Origin: Gordius sp. MW1 | Taxonomy: Eukaryota > Nematomorpha > Gordioida > Gordea > Gordiidae | Assembly: GCA_964036665.1 (NCBI GenBank) | Contig: OZ038528.1 | Location: 23,051,245-23,115,244 of the forward strand | Reading direction: 5' to 3' | DNA length: 64,000 bases | Shown here: positions 1 to 64,000 of the stretch, in pieces | Numbering within the stretch: position 1 is the stretch's first letter | Layout of the letters: each line of letters begins with the position of its first letter | Made by a program: the position numbers and the translations under genes | The notes under the pieces: model-generated | The model's database searches: none | What the model saw: the letters and a program-made list of their open reading frames with translations, nothing else | What the model was told of the DNA's origin: nothing

Positions 1-561
1 AGTGTACCACATTGTTAAAACAGAAAAAGTAATTTACCTTCCTCATTAGTTATTAAATTAAAAAGAATGTTAATAAATGAATTTAGTAAAATGCAGATGG
101 CACTAAATTGCTTTAACATCACATTATTACAGTTTTTATTTTTTATTAATTTTGTAAATGATATGTTTTTTAAAATGCTGTTTAAAAGTTTAACTAGTTC
201 AATATTTTTTTTTAAGTTTTAAAAACACCTTAAGTAACCAAAATAACTATAATGTGTATGTCCTTCCCTTATTCGTGCACATTTACAAATGGCGAAAAAA
301 TGGTGCACTTCTTTAAAGTTGATGAGCAGTCTATCTACTCTATGCATATAGCTTGTAATTCTTGAGAACTTAGTAATAGTTTAAATTAAAGGGCTCACGT
401 CTCGCGACCAAGTAGTTTAGATATAATTCCATCAAACTTTTCTTATATTTCGAACAGTTAACGTCAATTTTTTCACTCTTTTATTCTTTTTATTTTATTC
501 ATAATTCCAAAAACATTATTGTCCCCTCTATATTTTATATGCTTAAGTTACGATTTATTAG
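1..561. other. Intronic AT-rich stretch upstream of the first visible TBL3 exon
   Basis: No coding segment, tRNA or recognisable repeat boundary was found here. The stretch should be intron of the TBL3 gene, because the first visible exon starts in mid-protein behind an AG acceptor at 560-561. The upstream exons lie outside the window. Confidence 0.5.
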
Positions 562-3500
562 GGATTCCGATTTTTTGATAAGCGGTAGCTCGGACCTCAC
601 CGTAAAATATTGGGAATTAAAACTTATTGTCAACGATGCAGAGCTTGAAGAGGATTCCGAAGGAGAAAATCCCACCATGGAAAGAACTCCTAAAAGACTT
701 AAAAGTGGGAAAAGTAAAAAGTGTCGAGATTATCGACTGAAAAGCGTTGTCGTTAGGTATACCGTAAAAGCGCACGACAAGGAAATATCGTGTATTTGCT
801 TGTCGCCCCGCAACGCCAAATTTTTTGCCACCGGCTCTATGGATAAAACTGTTAAGGTTTGTTTTTTGGTGGATGTTTATTTTCTCTATTACAATATAAT
901 TTTTAAAGACCTAAGTGAAAATATTTAATATGATGTTTTTTAAGCTATGAAATCATGGTATACAAAAAATTACATTCACGACTAAAAAAAGATATTAAAA
1001 CGCGCTATAACTATAAGATGTTTGTACGTAAAACAAATAAATATGGGATAGCCCGTCATCATTGTAAACATTTCCTAACTCATACCTTTAAAAGATGTTT
1101 CTCTGGAAGATTTTTGAACGGGAATTCTGGATAGTTTTACTTTGTGGAGAATATTTTTGGGATTTGTCTTTAAGTGACTTTATGTCATCTGTTCCCCCTT
1201 AGATCAATCTTTAGTTTTGAAAAGGGGGTGCTGAAGGCTAAAATAGTTTTATAGTTAGATTGATTCTTGGGCCATTCTCTTGCCCATTTGATGATATTTT
1301 TGTGAGCTCAAAACGATTTCTGCGTAGAATAGGATTGCTATTTGGTGGCCAATATTGTTCTGAGAAATCTCGTTTTAGAAAGGTTTGTTTGCAGATTAGG
1401 TTTTGTATTAAAATGTAAAATATGCTAGCATTTTGTTTTTAATTTGTTTTTATTTAATAATTTCGTCCATTGAGAATCCTACCCCTAGTTAAATTTAAAC
1501 TGGTTTATGGAGTAATGGGAGTTTGACTTTTTGCAATTAATTTAGTTTTTTAGGCACGCTAGTAGAATTATTTTAATGTTTGCGAAATTTAACTTAAATG
1601 AGCTCTTCGTATTTTGCACGTCTAGGATTGTCTTAATATCGGATTTTGCTGCGCAGCAAAAATCGTTTTACGGGTAGTAACATACGTGTCTTAACTTCGA
1701 ATTCTCAGCAGATATACATTTCAGACGCTTAATATAACAGCGATTAATCTCAAGACTTAAAATAAACAAAAAAACATTTTTAACTATCATAAAACAAAAT
1801 ATTAATGATAATTACAACCGAGTTTGACACGTGAAATTGAATCGGAAATTTGATAAGATAAATTCGCGCCATTTGAATCTGATTCCGATATTAAGACAAG
1901 CCCTAAAACAAACTTTAAAATAGTTACATTCCTCTTTCCTAAATCGATTGGTCATCAAGATCGCTATCTTTTTTTACTCTCATTTTGCACATTACACTTT
2001 CAAATTCAACAACAAAATCAGTTTGTGTACAAAGTTGGGCCTACAACAAAATTAACAAAACTAAAACTACGTTTTACAATTTCCTTTATAATCCATACTC
2101 ATGGGCGTAGCCAGGGGGAAAGGGGGGTCGGCTGCCCCCCTCTAAATCCAAAAAATTGTTAAAATTTACTAATATTATGGCTAAAATTTCAAAAAATGAT
2201 CATTTTGCCCCCTCCTCGCTCTAATTCCAATGCTGGCTACGCCTATGTCCATACTTGCATTAGGTGATGTATTACCTTGATTGACTAATTCTTCAAAATG
2301 TTAATTAAGTCATAGCTGTCCAAGCTTTCACATATTGAAACCCAACAACCAACGGAATGTCAATTAGCGACTAGCAATTTATCTTTGTCACATTAGCTAT
2401 GGAGCACGGCTGATGGGAAATTGGTGGGCACGTTGCGGGGTCATAAACGGGGCGTATGGGACGTCAAATTTTCCCCGGTCCATCAAGTGCTAGCAACCTG
2501 TTCCGGCGACACAACCATAAAATTGTGGGCTTTGGCCGATTTATCTTGCGTCAAAACCCTGGAAGGACATACCTCGGCAGTGCTCAGGCTACGATTCGTA
2601 ACACAGGGCACTCAACTTATAACCTCGTAAGAGATTATTTTTCCTTTATAATTGCTATTTGTCCTGTTCTGTCCAACTTAGGTTTTTAATTGTGCTATGG
2701 AAACTAATGCGGTGTTTTAATGGCTGTGGACTTATGCTTCTGTAAAATACGTTTATTTTGCTTTCGCATATAGACTAGCTAAAGACCGCTGGTTGGCTTT
2801 CATTTTTTACGACCTCGCTCCAGCCCCAATTACGGTTTTTGTTGTTGTTGTGTTGTGTCTCGATTGATTACATTTAAAATTTCCTTTAGCAGCTCGTCTA
2901 ACTTGTTTTGCTTTATAACGGAGAATTTCGAAATTGGCTTAAATCGCCTAAAAAATCAAGATGAGCGTTGCTCAATTTTATGCAAAGTGGTGATAGTTTC
3001 ACAATCGACGAAATCTTTAATAAATTAAAAAAAAGTAAAATTAAATTGAAATTATAAACAGGGATAAATTTTGTAATGATTATTTTTTGGTGTTTCCATA
3101 AAACTTGTTTCAAAATCATATTGTGAGGGTTGATATCGTTTAAAGATATGCGCTCATACAATTTAAACAATTTTATCAAAATCAACACGACGAAGGCCAT
3201 TTTTGTGGTAAATTAGCAATGTACTCAATCTTTAAGAATCGGTTTTAAAATATTAAAAACCCGTTTCATCCATCCTGCTTTTCATATATGAATTCCTTTG
3301 TATTTTTCGGGGCTATATATATTTTCCCGAGCATAGTTCTCACGGAATTTTTCTTTTCTTTTGCACATCTTAACTCTCCTCCCGCACAGCACACTAGTGG
3401 GAGAAAATAAGGTGATAAATCATGAGTTTAAAAAGAGAACGCTCTTGTTCTCTCCTACTAATGTGCAAGAAGGAGTTAAGACTTGCAGAAGTAAAGAATA

Positions 3501-6500
3501 GTGTTGTAAAAACGGCTGGGTTTTGCTTGGTCGACCTTAAGTTTTGGTCGACTAGCATAAAGACACAAAGGTTTTTTGGTCATACCATGGTCTGTTTATG
3601 TTTTGTCGACTAAAACCAAGGGGGGTTGACCAAACAAAACCCAGCCGTTTTTACAACACTAGCCAAGAAAAAGGCTGTATACGAAACGAATGGCTTGAAT
3701 CACATTTGTTCGTAGCGAAATTTCTGTTTTCTTTGAAACATAGTTCCTCCGACGGCATAGTTAAGTTGTGGACTATCGACAACGAATCATGCTCTACGTT
3801 TGATGCTCACGAAGGTAAGATATGGAGTTTTAGCTTGAATGAGGACGAGTCCATCATGGCCACTGGTGGTGGATCGGACGGCAAATTAATTATATGGAAG
3901 GTTAATTTTATTTCTCCCTTTTTAAATGCTCAATTTTAATTTTTTTTAAATGATTATTTAGTGGTATAAATGTCTTTTTGTTAGGCTATTTTTTTTTTAC
4001 CACCTTTTAATAAAGAGATCAACCTAAATGATCTATAAAGTCAGGAATTTTGTTAATTTTTGTTGATAATCCTCATTTTTTAAATCCTTGGGGTATAGTG
4101 ACAGCATTAAATTTTAATGTTTTTAACGATGCTGCGTCCCTTTATAATGTAAAATTATGAACTATAAAGTTAGATAATGGAGGATTTTGATAAAACTAAA
4201 AGGTAATTTCTTTTTATAAATTAAATGTGTTGTTGTTTTAACTCAAAAATGTAAATATCTTGGGCCAGTAAACTAGATTTAGAAGCATTTAATAGAATGC
4301 TATTAGCTGCTATGAGCTAAGTATTTCTCCGCGGAGATATTTTTTAGGTGAAATTTCTAATTTATCAAAATTCTACATTTCATACCAGGGATTCTTTCAG
4401 CGTACAAACGGAATGATTTGTGCGTGATTTATAAGGCAGATTAACATTTTCACATTTCTTTAATGCTTAGTTTATTTAAATAAAATTTATTAAGGTAAAA
4501 ATACATTTTTTGTGAAGATGAAGAAAAGAAATAAAAAAAGTCAAGTGTTATGAATACTTGAAGAACATTTCAATATTGCTATTGAATTATATTTAAAAAT
4601 ATAAATGCCGATTGTTTTTAGTTATTTAGGTAACTTTATATCGTTTAACGTTAATTTGTGCAAAACTGAGCTGTTAAATCATAAAAATTGAACCCGAATT
4701 TATTATTGAGGGGAAGTATTCTATATTGTTCCTTTTGCACCTATAGGATGTTTCTCAGGAGGAAAAGGAAGAGGAAGAAACGCAAAAGGAAACGAAAATG
4801 CAAGGGTATACATTAAACCCCTTATAGCCTTATTTATTTTATTATATCGCTAACCTTACTCTTTTTGTAATATACTTTTTTAAATTACAATTTGTCTGAT
4901 ATAGACAACAAGATATTGCGAATTTGTTGAAATTGAGGAAATACGATAGCCGAATTTTTAAACTAACCATAGCCGTAGAAGACCACAATTCTCTACTTGT
5001 AGCCATGACGGGTAAGGCTCGCTTGAAATTTGGCAAAATAAAAGTTTTTAAAGGGAGCAAAGGTTTAGTAATGTTATTATGAAAATATTACATTTTTAAG
5101 GGTTAGGGGTTGTGGCAACACCGAATATCTCGGAGATAATTTTAAAGTGCTTAGCAAAGCGAACATTTTAGTATCTTGGAGGGGTGGAAAACGTCTTGAG
5201 AGATCTGTTTTCAGCATTAGCTGAATTATTTTTCTGCCATTTTTTGCTTATTTTTGCACCACGAGTGAAGAGTCATTATATTAAAATCTTTGAATAATAT
5301 AAATTGCCATGCTTATGCAGTCACTTTCGGCGAAAAATGTCCCAATGCGTCTTGTCTTGTCCAGCCCAACATGTTTGGTTTGTAATGGAAAAGTAGAATT
5401 TTGGAAAATTTTAGTCTGTGCTGTGTCGCCTTACAAATATTTCTCAACTTAGAGGGCAAAATTATATAATTGGTTATTCCAGTGAGAATTTGTTTCTGAT
5501 ATTTCTCATATATAGGTTTATTTAAGAAATGTTAAAATCGAGGTTAAACATCAAGTTATCAATAAATAATTATTTTTACACAAGGTTCTACCACTACAAC
5601 GTAGCGATTTACATTATTTATATATTATTACATAAATTCAACCTTCCTTGCCTAATAATGTCAATGAGGCGCTCTACTCTTTTATCACGTGGTAAATGTT
5701 GAGTCTAGTGTTGTAAAAACGGGGCTGGGTTTTGTTTGGTCGACCCCTTTGGTTTTACTTAGACTAGCGGTCGACTCGGATCTGTTTTTCAAATTTCGAC
5801 TAAGTCTAGGGGTCGACTAAGGAAAACAGACCAAAAAACCTTTAATTTGTTTATGTTTACTCGACTAAAACCAAAGGCCGACCAAACAAAACTCAGCCCC
5901 GTTTTTACAACACTAGTTGCTACAAATGCCAATCATAATTGACGAATTTAATTTTATGTTTATCGAGATGCAATGTGTGGATTATCGTGTTTTTGCCCTC
6001 TATTTCAATAGATTTTATGAAAGATCCCGACTGTAAAGTGAAATTGGAAAAAGCTATTAAATCGCTGGAACTGGGAGAAATTGGTACGTCCTTTACCATT
6101 TAGAGACTGCCTATTTTATTTGTTAACTATGTTCAACCTTTTGAGATTATTTTTGTTTTTAATGGTTTCGCCATTAACTTTTATAAGTTTTTTCTGGTGC
6201 CAGTTGTTGGTTAAGTGGAAACCAATTTAAAATAATATAAGGGCTTTCAGAGGTAAAATAAGCTCTTTTCCAACCTCGACAGTATTCCAGTATTGCATTA
6301 CTCTTTGCTTAAATATACTAAATTTTTAGTTAAAAACTAGGCTTTACGTTTTAGTTTGTTTACATGACCCACTTAAACTTTTCGAAAACCATCTTATATT
6401 GAAATACAAATTAAAGGTTTTAAGATATATTGAGATATAAACCCTCAGCCATGTTAGCAACGTTATTAACGTTTTTTCATCCCCATAAAGATATATTTAA

Positions 6501-7094
6501 TTTGTAATTTTTGTTTTGCATTGTTAACATTTATATTTCTTTTAAATTGCTGATTCCTTATAGATTCCCTCTTACGTTACGTTTCAAAGTGGAATTCAAA
6601 CGCGAAGCAATGTTTCGTTGCCCAAACGCTGTTAAACGCCATTTTCAGATCCTACCTCCCAGATCAATTGAAAGGATTGCCAAATTTAAATTATTGCATA
6701 CAAAGCCTCATTCCCTATTCCAGTGATAACACCCTTATCTTTTTATACCCTTACTAAAACAAAAATTATTTAATTGAAAATTTTGGACGAATCTACATTA
6801 GATTAGCTTTATTAAAAATTAAGTTTAAATGTTATTTCACGTGTACGACTATTTTAAATGTGTAGGATACTAGAATAAGTTAATTAAAATTTTAATCATT
6901 ACTCCCTTAATTTTATTAAAATGCATGTTTATATATTTTTAATTTTGGTTGTTGCTTTAGATCGACATTTCTCAAGGCTGACCAGGTTACTGCAAGATTC
7001 TATGCTGGTGGAATATATGGCAAAATGTGCTTCATTAAACCCCTTGCAACCGAACAACAACGCAAAAATAGAAAGTCTTGATCCAATTCCCTGA
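562..7094 (+). CDS. TBL3: TBL3/UTP13 WD40 protein, small-subunit processome (3' half, 8 exons)
   Basis: Exons read by eye with GT-AG borders: 562-856, 2397-2626, 3744-3900, 4747-4805, 4905-5011, 6012-6083, 6564-6722 and 6961-7094 (stop TGA). Phases join without a break and give about 403 residues; the gene is 5'-incomplete. Exons 1-3 encode WD40 repeats (SGSSDLTVKYW, ATGSMDKTVK, ATCSGDTTIKLW, SSDGIVKLW, ATGGGSDGKLIIW). Exon 1 also holds an acidic/basic insert between blades. Exon 4 is a charged KEEEE linker like the one after the last blade in TBL3. Exons 5-8 match the helical Utp13 C-terminal domain (LLKLRKY, YVSKWNSNAKQC, LIPYS, RHFSRLTRLLQD). In the family this protein belongs to the UTP-B complex, which processes 18S pre-rRNA in the nucleolus. 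The family protein is about 800 residues, so roughly half is here. Introns carry MITEs at 2100, 3499 and 5706. Identification is strong; the exact splice sites of exons 1 and 7 are the least certain. Confidence 0.9.
2100..2247. mobile_element. MITE, CATGGGCGTAGCC family, in a TBL3 intron
   Basis: This 148-bp element has terminal inverted repeats, CATGGGCGTAGCCAGG at the left and its near-complement at the right. It is flanked by an exact 8-bp target duplication TCCATACT (2092-2099 and 2248-2255). G-runs lie inside the left end and C-runs inside the right end. An 8-bp duplication fits the hAT or P superfamilies. No coding capacity is visible. Confidence 0.88.
2640..2810. repeat. Dispersed repeat, second copy near 13395-13540
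   Basis: A stretch sharing phrases such as TTTTAATGGCTGT, GCTTCTGTAAAA and TTTTGCTTTCGCATA recurs near 13395-13540 in the same orientation. The ends and class are not defined. It lies in the TBL3 intron directly after exon 2. Confidence 0.6.
3499..3661. mobile_element. MITE, TAGTGTTG hairpin family, copy 1
   Basis: The 163-bp element begins TAGTGTTGTAAAAACGG and ends with the reverse complement. Long inverted repeats, including a TTTGGTCGACC-type core, would fold the whole unit into a hairpin. The flanking octamers gtaaagaa (3491-3498) and gccaagaa (3662-3669) agree at 6 of 8 positions, which fits an aged hAT-type target duplication. It sits about 80 bp upstream of TBL3 exon 3. Confidence 0.85.
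5706..5915. mobile_element. MITE, TAGTGTTG hairpin family, copy 2
   Basis: This 210-bp palindromic copy lies in the TBL3 intron between exons 5 and 6. Its ends are the TAGTGTTGTAAAAACGG terminal repeat and its complement. The flanking octamers gttgagtc and gttgctac agree at 5 of 8 positions, so the target duplication has decayed. Confidence 0.85.
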
Positions 7095-7145
7095 TGTTTC
7101 TCTATATACCCACTTATCCATTTGTGCTATAATATGTACGTATAT

Positions 7146-7151
7146 AATAAA
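7146..7151 (+). promoter_or_regulatory. Polyadenylation signal AATAAA for TBL3
   Basis: A canonical AATAAA hexamer lies 52 nt after the TBL3 stop codon, a normal distance for a short 3' UTR. It sits before the convergent ORF at 7310. Confidence 0.65.
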
Positions 7152-7309
7152 GTTACTTCGTTTGGAAATTTTAATGTCTCTTATGTGATTTTAGCTAAAA
7201 ATCGCAGAGAATATGAATTTATTATAGATTCTACACTAGGAAGCTATGATTAAATTAAAGCAAACTAGCAACGTATAATTTGCGACAATACAAAATGGTG
7301 TGTCGTTAT

Positions 7310-7672
7310 TTATTTGATATATATTTTTATATTTTTATGAACGTAACTTTTGCATTTTGAATGGCTGCTACTACTCGAAGAACTTTCTTCGCTTTTCTCA
7401 TCTCCTTTCTTCTTCTTTTTCTTCCCATATTTATCCTTTTTTTCTTTCATTTTATCATCATTTTCTTCTTCAGCTTCTTCATTTTCATCCTTTATTTCTG
7501 TAACATTGGTTAGGACTTCGGAATTTGTGGTTTCATTAGTGGCTCTTTTCTTGCGTCTCAAACCCATTGGTATATTGTGTATTAGCGTTGGTTCTACCCC
7601 CTTTCCAATTTCAAGCTCCTCAGAGTGGCCCAATGGTTTCGATAAAGCATAGTGTTGACTTACACGAGGCAA
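7310..7672 (-). CDS. Hypothetical Lys/Glu/Ser-rich protein fragment, convergent with TBL3
   Basis: The open frame reads about 120 residues on the minus strand. The N-terminal half is of ordinary composition (HYALSKPLGHSEELEIGKG, GLRRKKRA). The second half is low complexity: an acidic run (ENEEAEEENDD), then KKDKYGKKKKKK, then a serine tract. I do not recognise a family. The frame stays open for a short way upstream of the first ATG, so this could be the last exon of a spliced gene whose earlier exons lie at higher coordinates; none was found. Low-complexity tails can be chance products of A-rich DNA, and the plus strand is open over the same stretch. The tail-to-tail spacing from TBL3 is only about 215 bp, plausible for convergent genes. 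Confidence 0.35.
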   Translation of the reverse strand: MPRVSQHYALSKPLGHSEELEIGKGVEPTLIHNIPMGLRRKKRATNETTNSEVLTNVTEIKDENEEAEEENDDKMKEKKDKYGKKKKKKGDEKSEESSSSSSSHSKCKSYVHKNIKIYIK

Positions 7673-9155
7673 TACAACCAGGAAAAGGACCTTAATTTAA
7701 TGAATTCTTTTTATACGAATGTGAGAGTAATAATTAACTTTTTGTTAGGGAGTTTATGTAATTTACAGTAATCTTTTTTGTTAAATACTATAATACTATA
7801 ATATGGAGGTATTTATTAGTTGAACATGTATTAGGGAATTATTTAGTTATGAAATATTTGCAATGTCATTATGCTTAATATTTATTAAGGCATCGCTGTT
7901 AAAAGTAACTATGGCTAAATCTAAAATATGCATTGGCCTAAACACATAATATTATTGGGTGTGATTATTTAAACGGATTTGCTTATATAGAATTCAAAAA
8001 CTATTAGTATACGCGGTTCGGTTAACCCTCATTTTAAAATTGATATTAATAAATTTTTCAAAAATGACTAATGTGGTTTGTTTTATATTATAAATGTTTA
8101 ATAGCGTTTAAATTAATCTCATGAAGGGGTTATTTAATTAATTAAAGTAACATTAATTATAAGAAAAATTTTGTTTATATTTATTTATGTTAAATTTTTG
8201 ATATCTTACGTAAATTAAGAATTGACAAGATTTCATTTTTTGGTTCACAAAATCATTTATGAATTAAAACTATGCTTACTAACTATTATATTCACTCTAA
8301 TTAATCATTATTAAAATTTCGTAAAAATAGAATCTTTTTTTAACGGTGCCAATTTATATTTTTCAGGGTTAAATAAACAAAAAATTTCGAAGTTTCATTG
8401 TGTCATAAAATAGTAAATCATCACCCACGCGTCAAGCAACAATTAATTGCTATGCTATATCATAACTTTCAATAAATTTATTTTAGGTTTTGCTGTTTTT
8501 TACCGTGTTTTATCAGTATTTTGATGGCAAATTAAACGTTATTTTTGCATGTGTTAAAGTTAGTTGATTAATTGGCTTCTTATTAACATTGATTAATTAG
8601 AGACTTTTGATTGGCTTGCTCTATCGATCAAATTAATAAATCACATATCGAAAGGAATACACTTTTTTTTGATCAAATAACAGTAGTTGTTCAACAATAA
8701 TAGTTTGTCATGTTAAACCCTTATGTTTGCCAAGTTTTATTCGTAGCACCAGTGGTACACTTATTTCAACAGAGTTTTAATCAAAATAGAATATATAAAA
8801 ATATTTAAATAATATTTTCAATGAATCCTTTAATGAGACAGAACTTTTTTTTTACTAATAAATTTGTAAATAATTCCTTCCTAATTTTTTAAAAATTATT
8901 AGTCATACATAATTGTTATATCAAACTGAATTTTTATTAAAAATATAAATTAATTGATTTTAGATTTTTAAAATTTGTATTTTAATAGTTTAAATACCGA
9001 TACCTCTACCACTTGCTGTCTAATATGAAGTGTTTCTCTGGCGTAGCCTGTAAAGGTTTTGTTAATTTTAGTATTTCTATTTAAAACGCATAGTTTCATG
9101 GTTTTTCCCTGAACTTATAAATAATGTTAATATCAAGTATAGGAGTTCAGAAATA
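7673..9155. other. AT-rich intergenic stretch, nothing recognised
   Basis: I see no coding segment, terminal repeats or tandem array in this very AT-rich stretch. If the ORF at 7310-7672 is a terminal exon, its upstream exons should lie here or beyond, but no convincing one was seen. Confidence 0.4.
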
Positions 9156-10038
9156 GGGGAGACCGGGGCTAGTAATAGACCGGGGTTATTTTAATTATGT
9201 TTTAAAGTAATAATCGTAAAATATTAATATTTCAAACATATGTGTTTTTGTCATAAGGTATAAATAAAATGAAAATTTTGAGAAAAATAAAAATGTAATA
9301 GATGAAAATCGTTTTTTGGGGGCTATTATTAGCCCTGACAAAATTTTGTATTTGCACATTAAATTTTTTGATTTTTTAGTCTAATTTAAGTTTTATCTTA
9401 TAAAGGAAAAAATTTTCTATGAAAACGATTAAAGATTAATTTTCATTTGCAATATAACATGTTTAATTGTTAAAAATAAGATGTCGGAGTTAGTCGGAGA
9501 GGGGCTAGTTCTAGTCTTTTCTCATTGTAACCTTATAAAGAAAAATGACACGGTTATAAAAAAAAATTTGTTTAATAATTTAACTTAGTGTAATTTGCAA
9601 TAGAAATAGGCTATGATTATACATTAATAGACTATTAAACATTTTTTCATTGTAGAATCTATCTTTTATGGGTACATAAGTGAGATTGGCTTTTTTAAAT
9701 TCTATTAAGTGAAATATAAACATTTTACATTTAGATTCTTTATGTTTTTCATAAAAAAACAATCTTTTTATTAACTTAAGTTGGCATATGCTAAGAAGTT
9801 AAAACGTCCGGGTTCTATCCCACGAACGCGGCTATGACATGCTTCGGGCATTTTTAAAATTTTTAGATTTTTTTTAACTTAATTTGTGAGAAAAATATTA
9901 TATTTTTTATCCCGAATCTTTTCCCATAATAAACATAGACCTTAAAAATAAGTTCCGACAAAAAATTTGAAAAAATATTTCTTAGTTTTTTTGTAACGGA
10001 TTTAAATTTTTATGACCATTTAGTCCCCGGTCTGCGCT
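9156..10038. mobile_element. Possible DNA element with GGGGAGACCGGGGC end
   Basis: The left part begins GGGGAGACCGGGGCTAGT, followed by related phrases (GGGGCTATTATTAGCCC, GGGGCTAGTTCTAG near 9310 and 9500). The right boundary is suggested only by CCCCGGTCT near 10025. The same end type bounds the 24310-24672 element. No protein signal and no clear target duplication were found, so the boundaries are tentative. Confidence 0.35.
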
Positions 10039-10069
10039 AACAATATCGAAAATATTAACACATAAAAAT

Positions 10070-10344
10070 TGTCATGTATTTAATGACGAAGCCAGGGGCT
10101 GCTTCCTTTATAAGGAGCGCCTAAGAGTAGAAAGAACAGTGGGCCATAGACAGTGGCGTAGCCAGAGGGGGGGGGGGACGGGAAATTCCGCCCCCCCCCC
10201 CGAAAAAAATATCTAATGTTTATTTCGTTTTTTATGTTGAAATAAAAATGTTACAAAAAATTTTAAAAATTCCCCCCGAGAGAAAATCCTGGCTACGCGC
10301 CTGGCCATAGATCAATAATTGGCTCCGAGAAGTGGGCTAAGGAC
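10070..10344. mobile_element. LTR-like repeat, left part, split by nested insertions
   Basis: This segment, including GATCAATAATTGGCT and GGGCTAAGGAC, aligns with uninterrupted sequence near 45580-45680. The alignment resumes at 12087. It is therefore one repeat cut open by the MITE at 10345 and the piggyBac remnant at 10487. A separate MITE (10151-10303) also sits inside it. The LTR nature is inferred from the TATAAAAG box in the other half and is not proven. Confidence 0.5.
10151..10303. mobile_element. MITE with CAGTGGCGTAGCC ends
   Basis: The 153-bp element starts CAGTGGCGTAGCCAG and ends in the complement of CAGGCGCGTAGCCAGG. It is bracketed by an exact 8-bp duplication GCCATAGA (10143-10150 and 10304-10311). 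Its G-run/C-run layout is like the CATGGGCGTAGCC family, but the CAGTGG start is a more typical hAT terminus. Confidence 0.88.
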
Positions 10345-10482
10345 CTTGGGCGTAGCCAGCATTGGGGGAGAGGGGCAATAAAAGCGAGGGGCAAAACGAT
10401 CATTTTTTTGAGATTTTAACCACAACTCTAATAAATTGTAACAAATTTTTGAAATTAGTTCCCCTTCTTGGCTACGCCCATC
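10345..10482. mobile_element. MITE, CATGGGCGTAGCC family, disrupted right flank
   Basis: The left end is CTTGGGCGTAGCCAG and the right end GGCTACGCCCAT. The left flank CTAAGGAC reappears, slightly changed, only beyond the piggyBac remnant (gTAAGGAG at 12086-12093). The piggyBac therefore landed in the right-hand target duplication of this MITE. Confidence 0.7.
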
Positions 10483-10486
10483 TTAA

Positions 10487-12085
10487 CCCTTCATTCACCT
10501 TTCATTTTTACATCATTCGTTCGGATTTTTGGGTCTATATGACCCATATCTTTAAATCGCTACAATTTCTAAAGTACTAGGAGTTAAAATTTAAAATTTT
10601 AGACATATATTAAATGATCTTTTGCCAATAATTTGAGCTCTTAAATTTATATTTTTGTTCATAACTTTTTATTTTATCGCTAATTATAACCGACCCGGTA
10701 AAATTTTAAATTATTTTTCACTGTGTATACTAAATTTTACTTTAACAAAAATCTATCCAATATTTTTAGATATTTTTTACATATTTTTAAAATATAAACT
10801 TGAAGCAAAAAAAAACAAAAAAAAATTATTTAAAATAAATAATGCGAAATATAGATATTTCGGTTTAAATACCATCAACATTAAATTTACATATTTTTTC
10901 ATCAAAATATTGGCTAAGTTTAAATTTATATATTTTTGAAAATAATTTAATTTAAGAAATAATTTTTTTTTCATTAATTAATATAATTTTCCTCTTTAAT
11001 TTAAACCATTAATATAGTTTCTAGCCCTCTTAGTTTTTGTTTTATAAAGTTTTAATGGGGCGCAATTTTTTTGAAGAATTTTTAACAGTGTAACACTTAA
11101 TTTTTCAATAAAGCCCTAAAAGCAATTTTTAAAAATTAAACTTTTATATTATTTGGAAGTTGCACACAATTAATTTTACAATTTATTGTTTATTCAATAA
11201 TATTATCAGCGTCCTTACAATGCAAACATGTCAGATACATATGAGTTTTACAAATATATTTTTTACAAATAGCGCAATAAGTGCTATGTTTGTTGTGATT
11301 TTGACATAATTTGCAACGACCTCTAGCTTTTTGGGGGGGCGATGAGTGAACGTCCTTTGTACCCAAGAGTTGATGAATCAATAGTTTGGTTTTGTACCTC
11401 AAAGAAGGTAGAGACAATCGATCAATCAAAAAGGGCTTTATTAATTCTAATGCCAATTCTTTTAAAAACTTGCTCCTCGTTAGTTTTACACCACTATTTG
11501 CCAGATAAATTATTTGGGAATTTATTCCAGACTACTAATAAATAAACAGTCATCAGTATCACTTTCTGAGCTACCTAAAAATCTTAAAAACCAAAAAAAA
11601 ATGTTACTTCCCCAATCAGAATCTTCAAAAATATCCGAAATTTTAAAAGATTCCATGTGAAAAGAAAAAAAGAAATACGCGGGAACAAATCAGCTGCTAA
11701 ATATTGGCATGGATAAATTCCACGAGGAAACAAAAAGTCAAATTTAAAATCGTCATAATTTACAAAATATATGAGCTAGAGAAAAATTTATATTTTCGAT
11801 ATCATTTGGGTATTAGTTTTTATCATTTAAGCAAAAAAAAAATTTTTTTTTGAAAAAAAAAATCTCCGTTCGCTTTAGGGGTCAATATGACCCAAGACGT
11901 TCAAAAAACCATGATATATTTAGAACCAATGGGTGAAAACTACCAAAATTTGCAGAGTTGTAATATGATAAAATTTGTTAAGCTACTGAAAAATCTGAAG
12001 CTCTATGTTCATTACTTTTTTTTTCTTGCATGTTTTTAGAAAGGCTTGGGTCATATTGACCCAAAAAGCGTACGGAGGGAAGGAC
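10487..12085 (-). mobile_element. Internally deleted piggyBac-like element
   Basis: The left border is TTAA (10483-10486), the piggyBac target; the right border reads GTAA (12086-12089), one change from TTAA. The ends are related inverted repeats containing a repeated GGGTCNATATGACCC palindrome (near 10530, 11880 and 12050). The transposase inside (11190-11656) keeps only its two ends. Confidence 0.72.
11190..11656 (-). pseudogene. piggyBac transposase remnant (N-terminus plus C-terminal Cys-rich domain)
   Basis: The 5' part (ATG at 11656) encodes an acidic start, MESFKISDIFEDSD... with SSESDTDD, typical of piggyBac transposase N-termini; it stops after about 44 residues. The 3' part (11456-11190) encodes FLIDRLSLPS followed by a cysteine-rich cross-brace finger (CKLC, HSTYCAIC, CKTH, CLHC) that matches the family's C-terminal domain. 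The DDD catalytic core is absent, so an internal deletion joins the two, and a frame change separates them. It cannot code for an active transposase. Confidence 0.8.
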
Positions 12086-12086
12086 G

Positions 12087-12390
12087 TAAGGAGTCGGAAA
12101 AGCAAGGTTCCATCAAACTCGCAGACTATAAATAAAGAGTTGGCCCAATAAACATAGCACAGAAGTAAAACTGTCATCAAAAAATTCCATCTTTGAAAGC
12201 GAAGGGCTATAATTTAAAACTTGGCGCGGAAAAATAGGTCAAAGAAAGGAAGAGAGTTTCGAATATTGGAACCTAGCCAGAGAGCGAAGGATATAAAAGG
12301 CCCGTGGTAATTAAAGAAATTTAGAACGTTTTTCCAAAAAAGTTGTTCAAGAAGGTTATTACATCATTTCAGAATGTTTTAGGCCCTTAG
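12087..12390. mobile_element. LTR-like repeat, right part, with TATAAAAG box
   Basis: This continues the repeat broken at 10344. It matches 45672-46010 through phrases such as ACTGTCATC, TTGGCGCGGAAAAAT and ATATAAAAGGCCC. The TATAAAAG box and a repeat length of several hundred bases suggest an LTR promoter, but no adjoining gag-pol is visible here or at the second copy. Confidence 0.5.
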
Positions 12391-14894
12391 CTAACCTTTT
12401 ATTTTAGCCCAATATTTTCTCAAAAAAATTCTTCTTGCAATCTAGGGAGAATATTTCCCTGATCAAAAATATTTCCCTGAATTGTTAAAATGTGACCGTG
12501 TAATGTGAGACGTTATATTCGCCATCGAACATTTAATATTATTCGCATCTGAACCCCCTTCCCGAATCCCCTGTGTATCCGTCACCTCAAAATTGGTATT
12601 ATCGTATGCGGAGAAATAAATTTGAGTTTGAGAATATAACTCCCTGAACGGAAATCTTTTAAAACAGACCGCATCAACTCCTATCCTCCCCAAGCGCTCA
12701 CAAACATAAAGTAGTCATTCCCCAAAAGTAAGATAAGTACTTATATCGCAAGAGTGACCATCCCCCTTCCCTAATATTAATTGATTTTCCTATCTTATCT
12801 TTATTTCTGTCAAATCATCCTCCTCCTCCTTCTAGTTAATGTTATTAAGTTAATATTATTGTAAATTCTACCTTCTCCTCCTACTATGTCAAAAACATGC
12901 GCGTACCATCAATCACGATCCATAAAGATATGTTATTTATATATACGCTTATGTAAAAAAACGCGTGTTCTTATGATTATCATGATGACTCTTAATTTTT
13001 TTAAAAAAGAATCGTGATTATAAAAAAAGGATTATTTTTGGAATTATTACACACATATCGAAATTATACTGAAGATTATATTGAAAGAATTTTGTGTGAA
13101 AATAAGTAGAAAGATATATTTTGATAATTTGGTGATTGGAAATTATTAAAGATATATATATTATTGCTGCCTTCCTCTTATTAATGATATAAAATAAGTA
13201 TATATGGGAGATAAATTTATTTGATTCAATCTTTAGCGATTAAGTCGTTAGATTTGAAGAAGTCATTTCCATAACAATGTGAAATTAATATCTTTAGGAT
13301 GGTGTTATAGGGTCATAGACGATAAAGAACGGGAGTGAAGCAGTGGAACGAGTAGAAATAAATAAATTTATAGGCTCGTTTCTCATTGTCCTGTCCTTCA
13401 ATCCCTGTTCACTTTATAATTGCTATGAATAATTAAACGGGTTTTAATGGCTGTAGAAATTTGTGCTTCTGTAAAACACTCTTATTTTGCTTTCGCATAA
13501 AAACTAGCTAATGACCCTAGTTGGCTTGAATTTTTTCGCTAACAGTCTGCATAAAAGACCCTTATGAATGTTTGAAAAATCTATAAATTTTGTTTTTCTT
13601 TATTTTTTAAAATTTTTTGGTCGAATTTTTATATTCTAAAATTTGCTTGTTATTTTACTAAAAAAGACATGATTGAGCCTAATGATAGAATCATAATATT
13701 GTTAATACTAAATTCAAGAGGTTAATGATTTGTTTAATAAAGATATGGTATTTCGCAAGTAGCAATATTGAACATGGAAGATAAATAAAATGTAAAAAAG
13801 TAGCAGTGCCTGTTCAAATAATATTCAGCTTCTAGGCGCCATATAATAAAAAATATTTAGGTGGGGCATGATTAAGAAAGTGCCACAGAGACCAAAGCGT
13901 TGCTTTGTTCTTATCATTATCTAAATGTTTAATATTACGTATTAATAAATGGTTTAGTTAAAAAAAATTTTGACCAACAATCTATTTAATTAATCATTAG
14001 CTTTAGACCGATTTAAATCCAGGAAGAATAACGTTTATTGGATGAGTTTGGTCTTTTATTATTTAATTAAATAAACTCAGTATGCTCATAGGCAATCATC
14101 CATGGAATTAATTCAATTAAATCGATTGATGTTTCCATATAAAATAAATAATTCTCATATTGCTTATTTTATTTTGAACTACGTAAACGCTTTCTTGAGG
14201 ATAAGGTCTTGGTCTCTTTTAAATATATATTCTCCCCGTCAATAATTTTGCCATGCACTATGTCATAATAAAATTTTAGCTTGGCCTGAGTTTAAATCAA
14301 GTATTATAAAGGGCACAAACACTCTCTTAAAATCAAAATATCTAGCTTTAGAGGCATCTGATCCATAGAATATTCCGATACCTTATCAACGTATACGTTT
14401 ATATTTCAGTCGTTGCTTAACATAATACAATTTTTTACACATAATAGACGTCTACCGACAACTACATGCAACCGTAGTTTTACAAAACTCAATAGACTTA
14501 AGGTTTGCATAAGAAAATAAATGGATTGACATTATTGTCAATTTTTTGCAAATTTTTATCTTAAATAAAATTATACACATAATATCGATGGGAAAAAGAA
14601 AAATGAGTTTATTGAAATGAGATATGTGATTGCATATAGTATTTTTCACGATAAATTTACATTTTCATTATAGCAAATAAACAGCGCTAAAAATCGATCC
14701 CTTCCCTTAAAAAAAATTCTGACAACGCCTTTGATTATACCTTAGCTTCATTTCTAATATATCAATCTATTTGTTAAGCATTCCTTGGGCTGAATATAAT
14801 AACATATGTGCGAGGCGATGAATGTTGATAAAATGCTTATTTAGGTTAGTCATTGAGATCATTATTTATTTGTACTTTTACTTTATGATCCAAA
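12391..14894. other. AT-rich stretch upstream of PLPP copy 1
   Basis: No coding segment was found. A dispersed repeat related to 2640-2810 occupies about 13395-13540. The region immediately before 14895 should hold the promoter and 5' UTR of the phosphatase gene, but I see no distinctive core element. Confidence 0.4.
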
Positions 14895-17800
14895 ATGTTA
14901 TTATGCGAAATTTTGACTGACATATTTTTCGTATTGCTAGGTAAAAATACCTAAAATATCTTATTTGTAAATTAAAATATTAAATACATATTTAATTGAA
15001 CAGATCCGTAATTTTAATTTATTTTAAACTTTTACATTTTAAATATTTTATAATAGCACAAATTCCTTGGGCATGCATTAAAACAAAGGCCACCCCTTAT
15101 AGAAGGGGATTCTTTTGTGATGATCAGACTTTGATGTATCCCTATAAGGATTCAACAGTTAATAAGGCTGGTCTCATCTGTATTAACTTGTTGATTCCTA
15201 TAATCACAGTAAGCTTATTAGTATTTTGCTTAATGTTTGTCTTATTAAATTTCAATTTTATACTGCTGATCATGTTTGATTAAAAGTTTTTAAAAACATA
15301 TTTTATATGTCAATTTAAATAAGTGCTTTATATAAATTTATAATTCATTGTATATGAAATTTTCAATATACTTATTTTTAATAAACATTTTTAAATCAGA
15401 GTTGCAAATATTTCTTATTTGTGGCATTTTGTAAATTAATAAAAATTTGTGAATTTTTTAGATCTTGATTTTGGAGTTTGTATTATCTGGCATATACAAA
15501 CGCCGTAAAACAGATGAGGAAGCTGATCGTACAAAATCCCTTTTCTTTCGATTTGCCTTTAAAGCTCTCTGCATGTTCTTTATTGGGTATGCTGTCAATG
15601 AAGGTGTTACTGGTAAATTATTTTTATTTTATCATTAATATTATTTTGTTTCCAAACTATTGCATTAATATATACATAAATGAAAATTTGTTTTAAATGA
15701 TTTTCAAAAATATCAATACAAAAATGGCAAAAGATTAAATATAAATGTATAATGTGCAAAAAGAGGGTAAAATAAAATGGATTTTTTTGGTTTCACCTAT
15801 AATTTAAATTATTATAGCTCATATGAATATAATAAAATTGGTTTATTTAATTTTGGCCCAGATTTACTAGTTTATCATATCATGCACTAACTTTTATTCA
15901 TTATCTAAGCAATATATGATATCATTAACTTATTACCTAAATCTACCACCTTATCACAAATACAATATGCTTTATAATTAAAAAAATTTAACCTGCTGGC
16001 CAAATTGTGTAATCTCACATTAGGTTTTTAATAGAAGTACATCATAACATACTAGTGTTGTAAAAACGGCTGGGTTTTGTTTGGTCCACCTTTGGGTTTA
16101 GTTGACTAAAACTAAACACTCCAATTTGATCTGTATTTCTTAGTCGACCTCTAAGCTTAGACCAAATTTGACAAACATAACCCAGCCATTGGTTACAACA
16201 CCAGTCCAGTACATATGTAAGGCACACATGGTCGTTAGGGGAAAACAAAATTATAATTTTCGTCGAAATTTTACCCACCTTTTAAACTTATTAAAACCAT
16301 TACTGATCTATAATTTTGAGACTTTTACTCTAAATCCCAGGGTAATATTTCACCCCCCCCCCCATGAGCGTAGCCAGGAATGGATTTAGAGGGGGGCAAA
16401 ATGATTATTTTTATTAATTTAACCATAATTTTAATAAATTTTGAAGAATTTTTGGATTTAGAGGGAGGCATCCGCCCCACAGATCCACCCCCTGGCTACG
16501 TCTTTGCACCCCCCCCCCCCCCCATTCCCAGCCAAGTGGTATTTCGACAATTTCTCTAGCATCATATAGCAATAGATTTGAGGTTATTCTTTAATACTAC
16601 TAATAACTATCTAGCACCTCTCTGTTGTATCGAATTTCACGCACCTTTTGGAATGGCCTTTTAACGACCCTATTTATGCCAAAATTACGAATCAATAATT
16701 ACATTTTTGGGGGCTCGGGTGCGTTGGGATATTGCTAAGGCAAATAAAAGCTTTTACATCTATTTTATAGTTAATTAGCCACCCAAAATAGTATTTTGTT
16801 TATCAAGGGCTCATCTGCCTTATCAAGTCTAAAGATTTTTTTTATATTATAGCTAGAACTTGAAAACTTCGCCCATGCGTTCCTTAATAAAAGCTCATAA
16901 GCTAGAAAGTTAGATTGTCCCCCATCTTTAAAATTATTTTTTGCGCTATAATTTTCACTGAATGTTTATAAATTGATAAAATAATTAAAAAATAATCCTA
17001 ATTATTTCCTCCTATATTTCGATCGTAAAAATAACCTTTAGATTTAACGACTAAACTATTTCGACAAATGCGCATTTTTTTTAATAATAGAATATATTGA
17101 TTATGTATCTAATGTGGAAATAAGGTTTTAAAAATATTCCGGTTTTGGGTATTATGCAGAGAGGGCCCGATTTACGACGGGTAATAACCGCTAATCAAAT
17201 AATAATCTTTAATTAACATGCCATCTAGGGCAATCTTTTCAAATTAAAGACCAATTTTGCGAAATTTACCCCTATCACTTATTAACATGTGACTGGAAGA
17301 CAATAACAGACATACATAACGTTTTCGCTCTAATTGGGGCTAAAAGAGATAGATAGGAATTAATTTAGCCAAATTAGTCTTTAATTTAAGTATTGCCCTA
17401 GCCCCTAGCTAGATGGCATGCTAATTAGAGTTGTAATTATTATTATTTGATTCGCGGTTACCACCCGTCCTAAATCGGCCCCCGCCCTCCCTCTGTTCAT
17501 AATAGAAGAAATTGACTTTATTTTCTTAAATTGTGGGGGAAACTGTATTTTTGGCTCAAGATTTCTTAATGATATCCACATTTAAACCGGGTAAGGTAGG
17601 CAAAAATTAACCCCGCAAAAGTTTTAAGCCTAATCATTCATTAGTTTTTCACCCGAAACTAATCAATCGATAATCAATCGATATTCTTAAATTGATACTA
17701 CTAAACTTTTTTTAGCATTTTTAAAATTAAGATGATCGGCACTAGTGAGGAATGTGAAATGCGATATATCAAATATTACCATGGGATTAAGGTCGAGCTA

Positions 17801-20800
17801 GCGGGGGGCTGGATAGAAATTAATTATGCGAAAAAACATATGAAGGACACGAGAGATTGGGTCGTGGTATGTTAAGTATATTAGGAGGTATGGTGTGGTG
17901 CCTGCCCTTGAGTGCATTTCCCATGCAAAAAGTGTAATGTAGATTTGAAGGTTTGCCTAAGCTATAACGCCCGCCGTCTGTTATTTAGTGTGGAGGTTAA
18001 AATTTGAATTAACTTAAATTTTTAATATATATATGGGTTCGAGTTTGATTTTATAATGTTAAAATAAAAGTCTTTTTTTTCTATTAAAATGAAATAAATT
18101 ACCTATTTTTATTTTTAAAAACTAATGGAGGTTTATTTTTAAATGAATGTGTATGATAAATGCAAAAATAGATGAGATTAATGAGCAGGCATTGGAGCCA
18201 TAGATTGAAATATTGGATTTTATAATTTTCATGGTGATTTTCTTAGATTGATATAAAAAAAATTTTGGGGTATTAAATTTTTAGAGCACTTCGTTTAGTT
18301 AAATTAATATTTTATGGCGATAAAAATTGACCTCGAGACTAATCGGATTAAGGCTTTAGGACAAACTTTTATATTACAATTTTCACCTTTTTTTATAAGC
18401 CACAACTTTGCTTTTTCTTAAACGATATTTCATTATTAAATTGCTTGTGATTCCTTTTATCCATTGCAAAATATAGGATTAGCAGATTTTTTAATATAAA
18501 CAGTACCTTTCTCCATGGACGTAGCCAGGTTTTGGATTGGGGGGGGGGCAAAACATAAACTTTTTTAATTTTAAGGATTTTTGTATTGATTTTTTTTTGT
18601 CATTTTGGGGGGGGGGGCCTGCTACGCCCATGCCTCTCTCTTTTATAAGGTTGTTTTGTCACTTTACCCTCGCGCTATCTTTTAATTAAATTACGTTTTT
18701 CCCCACTTTACATTTTTGAACGAAGAAAATTTTAAAAATCTATTAACTTGGTTGTCTTAATTAAGTCGAACTATTCGACCTTGGAACGTTATGACACATA
18801 ATTTAATGCAAATAATAATCTGAGTTCGCGTGTGCATGTACGCTAAAGGAGAAAAGTTGAGATAAAATCTCGAAATTTAAGGGCCACTCAAAGTTATGAC
18901 CTTAAAACGTTTTAACGCGCGTCCGCTAAATTAATTTTTTTTATTATTTACGATCTTTTTTTTGCATTGCCTAAAACGCTTTCTTTGTTCCTAATCCTTA
19001 GTCGATTAGATAAGGTTGGAACTTGGAAGGTCATTCATTTCGTAACCATAAATTTTACATAATACATTGCAGTGTTGTTTGGAAAGCGGTCATTTCACAA
19101 TATTCTATAAAAGATTAAAATTACGTTAGTTTGAATTACCGCTAAATTTTTTAGTTTCAAAATTCATTATACTTCGGTACTGTTTTCTCTTAAAAAAACC
19201 CAAAAAGTTGCATTTTTACTTGGACAAATGACCTTAAGGAAATTTGTGCATTTGAGTCTTTTTATTCCATTGATTTGGACATTTAATTATAGAGGAGTAT
19301 ATGGTGGCTATTTCTAAACTATGGTTTTGTTGTCCGAATTACAAAGAATTTTTCTTTATTTAATTTGTTTTATTAAGTATTGCCTGAATTAAGAGGCTTT
19401 GATTGGCTTTTTCAAACTTGACTTTGTTGAAATTGTAATTTTTAAATCGTAATTAGAATGTTTAATACATAGACTAGATTGTATAACAATTTCTCCTACG
19501 TTTTTTCCCCAGAATTTTTGTATTATGTATGTTTTTGTTTGTTTTTGACTACAAATTCAAAAGTGTTGCACCGTAAAATATTTTTAAAATAAATCCAAAC
19601 ACCTTTTAAAGAATTTTCACGTTATTAATAAAAATTTTCGTCATCTTGGTTCGGTACACCGAAGCTGTTGTATCAGTCAACTTTTATCTATCTTTTTAGT
19701 AGTGTCCAAAAAGAAGTGGGTTTGGTTTGGTCAACCTTCGGTTCAACTAAGACATGGTCGACTCTGTCTGTTTTCAAATTTTTAATTAGGCCTATAGGCT
19801 GACTAAAAAAACAGATTGGTCGACTAAACAAAACCCAACCGTTTTTACAACACTACTTTCTAGCAAATTAGTTCCCCTTGAACCCGATCATACTTAGTTT
19901 ATGTATCATTACACATATAAATTTAGCCCAATGAAATCATTGTAATCAAATTAATTTGAGCGTCACTTAAAAACATCTCCAACGTCATGTCAAAATAAAA
20001 TTTAGGTTTGTTTTGTTTAGATACATATAGTAGCAGGTGGATAAAGTAGTGTTGTACAAACGGATGGGTTTTGTTTGGTCGGCCTTTTGTTTTAGTAAAC
20101 TAAGCATGAACAAACCAAATTTTTTGGTCTGCTTTTCTTAGTCGACCACAAGGCTTAGTCGAAATAAAAAAACAGACCAGTGTCGACCGTTATTCTTAGT
20201 TAAACCAAAGATCGACTAAACAAAACCCGACTCAGCCGTTTTTACAACACCAGTATTAACATATACCCAATTTTTAACGTCACATTTTCCTTTTCGATAA
20301 ATAGCTACCATGAAATTTGTGATCGGAAGGTTGAGACCTAATTTTTTCGATGTATGCCGACCCAATTATACCCGGCCCTGTACTCATCAAAGATATTACG
20401 CCGCTTACCAATGTCAAGACACTAACTTGGAACGCATCAGAAATGCTAGGTAAATATCTTTGCCTCATTTCAATACCTTTCAAGTGATAATCTCATAACT
20501 AATATCTTAATAATTTGCTATGAATTATAAAAATAGTATTCCTTTAACACAATTGACCGGAATTTAATTAGGATCTTTTGATTTGGCGGTTAAGTTGCTC
20601 CTTTAAATTTTGTTATATAAAAAAATATTGTTATCAGCTTAAAATGATACATAAGCTATGCAATAATCGTGTGCAAAATAGAATTAATAATAAAGTATTT
20701 TTGAAATTCGCCAAGAGCCAGGCTTAATTGTATTCTTTAATAAAATACAAATTTTTTAAGCATAATTAGATTTATTAATGCGAGAAATGAAAACACTGCA

Positions 20801-22577
20801 TCTCAAAATCGTTTATTTTTGCTACACAACACTTATCTAACACATGATGTTCTAGTCCGATATAGTAAGCTTGCAATCATAGACTAATGAGAAAATAAAT
20901 TTTAAGAGCAGCTGATCATTAAAATATATTCGTCGGGAGAGGTTTTTTCAATATACGCACTTCTGTAATAAAAAATTACAATGATCGCTTCGGAAAAAAT
21001 AATGAAAACTTGTAAGGATAATCTTTCTCTTTAAATATTTTAACCAAAATATTAGTGTTGGAGCTTAAAAGTCTGTAAAACAAGCTTTGAAAGCGCACGA
21101 TAGTCACTAAGATGACATTAGACTAAGGTTGGAAAAACGGCTGGGTTTCGTTTGGTCGACTTTTGGTTTAACTAAGGCAAACGGTCGACTCGGTCAGTTT
21201 GAAAATTTTGACTGAGCCTAGTAGTGGTCTATTAATGAAAATAGATCAAGAAATCCATGGTTTGTTAATGTGTAGCCGCCCGACCAAACAAAACCCAGCC
21301 CTTTTTACAACACTATTGCCAATCTATTATACTATATTTGTCTAAGCATCTCACCCATATTATTGCACTCAAAATTTGGAGATTGTCTTTCCCATCGCTG
21401 CACGCGACTTCTTGCATGTACGCCATGACGTTCATAGCCTTGTACCTGCATTTGAGGGCCCGGCTGTGTCGCCTGCAATCATTCAAAGTCTTTTTCGAAG
21501 CCATGTTCATTCTCATTGCCCTGTACGTTAGCGTTACCCGCATAGCCGACTACAAAAATCACTGGAGCGACGTCCTCGGGGGTGTAGCCATTGGCGCCTT
21601 GTTCGGAATCATTTTTGTACGTAGCACCCCCTCCCCCACCCATTTATAAATTCTCATGGGCGTAGCCAGGATTGGATTCAGAGGGGGGGGGCACTAATGA
21701 TTTAGGGAGGGGCAAAATGATATTTTTTTGAAAGTTTAGCAATAAAAATATATTTGTTAATTAAATAAAGTATAAAGAATGAAATAAATAAATGATTAGT
21801 GTACTGTCATTTTATAGGCCTTTATTGTCACAACATTCCATTCCTATTTTAATCATAACCACATCCCCACACACTTATACTATTTTCTAGAAATAATGTA
21901 TATATAGCAAAACAACGTTTGCCGGGTCAGCTAGTAATTATATAAAATTTTAACGAATTTCTAGATTTCGAGGGCCATTCCTTGGCTACGCTTATGGAAA
22001 TTCTGTAAATATCTATTTGTTTGCAATGACTTTATAGAGGGGAAGGAGTGTTGAAATTACTTTGTTAGGGTGTTGTGCTAGATTTTTGTATGGATTTGAA
22101 ATTATTGGAGATTTACACTTCTGCCTAAGATGTTTTGATTGTCCACCTGTTGGATTTGGACTAGTAGGCTGTTGTGTTAGATTATTAATATTGGTTTTAT
22201 TTAAAAATTAATATCAAAATCTAGCGTTTTTTTAATTAAGTAGCTACTAACATGTTTTGGTTTAACTTTTGATCGGCATATTATCTAGACCAGATAACGA
22301 GTGTTGTTTATGAGGAAGGAATTAGTGGTCAAATGAAATACCTTAACAATTTTTTGCGTTTCATGTATATATTTAGATTTTAAAATTGATTGTTTTATAA
22401 CTAAGGATATAAAAATGGTATCAATTTGCTTGTTAATCTCGATTATTTTAAAATTGGTAGGCCAATTGTGCCGTGAACAATGTATATTCCTACCTGGACC
22501 GCAAAGTGATACCGCGCACAGTTATGGTACCAGCCAATCCGGACAATAATCAACCCATTCGGTACATTGCGAAATGA
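14895..22577 (+). CDS. Phospholipid phosphatase (PLPP/PAP2) paralog 1, catalytic residues altered
   Basis: Exons: 14895-14940, 15057-15208, 15462-15612, 20305-20449, 21382-21616 and 22461-22577 (TGA), phases continuous, 281 residues. The start MLLCEILTDIFF opens transmembrane helix 1. GFFCDDQTLMYPYKDST is the conserved first loop of lipid phosphate phosphatases; further helices lie near 50-75 and 95-115. The first motif is intact (K120, R127, P128 in KFVIGRLRP). The second reads PSLH (169-172), where the family has PSGH. The third reads TR...DYKNHWSD: R218 and D228 remain, but position 224, the nucleophile His of the family, is Asn. Family members dephosphorylate phosphatidic acid, LPA and S1P at the outer membrane face. 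The exon layout mirrors the paralog at 55273, so the gene is intact but probably catalytically dead. A candidate ATTAAA poly(A) signal lies at 22634-22639. The weak acceptor before 21382 is the least certain border. Confidence 0.87.
16053..16203. mobile_element. MITE, TAGTGTTG hairpin family, copy 3
   Basis: This 151-bp copy lies in the long third intron of PLPP paralog 1. Both terminal repeats are recognisable (TAGTGTTGTAAAAACGG; ACAACACCA at the right). The flanking octamers no longer match. Confidence 0.8.
16363..16506. mobile_element. MITE, CATGGGCGTAGCC family
   Basis: The left end CATGAGCGTAGCCAGG and right end CTGGCTACGTCTTTG flank G-rich and C-rich segments. The element is inserted in or near poly-C tracts (CACCCCCC on both sides), so the target duplication cannot be read unambiguously. 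Confidence 0.75.
17157..17495. mobile_element. Hairpin MITE, CAGAGAGGG family
   Basis: About 340 bp with long inverted repeats: CAGAGAGGGCCCGATTTA at the left pairs with the CCCTCTG-ending right side, and the pairing continues through ACGGGT, TAACCGC and AATCAAATAATAAT. ATTATG/CATAAT outside the ends extends the pairing. No protein coding was seen, and no second copy was noticed in the window. Confidence 0.7.
17496..18513. other. Intronic stretch, nothing recognised
   Basis: Part of PLPP paralog 1 intron 3. It contains no ORF with family resemblance and no clear repeat ends. Confidence 0.4.
18514..18632. mobile_element. MITE, CATGGGCGTAGCC family, short copy
   Basis: The 119-bp element has ends CATGGACGTAGCCAGG and CCTGCTACGCCCATG. 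The flanking octamers CCTTTCTC (18506-18513) and CCTCTCTC (18633-18640) agree at 7 of 8 positions. Confidence 0.85.
18633..19699. other. Intronic stretch, nothing recognised
   Basis: AT-rich part of PLPP paralog 1 intron 3. No coding segment or bounded repeat was found between the two MITEs. Confidence 0.4.
19700..19855. mobile_element. MITE, TAGTGTTG hairpin family, copy 4
   Basis: The 156-bp copy has a diverged left end (TAGTGTCCAAAAAG) and an intact right end (TTTTTACAACACTA). The target duplication is clear: CTTTTTAG (19692-19699) and CTTTCTAG (19856-19863), 7 of 8 identical. Confidence 0.87.
20047..20252. mobile_element. MITE, TAGTGTTG hairpin family, copy 5
   Basis: This 206-bp copy ends only 52 bp before exon 4 of PLPP paralog 1, so it contributes part of the acceptor-side intron. 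The flanking octamers ggataaag and gtattaac agree at 5 of 8 positions. Confidence 0.83.
21124..21315. mobile_element. MITE, TAGTGTTG hairpin family, copy 6
   Basis: The 192-bp copy has left end TAAGGTTGGAAAAACGG and right end TTTTTACAACACTA. It ends 66 bp before exon 5 of PLPP paralog 1, whose acceptor has a poor polypyrimidine tract. The flanks no longer match. Confidence 0.8.
21655..21996. mobile_element. MITE, CATGGGCGTAGCC family, carrying an inserted segment
   Basis: Ends CATGGGCGTAGCCAGG and TTGGCTACGCTTATG, with flanks TAAATTCT (21647-21654) and GAAATTCT (21997-22004), 7 of 8 identical. The unit is more than twice the length of its relatives. About 21740-21940 is foreign sequence ending AACGTTTGCCGGGTCAGCTA, which resembles a Helitron-type 3' terminus. 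Confidence 0.83.
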
Positions 22578-23730
22578 GACGAGTGACGAAATGTGTGGGC
22601 AATGGGCGACAATGCAATATCTACCTTTTACCAATTAAAATTATGTATTTATACTACTGCAGTTTCATTAAATTATGTTGGCCAATTACCTGCTTTCAAT
22701 ATATAAATATACTGTGTGTCAAATTTTATAAAAATACTAAATACCATTGATATATTAATGACGTAATGCATATTTAAATTCTTAAAGTATTACAAACTAT
22801 ATGATTGCTTGCAGATAAATTTCAATGTGAATTTATTATTGATAATTGATATATTGTTTCAAGTGATTCATTCTTTCCTACTATTTACTTGTATAAAATA
22901 ATAAATTTTGAGTGAACTTTGGTTGAAAAACAAAATTGTACGAGTGTTTCAAATATATTCAGTAATAATCAATCCATTATATAAACTAGGGGAAAAAAAG
23001 ATGAATTAAATTAATTATTAAATGGTCAAATTCGCGTTTGACCTTTAAAAATTATTCATGATCGTATTCCACCAGCTATTTTTCGTACAACGCGGATTAA
23101 CAATAGAAATATTTCGTATTTTTTATGGAGTAACAATGATCAGCGAAAAGCGCAAGCGGGAGGCGAGGATGAACGCGCTTAAAAAAAATAAAACTTTAAA
23201 ACGAACTTTAATCAGCATACTGAAATATGCTACACCTCCCCTTTTTACAAGCCGGTTACTGCCCTTGCGGACCTTGCCAACTGTCGTTGCCATAGACTCA
23301 TCTTTTATATATTCAAGCATCAAAAGTGTTGCAAAAAACGACTGCCATTTTGAAAAGTGACTTAGAGTTTGTATGGCGATGGATTGTATTGGTCAATAAT
23401 CATTGATCTTTAACATGAAACAACCCATTTTAATCATTATAGCAATTTTAAGAATTCATCAAATCATATGAATTTGCCAAATTTATGTTAGAAAATAAGT
23501 TCAAATGTATATGGGGCTATAAAAGTTAATTTTATTATAAATAATCATTAATTTTTATACCAATATTTTAATTTTTAAAAGCTCGTATTGATAAAACTCA
23601 AAATGATTTACATTTTTGTATCAAAATAAATATATATAGGGCATAGCCGAAACCATTATTAGCATAAAACCATTAACTTTTCAAAATGGAAGCCAAAATT
23701 TAAAACACTTTTTAAAAGGGATTGAGCAGC
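22578..23730. other. Downstream flank of PLPP paralog 1, no gene recognised
   Basis: A candidate ATTAAA poly(A) signal lies at 22634-22639. An ORF of 100 residues at 23058-23360 (+) has no family resemblance and is overlapped by an open minus-strand frame, so I do not call it a gene. Nothing else was recognised. Confidence 0.45.
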
Positions 23731-23926
23731 CTAAGTCTATGGTCGTTACCAACCCGCTGGTCTGCACCTGGGGTGTGTCCACCTGCCCTCCAACAGGCAG
23801 GGTACTCATATTACTATTTAGGGTGACTCCAGAGGGTTGGCACATAGGTAGGCTATGCCATCGCTGACATCCCCAACAACGCCTCCCGGCTATTACCCCT
23901 CGGTATATGCCCAGGTCCCTGCCTGC
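23731..23926. repeat. GC-richer unclassified segment (possible retroelement piece)
   Basis: The stretch is clearly richer in G and C than its surroundings and continues for about 60 bp past the MITE at 23927 (CCCACTCTTTCATTCCCTGG). It contains no open frame of useful length. The composition suggests a transferred or retroposed segment, but no family was recognised. Confidence 0.35.
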
Positions 23927-24099
23927 TAGCGTTGTAAAAACGGCTGGGTTTTGTTTCGTCGACCTATGGTTTTAGTGGACTTAACATCAACAAACCATAG
24001 ATTTTTTGACATGTTTTTTCTTAGTCGCATGAATATTTATGTTTAATCGAATAAAACCAAAGTTCGACTAGACAAAACCCAGCCGTTTTTACAACACTA
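23927..24099. mobile_element. MITE, TAGTGTTG hairpin family, copy 7
   Basis: The 173-bp copy is flanked by CTGCCTGC (23919-23926) and CTTCCTGC (24100-24107), 7 of 8 identical. It is inserted into the GC-richer segment that begins at 23731. Confidence 0.87.
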
Positions 24100-24309
24100 C
24101 TTCCTGCCCACTCTTTCATTCCCTGGACCCCTAGTTACAGGAAGTTCTGCACAAAAACGTCTTCCTCGGTAGACCATCAATCAAAGGACCAGAAATGCCC
24201 GACCCGTGTCTCGGGCCGGATAATTGTTGTAAATTTTAAATTTTCGGGCGGGCCCCGGGGGGAATCATAATAAGATTCGGGTAATTGGGACTGAGATTTT
24301 TTTACATTA

Positions 24310-24672
24310 GGGGAGATCGGATCGGGGCTTTAGTAGCCTGAGTAAAATCACATTTTTCCCATCCTACATAAAATATAATTAGCTTATAAAATATATACAG
24401 GATACAATTAACTTATGCAATAATATATGTATTAAAATTTTCTAATTTGTTTTTGCTGCTTAAAATTTAAATATTAAATTCCCTTAGAAAGGGCTAGCAC
24501 TATCCCCTCTCAGGCTAGAACGACCCCAATTTTTTTAATATAATAATTTGTCATATTAAAATCCAGAATATAAATTAAAAGGTTTTTACTAAGTGCTGTA
24601 TAACATTATTATTTTAAAAATAATTAAAAAGTCAAAAAATACCTGGGGGCTACGGCTAGACCCGGTCTCCCC
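24310..24672. mobile_element. Probable DNA element with GGGGAGACC ends
   Basis: The left end GGGGAGATCGGATCGGGG and the complement of the right end GGGGAGACCGGGTC form imperfect inverted repeats about 360 bp apart; inner CTAGCC/GGCTAG phrases also pair. The left flank is TTA, which would suit a PIF/Harbinger target, but the right flank reads TTT, so the class is uncertain. A CCCG-rich partial hAT end (about 24185-24290) lies just upstream. Confidence 0.5.
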
Positions 24673-25054
24673 TTTATTATTAATTTTATTTAATCATGCT
24701 ACAATCAGGTCATTTTAAATATCTTTGTCTTTACAACCCCTTCCCTTTATTTAAATCCTTTCGCTAACGACGTTATTTCATGAAAAAAAAATTGATGAAT
24801 ATTTACGTCCTTTTTTTATTGCTAGGAAAGATTTATGAGAAAAGTGTTTTCCCTCTTAAAGTATTAAGATCGACGTCTTCTAGGGGCCACGTTTGAACAG
24901 AATATTATTCAAGTGTAAAAATTTTTTAATCGCAACGCTACGTTATTATAATCATAGACTATACAGACTGCTCATCAACGCACAAAATGTGTATTCTTTT
25001 TTTCGCCATTTTAATGTTAACATGGTAAAATAGTTATTATATATGTATTAACAT

Positions 25055-25854
25055 GTTTGTTTAATAAATATAGCATCTATATTATGTATAATATTAATTT
25101 ATTGACCTTCGTTCAAATTTATAAATAATTTTCTATTTATTAAGTTATTGGTATCACATGGGTAAAATACATTGGTAAATAAAAATAAATTGCATAGCAA
25201 TTAATACTAAAAAGAAAACGCGTTTAAGTCTAATTGGATGGCAATGGCATTGATCCGTGTATGGAAATCGTGTTAGATTTGACGATTTCCATAGTGATCT
25301 TTTGCCTGATGTAGAAGAATTCCTTAGGTTCTAAAGAAGAAATCGTCATAGCTTAGTGAGGAAGGTAAATTGACTGTTATTGACCAAAACATTTTTATTC
25401 TTTTTTTTTCTTATATTCTTATTTTTTTATTTATATTACGGGAATGATTATGAAAAAGAATTTTAAGATTTTTCAAAATTATTTAAAAAATTTTAAATGT
25501 GTAAAATATTGATTAATAAGGTAATTTTTTAATGTATTAAAATATTAGAACCAATTAGATGAGAAAATATTTTATTTAATATTATTAAATTTATGTTTTT
25601 ATATTTAATAAATTTCCATTTTTAAAGTTATAAAGATAGAGTACGTAGTTTTAAATAATAAAATGAATTCTTTAGAGGGATATATTAAAAATTATTTTTT
25701 ATATTAATTAAATGATAATTATCATTTAGACAGTTATTATTAGGAATAGATGATAAAAAAGAAATGCATTTAATACAAGTCAATTTACCTTTCTCTATTA
25801 GCAGAAAGCCCATCACACACCAAGGCCTTTACAATAACCCCAGTTGGCTGAATG
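25055..25854 (+). repeat. Repeat X, copy A
   Basis: It starts near TTTAATAAATATAGC and shares long stretches with 43569-44183 (TTAATTTATTGAC, GAGGAAGGTAAATTGACTG, CATCACACACCAAGGCC). An extra stretch near 25140-25350 is absent from the second copy. In both copies the sequence runs into a TCTCG-type hAT element at the same site after GGCTGAATG, so that insertion preceded duplication. No protein was seen. Confidence 0.65.
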
Positions 25855-26331
25855 TAGTGTCTCGATCTCGTTTCGGTCTCGAAAGAAAAATCTCGTCTCG
25901 GGAGCGATTATGAAAATCTCGTCTCGGTCTAGGAAAATCTCGGTCTCGTCTCTACTTTTTTGGAAAAAATCTATACGAAATAAATTTTGTCCTATTTTAT
26001 TTAAATTATTAAAAAACTGTTAAATATCCAACCCTTTATATTTTTAAAAAATTTTAATTCGCCAACTTGTTAAAGATTTCACGATGAATATAAAGATATT
26101 AAGATAAAGAATGATGATTTTGATAAATAAGCCCAAAGATTCACTTCGCTTTTTTTCGCTTCGCGCGTCATCAAGCGCGACACGACATCTCATTGACATT
26201 TTAAGGATATGAACTAATTTATAAAGATAACATTTTCTTTGGAAAGTGCAAATTGAAAAACTATAAATAAATTTGAAGTATAGTGCGAAAGGACCGCTTT
26301 TGTTTAGTATAATGTCGTGGTTTCGAATCTG

Positions 26332-26584
26332 GTGCATTTCGTAATATGTGCATTTCGTAATAAGTAATACATATTATCAAATAAATCAGTAAATCTAACC
26401 CTAACCCTTGCCTATATTACATTTTGCCTAGATTACATTAAATTTACAAAATAAACGATAATAATATTTACAAAATAAAAGATAATAATATTAGAAAACT
26501 TACCAAACGCGGAGGGTTATAACTGCGCATGCGCATAAGCAATTCTTGCCTGTATTACGAAATGCACATATTACGATTTGCACA
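26332..26584. mobile_element. Inverted-repeat element with TGTGCATTTCGTAATA ends
   Basis: The left side GTGCATTTCGTAATATGTGC pairs with the right side (ATTACGAAATGCACATATTA), so each end carries the TGCATTTCGTAAT phrase twice. A short CTAACCCTAACCC run lies inside at about 26396. No protein or target duplication was identified. Confidence 0.6.
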
Positions 26585-27317
26585 GAAGTGGTGGTTTCTC
26601 CTACGTAGTCTACCATACGCGTATCCCCCCCTCACCTCTCTCTCTCTCCTTGCTTTGTTATGCGCGTACTAATGTGAGCTAGAGTCCTTCACGGGGCAGT
26701 AAACCCATCAACCCGCCCAGCCCAGTCCAGCCCATGATGGGTTGGGCTGGGCTGGGTCGAGGAAAATAAATATTTTAATGGGCTGGGCTGGGTTAAGTAA
26801 ATAATATATTTTAATGGGCTGGGCTGGGCCTAAATAAATTTTATGGGCTGGGCTGAGATTTGTTGAATAAAAAAAATTGAGAACAAATTAATGTGCACAG
26901 TAAAAAATTAAATTTTCGCGCAGTAGAAAATTCAAATGCACAGTAAAATAATCAAATGCTCAGTAAAATAATCAAATGCACAGTAAAATAATTAAATGCT
27001 CAGTAAAAAAATAATATTCAGTAAAATAATTTTTTGCATACTATTAAATTCATTTGTTCAGTTATTTATTACGATGCTGTTCATTAAATATGATTTTTGC
27101 ACAGTTACTTAAAACTAAGTTGTGTTTTGATTACTGAGCAATGCTCAAAAACGACTTATCAATTCAAATTATTAAGCAATTTTATTAAATTATTGAGGTA
27201 CTGAGCAATATTATTAAATTACTGAGCAATGCTCAAAAATTACTTATCAATTCAAATTATTATGCAATTTTATTAAATTATTGAGGCACTGAGCTATGTT
27301 ATTAAATTACTGAGCAA

Positions 27318-27625
27318 CATGGGCGTACGCAGGTTTTGAATTAGGGGGGGGGGCAGAATCAAAAAAAAATTTTCCTTACCAAAATTTTTCGGCGAGAAAA
27401 AAAAAAGGTCTCGACATCCAAAAAATTTCCTTACCAAAAATTTTTCGGCGAGCAAAAAAAAGTCTCCTTATGGGGGGAGGGGCAGCGGCACTCCCTGCCT
27501 CCCCCTGACAAATTAGGGGGGGGGGGCAAAACAAAATATTTTTTAATTTTTAAGGGTTTTTGTATTGAAAATTTTTTTTTAATTAGGGGGGGGGCAGCCC
27601 TCCCCCCCCCCTGCGTAGGCCCATG
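27318..27625. mobile_element. Nested MITE, CATGGGCGTACGC variant, exact TSD
   Basis: The 308-bp unit begins CATGGGCGTACGCAGG and ends CCTGCGTAGGCCCATG. The 8-bp duplication CTGAGCAA flanks it exactly (27310-27317 and 27626-27633). Poly-G and poly-C tracts and a partial internal duplication (TTCCTTACCAAAA twice) lie inside. It interrupts the TGAGCAA repeat array of the host hAT element. Confidence 0.87.
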
Positions 27626-28002
27626 CTGAGCAATGCTCATTGCTACAAAATTACTGAGAAATATTATAAAATTACTAAGAATGGCTATCTAATTACTGAG
27701 CAATTTTACTAAATTATTGAGCAATTTTATTAAATTACTGAGCAATTTATTGTTGATTAATTGTGCAATTTTATTTAATTACTGAGCAATTTATTATTAA
27801 TTAACTGTGCAATTTTTAATAATTTACTGCGCACTTAAATATATTACTGAGCATATTTTACTGTTTTTTAATTTCTTACTGTGCACTTAAATAAGATCTA
27901 TAAAAATTTAATCTTAAAATTAATATATTACTTCAAATTTTAAATTCTAAATTTTATTAACATCCGTCGCTTCGCATTTTACTAATTTATTTTATTCTAT
28001 TA

Positions 28003-28148
28003 ACATGTTAAAACCGCCAACTTTTAAATATATTGATAACGACAATGCTAAAAGCACCTCAAATATATGGAAAGTATTTATGTTGGAAGTAGGAGATAAC
28101 AACAAACCAACAGGAAAAGTTAAATGCAGGCTCTGTAATGCTATCTAA
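28003..28148 (+). pseudogene. BED-type zinc finger remnant of a hAT transposase
   Basis: The frame from ATG 28003 gives MLKPPTFKYID..., then IWKVFMLEVGD and GKVKCRLCNAI before a stop. The W...F plus CRLC spacing matches the first half of a BED finger, the DNA-binding N-terminus of hAT transposases. The His half of the finger and the rest of the protein are missing. Confidence 0.6.
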
Positions 28149-30456
28149 AGTCATAACGTCAAAATAGGTAAAACAAGATTGACTATAATCATAATCTAAG
28201 ACCTGGGGGTATTTAAAAATTTTAGAAGCTATATACTTTTAATTATTTTAAAGGTGAACCAATAAAAATTGAATTATTAAAAGATGGAATTGACACAGAT
28301 GATTAATTTATATCATTTTATTGTATTTTAATATATATCTAATATGAAAATAAATATATTTATACATTGTAAAGTGTGATTTAATTTAGGAAGAAAAAAT
28401 ATTTAAAATGGGTTGGGTTTCGTTTAGGCATGGGCTGGGTTGGGCTTAAAAAAAAGTTTGTGAGCATGGGTTGGGCTGGGTCGACCTGAACATGGGTTGG
28501 GCTGAGCCGGCAAAAACCCGCCCATGCAGGACTCTAATGTGAGCTGCGCTGGCAGGTCATGCGTGGATGAACAAGTTCATCGTACTGGATAATTAATATT
28601 TCTTTGTTCACGTTTTAACGAGATATTATCATGCGCGGTATTCATTATTTTTGCGCTTTTCATTATTATTACTTTTCGCTTATCTTCGCGCGCGGAACCT
28701 ATTAACTTATACCATCGGATAAATTATGGAAATATGTATTTTCTAATTTGGAATCAATAAATTAAAGGTAAGAAACAGTAAATGATTGAGTATTAACGTA
28801 ACTAATGTTGTTTTATATTGGTTATATCAGTTAGTGTTATTTAAAAGAAAGTTTATACGTAAATAGTAATCCTATTTTATTTTGTTCTTTCTTTCATATA
28901 TTAAATAGCATAATTATGCGGTTAATTTAGAATTTAACTGTGGTGTTTATTGACACTTTTTAGATTTGAGTTTAGACCAATATACTCTTGTGAGTGTTTT
29001 ATAGCTGAAACTTATATGTAATAAATATACTAACTAACTGCTAGATTAAAGACCTTATTAAATTATAAAATTCTAACAAATCATAACATTAAAATTTACT
29101 GTGTTTGTCAAATATAAATAGACTTAAAAATTTATAAGTTCACCTATATTTGACTTAGTTATATATTTGGGCATATTGTTAACCATGGCAAAAGCATCAA
29201 AGCTGACCTAAACACATTTAAGACAAACGTTTAAGTCCATTGATCTCACCATAATCAATTATAGCCCATAGAATTTATTGGATATTTACGGCACCCGGTC
29301 AAAGTAGCAGAAAAAAAGCAGCCAAATTCATCAGGTCAAGATTGGCCAGGAGGGTTAGGGTTAGTGTTTTAGGTTAGGGTTATTTGCACATCAAATCCCC
29401 TCCCCATTTGAGATTTAATTCTAATATATTGATAATCTAAAAAAATATTTTTCTGCTACTTTTTCATCATTCTGTTGACTTCGATTCATATTTACTAGAG
29501 CGTTATAAACGACATATTGTTATTTACAGAATTGATAGCTAGTTGCACATTAAAACGTTATAAAAACAACAATAAAAGCAGCATTATTATAGGATAGCAT
29601 AAGGTTTTAAACTTTGAATCTCAAAGTGCACTTACTTTATTTTATATTTTCTAACTAACTTTACCATTAAATAGTTATTTATCTAGTACGGTATAAGTTC
29701 GTGTATATATATTTTATATTGCACAATTGCCACAATTGTAGAAATTATAAAAGATTCGAATATACCTGCCAAGCCCAGTTTATAATATGAAAGGTGAGGT
29801 ATACTATTAGTTGAAGGATGAAAACTTCTAGAAACCTCAAGATTTAATCTATTAGGGTGTCATCGAATACTCAATTGTACTTTTGTAATCATTAGGCAGG
29901 AACAAATGACGCTAGGGTGTTCAAAAAACTTCGAGCCACCTTAGCTTAACTTGTATAATTATTCAAACTAATTGACCACCAATTTGTAATTACCGCATGA
30001 TACAGAATGAGAAACTGCGAAATTAAATCAAAACTCATTCGAAGTCTAGAGTGATAAAAATATTTTTAAATTATTTAAATACACAAAGGGCCATCCATAC
30101 TTAGGTCAATAAAGTAATTGCCAAATTTTTAAACTTTTTGCAAAAAATAGCATATTTACCACACTTAGGTGTTATTTTAATATCAAATATATTCCTATCA
30201 TATGATTTACATTTAATACCTAAATTGTAAATAATGCAAAAAAAATACGCAATAATTTACTAAAATCTAATGCTCAATAAAAAGTCGAGATCTTGTCGAA
30301 AAAATCTCATATCGTCTCTCTCGACATCAAAATTCTCGTCTCGATCTCGGGTCAATTTTACTAATTCTCGTCTCAGTTCTTCGAGACGAGACGAGACCAA
30401 AAATTTTCTCGGTGTTTCCGCATCACGAGATGAATGTAATACAAAGCCTCTGACAC

Positions 30457-30609
30457 GGTGGCCCGTCAACTTGCCGAAAACCATCTAGCCGAATTTAATG
30501 TCCCCCGGTTAAAAATGGTCCCCTGGGGGACGATTTTAAATTAGGGGACCTTTTTTACCGGGGGACATTAAATTCGGCGAGATGGTTTTTGGCGAGTTGA
30601 AAGAGCACC
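30457..30609. mobile_element. Mutator-like hairpin element with 9-bp TSD
   Basis: The 153-bp unit is almost wholly inverted repeat: GGTGGCCCGTCAACTTGCC at the left against the complement of the right end GGTGCTCTTTCAACTCGCC, continuing through CCGAATTTAATGTCCCCCGG. The 9-bp sequence CTCTGACAC flanks it exactly (30448-30456 and 30610-30618). A 9-bp duplication and GG-starting ends are usual for Mutator-like elements. Confidence 0.72.
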
Positions 30610-30618
30610 CTCTGACAC

Positions 30619-31140
30619 TAAATTTTGTAGGAGTTCTGATGTTAACCTGACACAAGAAAATACCCAAAAAATATTTTCCAATAATCATTGATTACCGTTG
30701 CCATCAAAAAAAGAGCCACAGAGGCATATAGAATCAAATATGAATTGGTCATATGATGGCCTAAATCTATATAACTATTAAAAAATAAAGTTTCAATTCT
30801 ATACCAAATTACCCATGATACTGATTACTATCCAAATGGATATTTTTGCCTATAGCCATTTCATCCATAGAAATACCTAACCTATATAATGGCTTACATC
30901 TGATTTGTCCTGCAATTCTTTTATCTTGTCAAGAGAGGCATTTACATAAACCTATGAATAAAATATGAAATGAATTTATACTATATACAATAATTATAAA
31001 ATTTATTATTGATCTTTTTCTGATAGAGCAATTTGTTTCCTTTTCTTTTTCTTAGTAAGTGTTTCCTATAGTAAATTTGTTAGTTACAATTATAAAAATA
31101 AGAATAAATAATATAGTATTTAGTGTTGTAAATAATGGTC
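30619..31140. other. AT-rich stretch, nothing recognised
   Basis: No gene was seen. Its right part (31010-31080, with TTTGTTTCCTTTTCTTTTTC) is an inverted match to 47275-47400, so it belongs to the dispersed block described next. Confidence 0.4.
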
Positions 31141-31956
31141 TTAATAAAAGCAATAAATAAAGGTTTATAGGTTTACCTGTGCTGGAAAATCAGAAATTAT
31201 TGGAATGGCATCTTCTCTCAATAGATGGTAGTTTGTTGAAGTTGGATAGAACATTTTTGGGGTAAAATGATAAGAGCCTACTTTAGAATATTTTGCTAAT
31301 ATAAACTCCCTTTAAATCTTATGAATCCATGTTTTGAGAAGCTGGGAATTTTTCAAACCTAAAATAGTAAAAAAATATTATATATATTTTTAAATAATAC
31401 TAACTTATGGAAATAATTTGTTTATCCCGACTTCTTCTGTTGGAACAAAATGGCACAGCGCAAAATGTAATAGTTGAAATACAGCACCGAAAATTTGACA
31501 CTAAATTTACCATATGGCATAAGCCATTTATCTAGCCTATGATTATAATTAACTTCCATACATTTTTCCCATATTCTCACATTAGTTATTCCATTCAAGT
31601 AATTTATAAATTGATTATTTTTTAAACAAATCGTTAACACATTATAACTGAAAGACTAAATTATCTTGAGTTCAAATAAGTTTTTCTTATTATCGAATCT
31701 ATTTAAAATGAGGGAATCACATTAGTTTAAGCTAAAGTTAATTGAAAAACTTGATTTAATCAACTAAACAAATTAAAAAAAAAAAATTTGGGTGCCCCGT
31801 TTAAAAATGTTCTACAATTTAAGATAGTGAATGTTATAATTTTATTTTTCAGTAGCCTAACAAAATTTACTTTTAAATATCTCTCCAAAATTTGGCAATT
31901 TTGATCGAGTTTAATATAGTGAGTGTTTTATATGGCCGGGGGTTTCCAGGACCCAC

Positions 31957-32087
31957 CTTCCATAATAAGATTAATAGAAGAAAGACGAACTCGACTATCT
32001 CCCGAAATCGTCGATGATTTGTTATTCTTACATAATAACTTAGATGTTTTTTTTATATATTATACTGAAATGGTATGGATAAAATAA
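31957..32087 (+). pseudogene. hAT transposase C-terminal dimerisation remnant (U1)
   Basis: The frame reads IRLIEERRTRLSPEIVDDLL followed by FLHNN, the terminal hAT dimerisation signature; about 20 further residues follow before the stop. The upstream SERxFS half of the motif is missing. The U2 copy (39205-39290) is shorter because of a stop. Confidence 0.78.
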
Positions 32088-32407
32088 AAAATTCGTGCTT
32101 AACAGACACATGTAATATTTCTGGCGGGCATTTCGGTCAGCTCTTGCCGGACCGGGCGGACAGTTTACTTATAAAATTAAACCGCAAAAAATTTTTAAAC
32201 AAATCTAACCTCTGCCATCCATCCCGATTACAAATGATATATGCAAAGGGAACGGAGGACGCAATCCGACCAAACGCCCCACTACTATTCTCACTATGCA
32301 CCAATATGCGATTATCTCCATCTACAAAATATAATAAAAAAATATACACATTAGGCAGAATGAAACAGTTGTTCGACATGCCCAATTTCTATTTTTCCAG
32401 TTCTAAT

Positions 32408-33524
32408 GACTTAATCTGGTAAATCTTGTTACCTACATGACCAACTATTCTTGATAACTCTCCTCACCTAGGCTGACCTAAATAATTTTTCGACCAAACC
32501 AGATCATCAATATTATATTTGGTCTTGCCTGTTAAATGTTGTTTTAAACTGCTATCCAGCAAAAAATCAGGCGGAAAACGTAAATTATGACTAAAAAAAA
32601 CTCAACAGCTATTGGCAAACGTCCAACTCTAGGTGTCATGCTATGATATAATCGACATGACCATGTACCCTCTTTATTTGTCTGAGCCAGTTCCAACCAT
32701 TTTTTAACCATTGCTACGTCCCTCTCCACCTGTCCATTAGAACCAGGATGATACGGCGGCGTTAAAAAGTGAGTTATCTTCCAATTATTACAAAAATCTT
32801 TAAAATCGACACTTGTAAACGATTTTCCGTTATCGGTTACTATAAATTTCGGAAAACCGTAGGAGCCAATTAATTCTTTTAAAAACATTAGAGTAACCTT
32901 TGAAGATATACTGCGTACTAGTATAAATTCAGTCCACCCTGAATATGCGTCTACCAGTAATATATACCTCTTTTTATTAAATTCAGAAAAATAAACATGA
33001 ATTCTACTCCAGGAACCGTTTGCACGAGGCCATTGAGCCTCACATGTTTAAAACTACAAGAACATTTTAAATATCTTTATAATTTGTTAAATATTTGCTA
33101 ATTCAGCAGTATTCTATGTACTTTTGACAATATCGTCAAGGTCAACAACTTTTATTAAATTAACAAAATTATTATTTATAATAGATATCTCCTTAGTTAT
33201 ATTAAGCGCACTCATTCGTGATAAAACATCTATGATTACTTTTACCTTCTCGATATTTTAATGTTAATGAAAAATTACCAAGAGTTAATAACCATCTCTC
33301 AAGTCGAGGCGACATTAAAAATTCTGTATTAATTTTATCAAATAAAGCTACTAATGACTTATGATCGGTATGTAAAGTAAACGCCTTGCCAATTAAATAT
33401 TCTCAACATCGTTTTAAACCATTGCAAGAGCTTCTTCCTCTATGACTAAATAATTAAGTTCAGCCTTAGTAAGCTTACGAGAAAAATAAATAACGGGAAG
33501 CTCTATTTCATCTTCTATTTGACA
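32408..33524 (-). pseudogene. Ty3/gypsy pol fragment (RNase H tail + integrase), U1
   Basis: On the minus strand, the RNase H end comes first (33524-33120; YFSRKLTKAELNY, EEEALAMV, then LERWLLTL and KYREGKS). The integrase core follows (32960-32544; FIVTDNGKSF, HPGSNGQVERDV), then the C-terminal segment YNIDDLVWSKNY. The zinc-finger part before integrase is missing and several frames are broken. The leading HVDF...VDAYSGW segment and catalytic E are recognisable. This is a decayed retrotransposon, not a functional gene. Confidence 0.85.
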
Positions 33525-33787
33525 TAGAGCTCTGCACGGGCCGCCCGAAACCCGACCCGATAGGGCTTTGGGGCGGGGTCGGGCAGAATGTAATAAAACA
33601 ATCGGGGCTCGGGTCGGGCCTTATCCGGCAGCCCGACCCGAGGCTCGAGTTCGGCCCAAATTGAATAAAGCAAACTAATCTTTTATAAAATATGATTTAA
33701 ACAAACTCACCTCGATATTAAATAATTATCTTCGGACACCATACATAATTTTTCCAAGCTTAGCTTTTTTGCCCTGTCTATTATTGT
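33525..33787. mobile_element. Left end of a TAGAGCTCTGC hAT element (U1)
   Basis: It starts TAGAGCTCTGCACGGGC, followed by CCCGACCCG repeats, homologous to the ends of the complete 26680-28536 element. It interrupts the gypsy RNase H frame. No right end was found before the block stops at about 33787. Confidence 0.65.
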
Positions 33788-34105
33788 TGATGATTTTGTT
33801 TATTTAAATGTTTTAGATTGAATTTATGTGAATGAAGTAAAAACGTATAACATGTGAGATTGCGAATGTGAAAACTTACTTAATATGTATTGTTATGGAA
33901 TGCGAATGAATATGATTGATTATAAAATGTGTGGTGATGATGCGATTGTTAAATGTGTTAACAGGGAGGAAGTTTAGGGATTGCTGATATATGAATAATA
34001 AATGGAGTGCGAATGAATGAATGTCCTTGTTGCTCCTTGTCATATGCTCTTTTCATGTTAACATTTTGTTAACATTCTTCCCCCCCCCCGCGAAAGTTGT
34101 GGAGT
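33788..34105. other. AT-rich stretch between block U1 and BEL/Pao fragment
   Basis: No gene was seen. GTTAACATTTTGTTAACATTC followed by a poly-C run (34059-34090) abuts the end of the BEL/Pao coding fragment and might be LTR-derived, but no partner LTR was found. Confidence 0.35.
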
Positions 34106-35215
34106 CCTTTAAACGGGCAAGTCATTAATGTTGTCATCAATTGGTAAGACGTGAAGTCTGGCAACTGGTCTTTTGATAAGACCTCCAATAGTTTTGATAG
34201 TAGCTACCCGAGACTTGGAACATAACAAAGAATCCCATTTTTTTACAAACTGTTCCGGCAATGTTTCGTCCCATGACATTTCAAGCTTATAAAGTTGTTG
34301 CATGAATAACTTTTCTCTTGTTAGAACTGGACCTATTAATCCAAGCGGATCAAAGATTTGCGCTTTTTTTGATAAAATCCTTCGTTTTGACATTCCCTTG
34401 TCCTCGACTTCCGACGTTAGGTTGAATCTGATATTGTCAGTGAGCGGATTCCAAAATACTCCTGTTGTGTTTGTCTAATGGTATAATGTCATCACTGGAT
34501 ATTGTCGACAAATGATCGAATAAGGAAGTTGAGTTTGTGGCCCACTTCCTTTACTTAAAACCGCCCTTAATTAACAGTGTTTGAATTTGAAGGATAATTT
34601 CCTTGGCCTCAGGAATATTAGAAGCTCCGGTTAGTAAATCATCCACATAGAAATCCTCCTTAGCCTTGGAAGATCCAATGGGAAACCTTATGGATTCACC
34701 TTCTGCCAATTGTTGAAGAGTCTTGGTTGCTAAATAGGGAGCCGCCGAGGTTCCATAGGTGACAGTCAAGAGATCATATGATTTAATTGGATGTGACTTG
34801 TCATCTCGCCATAATATTCTTTGTAATTGGGTATGTTTCGGGGTTCTCTGAATCTGTCGGTACATCTTTTCTATATCCGCAGTAATTGCAATGTTGTGTT
34901 TGCGAAATCTCAAGAGAATAGGTATAAGGTCTTGTTGAACCTTAGGACCAACCATAAGAGTTTCATTCAAAGAAACTCCCGAAGAAGATTTAGCCGAGCC
35001 ATCAAAGACTACTCTCAATTTAGTGGTGAGGCTATCTAGTTTGAAAACTGCATGATGGGGTAAATAAAACACAGGGAGTTCAGAGTGTTTATTACAATTT
35101 GTGGGAATGAGATGGCCTAGGTTTTTGTATTCATGAATAAATTTGGTGTATTCTTCATATAACAGTTTGTTTTTTGTCCTTCTCCTTATCAAAATTCATC
35201 CCACGATGTCTGGTT
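34106..35215 (-). pseudogene. BEL/Pao retrotransposon pol fragment (reverse transcriptase)
   Basis: On the minus strand, 35192-34551 is open for 213 residues: LRVVFDGSAKSS, ADIEKMYRQI, TYGTSAAPYLATKTL and the catalytic YVDDLLTG are BEL/Pao reverse transcriptase signatures. After a frame change, 34393-34109 continues with RILSKKAQIFDPLGLIGPVL and MQQLYKLEMSWDE, the conserved segment that follows the polymerase in this superfamily. Protease, RNase H and integrase are absent. The fragment is shut off at about 34106 by a poly-C tract. Confidence 0.88.
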
Positions 35216-35383
35216 GGTAAACGGAGCGGAGTACATTAGAGTTCATACTGCGTACGCGATGTTTACTAACACATATCTTTTTCCCTTAGCCTACATTCCT
35301 CTCTTTCTCCTTGTGCTTCGATAGATATGGGGGCGAGAGTGGAAGAGATGGAGAAAGGGATAGATTGAGGTGTTAGTAAACAT

Positions 35384-37300
35384 CAGAGGTCAGATTTGTT
35401 AGAATTTTTCTGCCCGAACCCGGTGTAATATCCATTTCCACGACGCTCAAAAAAATCGACATGCCAATCAAAAATTTTTCTTAAAACTTGAAATTAAATT
35501 TCTATGGGCTAAGACAAACGTCAATCAACAGATGTTTTTAGTTACTAGCCCATAAAATTCACAAAAAATATTAATTATAATTCAACCATGGTTTACAAGA
35601 TTAATTAAAACTTATCATATTTGTAATTAAAATTTTTCATATTTAGCATTCTGCATTTACTTCTTTTGATATGTATTTTTGAGCTTGAGCTGATGATCAT
35701 TGATCTATGTTTATAATTCCTTTTAAATGGCTGATATAATTTATAAAGTCAATATTGTATTTGGTACATTTAATAACCTAAGGGATTGAGTGAGTATTTA
35801 AATACATTAGCTAATGATCATTATATCTGATCTATGTTTATAAGCCTATCCTTTTAATTGTAAAGCTAATTGATGAACTCAATATTGTATTTGGTACATT
35901 TATAATAACCTAAGGGATATCTGTTGAGCTTGAGCTAATGATCATTATATCTGATCTATGTTTATAAGCCTATCCTTTTAATTGTAATTTTGGTAGGGCT
36001 AATTGATGAACTCAATTTTGTATTTGGTATATTTATAATAACCTAAGGGATATCTGTTGAGCTTGAGCTAATGATCATTATATCTGATCTATGTTTATAA
36101 GCCTATCCTTTTCATTGTAATTTTGGTAGGGCTAATTGATGAACTCAATTTTGTATTTGGTATATTTATAATAACCTAAGGGATATCTGTTGAGCTTGAG
36201 CTAATGATCATTATAACTGATCTATGTTTATAAGCCTATCCTTTTAATTGTAATTTTGGTAAAGCTAAATGATAAACTCAATATTGTATTTGGTACATCT
36301 ATAATAACCTAAGGAATAGCTGAGTTAGTACTTGAATACATTGAGCTTGAGCTAATGATCATTATATCTAATCTATGTTTATAAGCCTATCCTATTAATT
36401 ATTTTTATTGTCTATAAGCTTAAAACTAAGGTAAAGTTTATAACTTAGACTAATAAAGTAAAAGATTTTTTAATAAGCTTCAAATGATTATGTGCATTTT
36501 TATACAAAACTAGAGATGAAAATACAAATGCTTGAGCTTGACTAAACTGATATTCATAATTTTCTTGATTTAACCTAAATTTATAAAATACATGTGAAAA
36601 AAAAAGATTTGATAATATACTTAAATGGCTAAATTGATAGTTTGTTAGTGATTCTCTAAATTTTAATTTATAATTTAGATAATTATGCATAGTAATTATT
36701 TGAAATATTTTGAAAGTCTTGTGTCGTCATTTTAGTGTCTTCAAAAAAAATACATGTTTTTGTGCCAAAACTAACCTATTGAGCTTTTAGGAAGATCACG
36801 TGATATGGCATATAACTCGTTATTATGCCATATTAACCAATAGGAATGTTCAACTGAGCGTCGTCGTTTTTTAAATGACGACGTTTCAGATCATTACACC
36901 GGTCCGATATTATAATTAATCTGCCCGCCCGAGCCCTTTTATGTGTCTGCCCGGCAATGCCCGAATTATCCCAGCTGCCCGGCCCGAAATGGTGAGTTTT
37001 ACAATTTTTCGCACTAATATCGTTTTATTTTTTAAAAATTTCATCTTAATTTTTGATATTTTTTTAAATGAGAACTAGGATTAACAAACATTATGAAATC
37101 AATTAAAAAAGTGGCAAAATATACACAAAAACAATATAATCCATTATTTTAAAAACAAAATTGAGCCCGAATTGCCCGAATCTTGTTATGATGCCCACCC
37201 GGGCCCGCCCGAAAGTTAAAATTTACGGCAGTCCGTCCCGACCCGTGGGCCGGGCGGGCAGGTTCGTGCAGCTGGCCGGGCCGGGCAAACCTGGTCTCTG
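35384..37300. mobile_element. hAT element, CAGAGGTC family, with internal minisatellite
   Basis: The 1917-bp element begins CAGAGGTCAGATTTGTT and ends CCTGGTCTCTG. It has exact 8-bp duplications GTAAACAT (35376-35383 and 37301-37308). CCCG/CGGG-rich subterminal sequence is present at the right end. The inside carries a tandem array (35682-36410) and no transposase. Confidence 0.88.
35682..36410. repeat. Tandem repeat, about 115-135 bp unit, six copies
   Basis: Units share GAGCTAATGATCATTATATC, GTTTATAAGCCTATCC and ATAACCTAAGG. The middle copies, near 35927, 36058 and 36191, are almost identical over 130 bp; the outer ones are more diverged. The array lies wholly inside the hAT element at 35384. 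Confidence 0.85.
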
Positions 37301-37333
37301 GTAAACATAGCGTGTGTATTATGTACTCTAATG

Positions 37334-38637
37334 CAGAGACCAGATTGCCCGGGTCCTAAATTTTTTTTTCAGGCGGGCACGATAATAGGATTCGGGCAAT
37401 TCGGGCTTAATGCAATTTTTTAGATAATGTATTATTTTGTTACTTTTTTATTTCATTGATATGAAAATGCTGAAAGAGTTAAAAAAAAACTTGATTCGCC
37501 ATCCGTCCCCAAGTTATTTCTATAATTTTTGCCCGAACCACTCTATTTCCATCAAGTCCCTATCCCTAGCTACGTTCATGGAAAGGATTGAAATATTTAT
37601 ATTTATGTAGCCCTTTCATTGTTCGTAACTCACATGTGCCGTCTATACATAATACAAAAGCGTCATGCCCAAATTGACACAATGTATGCAAGTGTTAAAT
37701 ATCATTCTAATATCATTTTATTTTTTTAAGAAATCTTATTTGGTTTAACAAAGCTTTCCCATTTCACCTTTATTATTCCCTTATCACTCGTTGCTATCGC
37801 TAAGCTATTACTTATTTTTACAATAATAAATTTCTATACCTTTATTTTATTGCTTTAAATTAAAAAAAATTTCCATAAATTACATTTAAATTATATTGAT
37901 AAATTATTGTTTTTTTTAGAAAAAAAAAGTAAGTTCTAAGAGCACAGATTGACTAATTGAACTAATTTTATTCATTGAGAAGTTTTTATAGGGTAGGGGC
38001 TTAAACGGGTTAACCCAAAAGGGGAGTATAATTTTGTTTATTGTAAGATTATTTATAAAATATATATACTTTAAACTTAATTAAAAATTGCTGCATAAAT
38101 ATTTTCATGGACATCGGCTGCATTTAATTAATATTTTGCTGTTATATGATTTGTAAACGTTCTAACATGTTTGTACCTAAATGCAGTAGCAATTAATATA
38201 TTAAAATATTGTGACCTAGAGCGGTTTTGCCAGTGATAACAATATTTTAAAGAAACCCTGACCAACTATTTTAGAAGTAGCAAATACTAAGCTTTTTTGA
38301 CCTATTAGAATTAAAATTAAAGATCAAAAGTTTCATTTAGAAAAATCATTTTACTTTGAAATAATATAGGAAATTAGATTTTGCCCGGGATAATAAAAAA
38401 TTGCTATATTTGTTTTATTCAATATGCCATTAATTAAATATATTTTAATAGTGGTTGAAAGAATTTGAGATCGCAAAATTTCGGGCCTAACAGGCAAATT
38501 TAATATTTCGGGCAGGTCTAATGTTTCGGGCGGGCCCGGGCGGACACTAGAAGATTCGGGCGGGCTCGGGTGGGCAATGAGTTGAAATTGAATCGGACCG
38601 GGTTCGTGCATAAAATTCCTAACAAATCTGACCTCTG
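37334..38637. mobile_element. hAT element, CAGAGACC/CAGAGGTC ends, unmatched flanks
   Basis: The left end is CAGAGACCAGATTGCCCGG; the right end finishes AATCTGACCTCTG. GGGCGGGC-type subterminal sequence is present at both ends. The flanking octamers CTCTAATG and GCTTTACC do not match, unlike the other full copies. The right end abuts the start of block U2. No coding sequence was recognised. Confidence 0.75.
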
Positions 38638-39204
38638 GCTTTACCTGTCATGGAAAATCAAAAATTGTTGGAATGGCATCTTCTCTCAATTGATGATATT
38701 TTGTTGAAGTTGGATATAACATGTCCCGGATAAAATGATAAGAACAGATCCTAGAATGGATTGATGGTTGGAATTCCATGTTTTGAGAAGCTGAGGATTT
38801 TTCATTGGAAACCTAAAATTAAAAAAAAATTATGTAAAATTGTAAAAAAATTTAAAATATATTAACGATTGTTACTTATACTTACTTATGATAAGAATAT
38901 TGTTTATCCCGAGTTTTTCTATGAGAACAATATGGAACAGCACAAAATGGAATAGTTGAAATACACCAGATGAGCTCCTTTAAATGGCGGATAATTTGAC
39001 ACACAATTTACCATATGGAATATATGGCATGAGCAGTCTATGTAGTCTATGTGTACAATATAAGGTAGTGAATGTTATAATTTTATTTTTTCAGTAGCCT
39101 AACACAATTTACCCTTAAATATCTCTCCAAAATTTGGCAAGTTTTTATCGAGCAGTTTTTGAAATAGAGAGTGTTTTATATGCCCGGGGTTTTCCAGGAC
39201 CCAC

Positions 39205-39290
39205 CTTCCATACTACGATTATTAGAGGAAAGACGAACTCGACTATCTACCAAAATCGTCGATGATTTGTTATCCTTTACCTAATAACTA
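39205..39290 (+). pseudogene. hAT transposase C-terminal remnant (U2)
   Basis: The frame LLEERRTRLSTKIVDDLLS ends at an early stop. It matches the U1 remnant and the fuller copy at 63360-63521. Confidence 0.7.
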
Positions 39291-39664
39291 TAAAAAATAT
39301 AATAAATGTTTTTTTATATACTGACTGAAATGATAGGGATGAAATAAAAAATTCGGGCTCAATGGACACATCGGGCAGAGCCGGGCGGACACTTAAAAAG
39401 GTTCGGACCGGCTGGGCGGTTTACTTAAAAAATTGAACCGGGCCGGGTTCGGGCAAAATTTTTAAACAAATCTGACCTCTGCCATCCATCCCGATTACGA
39501 ATGATATTTGCAAAGGGCACGGAGGACGCAATCCGGCCAAACGCTCCACTACTATTCTCACTATGCACCAAGGTGCGATTATCTACATCTACAAAATAAA
39601 ATAAAAAATATACACATTAGGCAGAATAACATAACAGTTGTTCGATATGCCAGTTTCTATTTTT

Positions 39665-40798
39665 CCAGACTCTAATGACTTAACCTGGTAAATCTTGTTA
39701 CCTACATGACCAACTATTCTTGAAAACTCTCCTCACCTAGGCTGACCTAAATAATTTTTTGACCAAACAAGATCATCAATATTATATTTGGTCTTGCCTG
39801 TTAAATGTTGTTTTAAACTGCTATCCACCAAAAAATCAGGCGGAAAACGTAAATTATGACAAAAAAAAACTCACCAGCTATTGGCAAACGTCCAAATCTA
39901 GGTGTCATGCTATGATATAATCGACATGACCATGTACCCTCTTTATTTGTCTGAGCCAGTTCTAACCATTTTTTAACCATTACTACGTCCCTCTCCACCT
40001 GTCCATTAGAACCAGGATGATACGGCGGCGTTAAGAAGTGAGTTATCTTCCAATTATTACAAAAATCTTTAAAATCGACCCTTGTAAACGATTTTCCGTT
40101 ATCGGTTACTATAAATTTCGGAAAACCGTAAGAGCCAATTAATTCTTTTAAAAACATTAGAGTAACCTTTGTAGATATATTGCGTACTAGTATAAATTCA
40201 GTCCACCCTGAATATGCGTCTACCAATAATATATACCTCCTTTTATTAAATTCAGAAAAATCAACATGAATTCTACTCCAGGAACCATTTGCACGAGGCC
40301 ATTGAGCCTTACATGTTTAAAACTACAAGAACATTTTAAATATCTTTATAATTTGTTAAATATTTGCTAATTCAGCAGTATTCTATGTACTTTTGACAAT
40401 ATCGTCAAGGTCAACAACTTTTATTAAATTAACAAAATTATTATTTATAATAGATATCTCCATAGTTATATTAAGCGCACTCATTCGTGATAAAACATCA
40501 GCCATATGATTACTTTTACCTTCTCGATATTTTATTGTTAATGAAAAATTATCAAGAGTTAATAACCATCTCTCAAGTTGAGGCGACATTAAAAATTCTG
40601 TATTAATTTTATCAAATAAAGCTACTAATGACTTATGATAGGTATGTAATGTAAACGCCTTGCCAATTAAATATTCTCGACATCGTTTGAAACCATTGCA
40701 AGAGCTTCTTCCTCTATGACCGAATAATTAAGTTCAGCCTTAGTAAGCTTGCGAGAAAAATAAATAACGGGATGCTCTATTTCATCTTCTATTTGACA
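39665..40798 (-). pseudogene. Ty3/gypsy pol fragment (RNase H tail + integrase), U2
   Basis: The integrase core is open for 137 residues (40226-39813): VDAYSGW, FIVTDNGKSF and HPGSNGQVERDV give all three acidic catalytic positions. RNase H segments occupy 40589-40383 (LERWLLTLDN, KYREGKSNHMADVLSRMS) and the left part near 40760 (YFSRKLTKAELNY). The HHCC zinc-binding region between them is gone, and stops break the frame, so no functional polyprotein can be made. Confidence 0.87.
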
Positions 40799-41300
40799 TA
40801 GAGCCCTGCACGGGCCGCCCGAAACCCGACCCGAGCCCGGCCCGACCCGATAGGGCTTTGGGGCGGGCTCGGGCAGAATGTAATAAAACAATTGGGGCTC
40901 GGGTCGGGCCTTATGAGGCAACCCGACCCGAGGCTCGAGTCCGGCCCAAATTGAATAAAGCAAACTAATCTTTTATAAAATATGATTTAAACAAACTCAC
41001 CTCGATATTAAATAATTATCTTCGTACACCATACATAATTTTTCCAAGCTTAGCTTTTTTGCCCTGTCTATTATAATATTTTGACCTAAATTGCAAATCT
41101 TAATCTAGTATTTAAAGGATGTTATTTAAATGCTCAGTAAAATGTGCTCAGTATTTTATTAAAGTGCCCATTAAAAATTCAAAATTACTCAGTAAATTAA
41201 CTTTAAAATGCTCAGCTTTAAATTGAAAAATGCTCAGTATTTTGCTAAAATGCTCAGTAATATAAAATCATAATTTGTGATATTAATTTATTTTGCACTT
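40799..41300. mobile_element. Partial TAGAGCCCTGC hAT element (U2)
   Basis: It begins TAGAGCCCTGCACGGGC with CCGACCCGA repeats. Past the end of the shared U1/U2 block it continues with CTCAGTA phrases at 41130-41270, like the subterminal repeats of the complete 26680 element. The right terminus is missing; the LINE fragment follows. Confidence 0.6.
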
Positions 41301-41459
41301 ATATTTTATAAATAATATTTTTTTCTAAATGTATATATTGTTTTGAACGTAAGAATATTATACAAACGAAGTGTAAAAATTGAAAAAATATAAGAGCGGG
41401 TATAAAAAAATATATAATTAAAAAGCGTCGCATGTGTCGTCTAATAAAAGTGGCCAGCT

Positions 41460-42990
41460 GTCGGCTAGGGATTTATAATTATATTTTGCGATAAAGATAC
41501 CAATTTTTTGTTTAAGTAAAAAATTTGTGGAATATTTAGAGGGCGGGGGCGACGGCTGATATCTTTAAAGAGCTTGATGGCGGCAGGACCAAAAGTCCCA
41601 GAACACGAAGCAACGATAGGGGTAAAGATATTAGATGGTAGGAGGGCCTGGTATTTTACAGTTTTGCGGTGTTCGCCGAGGGTCAGGGCATTGTAGTTCT
41701 GGTTAGAGGGGGCAAAAATGTCTATGCAGGTGAAATCCCATTTAAGGGGTAAACCATTTTGCCAAGAGATGAGGGTAGAGCCGTATGGTCGCATCCTTCC
41801 CTCCAACGAAGGGTCTGACGGCTCTAAGACGACGGGATATTGGCTTTTTTAAAAGCGGCTTGGATAAGGCTATTCACCTTTTCGTGCCTATGTATTTAAT
41901 TTTATTGTAAAGGCAATGTAAGGGGTGCCTTGCATAAATGTCTATGTTCTGGGAGAAGTTGCGGCAGGAATATTCCTTTGAATAGGGAATTCCTAGTCTG
42001 AGGGCGATGGAGTATGCTAGCTTTGGGTCCTCCAACATCAATCCAGAAAGTGAACTAGGATAAGCTTCTAGCCACTCGTGACCCGATCCGTCAAAAACCA
42101 AAGATTTAAGGTGAAGTGCTGGCGGGCGTCGCAACTCGATAAGAGGTAATCAACGGAGCGCGATACGAGGCCAGCATCCCAATCCTTTTGTCTTGAGGTT
42201 ATGGGGAAGGGGGTCCCTGGGCTGACGTTGGCGGACCAGACATCTAGAGCCTGCACAAACGATGGATCCTCGCTTGTTGTGATTAATCGGTCGATCAAAC
42301 CTTGGGCGGATTTATACGAAGAGATAAAAGCTGCTAAAGAAATTGAGGTAGCTGGGCGTATGCCTAAGCCGCCAGCTTTAGTAGGTAATGAGGCTAGGAG
42401 CCACGAAGAAGTGCTGAATTTGATATTAAGGATGGCTTCTAGCGTGTTTTTCATAAAGCTATCGTAGCTTTTTAAAATCTCGGGTAATAAAAAAGCTGAT
42501 GATGACCGAAAGCAATGTTAAATTTTTGAGATATTAAAATAATTTTTGATGATATAAAAAGCGTGATGTTTTGGGAGGGTATTGAGAATTTCCATCTTCG
42601 AGGAAAGAGTTGATAGGTGACTATGTAAAAACTCTATTAAGGCGGTTCGCCCACCTATTGGAGAGCCTAGGTGAGTTAAACTGTTCATTTCAACTTTTAA
42701 AAAAGGCTTAAAAATGGGAAATATGTCTGTATCCGGGCACTGATATATCTCGCATTTAGAGATATTCAATTTTTAGTTTAGAATAGCTTCATAATCTCGG
42801 ATTAAAAGAATGGCCTTGGAGATTTTTTCCGGAGGGCCGCATAAGGTAGCATCGTCTAGGTACCAGACGTTTAATGATAACGAGCATAGGTTTGAGAGAG
42901 ATTCGGTTAAATTTTTGATCCCTAGACAAAACAAAGGTGGACCTAGAGGGTCACCCTGTTGAAAACCTTCTGCCGATTTAATTAAAAAGT
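41460..42990 (-). pseudogene. LINE (non-LTR retrotransposon) ORF2 fragment, 5'-truncated
   Basis: Reading down the minus strand: GFQQGDPLGPPLF (near 42960), the polymerase active site WYLDDATLCGPP (near 42865), NISKCEI, LTHLGSPIGG (near 42660), then AGGLGIRPA and SYKSAQGLIDRLIT. A C-terminal region follows with YGSTLISWQNGLPLKWDFTC and KTVKYQALLPS, like the W..G.PL.WD tail found in many invertebrate LINEs. The stop lies near 41465. Frame changes occur near 42520, 42100 and 41840. The first half of the reverse transcriptase and any endonuclease are missing, as expected of 5' truncation. The clade is not assigned. Confidence 0.85.
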
Positions 42991-43070
42991 CCCCAAACTT
43001 TAGTTATGATATGCAACCGTAACTTAAAATAATATTTTAATTGGTATACAATTTTTTTAAATAAATTAAG

Positions 43071-43390
43071 AATTTGCCCCCCACCCCTCCCATTTTTTGT
43101 CCCGTTGGTTTAGACCTCCCCCCTTATTTTTTACCCTCTTTCTAACCAGAGGGGAAGGGGTGATTTGCCCCACCCCGTTCTTTTTTACCCCTTTCTCACC
43201 TGGGGGGAGGGAGATGATTTGAACCCCCCCCCCCTTTTCACCCTCTTTCTAACCAAAGGGAAGGGGGTAGTTTGCCACCCCCTTCTTCTTTACCCTTTTT
43301 CTCACCTGGGGAGAGGGGGGATTTGACCCCCGCTTTTTACCCCTTTTCTCAACCGGGGGAGGGGGTAATTTGCCCCCCCCCCAACAGCAA
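43071..43390. repeat. G/C-skewed minisatellite, about 57-65 bp unit
   Basis: Five degenerate units share CCTCTTTCTAACC or CCTTTCTCACCTGG, then GGGGAGGG and GATTTGCCCC. They alternate strong C-runs and G-runs. The array lies between the LINE remnant and a hAT-like right end (CTAGCTACGCGCCTG near 43525). No coding is claimed; open frames here follow from the repeat. Confidence 0.75.
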
Positions 43391-43568
43391 CACCAAACAA
43401 AATGATAGCGCCTTGAAGCTTCGCATACTTTTTACGCGAAGTTTATTTTTGTTACATTGTAAATAATAGTGTCGACATTTTTTTTGAATTTTTCCTGGCT
43501 CTTGATAAAATCCTAGCTACGCGCCTGTAAAAAGGTAAATGAAAAAAAAGATTGAATTTGGTAGATAT

Positions 43569-44183
43569 TAAAAACAGTATTATAAAATAAATATCATGAT
43601 TGTTTAATAAATATAGCGCCATCTTTATTATGTGTAATATTAATTTATTGACGTTAGTTCAAATTTTTAAAGTAGTGAGGAAGGTAAATTGACTGTTATT
43701 GACCAAAACATTTTTATTCTATTTATTTCTTATATTAATTCTTAATTTTTTATTTATATTAAGGGAATGATCATGAAAAAAAATTTTAAGATTTTTTGAA
43801 ACTATTTAACTAATTAAAAATTTTTGAATGTGTAAAATCTTGATTAATAAGGTGATTTTTTAATCTATTTAAAATATTAAAACCGATTAGATGATAAAAT
43901 ATTTTATTTAATATTATTAAATTTTTGTTTTTTTTATTTAATAAATTTCTATTTTTAAAGTTATTAAAGATAGAGTACGTAGTTTTACATAATAGTATTA
44001 ATTCTTTAGAGGGATATATTAAAAATTAACTTTTATATTAATTACATGATAATTATCATTTAAACAATTATTAGGAATAGATGATAAATAGAAATGCATT
44101 TAATACAAGTCAATTTCCTTTCTCAATTAGCAGAAAGCCCATCACACACCAAGGCCTTTACAATAACTCCAGTTGGCTGAATG
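43569..44183 (+). repeat. Repeat X, copy B (left arm of a large inverted repeat)
   Basis: It matches copy A at 25055-25854 in the same orientation. Its first about 120 bp (TTTAATAAATATAGCGCCAT and onward to GAGGAAGGTAAA) also match the reverse complement of 52812-52945. It runs into a TCTCG-type hAT element at 44184, at the same site as copy A. Confidence 0.7.
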
Positions 44184-44281
44184 TATTCAGACTCGTCTCG
44201 GTCTTGAAAGAAAAATCTCGTCACGGGAGCGATTATGATAATCTCGATCTCGTCTCGGTCTAGGAAAATCTCGGTCTCGTC

Positions 44282-46643
44282 CATAGGCGTTGCCAGGATT
44301 GCCTCATGGGGGAGTTCAAAAATTTTTGATCACAAATACTATTAAATAAAAAAACTTTGCTTATATACAATAGTGGCGGAGGCAGGATCATCTAAGTAGG
44401 GGAGGGCATGGTAAATTTTGTGTCAAAGAATTTCGAGTAAACAAAAACTAATTAAAATTATATAAATTTAATATCTAAGATGGGTTTTTGGTGAAAAATG
44501 CCAAATCGCAAAGAGCTACTTCCTATTTTTCAGATTAAGATAATTAGACCCATTGTTGAACTAAACACTTGCATGGGCCTTTTAGGCTCAATTTTCTAAC
44601 CAGTACCACAAAGTGTCCCGCCCCGGGACCGTAAAAATGAAATTATAAGCCCGAGTTCGCCGCGCTGATTTTTGGTAATGCACAGGCCCAACCTAAACCT
44701 TCCCAAAAAATCTTATATGTTCTGCGGCTTTTTAAGCATTTTTTGTCAGTACCAAAACAATTATTTATTTATAAGTTAGAAATGTTCAATAATAATTATG
44801 TTAAATACATGAGCCTCAAACAGGCTTTTGTTTCTTCCAACATGTTAAATTTTCATTAGTAGCACTTGAAGTTAGTTACATAAAACTTTAGTCTATGCAT
44901 AAAACCATTTATGATAATTAAAACTCTATGCTAGGTTAATTTTATACTAAATATACATATTTTTGTTAGTGTTTCACGATCCCCTTTTTAAAAAATAAAA
45001 ACATTGGGATCCACTTCTTTAAGAATCACAAGTTCTATGAGTAAATAGCAAACAAAAATTAATAAGGATTTGTTTATATTGTAAAGTTTAATAATAATAA
45101 AATTTGATAAACATCATAAAAACACCATTTTTTATATATTAAAACAAAAATGTTTTGCCCCTACTAATAGCAAGGACCGTCCCGAGCCCGTTTTATTACC
45201 ATAACGCTCGTCCAAGCCAGGCCCGCAATTTTTAACAAAATCCCATGCCCGTCTTTGTGGGTGCCAGTTGTATTTGCTATAATGAAGTTAGCTATATCAT
45301 GATCATAAAAAGTAAACTTTAAAAAATGAATTTACTAAATCATAAGGAATATTAATTTTTAGTTGAATTAGCGCGCACAATTTTACTCTAGAATCAGCAC
45401 GCACAATTAATGAAATTAAATTTTAAAGTATGTTTAAAAATGAAGCATGCATGAAAGAAATGTGCAAAACGCTTCGTAAAATTATCATTTACATTAATAT
45501 TAATTATTTGTATTTTATTATTATACTCGTCTCTAGTTGTATATCCAAAATGTCTATAAACTAGGAACTAATGTAAGTTTAAATAACTGTCATGTATCCA
45601 TGACAAACTCTAAAAAAGGGAACACTCCATTTAAGGAATGGTAGGCTCTGGATCATTAATTGGCTTCCAAAAGCGAGCTAAGGACGGAGGAAGGTTACCG
45701 AAGATAGGGTTAGTGAGAAATAGAGCCAGGATACAGCAAAACAAGCCTATAAATCACGACTTGGCCCGAAAGAAGTAGTAAGGAAATGCAAGGATACAAC
45801 AGAATCGGGTAGTAAATAACGAATTGGCCCAAGAAACGTTGCGGAGACCTCGAACTGTCAGCCGAAGATTCCAAGATCATTGGAAGTGAAGGGTCATCCA
45901 TCAAAAGTTGGCACGGAAAAATGGTTGAAAAAGTAAAGAAGTTTCAAGGATAAGAAAACAAGCCAAGAAAATCGATCCTATAAAAGCCCCATGGAAATCG
46001 ATACTCCCCAGAACTAGAAAGTTTCCCACTTGAGAACCAGTTTCCCCCCCCCCCCTTTTTATCGCTAGAAATTATATCCCCGCGCTATTATCATTGTACT
46101 GTAATTCGTTTCGTGGTTACATAGTTATATATACCTATCGTTGTTATTTGAAGCGAAAGTGGCGAGATAAATTATTTGGAAATTGATATAAAAGGTGCTA
46201 AGGAAGAATAAAGGATAAAGGTTCCGTCAGCCCCAGTACTTCTCCCATTTTCCGAGATAAAACACCCCCTTCCCTACTTTTGAGATTTAACAATAACCAT
46301 ATTTAATACTTATAAAAATAAAATAATTAATTACCTTTATAACTAAAATTTGGTTTGTATCAGCATCTTCCTCGTTTATTTTTGAGATAGTTTTTAATTA
46401 ACAATTAAATTTCTTCATATTACAAAGCACGCACTTGGCATAGAAAATTTTTGTACAAATAGTGTTAGAGTTAGTATATTTCATCTAAAATTTAATTTCA
46501 AATTAATTAAGATAACTTATTATTTCTATATGCTCAAACAAGACTCCTATTAATTTCATTGAATTTTTCCGTATAATTTGAAAAAAATTCAAATTTTTTT
46601 GCCCATGGGGAAGGGGGGAAATCCCCCCTTGCCTACGCTACTG
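44282..46643. mobile_element. Nested hAT-like element with exact TSD GTCTCGTC
   Basis: The left end is CATAGGCGTTGCCAGG; the complement of the right end is CAGTAGCGTAGGCAAGG. The octamer GTCTCGTC flanks it exactly (44274-44281 and 46644-46651), splitting the GTCTCGTC repeat of the host TCTCG element. Inside are CCCG-rich degenerate hAT pieces (44600-44680, 45170-45260) and the intact LTR-like repeat (45560-46050). No transposase was recognised in its 2362 bp. Confidence 0.82.
45560..46050. mobile_element. LTR-like repeat, uninterrupted copy
   Basis: It aligns with 10070-10344 joined to 12087-12390. Shared phrases include ATTAATTGGCTTCC, CTAAGGACGGAGG, TTGGCACGGAAAAATGG and CCTATAAAAGCCCC (a TATA-type box at about 45980). 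A poly-C tract follows. No gag-pol adjoins, so a solo LTR or LTR-derived repeat is the best guess. Confidence 0.5.
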
Positions 46644-47129
46644 GTCTCGTCTCATCTAAACGAAATTCTCGTCTCGACTTTTTTGAAAAAAATTTATACG
46701 AAATAAAATTTTGTCCTAATTTATTAAAATTATTAAGAAAGTGTTAGATATCCAAACTTTTATATTTTTGAAAAACTTTAATTCACAAACTTTTTAAAGA
46801 TTTAGCGCGACACGACATACAATTTAAGGATATGAACTAGATAAATTTTCTTTGGAAGGTAAAAACTATAAATAAATTTGAAGTATAGGGCGAAAGGAAC
46901 GCTTTTGTTTAATATTTAAAATAGCATAATTATGCATTAAATCTAGAATTTATTGTGGTGTTTATTGTCACTTTTTAGATTTTAGTTTAGACCAATACTC
47001 TTTTGCTTTTGAGTGTTTTATAGCTCAAACTTATATGTAATAAATATACTAACTAACTGCTAGATTAAAGACTTATTAAATTTTAAAATTTTAGCAAATC
47101 ATAACATTTGTATGAAATTCACTGTGTCA

Positions 47130-47400
47130 CTATCATCAACTGAGAGAAGATGCCATTCCAACAATTTTTGATATTCCAGCACAGGTAAACCTATAAACCT
47201 TTATTGCTTTTATTAAGATTATTATTAACAACACTAAATTAATATTATTTATCCTTATTTTAATAATTTGTACCTAACAAATTTACAATAGAAAAAATAG
47301 AAACATACTTATAATCATAATGCTTATAATTCTATGGCCACTCCTTTAAAAGACATTTCTAATTCACCTATTAAGAAAAAGAAACAAATTGCTCTTGAGA
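47130..47400 (-). repeat. Inverted copy of the 31010-31230 repeat
   Basis: GAGAGAAGATGCCATTCCAA, CCTATAAACCTTTATTGC and AAAAAGAAACAAATTGCTCT are reverse complements of sequence at 31010-31230. The match runs into the first codons of the gypsy-2 reading frame, which begins MATPLKDISNSPIKKKKQIA. The N-terminus of that frame is therefore repeat-derived, not gag. Confidence 0.7.
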
Positions 47401-47897
47401 CGATAAACGGGGGGCTAAGCACTTTGCAAGACGGGTCCGAAGAGGCGTGGAGCGTCGTGGCGGGACGAGAAGCGTGGCCTGGGCCGGTCCGAATTCCCAG
47501 ATTAAAACATGCTTTAGATGTGTTAACTGTAGATATATATATTAATAACGAGTTATTCCAAATCCAATGCATCTTCAAAACCGGCGCCACGGTATCGATA
47601 ATTCCGGCGCGAAGATGGGCGAAGGAGATCCCGCGCAACAAAGAGCCCGTCCCGACGGTGTACGCGTACGGCCACGAGGAAATAAAGATCGTAGCCAAGG
47701 TACAAGCTGATGTCCCAATGGAGGACACGAGAAAACAGCTGTCGTTATTGATAGCAGACGTAGCTGGGCCGCCGTTGTGTGGGATCGATTGGATCCAAGA
47801 ATTCGAGCCCGAAATTTGGCGACGAATTCGTTGGAACGGTTCGCGGTCAATTACGTGGAAAGACCGAAGGATTCCAAGCCCGCGATCCGGCACGTGA
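47334..47897 (+). pseudogene. Gypsy-2 aspartic protease region with altered active site
   Basis: The frame of 187 residues starts in repeat-derived sequence. From about residue 60 it resembles a retrotransposon protease: LTVDIYINNELF, then the active-site segment FKTGATVS, and the second conserved part LLIADVAGPPLCGIDWI. The catalytic Asp of the usual DTGA triplet is Lys here, so it should be inactive. The reverse transcriptase begins in another frame near 47800. Confidence 0.75.
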
Positions 47898-48347
47898 TGA
47901 AGCAATGGGAGGGCCAGCTAAACAATTTTCCAAAAGCAGTCAAGGGAATAACGGTGGAAGTACCGTTAAAAGAGGGCATAGATCCCATATTCATCCCCGC
48001 ACGAAGGGTGCCGATGGCGTGGAAGAAAGAAGTAGAAGAAGAGCTGGACAAATGGGTCAGAGACGGGGTGATAGAGCCGATCGATTTCTCAAGATGGGCC
48101 AGTCCAGTGGTACCCGTGAAAAAAAGCGATGGGACGGTTATATATTGATTATCGGTTTACTATAAACAAACACGCACAAGGTTTGTTGTACCCCTTACCC
48201 AAAATCGACGATTTGTTAAATAAACTCGATAACGCGTGTTGTTTTACTAAGCTGGACCTAACCAAAGCGTACTTACAACTCGAATTAGGTCCAGAGACGA
48301 GCCAACGATTGACTATCTCCACGCACAACGGCCTATTTAAAGTTTAG
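47777..48347 (+). pseudogene. Gypsy-2 reverse transcriptase, first part
   Basis: IPARRVPMAWKKEVEEELDK, DGVIEPIDFSRWASPVV and VPVKKSDGT mark the start of a Ty3/gypsy reverse transcriptase (47777-48148). After a frame change, 48129-48344 continues with YPLPKIDDLL, FTKLDLTKAYLQL and ERLTIS-like sequence. It is cut by the hAT element at 48345. Confidence 0.82.
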
Positions 48348-49468
48348 TGATGCGGAAAAACCGAGAAAAATCGTCTCGTAAAACCGAGACGAGACGAGAC
48401 GAGAATTCGGAAAAGGGAGTCGAAATCGAGACGAGAATTTTGATGTCGAGACGAGACGAGACGAGATTTTTTCGGCGAGATCTCGACTTTTATTGATCGT
48501 AAATTTTAGTAAATTATTGATTATTTTAATTTGCATGATCCATTTAAGGTAATAAGTGTAAATCAATATGTATGAAATATATTTGATATACAAAAAAATT
48601 TTAAGTGTAGTAAATTTTATACATCTTTGCAAAAATTAAAATTTGGCAATCATTTAGATTTACCTAAGTATGGTTGACCCTTAGGGTATGTGAATACTTT
48701 TATAATGAAAATGTTAGGCTTAGAATAAGTTCTAATGGAATAGTAAATATTACTAAAGCATATTTGAATTTCGCAGTTACTCATCCTGCATAATGCGTTA
48801 ATTATAAATTGGTGTTCAATCTTTGAACAATTATACAACTTGAACTAAGGTGGTTCGAGGTTTTTGAGCACCCGCCTAACGATTTAAAAAGTTAAAATAT
48901 TAAATGACACAGTAATAGATTAAATCTTGAGTCATAAGTTTTCTAACTGTTTTTATGCTTAAACTAATAGTATACCTCCCAAATTTTTGAACCTTAATAA
49001 GACATTATGTGAATACATAGTTTTGACGTATGCATTACTGTTCATATTATAAACAGGGTTGGCAGGTGCATTCAAATTTACTATAATTATGCAATATAAA
49101 ATAAATACACGAACCTGTACCTTCCATATAAAATGTTATCTTTATGAATTAATTCATATTTTTCTATTGTCAATGAGAGTCCTGTCCCGCTAAATCTTTA
49201 AAAAGTTTGTGTATTAAAATTTTTCGAAAAATATTAAAGTTTACCATTTGGATTTTTTTACACTGATTTAATATTTTTAAAAACACTCGACAAATTTTAA
49301 TTCCGTATTTAAATTTTTTAAAAGTTGAGACGAGACGAGAATTCTCGTCGAGACGAGACCGAGATATTTCTAGACCGAGACGAGACGAGATCGAGATTTT
49401 CTTAATCGCTCCCGAGACGAGACGAGATTTTGTTTTCGAGACCGAGACGAGACGAGATCTAAACACTA
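48345..49468. mobile_element. hAT element, TCTCG-rich family, exact TSD, inside gypsy-2
   Basis: The 1124-bp element begins TAGTGATGCGGAAAAACCG and ends in the complement of TAGTGTTTAGATCTCG. Exact octamers TTAAAGTT flank it (48337-48344 and 49469-49476). Both ends hold dense CGAGACGAGA repeats. It is the simplest complete member of the family seen here and defines the boundaries used for the 25855 composite. No transposase is present. Confidence 0.9.
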
Positions 49469-50565
49469 TTAAAGTTAACCGAATGCCTTTTTCCAAAAAA
49501 CAATGGATCAGATATTAGGAGGCATGGAGGGGGTAGCGGTATACATCGATGATATAATAATCGCGGGGAAACGGAGGAAATCCACAACGAGCGGTTACTC
49601 AAAGTACTTGAAACGTTACAAAAATGGGGTTTCGTGCCAAAAATTTCCAAGACCATCTTGTGGGCGAAGGAAGTAACATTTTTGGGATACGTAATAAACA
49701 AGGGAATTTAAATTTTACGACAATAAAGCCGAACTGGTCAAGCAGTGGAAAAATTTAACAAACAAAAATGAAATAAAATCGTTCCTGGGGTTAACAGCAT
49801 ATTTTTCAAAGTTTATTAAGGACTACGCCAAAATCCTGCACCCGATTCAGAAACTCATGAAAAAAAACGTGTTGTACCACTGGGGTGGAGAACAACAAGG
49901 CGCATTTGAAGCCATCAAGTCCGCGCTTACTAAAGCCCCCGTACTGGCATACTTTAATGGAGATTAAGACTGGCCTGGTCGTAGACGCCTCTGGTACAGG
50001 GTTAGGGGCCAGCTTACAGCAACGAGCACCAGGGAAGAATTGGAGAGTGGTGGCCTATGCTTCAAGAGCGTTAAACGATAGCGAAAGCCCGTATTCGACG
50101 ATCGAACGAGAGGCCCTTGCGGTGGTTTATGGACTAAAAAAGTTCAATGAATATATACAAGGACGAAGCGTAACAATCATGACGGATCTTAGACCCCTAG
50201 TATATATATTCGATCAGAGCAAAAGGGGCAAGGAACAATGGTCACCACGGCTAACTAGGTGGGCGCTTATGGTATCAGGCTATACGACCAAGTTTGTGTA
50301 CAACAAGGGATCCGAAAACGCGGCAGATTTCTTGTCTAGAAAACCGAATGAAAACGCGTATCAGGTTAGCGAGGAAATGCCAGAAGACTCGACGAATCCG
50401 TTTATATCATTAGACGTACTAAGACAACACACCTTGGACGACACGGGGTTGCGACAATTAAAAGAGTGGATTAGTAAACAAAACACAATGGTCACGTATG
50501 GGCTAAAACGCTCCTACGAAAAACACCTGCCAAAGTTACACGAAGCCAAAAGCATAATATTTTAA
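49469..50565 (+). pseudogene. Gypsy-2 reverse transcriptase (second part) and RNase H
   Basis: The polymerase motif VAVYIDDIIIAGK (near 49530) and WAKEVTFLGYVINKG follow the hAT insertion. Stops then interrupt until 49885-50565, open for 226 residues: VVDASGTGLGASL, YASRALNDSE, IEREALAVVYGLKKF, IMTDLRPLVYIF and ENAADFLSRK are RNase H signatures, with DAS, E, and the D of MTD and AAD retained. The frame ends at a stop before integrase. Confidence 0.85.
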
Positions 50566-50579
50566 AAAGGACGACGAAT

Positions 50580-51390
50580 ATTAATTCAGGCTAAGTTACG
50601 AGGAGCGGTACTCCAAAGATTACATAGGGGCCACATGGGTATCAAGCGGATGCAATAAGTGGCGGTGCAGTATATATGGTGGCCTACTCTCGACGATGAC
50701 TTATTGAGCGGAGCGAAAGGGTGCCGGAATTGCAATTACACTGCCGCGGTGGCGAAGAAGGCACCGTTGATAGAGTGTCAACCTAGCCATAAACCGTGGG
50801 TTTAAGTACATATCGTTATCATGGGTCTTCTCAAGGGTAAGTCATACCTGGTGATGGTGGACAATAGCTCGAAATGGGTAGAAGTGTTTAAATTAGAAGG
50901 CGCCACAGCGACCACCATTATAAAAAAAATTGCCGAAACGTTTGCTAGATTTGGAATTCCGCCATGGTTAATATCACATAACGGCCCGCAATTCAAAGGG
51001 CAGGAATTACAGAATTTTTGCAAGATGAGAGGGATTAAGCAGCGATGGACAGCTCCTTACCATCCTGCGTCTAACGGTCTGGCAGAAAGATATGTACGAT
51101 TATTTAAAGAAGCCATTATTAGAAAAGAGCCGGAAGTAGGGCTAAGTAGATTTTTAGAAACTACAGGTCTACAAGACACCCCACAACCAATAAAAGCCCA
51201 GCAGAGGTGATGCTAAAAAGGCGTATACGAACCGAATGGGAGGTATTGAGGGAAACCGTACCACAACAATGGTTAGAGACCGGGAACCCGCGGATGTTCA
51301 ACGTAGGAGACTTAGTTTGGGTACGTATGTTTTTAGGGCCAAGCAAATGAGTAGAAGGCACGATTAAAGCCAAGCACGGTAGTTGGTCCT
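50580..51390 (+). pseudogene. Gypsy-2 integrase, broken
   Basis: A zinc-binding region is visible (HRGHMGIKRM, CRNCNYTA) with an in-frame stop between. The core 50821-51210 gives VMVDNSSKWVEVF, FGIPPWLISHNGPQF and APYHPASNGLAERYV. The second catalytic Asp (normally SDNG) is His, so the DDE triad is lost. The frame breaks again at about 51210 and is interrupted at 51397 by a hAT element. Confidence 0.83.
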
Positions 51391-51396
51391 ACGCTG

Positions 51397-52329
51397 CAGA
51401 GGTCAGATTTGTTTAAATTTTTTTGCCCGAACCCGGCCCGGTTTGATTTTATGATTAAATTGCCCGCCCGGCCCGCCCGAACCCTTCTCAGTGTCCGCCC
51501 GGCCAGGCCCGAAGCGCAAGAGCTGCCCGAAATGCCCGCCCGGCCCGGCCCGAAGCGCAAGAGCTGCCCGAAATGCCCGGCCCGGCCCGAACAAATTCAT
51601 TAAAAATGCGATACTCTCAACAAGGGTTAAATAAAGGGTACAGACAGAGATCAGAAGAATGCCCGGCCCTTAATAAAGCACACTAAAAAAATAGAATTTT
51701 AAATAGCATTTCTAATCAATTAAATTGTGTTGTGTTGAGCCCACGGGACCGGGAGGGATAAAAAATATGCATCTTTCATATTACTATAAGTGTGGTTTGG
51801 TTAACACTTCAGAGGTTGGGTCAAAAATGTTAACACGGATGGTATTTGGGGTATTAAATTAATTACCCCAAACTAATAGCTATAACTTAGATATTTTATA
51901 ATATAAACTTGTCAAAATTTGTTAATATATTAATTTGTCTATTTGATCAAGTGGTTTTAATTTTATACCTATAATTATAGAAAACAAATTTATTTTGCAC
52001 GGCATTTTTAAACGGCTTGGGGTCATTATAACCCCACCCGACCTCTGAAGTGTTAAAGGTGAAGCTGTGTAAGGCAATTCAATCTAGCTAGAAATTTTCA
52101 AAAATAATCCATTTTATATAAAAAGTCACACCCTACCCTAGCCCTACAATAATTTAATTATGCCCGAATTGCCCGAATCTTATCAAAGCGTGCCCGCCCG
52201 GGCCCGCCCGAAAAGTAAAACGTGCCCGCCCGGGCCCGCCCGAAAGGTAAAATTTAAGACAGTTGACCGGCTCGGCCCGGCCCACGGGCCGGGTCGGGTC
52301 GGGCAGCGGGCCGGGCAATCTGGTCTCTG
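51397..52329. mobile_element. hAT element, CAGAGGTC family, exact TSD, inside gypsy-2
   Basis: The 933-bp element begins CAGAGGTCAGATTTG and ends AATCTGGTCTCTG. Octamers CTACGCTG are identical on both sides (51389-51396 and 52330-52337). Both ends are strongly GC-rich, with CCCGCCCGGGCC-type repeats; the middle is AT-rich. Open frames in the GC-rich ends are compositional artefacts. Confidence 0.9.
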
Positions 52330-52638
52330 CTACGCTGTATGGGCACAGGGAAGAAAACACCACCGACACGTGGATCAAGTAAGGAAACGTAAAATCTTGG
52401 GTTGGACCACACGGGGACAAGAGAACGGGTGGCCTCAAAGGATATCATCAGAAAGGGAAGCGGGGACAAGTGCCATAAGGGAACAAATGCAAAACCAGTC
52501 AGGAACGCCCAGAGAAGAACCTAGAAGGGAACAAATTCAAAACCAGTCAGGAACGCCTATAGACGAACTTAGATACCCGCAGCGTAGTCGGAAACCGCCA
52601 ACATGCCTTAAGGATTTTGTCTGTGAAAAGGGGGAAAC

Positions 52639-52811
52639 TGTAGAGAGGTAATTGGGGTGCGAAGTGCCTCAGGGGATATGTTATTTACCGATGTGTTGTC
52701 AATCAAATTATAGTTAATTGGTTATATGAGGAATGTATTATATACGTTAGATATACACGTTTTTACTCACTTTTATTTTTGTATCACTTCGAAACCTGTC
52801 TATTTCCAACA
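52639..52811 (+). mobile_element. Probable 3' LTR of gypsy element 2
   Basis: It starts TGTAGAGAGG directly after the purine tract AAAAGGGGGAAAC and ends CCAACA, giving the TG...CA form of an LTR. No second copy was found, so the call rests on position and form only. Confidence 0.55.
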
Positions 52812-52945
52812 TTTACCTTCCACTAGTTTATAAATTTTAACGAGCGTCAATAAATTAATATTAAACATAATATAGATGGCGCTATATTTATTAAACAAAC
52901 ATGATATTTTAGAATGCTGGTTTTGATTTTTCTATTTTAAAACAA
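52812..52945 (-). repeat. Repeat X, inverted fragment (right arm)
   Basis: It is the reverse complement of the first about 120 bp of repeat X at 43569, through GGCGCTATATTTATTAAACA and beyond. It directly follows the gypsy-2 LTR. Confidence 0.75.
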
Positions 52946-53245
52946 TGCTGAGATTTTATATTTGTGCAGGATGGGTGTTAATATATGAGAAATAGGAATA
53001 AGGGAATATATTTGGGGAGGGCCTGGCTTAAAGCCTTTATATAAAGATGACTTTACCTCTTTACATGGTAATATATTTTATTGATAATGAAATCCCAGAA
53101 TTAATTAATGAATCGAAAACGCGTTATCAAGTTCAATGATTCGTATTCATGTTGATCAATTTTTCTATTTTCAAACATGATGAGATTTTATATTTGTGCA
53201 GGATGCGATTTAAGATATGTGGAATAGGGAAAAGGGGAGATATTG
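52915..53245. repeat. Direct duplication of about 85 bp
   Basis: TTTTTCTATTTT...GATTTTATATTTGTGCAGGA and the following GAAATAGGA-type sequence occur twice (about 52925-53005 and 53160-53235), in the same orientation. The class is unknown. Confidence 0.65.
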
Positions 53246-53270
53246 GCGGGCAGTGGACAACAAGGTTACA

Positions 53271-53370
53271 CGCCCCCCTGGCTAATTAAAGAGGAGCAGC
53301 CGAGCCCCCTGCCCCCCTGACTAATTAGGGGAGGGGGCAGCCGCTCCCCCTCCCCCTGCGTACGCCCATG
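53271..53370. mobile_element. MITE, CATGGGCGTACGC variant, partial
   Basis: The right end CCCCTGCGTACGCCCATG is intact. The left side (CGCCCCCCTGGCTAATTA) looks rearranged, with two back-to-back C-rich pieces. It abuts a gypsy RT fragment. Confidence 0.6.
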
Positions 53371-53372
53371 CG

Positions 53373-53520
53373 GTCCTATCATATCATCCTTTAGCGAATT
53401 ATCTAAAACGTGGTGCACTTTAGCTTTCCACATTAATGGAATGCGTCTAGCAGGACAAAAACGCGGTATAGCATTAGAATTAACACGTATGAAAAACATA
53501 AAATTCCTTATAAATTTCAT
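53373..53520 (-). pseudogene. Small Ty3/gypsy reverse transcriptase N-terminal fragment
   Basis: On the minus strand the frame reads FCPARRIPLMWKAKVHHVLD, the conserved stretch preceding the reverse transcriptase fingers in Ty3/gypsy elements. It is truncated on one side by the MITE at 53271-53370 and on the other by the Penelope palindrome. Confidence 0.65.
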
Positions 53521-54106
53521 TGTATAAATACGGTGGATTTGGATTGATAGCGTAGGTAGAGGGAAATGGAACGCAATATTTCGGACACTTATAGTCCATC
53601 TTCAGGAAAAAAAAAAAAAAAAAAAAGGAGAAGATCAAGTCTCAAAAAATAAAAATGAAGTAAAGTGATTATAACAACGATGATATAGATACAAAAAAAA
53701 AATTACAAAAACTGGTTATAGCGAGAAATTAACAATAGCGATTGTAGGGATGGATGTTTTTTATAAGAATAGAGTAGATACATATGGAGATAGGAAAAAG
53801 GTGCGAAAAAAGTAAATAGCTAAATAATAAGAGAAAAGGGGGGAACAGAGTTATTTAATATATAAATATAATAACTGTGCTTAACAAATTATAGTTTTGA
53901 GTATTGAACGGGTAGGTAGACATATTGAATAATATAAAAATATGTGTGGATGTATGGGTTTGTGGTAATGAAATTGGATGGTCGTTGATTTTGTTTGTTT
54001 GTTTTTTGGGCTTGACGCGGTCGATTAAAACGCTTTCTACGAAATTCCTTTGTTGTATCACGCTATGTGAATGGCAGTCGAGTTATCCAATCTGCCATGT
54101 TGAATC
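53511..54106 (-). mobile_element. Penelope-like element 3' end, left arm of palindrome
   Basis: This is the near-perfect reverse complement of 54380-54975. In its own direction it encodes the end of an ORF (ADWITRLPFTHSV, then QRNFVESVLIDRVKPK and NDHPISLPQTHTS) resembling the tail of Penelope-type proteins after the GIY-YIG domain. A long non-coding tail follows, with a hammerhead-like core at 53579-53605. The family assignment is an inference. Confidence 0.6.
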
Positions 54107-54379
54107 TTTAACGATAGTTAGGCTTAGGGTAAGGCGGAGTAGGTCGCGCATTTTTGGAGCTTTGTGTCAGTGTTCTTTTTTTTGTTGTTGTTGTTGTCTC
54201 TCCAAGTCTAAAAATTGATGGTAATCGACACAGGAGAATATATTAATTAAAATTAGAGTATTATCTGTTATGATATTATAAAGGTAGGTGAGGATGGGTG
54301 TGCTTGTAGCTTCGAAATTGGCCGGGTTGGTCGTTGATTTTCGGCTTGAGGCGATCGATCAGGACGCTTTCTACGAATT
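54107..54379. other. Spacer of the Penelope palindrome, with a second truncated copy
   Basis: Near 54290-54380 (minus) another frame repeats the motif EKFVESVLIDRLKPKIND with different neighbours. The spacer therefore includes the tail of a further related copy. A TTGTTGTTGTTG run sits at about 54183. Confidence 0.5.
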
Positions 54380-54975
54380 TTTCAACATGGCAGATTGGAT
54401 AACTCGACTGCCATTCACATAGCGTGATACAACAAAGGAATTTCGTAGAAAGCCTTTTAATCGACCGCGTCAAGCCCAAAAAACAAACAAACAAAATCAA
54501 CGACCATCCAATTTCATTACCACAAACCCATACATCCACACATATTTTTATATTATTCACTATGTCTACCTACCCGTTCAATACTCAAAACTATAATTTG
54601 TTAAGCACAGTTATTATATTTATATATTAAATAACTCTGTTCCCCCCTTTTCTCTTATTATTTAGCTATTTACTTTTTTCGCACCTTTTTCCTATCTCCA
54701 TATGTATCTACTCTATTCTTATAAAAAACATCCATCCCTACAATCGCTATTGTTAATTTCTCGCTATAACCAGTTTTTGTAATTTTTTTTTTGTATCTAT
54801 ATCATCGTTGTTATAATCACTTTACTTCATTTTTATTTTTTGAGACTTCATCTTCTCCTTTTTTTTTTCCTGAAGATGGACTATAAGTGTCCGAAATAAT
54901 GCGTTCCATTTCCCTCTACCTACGCTATCAATCCAAATCCACCGTATTTATACAATGAAATTTATATAAACGGAT
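54380..54975 (+). mobile_element. Penelope-like element 3' end, right arm of palindrome
   Basis: This is the inverted copy of 53511-54106, almost identical over about 600 bp. The frame from 54424 reads IQQRNFVESLLIDRVKPKKQ and on to a serine/threonine-rich tail. A stop (TAG at 54419) separates it from the preceding PFT codons. The 3' tail carries the hammerhead-like core at 54870-54929. Confidence 0.6.
54870..54929 (+). ncRNA. Hammerhead-ribozyme-like motif
   Basis: The core CTGAAGA (54870-54876) is followed by a small hairpin GGAC (54878-54881) / GTCC (54889-54892) and GAAA (54893-54896), the CUGANGA...GAAA layout of hammerheads. GCGT (54901-54904) can pair with ACGC (54922-54925), and an ATC follows at 54927-54929 as a possible cleavage triplet. 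One base next to stem II is unpaired, stem III has a bulge, and stem I looks weak, so activity is doubtful. The inverted arm repeats it at 53579-53605. Confidence 0.45.
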
Positions 54976-55272
54976 TGAAAATTATTTATTATATATAAAA
55001 TTCCTTAAATAACACAATTCTTCATTTATGTTTTCTAAACGTTATCAGGCCACATTACCCGAAAGCCTTATAATTTGTTAAAAATACCTACAGTGCATCT
55101 CTTTGGGTCAGAAAAAAATGTTACGTATTGTTTTATTTATACTGCCTAGAAAGCATGCATATTGCATACGCATTTGTTCTACAGCTTCTTAAGTGTCTAA
55201 AATGAGGAAATTATATCATTTGGCGAAGAATTGTTAAACACATGATATTAAATTTCAAAATATTTTGATAAA
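54976..55272. other. Upstream flank of PLPP copy 2
   Basis: Short AT-rich stretch that should hold the promoter and 5' UTR of the second phosphatase gene. No distinctive element was recognised. The Penelope palindrome ends about 300 bp before the start codon. Confidence 0.4.
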
Positions 55273-58200
55273 ATGATTCGGTATGTAATAGATCTATTCT
55301 TTGTTAGTTTGGGTAAGTTTTATATATTATTTTTGTTGTAGCTAATATAGTGAAATATTTGCTTTAATATATATATTGATTATTTTTGTAATTTAGACTA
55401 ATATTTTTAATTTACATTTTAGCACATGTTCCATACATGTATATGAAAGCCAAGTTGCAGCCGTATAAACAGGGATTTTTTTGCGGGGATCAATCATTAA
55501 TGTATCCTTATAAAGATTCAACTATCACCTCACCATTTTTAACTGGCATCAATATGCTCCTACCCATAATAACGGTTAATATTTGATTTACAATTTTATG
55601 TTTCTTATCACTATCGTAAACTTATTATATTTTTAATGAGTAAAGATAATTTATAACAATTTAATTAAATAAATCATAATGTATAATTTTTAAACACTTT
55701 CTATTAGATTATTGTGATTGAAGTTCATTCTGCTCATACTAGGACAAACAAAGTAAACAATGTCAAGGCAAATAGCAAAAAATCTCTTGCAATAATTCTT
55801 TACCAATTTTTTTCAGTATTTTTTGTGGGCTATGGTATGAACGAGAGTACAACAGGTGTGTTATAAGCAGCAATTTAATGTGATTAAAATTTAATGCATC
55901 ATAATTTAGATATATAATATATGTAAGTTAGTTATTATGCCAAAACAACTTAAGTATAAAGTTAACGTGTATAAATCATTTATCCATTTATTAATAACCT
56001 TAACTTGGATGGATGTTTTTAGATTTATTTATAGTAAGCAAATTGAATAATTTTTCAATGCATCTTATTTACTCTTAGATATAGAAATCATCAGATAGTG
56101 CGATTAACAAATTAATTATGTTTAGTACACCTCCAATCTATTGTATCATTGATGAGTTGTTTCTTTTAACTTTTTTTGATAATGATATCAGAGTTCAGAT
56201 TTGTTTAAATTTTTCTACCCAGCCATGCACAGATCATTAAAGCTGCCTAGCTCAAAATGATAATTTCTATATTTGTAGCGGTAATTTGGTTATATATTTG
56301 CAATATTTTTAAATTTAATTCTGCATTTTTTTGGTTAAAAATTGAGAAAATAATGCATTATATAAAAAAATTCCAATTAGTTCGAATTTTGTTATGGTGC
56401 TTGCCCAGGCCCACCCAAAAATCACAATAGTTGCTCGGCCCAACCTCAGTATTGTGGTCTTTGAATGCCATGCTATTAGAATATATTTATTAGGGTGTTA
56501 CTGGAGGGGGGCAATAATGATTTAGGGAGGGGCAAAATGATAATTTTTTGAAATTTGAACCATAACTTTAATAATTTTTTCGATTTAGAGGGAGCAGTCG
56601 CCCCTCCCGCCCCCCCCCCCTTGGCTACGCTTATGTGTGTAAAGATATCTTATCGAATTAATTGCGCGGTTTGAGACATTCGATCCGTTTTTGGTGTATA
56701 TTTCAAAAAATGATTAGTAAAAAGGCAATAATTTGGATACGCTCGAATTATGGAAGATTGTAATATTGAAGAAATGTGGCCCATAATTATATGCTTAAAA
56801 ATTGAATTTTTTGAACTAGACCACCTTATTGCCAAATTAAGTGATGGTCATTTTATAATTTCCTACAATCAATTCATAAATTAATTATCTACATTAATAA
56901 TTGATATGGGAAATGATTATAGTTACACTGAGTCACTAAGGCGTGTTATAAAAAGGGCCGGGTTTTGTTTGGTTGAGCTTTGGCCTTAGTCGACTAAACA
57001 TAAACTGACAAAGGTTTTTGGCCTGTTTTTCTTAGTCTTGAACAACTTTTTATATTTGATTTCTTATTTTTAATGATAAAATTGTTATATAGAATTACTG
57101 AAATTTGCTGTTGGCAGACCAAGACCTCACTTTATCCACGTTTGCAGGCCCAACATCATGCCCGATTGTTTTCACCATTTTTACAATGGCACAACACAAT
57201 GCCTTGGTTCTGATTTGGTTCGAATTAAAGATGCACGGTAACGGCATACTCCAATCAATTTTGTTATCTTTTAATCCTTGCAAATTTCTAATTTTTTTTC
57301 ATCAATATTAGATTTTGATGATTGATATACGAATTAGGATAACAAATGCATTTTTTTTTAAACTATGGGAATTTGACTACATATGTAAATACTAACCCAT
57401 TTTGGAGGTTTATTTTTGAATAGAGGATTTAGGTTTAAACTGGTTGTCTAGAGACAGTTTTCTGATAGCATAAAATTCAGGGGTTTGATCAAATTCTCTT
57501 AATATATATTTTTCTCAATCTTTTTTATATTCTGTGTCTGTTTTTTTACCGTTTATAACTTTAAATAAATAAATAAACTAATGAAAAATACATAATGACT
57601 TACTGTGAATCTTTTGTAAGTGTATTTGTTGCTAACAAGTGGTAAGGTTAGATTGATTATATGAGTAGGAAAAAAAGCTCACTTCTTATTTCGTTTTCTG
57701 AATACTGGTATAGCGTTATAGAAAGGAACATATATGGTTTATTCACGGAAAACATTAATGATCACCAAAAACCAAAACTATTTATCGCGAGTCTAAATAA
57801 TGGGATGGGTTGGTTAATATTCAAATGAGGGTTGACTCTGCGTGCGTATATTTCTCTCCGTGTCACGACCACTACAGATACTCCCCCTCTAAAAAAAAGA
57901 AAAAGATATGTATACATCAAAATTTTTAAGCAGTAAATTTCCGTGGAGTAGTTATAGTTCTCCCATATCTAGACATCCGTTGTTGAACAGGTAAAGTGCG
58001 ACTATCCTCCTCTTTTGTTTCGATCCATGCTGGTTTAAGTCTATCAATAGATATGGTTTGTTCTTTGTTATCTTTTGTCACTTTAAAAAATTTCTTACTC
58101 CTTTTTACTACCTTAAGCGGTCCATCGTATGGGGGTTGTAAAGATTTTCTGACCGTGTCATTACGTACAAAAACATACTCTGATGTTTTTAAATCATTAG

Positions 58201-61200
58201 GGATATATTCCTTCTTATCATGTTTTCTGGTAGGGCAGAATTTTAAATTTTGCATTATTTCTTTAAGTCTAATTACATAACCTGGTTTAGATGATTCTAT
58301 GAACGATTTTTGAAAAAATTCCCCTGGTAGCCTTAACGTCGTCCTATAAACCATTTCCGAAGGAGTGTATCCGATATCTTCTTTGATTGTCGACCTAATG
58401 CTGAGAAGAATTAATGGTAGTGTTTCACTCCATTTTGTTGTATCTTCCTGTGTCATGATGGAAGCTTTTAACTGCCTATGGAACCGCTCAACTAACCCAT
58501 TATAACACGGCTGATAGGCTGTAGTTCTGATATGGTCAGATCCTAATGTGGATGCTAATTCTCGGAATAAACTGGATGTAAATTGAGCCCCTCTCTCAGT
58601 AGTTATAACCTGTGGAACACAAATTGGCAACCCAGTATTCAATAAATATTCGTGCTAAATTTTCCGCTGATGTCTCGTTGATTGGTATTGCAATTGGCCA
58701 CCTCGTAAAGCGATCGATGGCTGTAAAAATATGGGTGTAGTGAGATGAAGGTGGTAATGGGCCTACCACATCCAAATGCACGTGACTGAACCTCTCGTAG
58801 GTGTCGTCAAAAATGCCGGGTGAAGTGATGGTGTGTTTGTGATTTTTGACATTTAATGCGTTCTCTTGTCCAATTCCGGATATCTTTGTTCATTGATGGC
58901 CACACAAAACTGCGGGTAATGAGTCTTTGATTTGTCGCCATGTCCCTGGGGGCTCTTTTGGGACCATGTGTAAGGGGGATGACCATCTATGTGAAGGTCG
59001 TATTATTCCTAATCTCCTCATTTCTTCAAATTCTTTTTTTGCTATTTGAAATTTTTCGGGGTTTAAACGTCGTGGAGAACAATGGATCGCTGGTCCTTTT
59101 GTTATTATATGGTGTTTGGTATTATGTTTCACTTTGTCATTAAAATCCGGTGGCTTGGTAATATCCGGAAATTGTTTTAATATGGAGTAAAAATCATTAT
59201 TTTGTGAAATTGGGCTGCTAATGGGATTAGTTATATTTGATACTTTTAGAGAAAAATTTTGTGGACTAATTAGGCGTTTATTTTTAATATCAATTATTAA
59301 ACCAAAATATGATATAAAATCAGAACCTAATATAGGTGAATGTACATCTGCTATCAAAATTGTCCATTTGAAATCTCGTTTTAAACCTACATCTAATGAC
59401 AACGATATTTTCCCAAAAGTATTTATATCGCTCGAATTTGCTGCTTTTAAACATATATCGTTTAGTGTTACTTTCATTTTAGTGGTAGGTGATATTACAC
59501 TGATTTGCGCTCCAGTGTCAATCAAATAGCGGAGCCCTGATATTTTGTCAAATACGTAGAAAAGGCGATTATTGTTGTTATGGCCGGATCCAGCTATCGC
59601 CTTTACTGGTAGGCCTGCCTTTTTAATCCTTTTCCAAAATAACATGGTTGAACACATTTCCTGGCGTTTGATCCCCAGGTGTTATGGTACCAGCACCAGG
59701 GTCTGTCGCTCGAAATCCCAGGTGGGCGAAAAGGGGTCTGGGTTTGACCCATATTTTCTAATGTCCTATTTAGAGCAGATAAAACATCTGTTAGTTCTTT
59801 AGGGTATGCATCGGTGGAGTGTTTTTTTGGTTATGAATGTTATTAACATAATTAGTTTTTTTGGCCAGTACGATGCGCTTGGCTGTTTCCGCCTATTTCT
59901 CCAGTGCAGTATCTTCAGTAAACGAGACTAATATGGGAATTAGTTCACAAGGTAATTTATTGAGCAAGAGTTCCTTTAGAATCTTTTGGTCAAGAACGTA
60001 TGTTCCCACTAAACTCTTCATGTATCGCAAAAGCTGAGATGGAGATCTATCCCCTAAATCCACTGCCGTTAGGAATTCCATCAATCTTGATTCATCGGAG
60101 TCGCCTACCCTCTTGATAAGTGCTTGTTTGAGTTTCTGAAATGGTTGATCAGGTGGGACATTAATGATAAATCCTCCACTTCCTCAGCGATTTCGGGAGG
60201 TAATGTCTTAAGAATATAACCAAATTTTGATTTCTCAAAGGTAATTCTTCTTGCCTGAAATACGGCTTCTGCCTGAGCTAGCCAAATTCTAATATTTCTG
60301 TGGTAAAATGTGGGTTTTTCAGTTGGATAGTTGCTTCACATCCCTCTTTCTCTGTAGAATTTTCCATTTTGAAAAGAGATGATTGTTTGCGAGCAATAAC
60401 TAATTAATTCGTGAGATTGTTGGAGGGAAAAAAGAACGGGGTCACCATATTATAGCGTTAAAGAAAGGCACATATATGGTTTATTCACGGAAAACATTAA
60501 TAATCACCAAAAACTATTTATCGCGAGTCTAAATAATGGGATGGGTTGGTTAATATTCAAATGAGGGTTGACTCTGCGTGCGTATATTTCTCTCCGTATC
60601 ACGACCACTACACTGGAATATATTTACTAATTTTCAAAAATCCTATCTAACCACTTGTTATTAATAAGATTAACTAATGTTCTTGGATTTTTTTTCAATT
60701 TACTAGCTACCAAATTTTATATATACTTCGAGATTTAAGCATATATATATAAAATTTATTTTACGAACAAAATAGATTCTTTTTGTACGATACAACTTTA
60801 AAGCCTTTGCCGACTCTTAGCCCCCATTTTAGCCGATGATGATATAGATTTTTATATTTTACCAATATATGTTTATGTGACTTCGTTTTCGTACAATTAC
60901 ACTTTTTAATTATCAAATGCAAAAAAAATATATATATAATACGATTACTCAGAAAATCGTTTCCATCGGGTCACGCATCATCATCCATGTATAGCATGGC
61001 TTTCGCAACCCTATACCTCCATTGCCGACCAACACCCATGTTCTCATCACTACCACCCTCCTGCAAAATATTGTACGAGCTGGGCCTCTTGACCGTTAGC
61101 CTCTACATCAGTGCTACGCGAATTTCGGATCATAAACACCATTGGGGAGACGTTATTGCTGGTATCTTGCTCGGAGCTACTTACGCCTTAATTTCTGTAA

Positions 61201-61787
61201 TTTTTATTTTTCCTCGTTATAAATTTGATTATGATGTGAAAGGAATAATAGTTTATTCGAGTCAGGGTGAGGTTTGGCTTGGATGGGAGTTTTTTTGTTT
61301 TGCTACAAAGAATAGACATTACGATCTGATAGGGACTTGATATCATTCATTATATGCTTTGCAGGATTTTACTAATCAATTTACGCCTGAGTGGAATGAA
61401 GGCTTTTTAAAGGTAAATTATATTTAAACGTGCTGCCACTGCAACTGATCAATCACTGATTAAAACAATCGGTGACACATTTTGAAAGGCAAATATTTTT
61501 GATTTAATAATTTTTTTGAATCTATATGAAAGAACTCGATAAACTTTACGGATTTTTTATCACAATTTTTTACAGCATCGTTTAAAAGATATCATAATTT
61601 GGTGGTTATATTGATGAAAATGTTGTTTTAATGGTATCACTAGGCGAACTTTGCTCTGAATTTGGTGGAGAATCTAGAAAAGAAAAATGGATATGGAATT
61701 GAAGTTTCGGTTAATCACAAATTTCACAAAAGCAAAATTGTGAGATCGCGCAAATTATCTGCATCGCCCCAATACGATATTTTGTAG
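55273..61787 (+). CDS. Phospholipid phosphatase (PLPP/PAP2) paralog 2, intact
   Basis: Exons: 55273-55312, 55423-55574, 55708-55855, 57093-57237, 60953-61196, 61365-61412 and 61644-61787 (TAG), all GT-AG with continuous phases, 306 residues, within the family's usual 280-320. The start MIRYVIDLFFVS opens transmembrane helix 1. GFFCGDQSLMYPYKDST is the conserved loop. All three catalytic motifs are present: K117, R124 and P125 in KFAVGRPRP; PSGH at 166-169; and R218, H224 and D228 in TRISDHKHHWGD (Thr for the usual Ser). Family members hydrolyse lipid phosphates such as phosphatidic acid, LPA and S1P, with the active site outside the cell or in the lumen. A basic tail (HKFHKSKIVRSRK) ends the protein. 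Intron 4 holds an LTR retrotransposon. A candidate ATTAAA lies at 61876-61881. Exons 2 and 4 match paralog 1 in length (152 and 145 nt). Confidence 0.93.
56189..56463. mobile_element. Degenerate hAT MITE, CAGAGGTC family
   Basis: Ends CAGAGTTCAGATTTG and GTGGTCTTTG, about 275 bp apart. The flanks AATGATAT (56181-56188) and AATGCCAT (56464-56471) agree at 6 of 8 positions. CpG-type decay has turned the usual CCCGG ends into CCCAG and CTCGG. It lies in intron 3 of PLPP paralog 2. Confidence 0.75.
56508..56635. mobile_element. MITE, CATGGGCGTAGCC family, left end lost
   Basis: The right end CTTGGCTACGCTTATG and the internal phrase GATTTAGGGAGGGGCAAAAT match the copy at 21655. The left terminus is missing. 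Confidence 0.7.
56943..57045. mobile_element. Half copy of the TAGTGTTG hairpin MITE
   Basis: GTGTTATAAAAAGGGCCGGG and TTTTGTTTGGTTGAGC match the left half of the family; the right half is absent. It ends just before exon 4 of PLPP paralog 2. Confidence 0.6.
57926..58860 (-). pseudogene. Gypsy-3 integrase
   Basis: HLDVVGPLPPSSHYTHIFTA and IDRFTRWPIAIP carry the first Asp. After a frame change, 58642-57926 (238 residues) gives VITTERGAQF, where Glu replaces the usual second Asp, and YNGLVERFHRQLK with the catalytic Glu. The C-terminal part PPYDGPLKVVKR and IDRLKPAW is the chromatin-side tail common in this group. It is broken by one frameshift. Confidence 0.85.
58890..59657 (-). pseudogene. 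Gypsy-3 protease and start of reverse transcriptase
   Basis: The 255-residue frame begins with a truncated gag end and gives the protease active site LIDTGAQISVISP, then ILGSDFISYFGL. The start of reverse transcriptase follows (CSPRRLNPEKF, MRRLGIIRPSHR, WSSPLHMVPK, PPGTWR). Directly after GTWR the sequence jumps to a region that precedes integrase, so the polymerase and RNase H cores are deleted. Confidence 0.85.
59820..60370 (-). pseudogene. Gypsy-3 gag (capsid) remnant
   Basis: A 63-residue frame at 60084-59893 reads MMEFLTAVDLGDRSPSQLLR, then LLLNKLPCELIPILVSF, a capsid-like stretch common in retrotransposon gag. Further gag-like sequence (AEIRIWLAQAEAVFQARRI type) is visible toward 60300-60200. 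Stops and frameshifts interrupt it. Confidence 0.7.
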
Positions 61788-62831
61788 ATGGAAATTGTTT
61801 TAGCCAATAATTTATTAATTTTTATTCGCTTTACAATTTGTTATTTTTGTTGTTCGAAAGGAGCCCGTGAATTGTATTAAAATTTTGTTATTTATCAACT
61901 TAAATTTTTAGATAATCGTTCAATGAATTCCTTAATATATTTAGTATTATTTTAAATGCTCCGGTATGCGATGTTTAACCATATTTCGTAAAAATTTGGA
62001 TTTTTTTATGGTGCAAATAAGGGTATTTATTATAAAAGTTGTGAATTACCATAATATTAATACATAAGTTTACTGACTCTATTTTAATCGACCAATATAA
62101 GCGGAAGTTAATTAAATTTCTACTCGTATAATGTGAAAATAATTATTTCAAACGGTTTATTTGTATATTGCAAATAAGGACTAATCAATTTTATTTTGTA
62201 ATTCAATAATCTTACATCTCAAACTTACTTTATTACCTAAGGTATATTAATTATTGGAAACTATGGTGTATTGTTTTCTTTCTTAGTCCATTTTTAAAAT
62301 GCAATGCACTTTAATAAATTTTTAACCCAGCCTAAAAACCTAATTACGTGAAAACCACAGATCGAACAGATTTTAGCATAGGTTTATAGATCTTTTATTT
62401 ATAATTTTAAATTAACTATACCAAATGTCTTAGACGCTCAAATTAGTTCAACATGACAATTAAATTAAAAGACTTAGCATTTTGAGCCTAATAACTTTAC
62501 AAAATGAATGTTTATTTAAAACTTATAACGTGAGTATTTTTAAAAATCGTTTTGCAATAACTGGTCAAATTTGCCGCCAATATATTTGGACTCGATCTAG
62601 GGTGTTTAAAACGATTTTGCAGGTCTGCATTCCTGACCTTAGTCTATATTTTAATTTGGGTGGGTCGAGTCTAGTGCATACTGCCAGGCTGACCATAGAT
62701 TTTCCCTGTAAACATATTTTTAGAAATCCATTTTACAACTTCAGTCCAAGTTAAATTATACCATACTGTTAATGTCATGATAATCGGAAAATTGCAACCC
62801 AAATTTAATATATTTTAAAACATGCACGGAT
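61788..62831. other. Downstream flank of PLPP copy 2, nothing recognised
   Basis: Apart from a candidate poly(A) hexamer at 61876-61881, no coding segment or bounded repeat was found. A 90-residue open frame at 62482 has no family features. Confidence 0.45.
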
Positions 62832-62839
62832 AACACGAT

Positions 62840-63951
62840 CAGAGGTCAGAAATGCCCAGCCCGGCCCGCTGCCCGGCCCACGGGCCGGGCCGGGCAACTG
62901 TCTTAAGGTTTACTTTTCGGACGGGCCCGGGCGGGCACGCTGATAAGATTCGGGCAATTCGGGCATGCCAAAAATTTTATCAAATTGATTTTCCTCGAAA
63001 AAAGAAAAATTCGCTTATAAACAATTTTGGGCCATAATAAATTTGACTAGATTTTTGTGCGCAAAACTATTAAAGATTATGAAGAAATGGATGTTGTAAC
63101 CATTCCTAAAGATCCAATCTCTCATGGTAAGATTAATTTATGATGCCCTATACTTTATTTAAGCAGGTAATAAAAGAAAGGCAACATTTTCGGAATGGGC
63201 TGATGATGAAGATGATACAGCATTAGATGAGATCAATTCATACTTGAATGATGTTTTAGACAAGGACGTGGATGAAAAATTTTCCCTTTTAATATGGTGG
63301 AAAAATAAAGAACAAGTCACATTAAAGTTATCTAAAATTATAACTATTTTAGGGATCCTAAATTAGCAAGATTAACAAAAATACTCTTTGCCATCCCGGC
63401 GACGAGTGCTGCAAGTGAAAGAAGTTTCTCTATCGCAGGAAGATTAATAGAGGAAAGACGCACAAGATTATCCCCGGAAATTGTCGACGATTTGTTATTT
63501 TTACATAATAATTATGAATAATAAAATATTGTCATCTTTGTTCTGATCAATATGCCATTATTTAATGCTTATTTTGTAATAGTGGTTAAAAGATTTTGGG
63601 ATTGGATAATTTCTAGTCTAACGGGCAAATTTTATTAATAAGGCCGGGCAGCTCTAATGGTTTGGGCATGGCTGAGCGGACACTTAGAAGGGTTCAGGCG
63701 GGGAATTTAGTTAAAAATTTAGACCGGGCCGGGTTTGGGCAGAAAAATTTTAACAAATCCGACCTCTGTTTGCGACCTCACAAATTCGGGACTAACGGGC
63801 AAATTTAATATTTCGGGCCGGGCAATTCGGGCAGCTTTAATGATTCGGGCGGGCCCGGGCGGACACTTAGATGGGTTCGGGCGGGCAGATTAATTATAAA
63901 ATCGGGCCGGGCCGGGTTCGGGCTGAAAAATTCTAACAAATCTGACCTCTG
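62840..63951 (+). mobile_element. hAT element, CAGAGGTC family, exact TSD, duplicated right end
   Basis: The 1112-bp element begins CAGAGGTCAGAAATGCC and ends AATCTGACCTCTG at 63951. The octamer AACACGAT is identical on both sides (62832-62839 and 63952-63959). A second, internal right end finishes at 63768, and 63600-63768 and 63785-63951 are related, so the right terminus is duplicated in tandem. It keeps a C-terminal piece of transposase. Confidence 0.9.
63056..63521 (+). pseudogene. hAT transposase C-terminal fragment
   Basis: A short first segment (RKTIKDYEEMDVVTIPKD, ending 63126) is followed by a GT-AG intron-like gap and a frame from 63167: KRKATFSEWADDEDD and FSLLIWWKNKEQ. After a stop or frame change near 63355, PKLARLTKILFAIPATSAAS, SERSFSIAGR and EERRTRLSPEIVDDLLFLHN complete the hAT dimerisation domain, stopping at 63521. 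The catalytic acidic residues lie upstream of this region and are missing. The remnants at 31957 and 39205 are shorter versions of the same tail. Confidence 0.82.
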
Positions 63952-64000
63952 AACACGATATCCTAACTTGATTTATAAATTCGGGTTAAAACCAAGGAGG

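Follow-up and report, generated by a model that had tools for sequence, protein, structure and literature searches.

The first of two PAP2-family genes in the window, the 64,000-nt stretch of DNA analyzed here, raises the question of what becomes of a lipid phosphatase gene that is intact in structure and altered at its active site. We propose that this gene, termed g1, is an intact wunen/PLPP (PAP2) gene whose product has probably lost the phosphatase chemistry of its family and is kept for a non-enzymatic job.

Splice signals and homology guided the manual construction of the g1 model (Table 1). Its six exons (14895-22577, plus strand) join into 846 nt in frame that encode 281 amino acids, with GT-AG borders throughout and a TGA stop, as expected from the original description of an intact-looking gene. 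No frame lesions or lost splice sites were found across the six exons, and the four inner exons match the lengths of those in the paralog p24 exactly (152/151/145/235). Both residue changes that had drawn attention to the gene are confirmed by the codons: codon 224 is AAT (Asn) within DYK-N-HWSD, at the position of the PAP2 nucleophile His, and codon 171 is CTG (Leu) within FPS-L-HA, at the position of Gly in PSGH. An N-glycosylation sequon (N137) sits between the C1 and C2 motifs. Among the best candidates scored, the PAP2 profile marked two places in the window, 21278-21628 (g1) and 60918-61214 (the downstream gene g2). A mutually exclusive g1 exon with a working motif was also considered and rejected, as none was scored by this profile in the g1 introns among those candidates.

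Table 1. Coordinates of the two PAP2-family genes in the window
Feature	Position	Strand	Description
g1 exon 1	14895-14940	+	Start ATG, GT donor, open frame
g1 exon 2	15057-15208	+	GT-AG; 152 nt, as exon 2 of p24 and g2
g1 exon 3	15462-15612	+	GT-AG; 151 nt, as the p24 exon
g1 exon 4	20305-20449	+	GT-AG; 145 nt; intact C1 KFVIGRLRP (K120, R127, P128); sequon N137-Y-T
g1 exon 5	21382-21616	+	GT-AG; 235 nt, as in p24; altered C2 PSLH (L171, CTG) and C3 TR-x5-N-x3-D (N224, AAT)
g1 exon 6	22461-22577	+	AG acceptor, in frame; C-terminal tail, TGA stop
g2 (sister gene)	55273-61787	+	290 aa, from splice model and translation; canonical PSGH, His224
g2, six exons	55273-55312, 55423-55574, 55708-55855, 57093-57237, 60953-61196, 61644-61787	+	

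Membership of g1 in the family is clear from the PF01569 (PAP2) profile (84.1 bits against a cut-off of 27.2, E 9.5e-24, profile positions 2-128 of 130) and from a HMMER match to PLPP1 among PDB sequences (E 9.5e-46). A six-helix fold is expected of the family; AlphaFold2, run on a two-row alignment, gave a low-confidence model (pLDDT 40.5). The C1 motif K(X6)RP is present (K120, R127, P128). The PSGH of active PLPP is replaced by PSLH in C2, and C3 reads TR(X5)N(X3)D instead of SR(X5)H(X3)D with its nucleophile His; the C3 Thr is shared with g2, p24, p26 and PLPP2. The g1 protein keeps the Lys, Arg and Pro of C1, the Ser and His of C2, and the Arg and Asp of C3, and its scaffold is conserved. 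Both catalytic positions, His and Gly, are kept in all six other aligned homologs (g2, p24, p26 and PLPP1-3), including the PLPP enzymes for which a comparison had been proposed. The PLPP1-3 rows of this alignment are the stretches printed by HMMER rather than full chains, and two of the five PDB sequences, the PLPP1 variants 9l0u (Ala at the nucleophile) and 9l0o (Ala for the C2 His), were left out. The decayed copy L025 and the distant PAP2 gene L027 were left out of both alignment and tree, and in the model of p26 (locus L026), whose motifs are canonical, the true start and the final exon are missing.

The downstream gene g2 retains PSGH and the nucleophile His, likewise at residue 224, as first reported; its C3 motif reads DHK-H-HWGD. 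Its description as the tandem sister of g1 holds for position and strand; by identity, the closest paralog is p24 (locus L024; 49.6%), located 3.2 Mb away, rather than g2 (40.6%). In the tree, which contains no PLPPR rows, g1 joins g2 and p24 (92/94, not starred) against PLPP1-3, with no firm branching order among g1, g2 and p24. The g1 gene does lie beside a sister gene that is predicted from its motifs to be active, and that neighbor is not its nearest relative by identity. The branch lengths are 0.98 for g1, 1.16 for g2, 0.25 for p24 and 2.05 for p26.

The consequences of the two changes can be judged from mutants of E. coli PgpB in the excerpted text of PMC7413402. The H207A mutant had undetectable activity on either substrate and failed to complement in vivo. 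The G162D mutant had none on one substrate and 0.03 (in the units of the table) on the other, and complementation in vivo also failed, whereas the milder G162A retained a little activity and could complement part of the strains; Gly alone is therefore not always essential (PMC7413402). Since His-to-Ala or Gly-to-Asp at the matching motif positions abolishes or nearly abolishes activity, g1 is very probably inactive as a phosphatase. The view of g1 as a pseudoenzyme is well supported by its motifs and by these mutants, though they are substitutions by Ala and Asp, made in an enzyme from a bacterium. By analogy with PgpB, Asn224 would form no phosphohistidine and the side chain of Leu171 would be directed into the substrate cleft, so hydrolysis would fail for two separate reasons.

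Several observations bear on whether g1 is under constraint. It keeps the residue in 32 of 39 columns that are invariant elsewhere, but agrees with p24 at just 90 of 191 variable columns (Fisher 4e-5). Departures at otherwise invariant columns amount to 7/39 in g1, 4/36 in g2, 2/34 in p24 and 11/43 in p26. The g1 departures are not enriched in the catalytic core, as two of the nine core residues are among the 7/39 (probability of two or more, 0.52). For the silent distance between g1 and p24, LWL85 gives 1.9, whereas the NG86 estimate is saturated. Pairwise dN/dS was not used as a test, because NG86 was saturated in five of six pairs and YN00 gave a value in none of the six; LWL85 gave a value in three of six (g1-p24, 0.23; g1-p26, 0.32; g2-p24, 0.46). 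With a frame free of lesions even though its silent sites have saturated relative to p24, and with a branch not longer than that of g2, g1 does not resemble a decaying pseudogene. Together with the invariant columns kept, this supports the earlier suggestion that g1 is retained. The change to Asn224 itself may have arisen recently, in a lineage that is otherwise under constraint.

An error of sequencing or assembly is scarcely credible as the source of the two changes. Asn is one base from His, and that base lies beside a run of A; Leu is at least two bases from Gly, at another site, and the flanking codons are intact. Because at least three substitutions at two sites are needed, a sequence error at one read cannot give both codon changes. 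It is also unlikely that g1 is a pseudogene in early decay that lost its catalytic residues once constraint was gone. Its departures at invariant columns do exceed those of g2 and p24; however, p26 departs more often with canonical motifs, and g1 has no stop, frameshift or splice loss. A decayed g2 copy, L025 on C8, already carries six indels not divisible by three over 861 aligned exon bases at 92.8% exon identity (7.2% divergence). From the indel rate of L025 and the stop-prone codons of g1, at most about 0.026 substitutions per site (95% bound) could have accrued in any neutral stretch of the history of g1, to be set against the silent distance from p24 given above. In so brief a neutral period, at least three substitutions at the two catalytic positions would be unlikely. 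Continued enzyme activity, through another nucleophile such as the neighboring His225 or in another reaction, is very unlikely. The other core residues remain, His225 adjoins Asn224, and the residue after the PgpB nucleophile is Trp (W208) rather than His (PMC7413402, excerpt), so H207A does not test the g1 substitution. Yet a His stands beside the true nucleophile in 6/6 aligned homologs and is therefore no special replacement, and Leu171 would hinder even a reaction with another nucleophile.

Two further explanations accept the loss of catalysis and differ in the job proposed. It is rather doubtful that g1 is a regulatory subunit that co-assembles with the active paralogs and tunes their activity or location. 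The chain counts of solved PLPP1-3 structures (eight chains in two entries twice, four chains in one entry three times) would fit tetramers, and LPP homo- and heterodimers are reported in the available text of PMC11471602, citing Burnett 2004 and Long 2008. However, the same text states that Drosophila Wunen forms homodimers only and does not associate with Wunen2, that catalytic-domain mutations prevent association, and that activity does not need dimerization (PMC11471602). Equally questionable is a phosphate-binding trap, in which a pocket without nucleophile would hold lipid phosphates uncleaved. Residues R127, S170 and R218 of g1 are kept as motif counterparts of PgpB R104, S161 and R201, and PgpB H207A has a melting temperature raised by 17.1 C, ascribed to phosphate binding (PMC7413402, excerpt). 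On the other hand, Leu171 sits where the side chain of PgpB G162D is thought to block the cleft (PMC7413402), and a blocked PSGH loop is also expected in PLPPRs by the reviewers in the excerpted PMC9520309.

A retained pseudoenzyme that came to resemble the PLPPRs by convergence is most likely. The least certain step is that such a protein would still reach the membrane and may act there like the vertebrate PLPPRs, shielding or binding partner proteins or lipid phosphates and in that way modulating lipid signals that the active paralogs destroy. A scan of viral contigs with g1 yielded two pattern matches and no relatives, and a scan of genome contigs with alignment A1 yielded 85 pattern matches and no relatives, hence no orthologs from outside; the collections used in these two scans comprise viruses, bacteria and archaea, where little is to be expected. 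PF14378 had no matches in the own genome. Among titles in the literature matches listed, none announced an invertebrate PAP2 pseudoenzyme, which is not a claim of absence from print. If our reading is true, another dead family member, evolved independently and with its phosphate clamp intact, would make binding separable from steric blocking, by comparison with PLPPRs and active paralogs. This bears on how PLPPRs act without catalysis. Annotation by domain only would label g1 a phosphatase.

Among known systems, wunen and PLPP1-3 (PF01569) share with g1 the family and all the motif residues listed above as kept, and the six-exon layout is common to the genome's own p24 and g2; unlike wunen and PLPP1-3, g1 has Asn at the position of the nucleophile His, Leu in place of the C2 Gly and Ala instead of the C3 Ser220. 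As a group, PLPPRs are marked by absent phosphatase activity, a place in the plasma membrane and a link to filopodia. The motifs of PLPPR1 are PSQHAT and TRITQYKNH, with the same two positions changed as in g1. The suggested parallel to the PLPPR group is plausible as convergence and weakly tested, with one PLPPR1 fragment as the only yardstick; the C2-C3 stretch scored against it 100 for g1, 100 for g2, 105 for PLPP2, 130 for PLPP1, 140 for PLPP3, 92 for p24 and 85 for p26. By these scores g1 is closer to the fragment than p24 and p26 are, but not closer than g2 or PLPP1-3, and shows no special nearness. The C-terminal tail of g1 is short, unlike that of PLPPR. PLPPR orthology was rejected as the main reading, given the intact clamp residues and the grouping with p24 and g2 in a tree without PLPPR rows. 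PLPP7 (NET39) represents another PAP2 branch. It is described in the excerpted PMC7564803 as a PAP2-family protein inactive through loss of critical residues, and is likened to g1 by that description. Substituted catalytic residues and absent LPA phosphatase activity characterize PLPPR1-5 (PRG/LPPR) in the excerpt of PMC9520309, and g1 is similar in its L171 and N224. Of PLPPR1, Ser198 and His200 (C2) and Arg246 (C3) are named there (PMC9520309); their counterparts are kept in g1, where His and Arg likewise lie 46 residues apart. Phosphate-binding residues are severely disturbed in PLPPRs according to this excerpt, whereas g1 keeps K120, R127, S170, H172 and R218, an assignment of our own since the excerpt names none (PMC9520309). 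Tentatively, it can be speculated that g1 is an invertebrate equivalent of the PLPPRs with an origin of its own. In this view a wunen gene was duplicated, and one copy converged on the PLPPRs by losing catalysis at the same two motif positions while its phosphate-clamp residues were kept; its product may now sense or sequester lipid phosphates without hydrolyzing them, in opposition to the active paralogs.

We rebuilt g1, a wunen/PLPP (PAP2) paralog in the window (G000:C2:23051245-23115244, within a 211.8-Mb genome of 12 contigs), as six exons with GT-AG at every border, giving 846 nt in frame and a 281-aa protein. Leu stands at residue 171 (codon CTG) in the active-site motif C2, and Asn at residue 224 (codon AAT) in C3, which normally carries the nucleophile His. 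The coordinates and residues of the original prediction were therefore correct, and the g2 translation bears out its claim that this same-strand sister has PSGH and His at residue 224. The g1 C1 motif is KFVIGRLRP; K120, R127, P128, S170, H172, R218 and D228 are retained, and an N-glycosylation sequon lies at N137, between C1 and C2.

PAP2 paralogs and other features (window positions unless a contig is named)
Feature	Location	Structure	Remarks
g1	14895-22577 (+)	six exons	C2 and C3 altered
g2	55273-61787	290 aa	PSGH, His224
p24 (L024)	contig C2, 26.29 Mb	six exons, 61/152/151/145/235/120 nt	canonical motifs
p26 (L026)	contig C2, 14.87 Mb	model incomplete at both ends	canonical motifs
L025	G000:C8:6995500-7001500 (~7.0 Mb)	exons 92.8% identical to g2	decayed g2 copy
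L027	contig C5		distant PAP2 protein
WD40-repeat exons	416-2630		two frames scanned
g1 intron elements	16040-16210, 19700-19870, 20050-20250, 21130-21310	short, mutually similar	by eye
Retroelement-like frames	34551-50565		between g1 and g2
Inverted repeat	53509-54966	arms 488 and 108 nt	immediately upstream of g2
g2 intron-4 frames	57926-60335	several, minus strand	
COX1 copy	G000:C8:2829490-2830827	near-complete	408.2 bits

The genome was searched using three queries, the PAP2 profile, g1 and p24, with scores for the best candidates only, so the list of paralogs may be incomplete. The four inner exons of p24 match those of g1 exactly in length. Pairwise identity is 49.6% of 268 for g1-p24, 40.6% of 271 for g1-g2 and 46.0% of 278 for g2-p24. 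In a seven-row tree these three proteins cluster (92/94, not starred), their order not being settled, with end branches of 0.98 (g1), 1.16 (g2) and 0.25 (p24); the position of p26 is unsure because its branch is long (2.05). Judged by sequence, g1 belongs by descent to the PAP2/wunen family. Viral, bacterial and archaeal contig collections, where few would be expected, yielded no g1 orthologs. Lineage-specific wunen duplication is already known: Drosophila melanogaster is reported to have seven members of the family and Lepidoptera three wunen and three wunen-like members, against one of each kind in the remaining insects of that study (PMC6698658).

The inverted repeat has 99% complementary arms and looks like a young foldback element. 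One g2 intron-4 frame matches an integrase below threshold (rve_3, 18.1 bits; cut-off 26.5) and a second, also scanned, has no integrase match; these frames are probably a retroelement fragment. The frames between g1 and g2 give a strong RNase H match, an aspartyl protease match barely above cut-off and a reverse transcriptase match below it, and insertions here may have driven the two genes apart. The g1 intron elements, which contain AAACAAAACCCA-like stretches and have TTTTTACAACAC at their ends, are possibly MITEs. Left of g1, a further frame to window 3939 resembles the WD40 frames by eye. Elsewhere, the near-complete COX1 copy compares with one of 410.5 bits (L028) on the 14.8-kb contig C12; partial copies lie on contigs C1, C3, C4 and C5. 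Residue 20 of the L028 translation, a site that is usually Lys in animal COX1 (HKDIG), is encoded by AGG, and this one codon hints that AGG may be Lys in the mitochondrial code of C12. A tRNA scan of 10 kb of C12 (ARAGORN, bacterial code) found no tRNA.

The six-exon model of g1 has no stops, frameshifts or broken exon borders. L025, a duplicate lost to decay, serves as an internal yardstick and local clock: over 861 aligned exon bases it shows 62 differences from g2, and its indels comprise six whose lengths are not multiples of three and one of 3 bases; total indel lengths cancel out in exons 4 and 5 and do not in exons 3 and 6. Scaled to g1, with stop-prone changes included (108 of 2529 single changes yield stops), this decay limits any neutral stretch to about 0.026 substitutions per site, a generous bound because the entire g2-L025 divergence is charged to L025. 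The g1-p24 silent distance is 1.9 (LWL85) or saturated (NG86). Of the 39 columns that do not vary among the other six proteins, g1 keeps 32, against 90 of the 191 variable ones in which it equals p24 (Fisher 4e-5). The seven changes in g1 are S40T, Y99F, G155D, G171L, S220A, H224N and A240G; counted likewise, departures number 4/36 for g2, 2/34 for p24 and 11/43 for p26, none of the last in the nine core residues. The g1 core is no longer specially protected (2/9 core residues among the 7/39 departures, no significant enrichment, P 0.52), whereas the scaffold still is. At the level of the alignment, this shows constraint acting on the g1 lineage and gives no date for the His loss. The expectation that g1 is retained rather than decaying is supported: the gene is lesion-free with its scaffold columns kept, in contrast to L025 with its frame-breaking indels.

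g1 fails two motifs that define the active enzyme, C2 and C3. Carrying over results from the E. coli enzyme PgpB, we infer that g1 is inactive, and strongly so for the His, because phosphohistidine cannot form on Asn. PAP2 catalysis begins when the C3 His attacks phosphorus (PMC7413402, PMC7564803). PgpB H207A, at this His, has undetectable activity with two substrates, and G162D, at the position of g1 L171, is inactive or very nearly so; in the authors' view a side chain at G162 would stick out into the cleft (PMC7413402). G162A is milder: it retains low activity (0.8 and 0.2, in the units of the table) and can complement some strains (PMC7413402). These mutants carry Ala or Asp in a bacterial enzyme, whereas g1 carries Asn and Leu.

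Inactive PAP2 proteins as such are already known (PLPPR, PLPP7). g1 is not assigned to PLPPR because, in contrast to that group, it keeps the phosphate-binding residues, and because the tree rows contain no PLPPR; comparison with a PLPPR1 fragment, a lead only, gave no special nearness. PRG (PLPPR) expression is vertebrate-specific in one source (PMC9053830), whereas another first detects PLPPR homologs in nematodes (PMC9520309), so an invertebrate PLPPR is possible in principle. A limited literature search found no report of an invertebrate wunen duplicate that is intact but altered in both C2 and C3; g1 offers a directly testable case of this kind.

The g1 pocket may be able to hold lipid phosphate, as phosphate binding appears to be more stable in PgpB H207A (PMC7413402), although Leu171 may block the cleft. 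A role as a subunit is also possible, but what one paper says on this cuts both ways and, in the case of Drosophila Wunen, mostly speaks against it (PMC11471602). We favour a membrane pseudoenzyme that would act like the PLPPRs, which lack LPA phosphatase activity yet change LPA signalling (PMC9520309). PLPPR1 mutated at Ser198 and His200 of C2 and Arg246 of C3 is stuck inside the cell and filopodia are abolished (PMC9520309); the counterparts of these three residues are kept in g1 with identical spacing.
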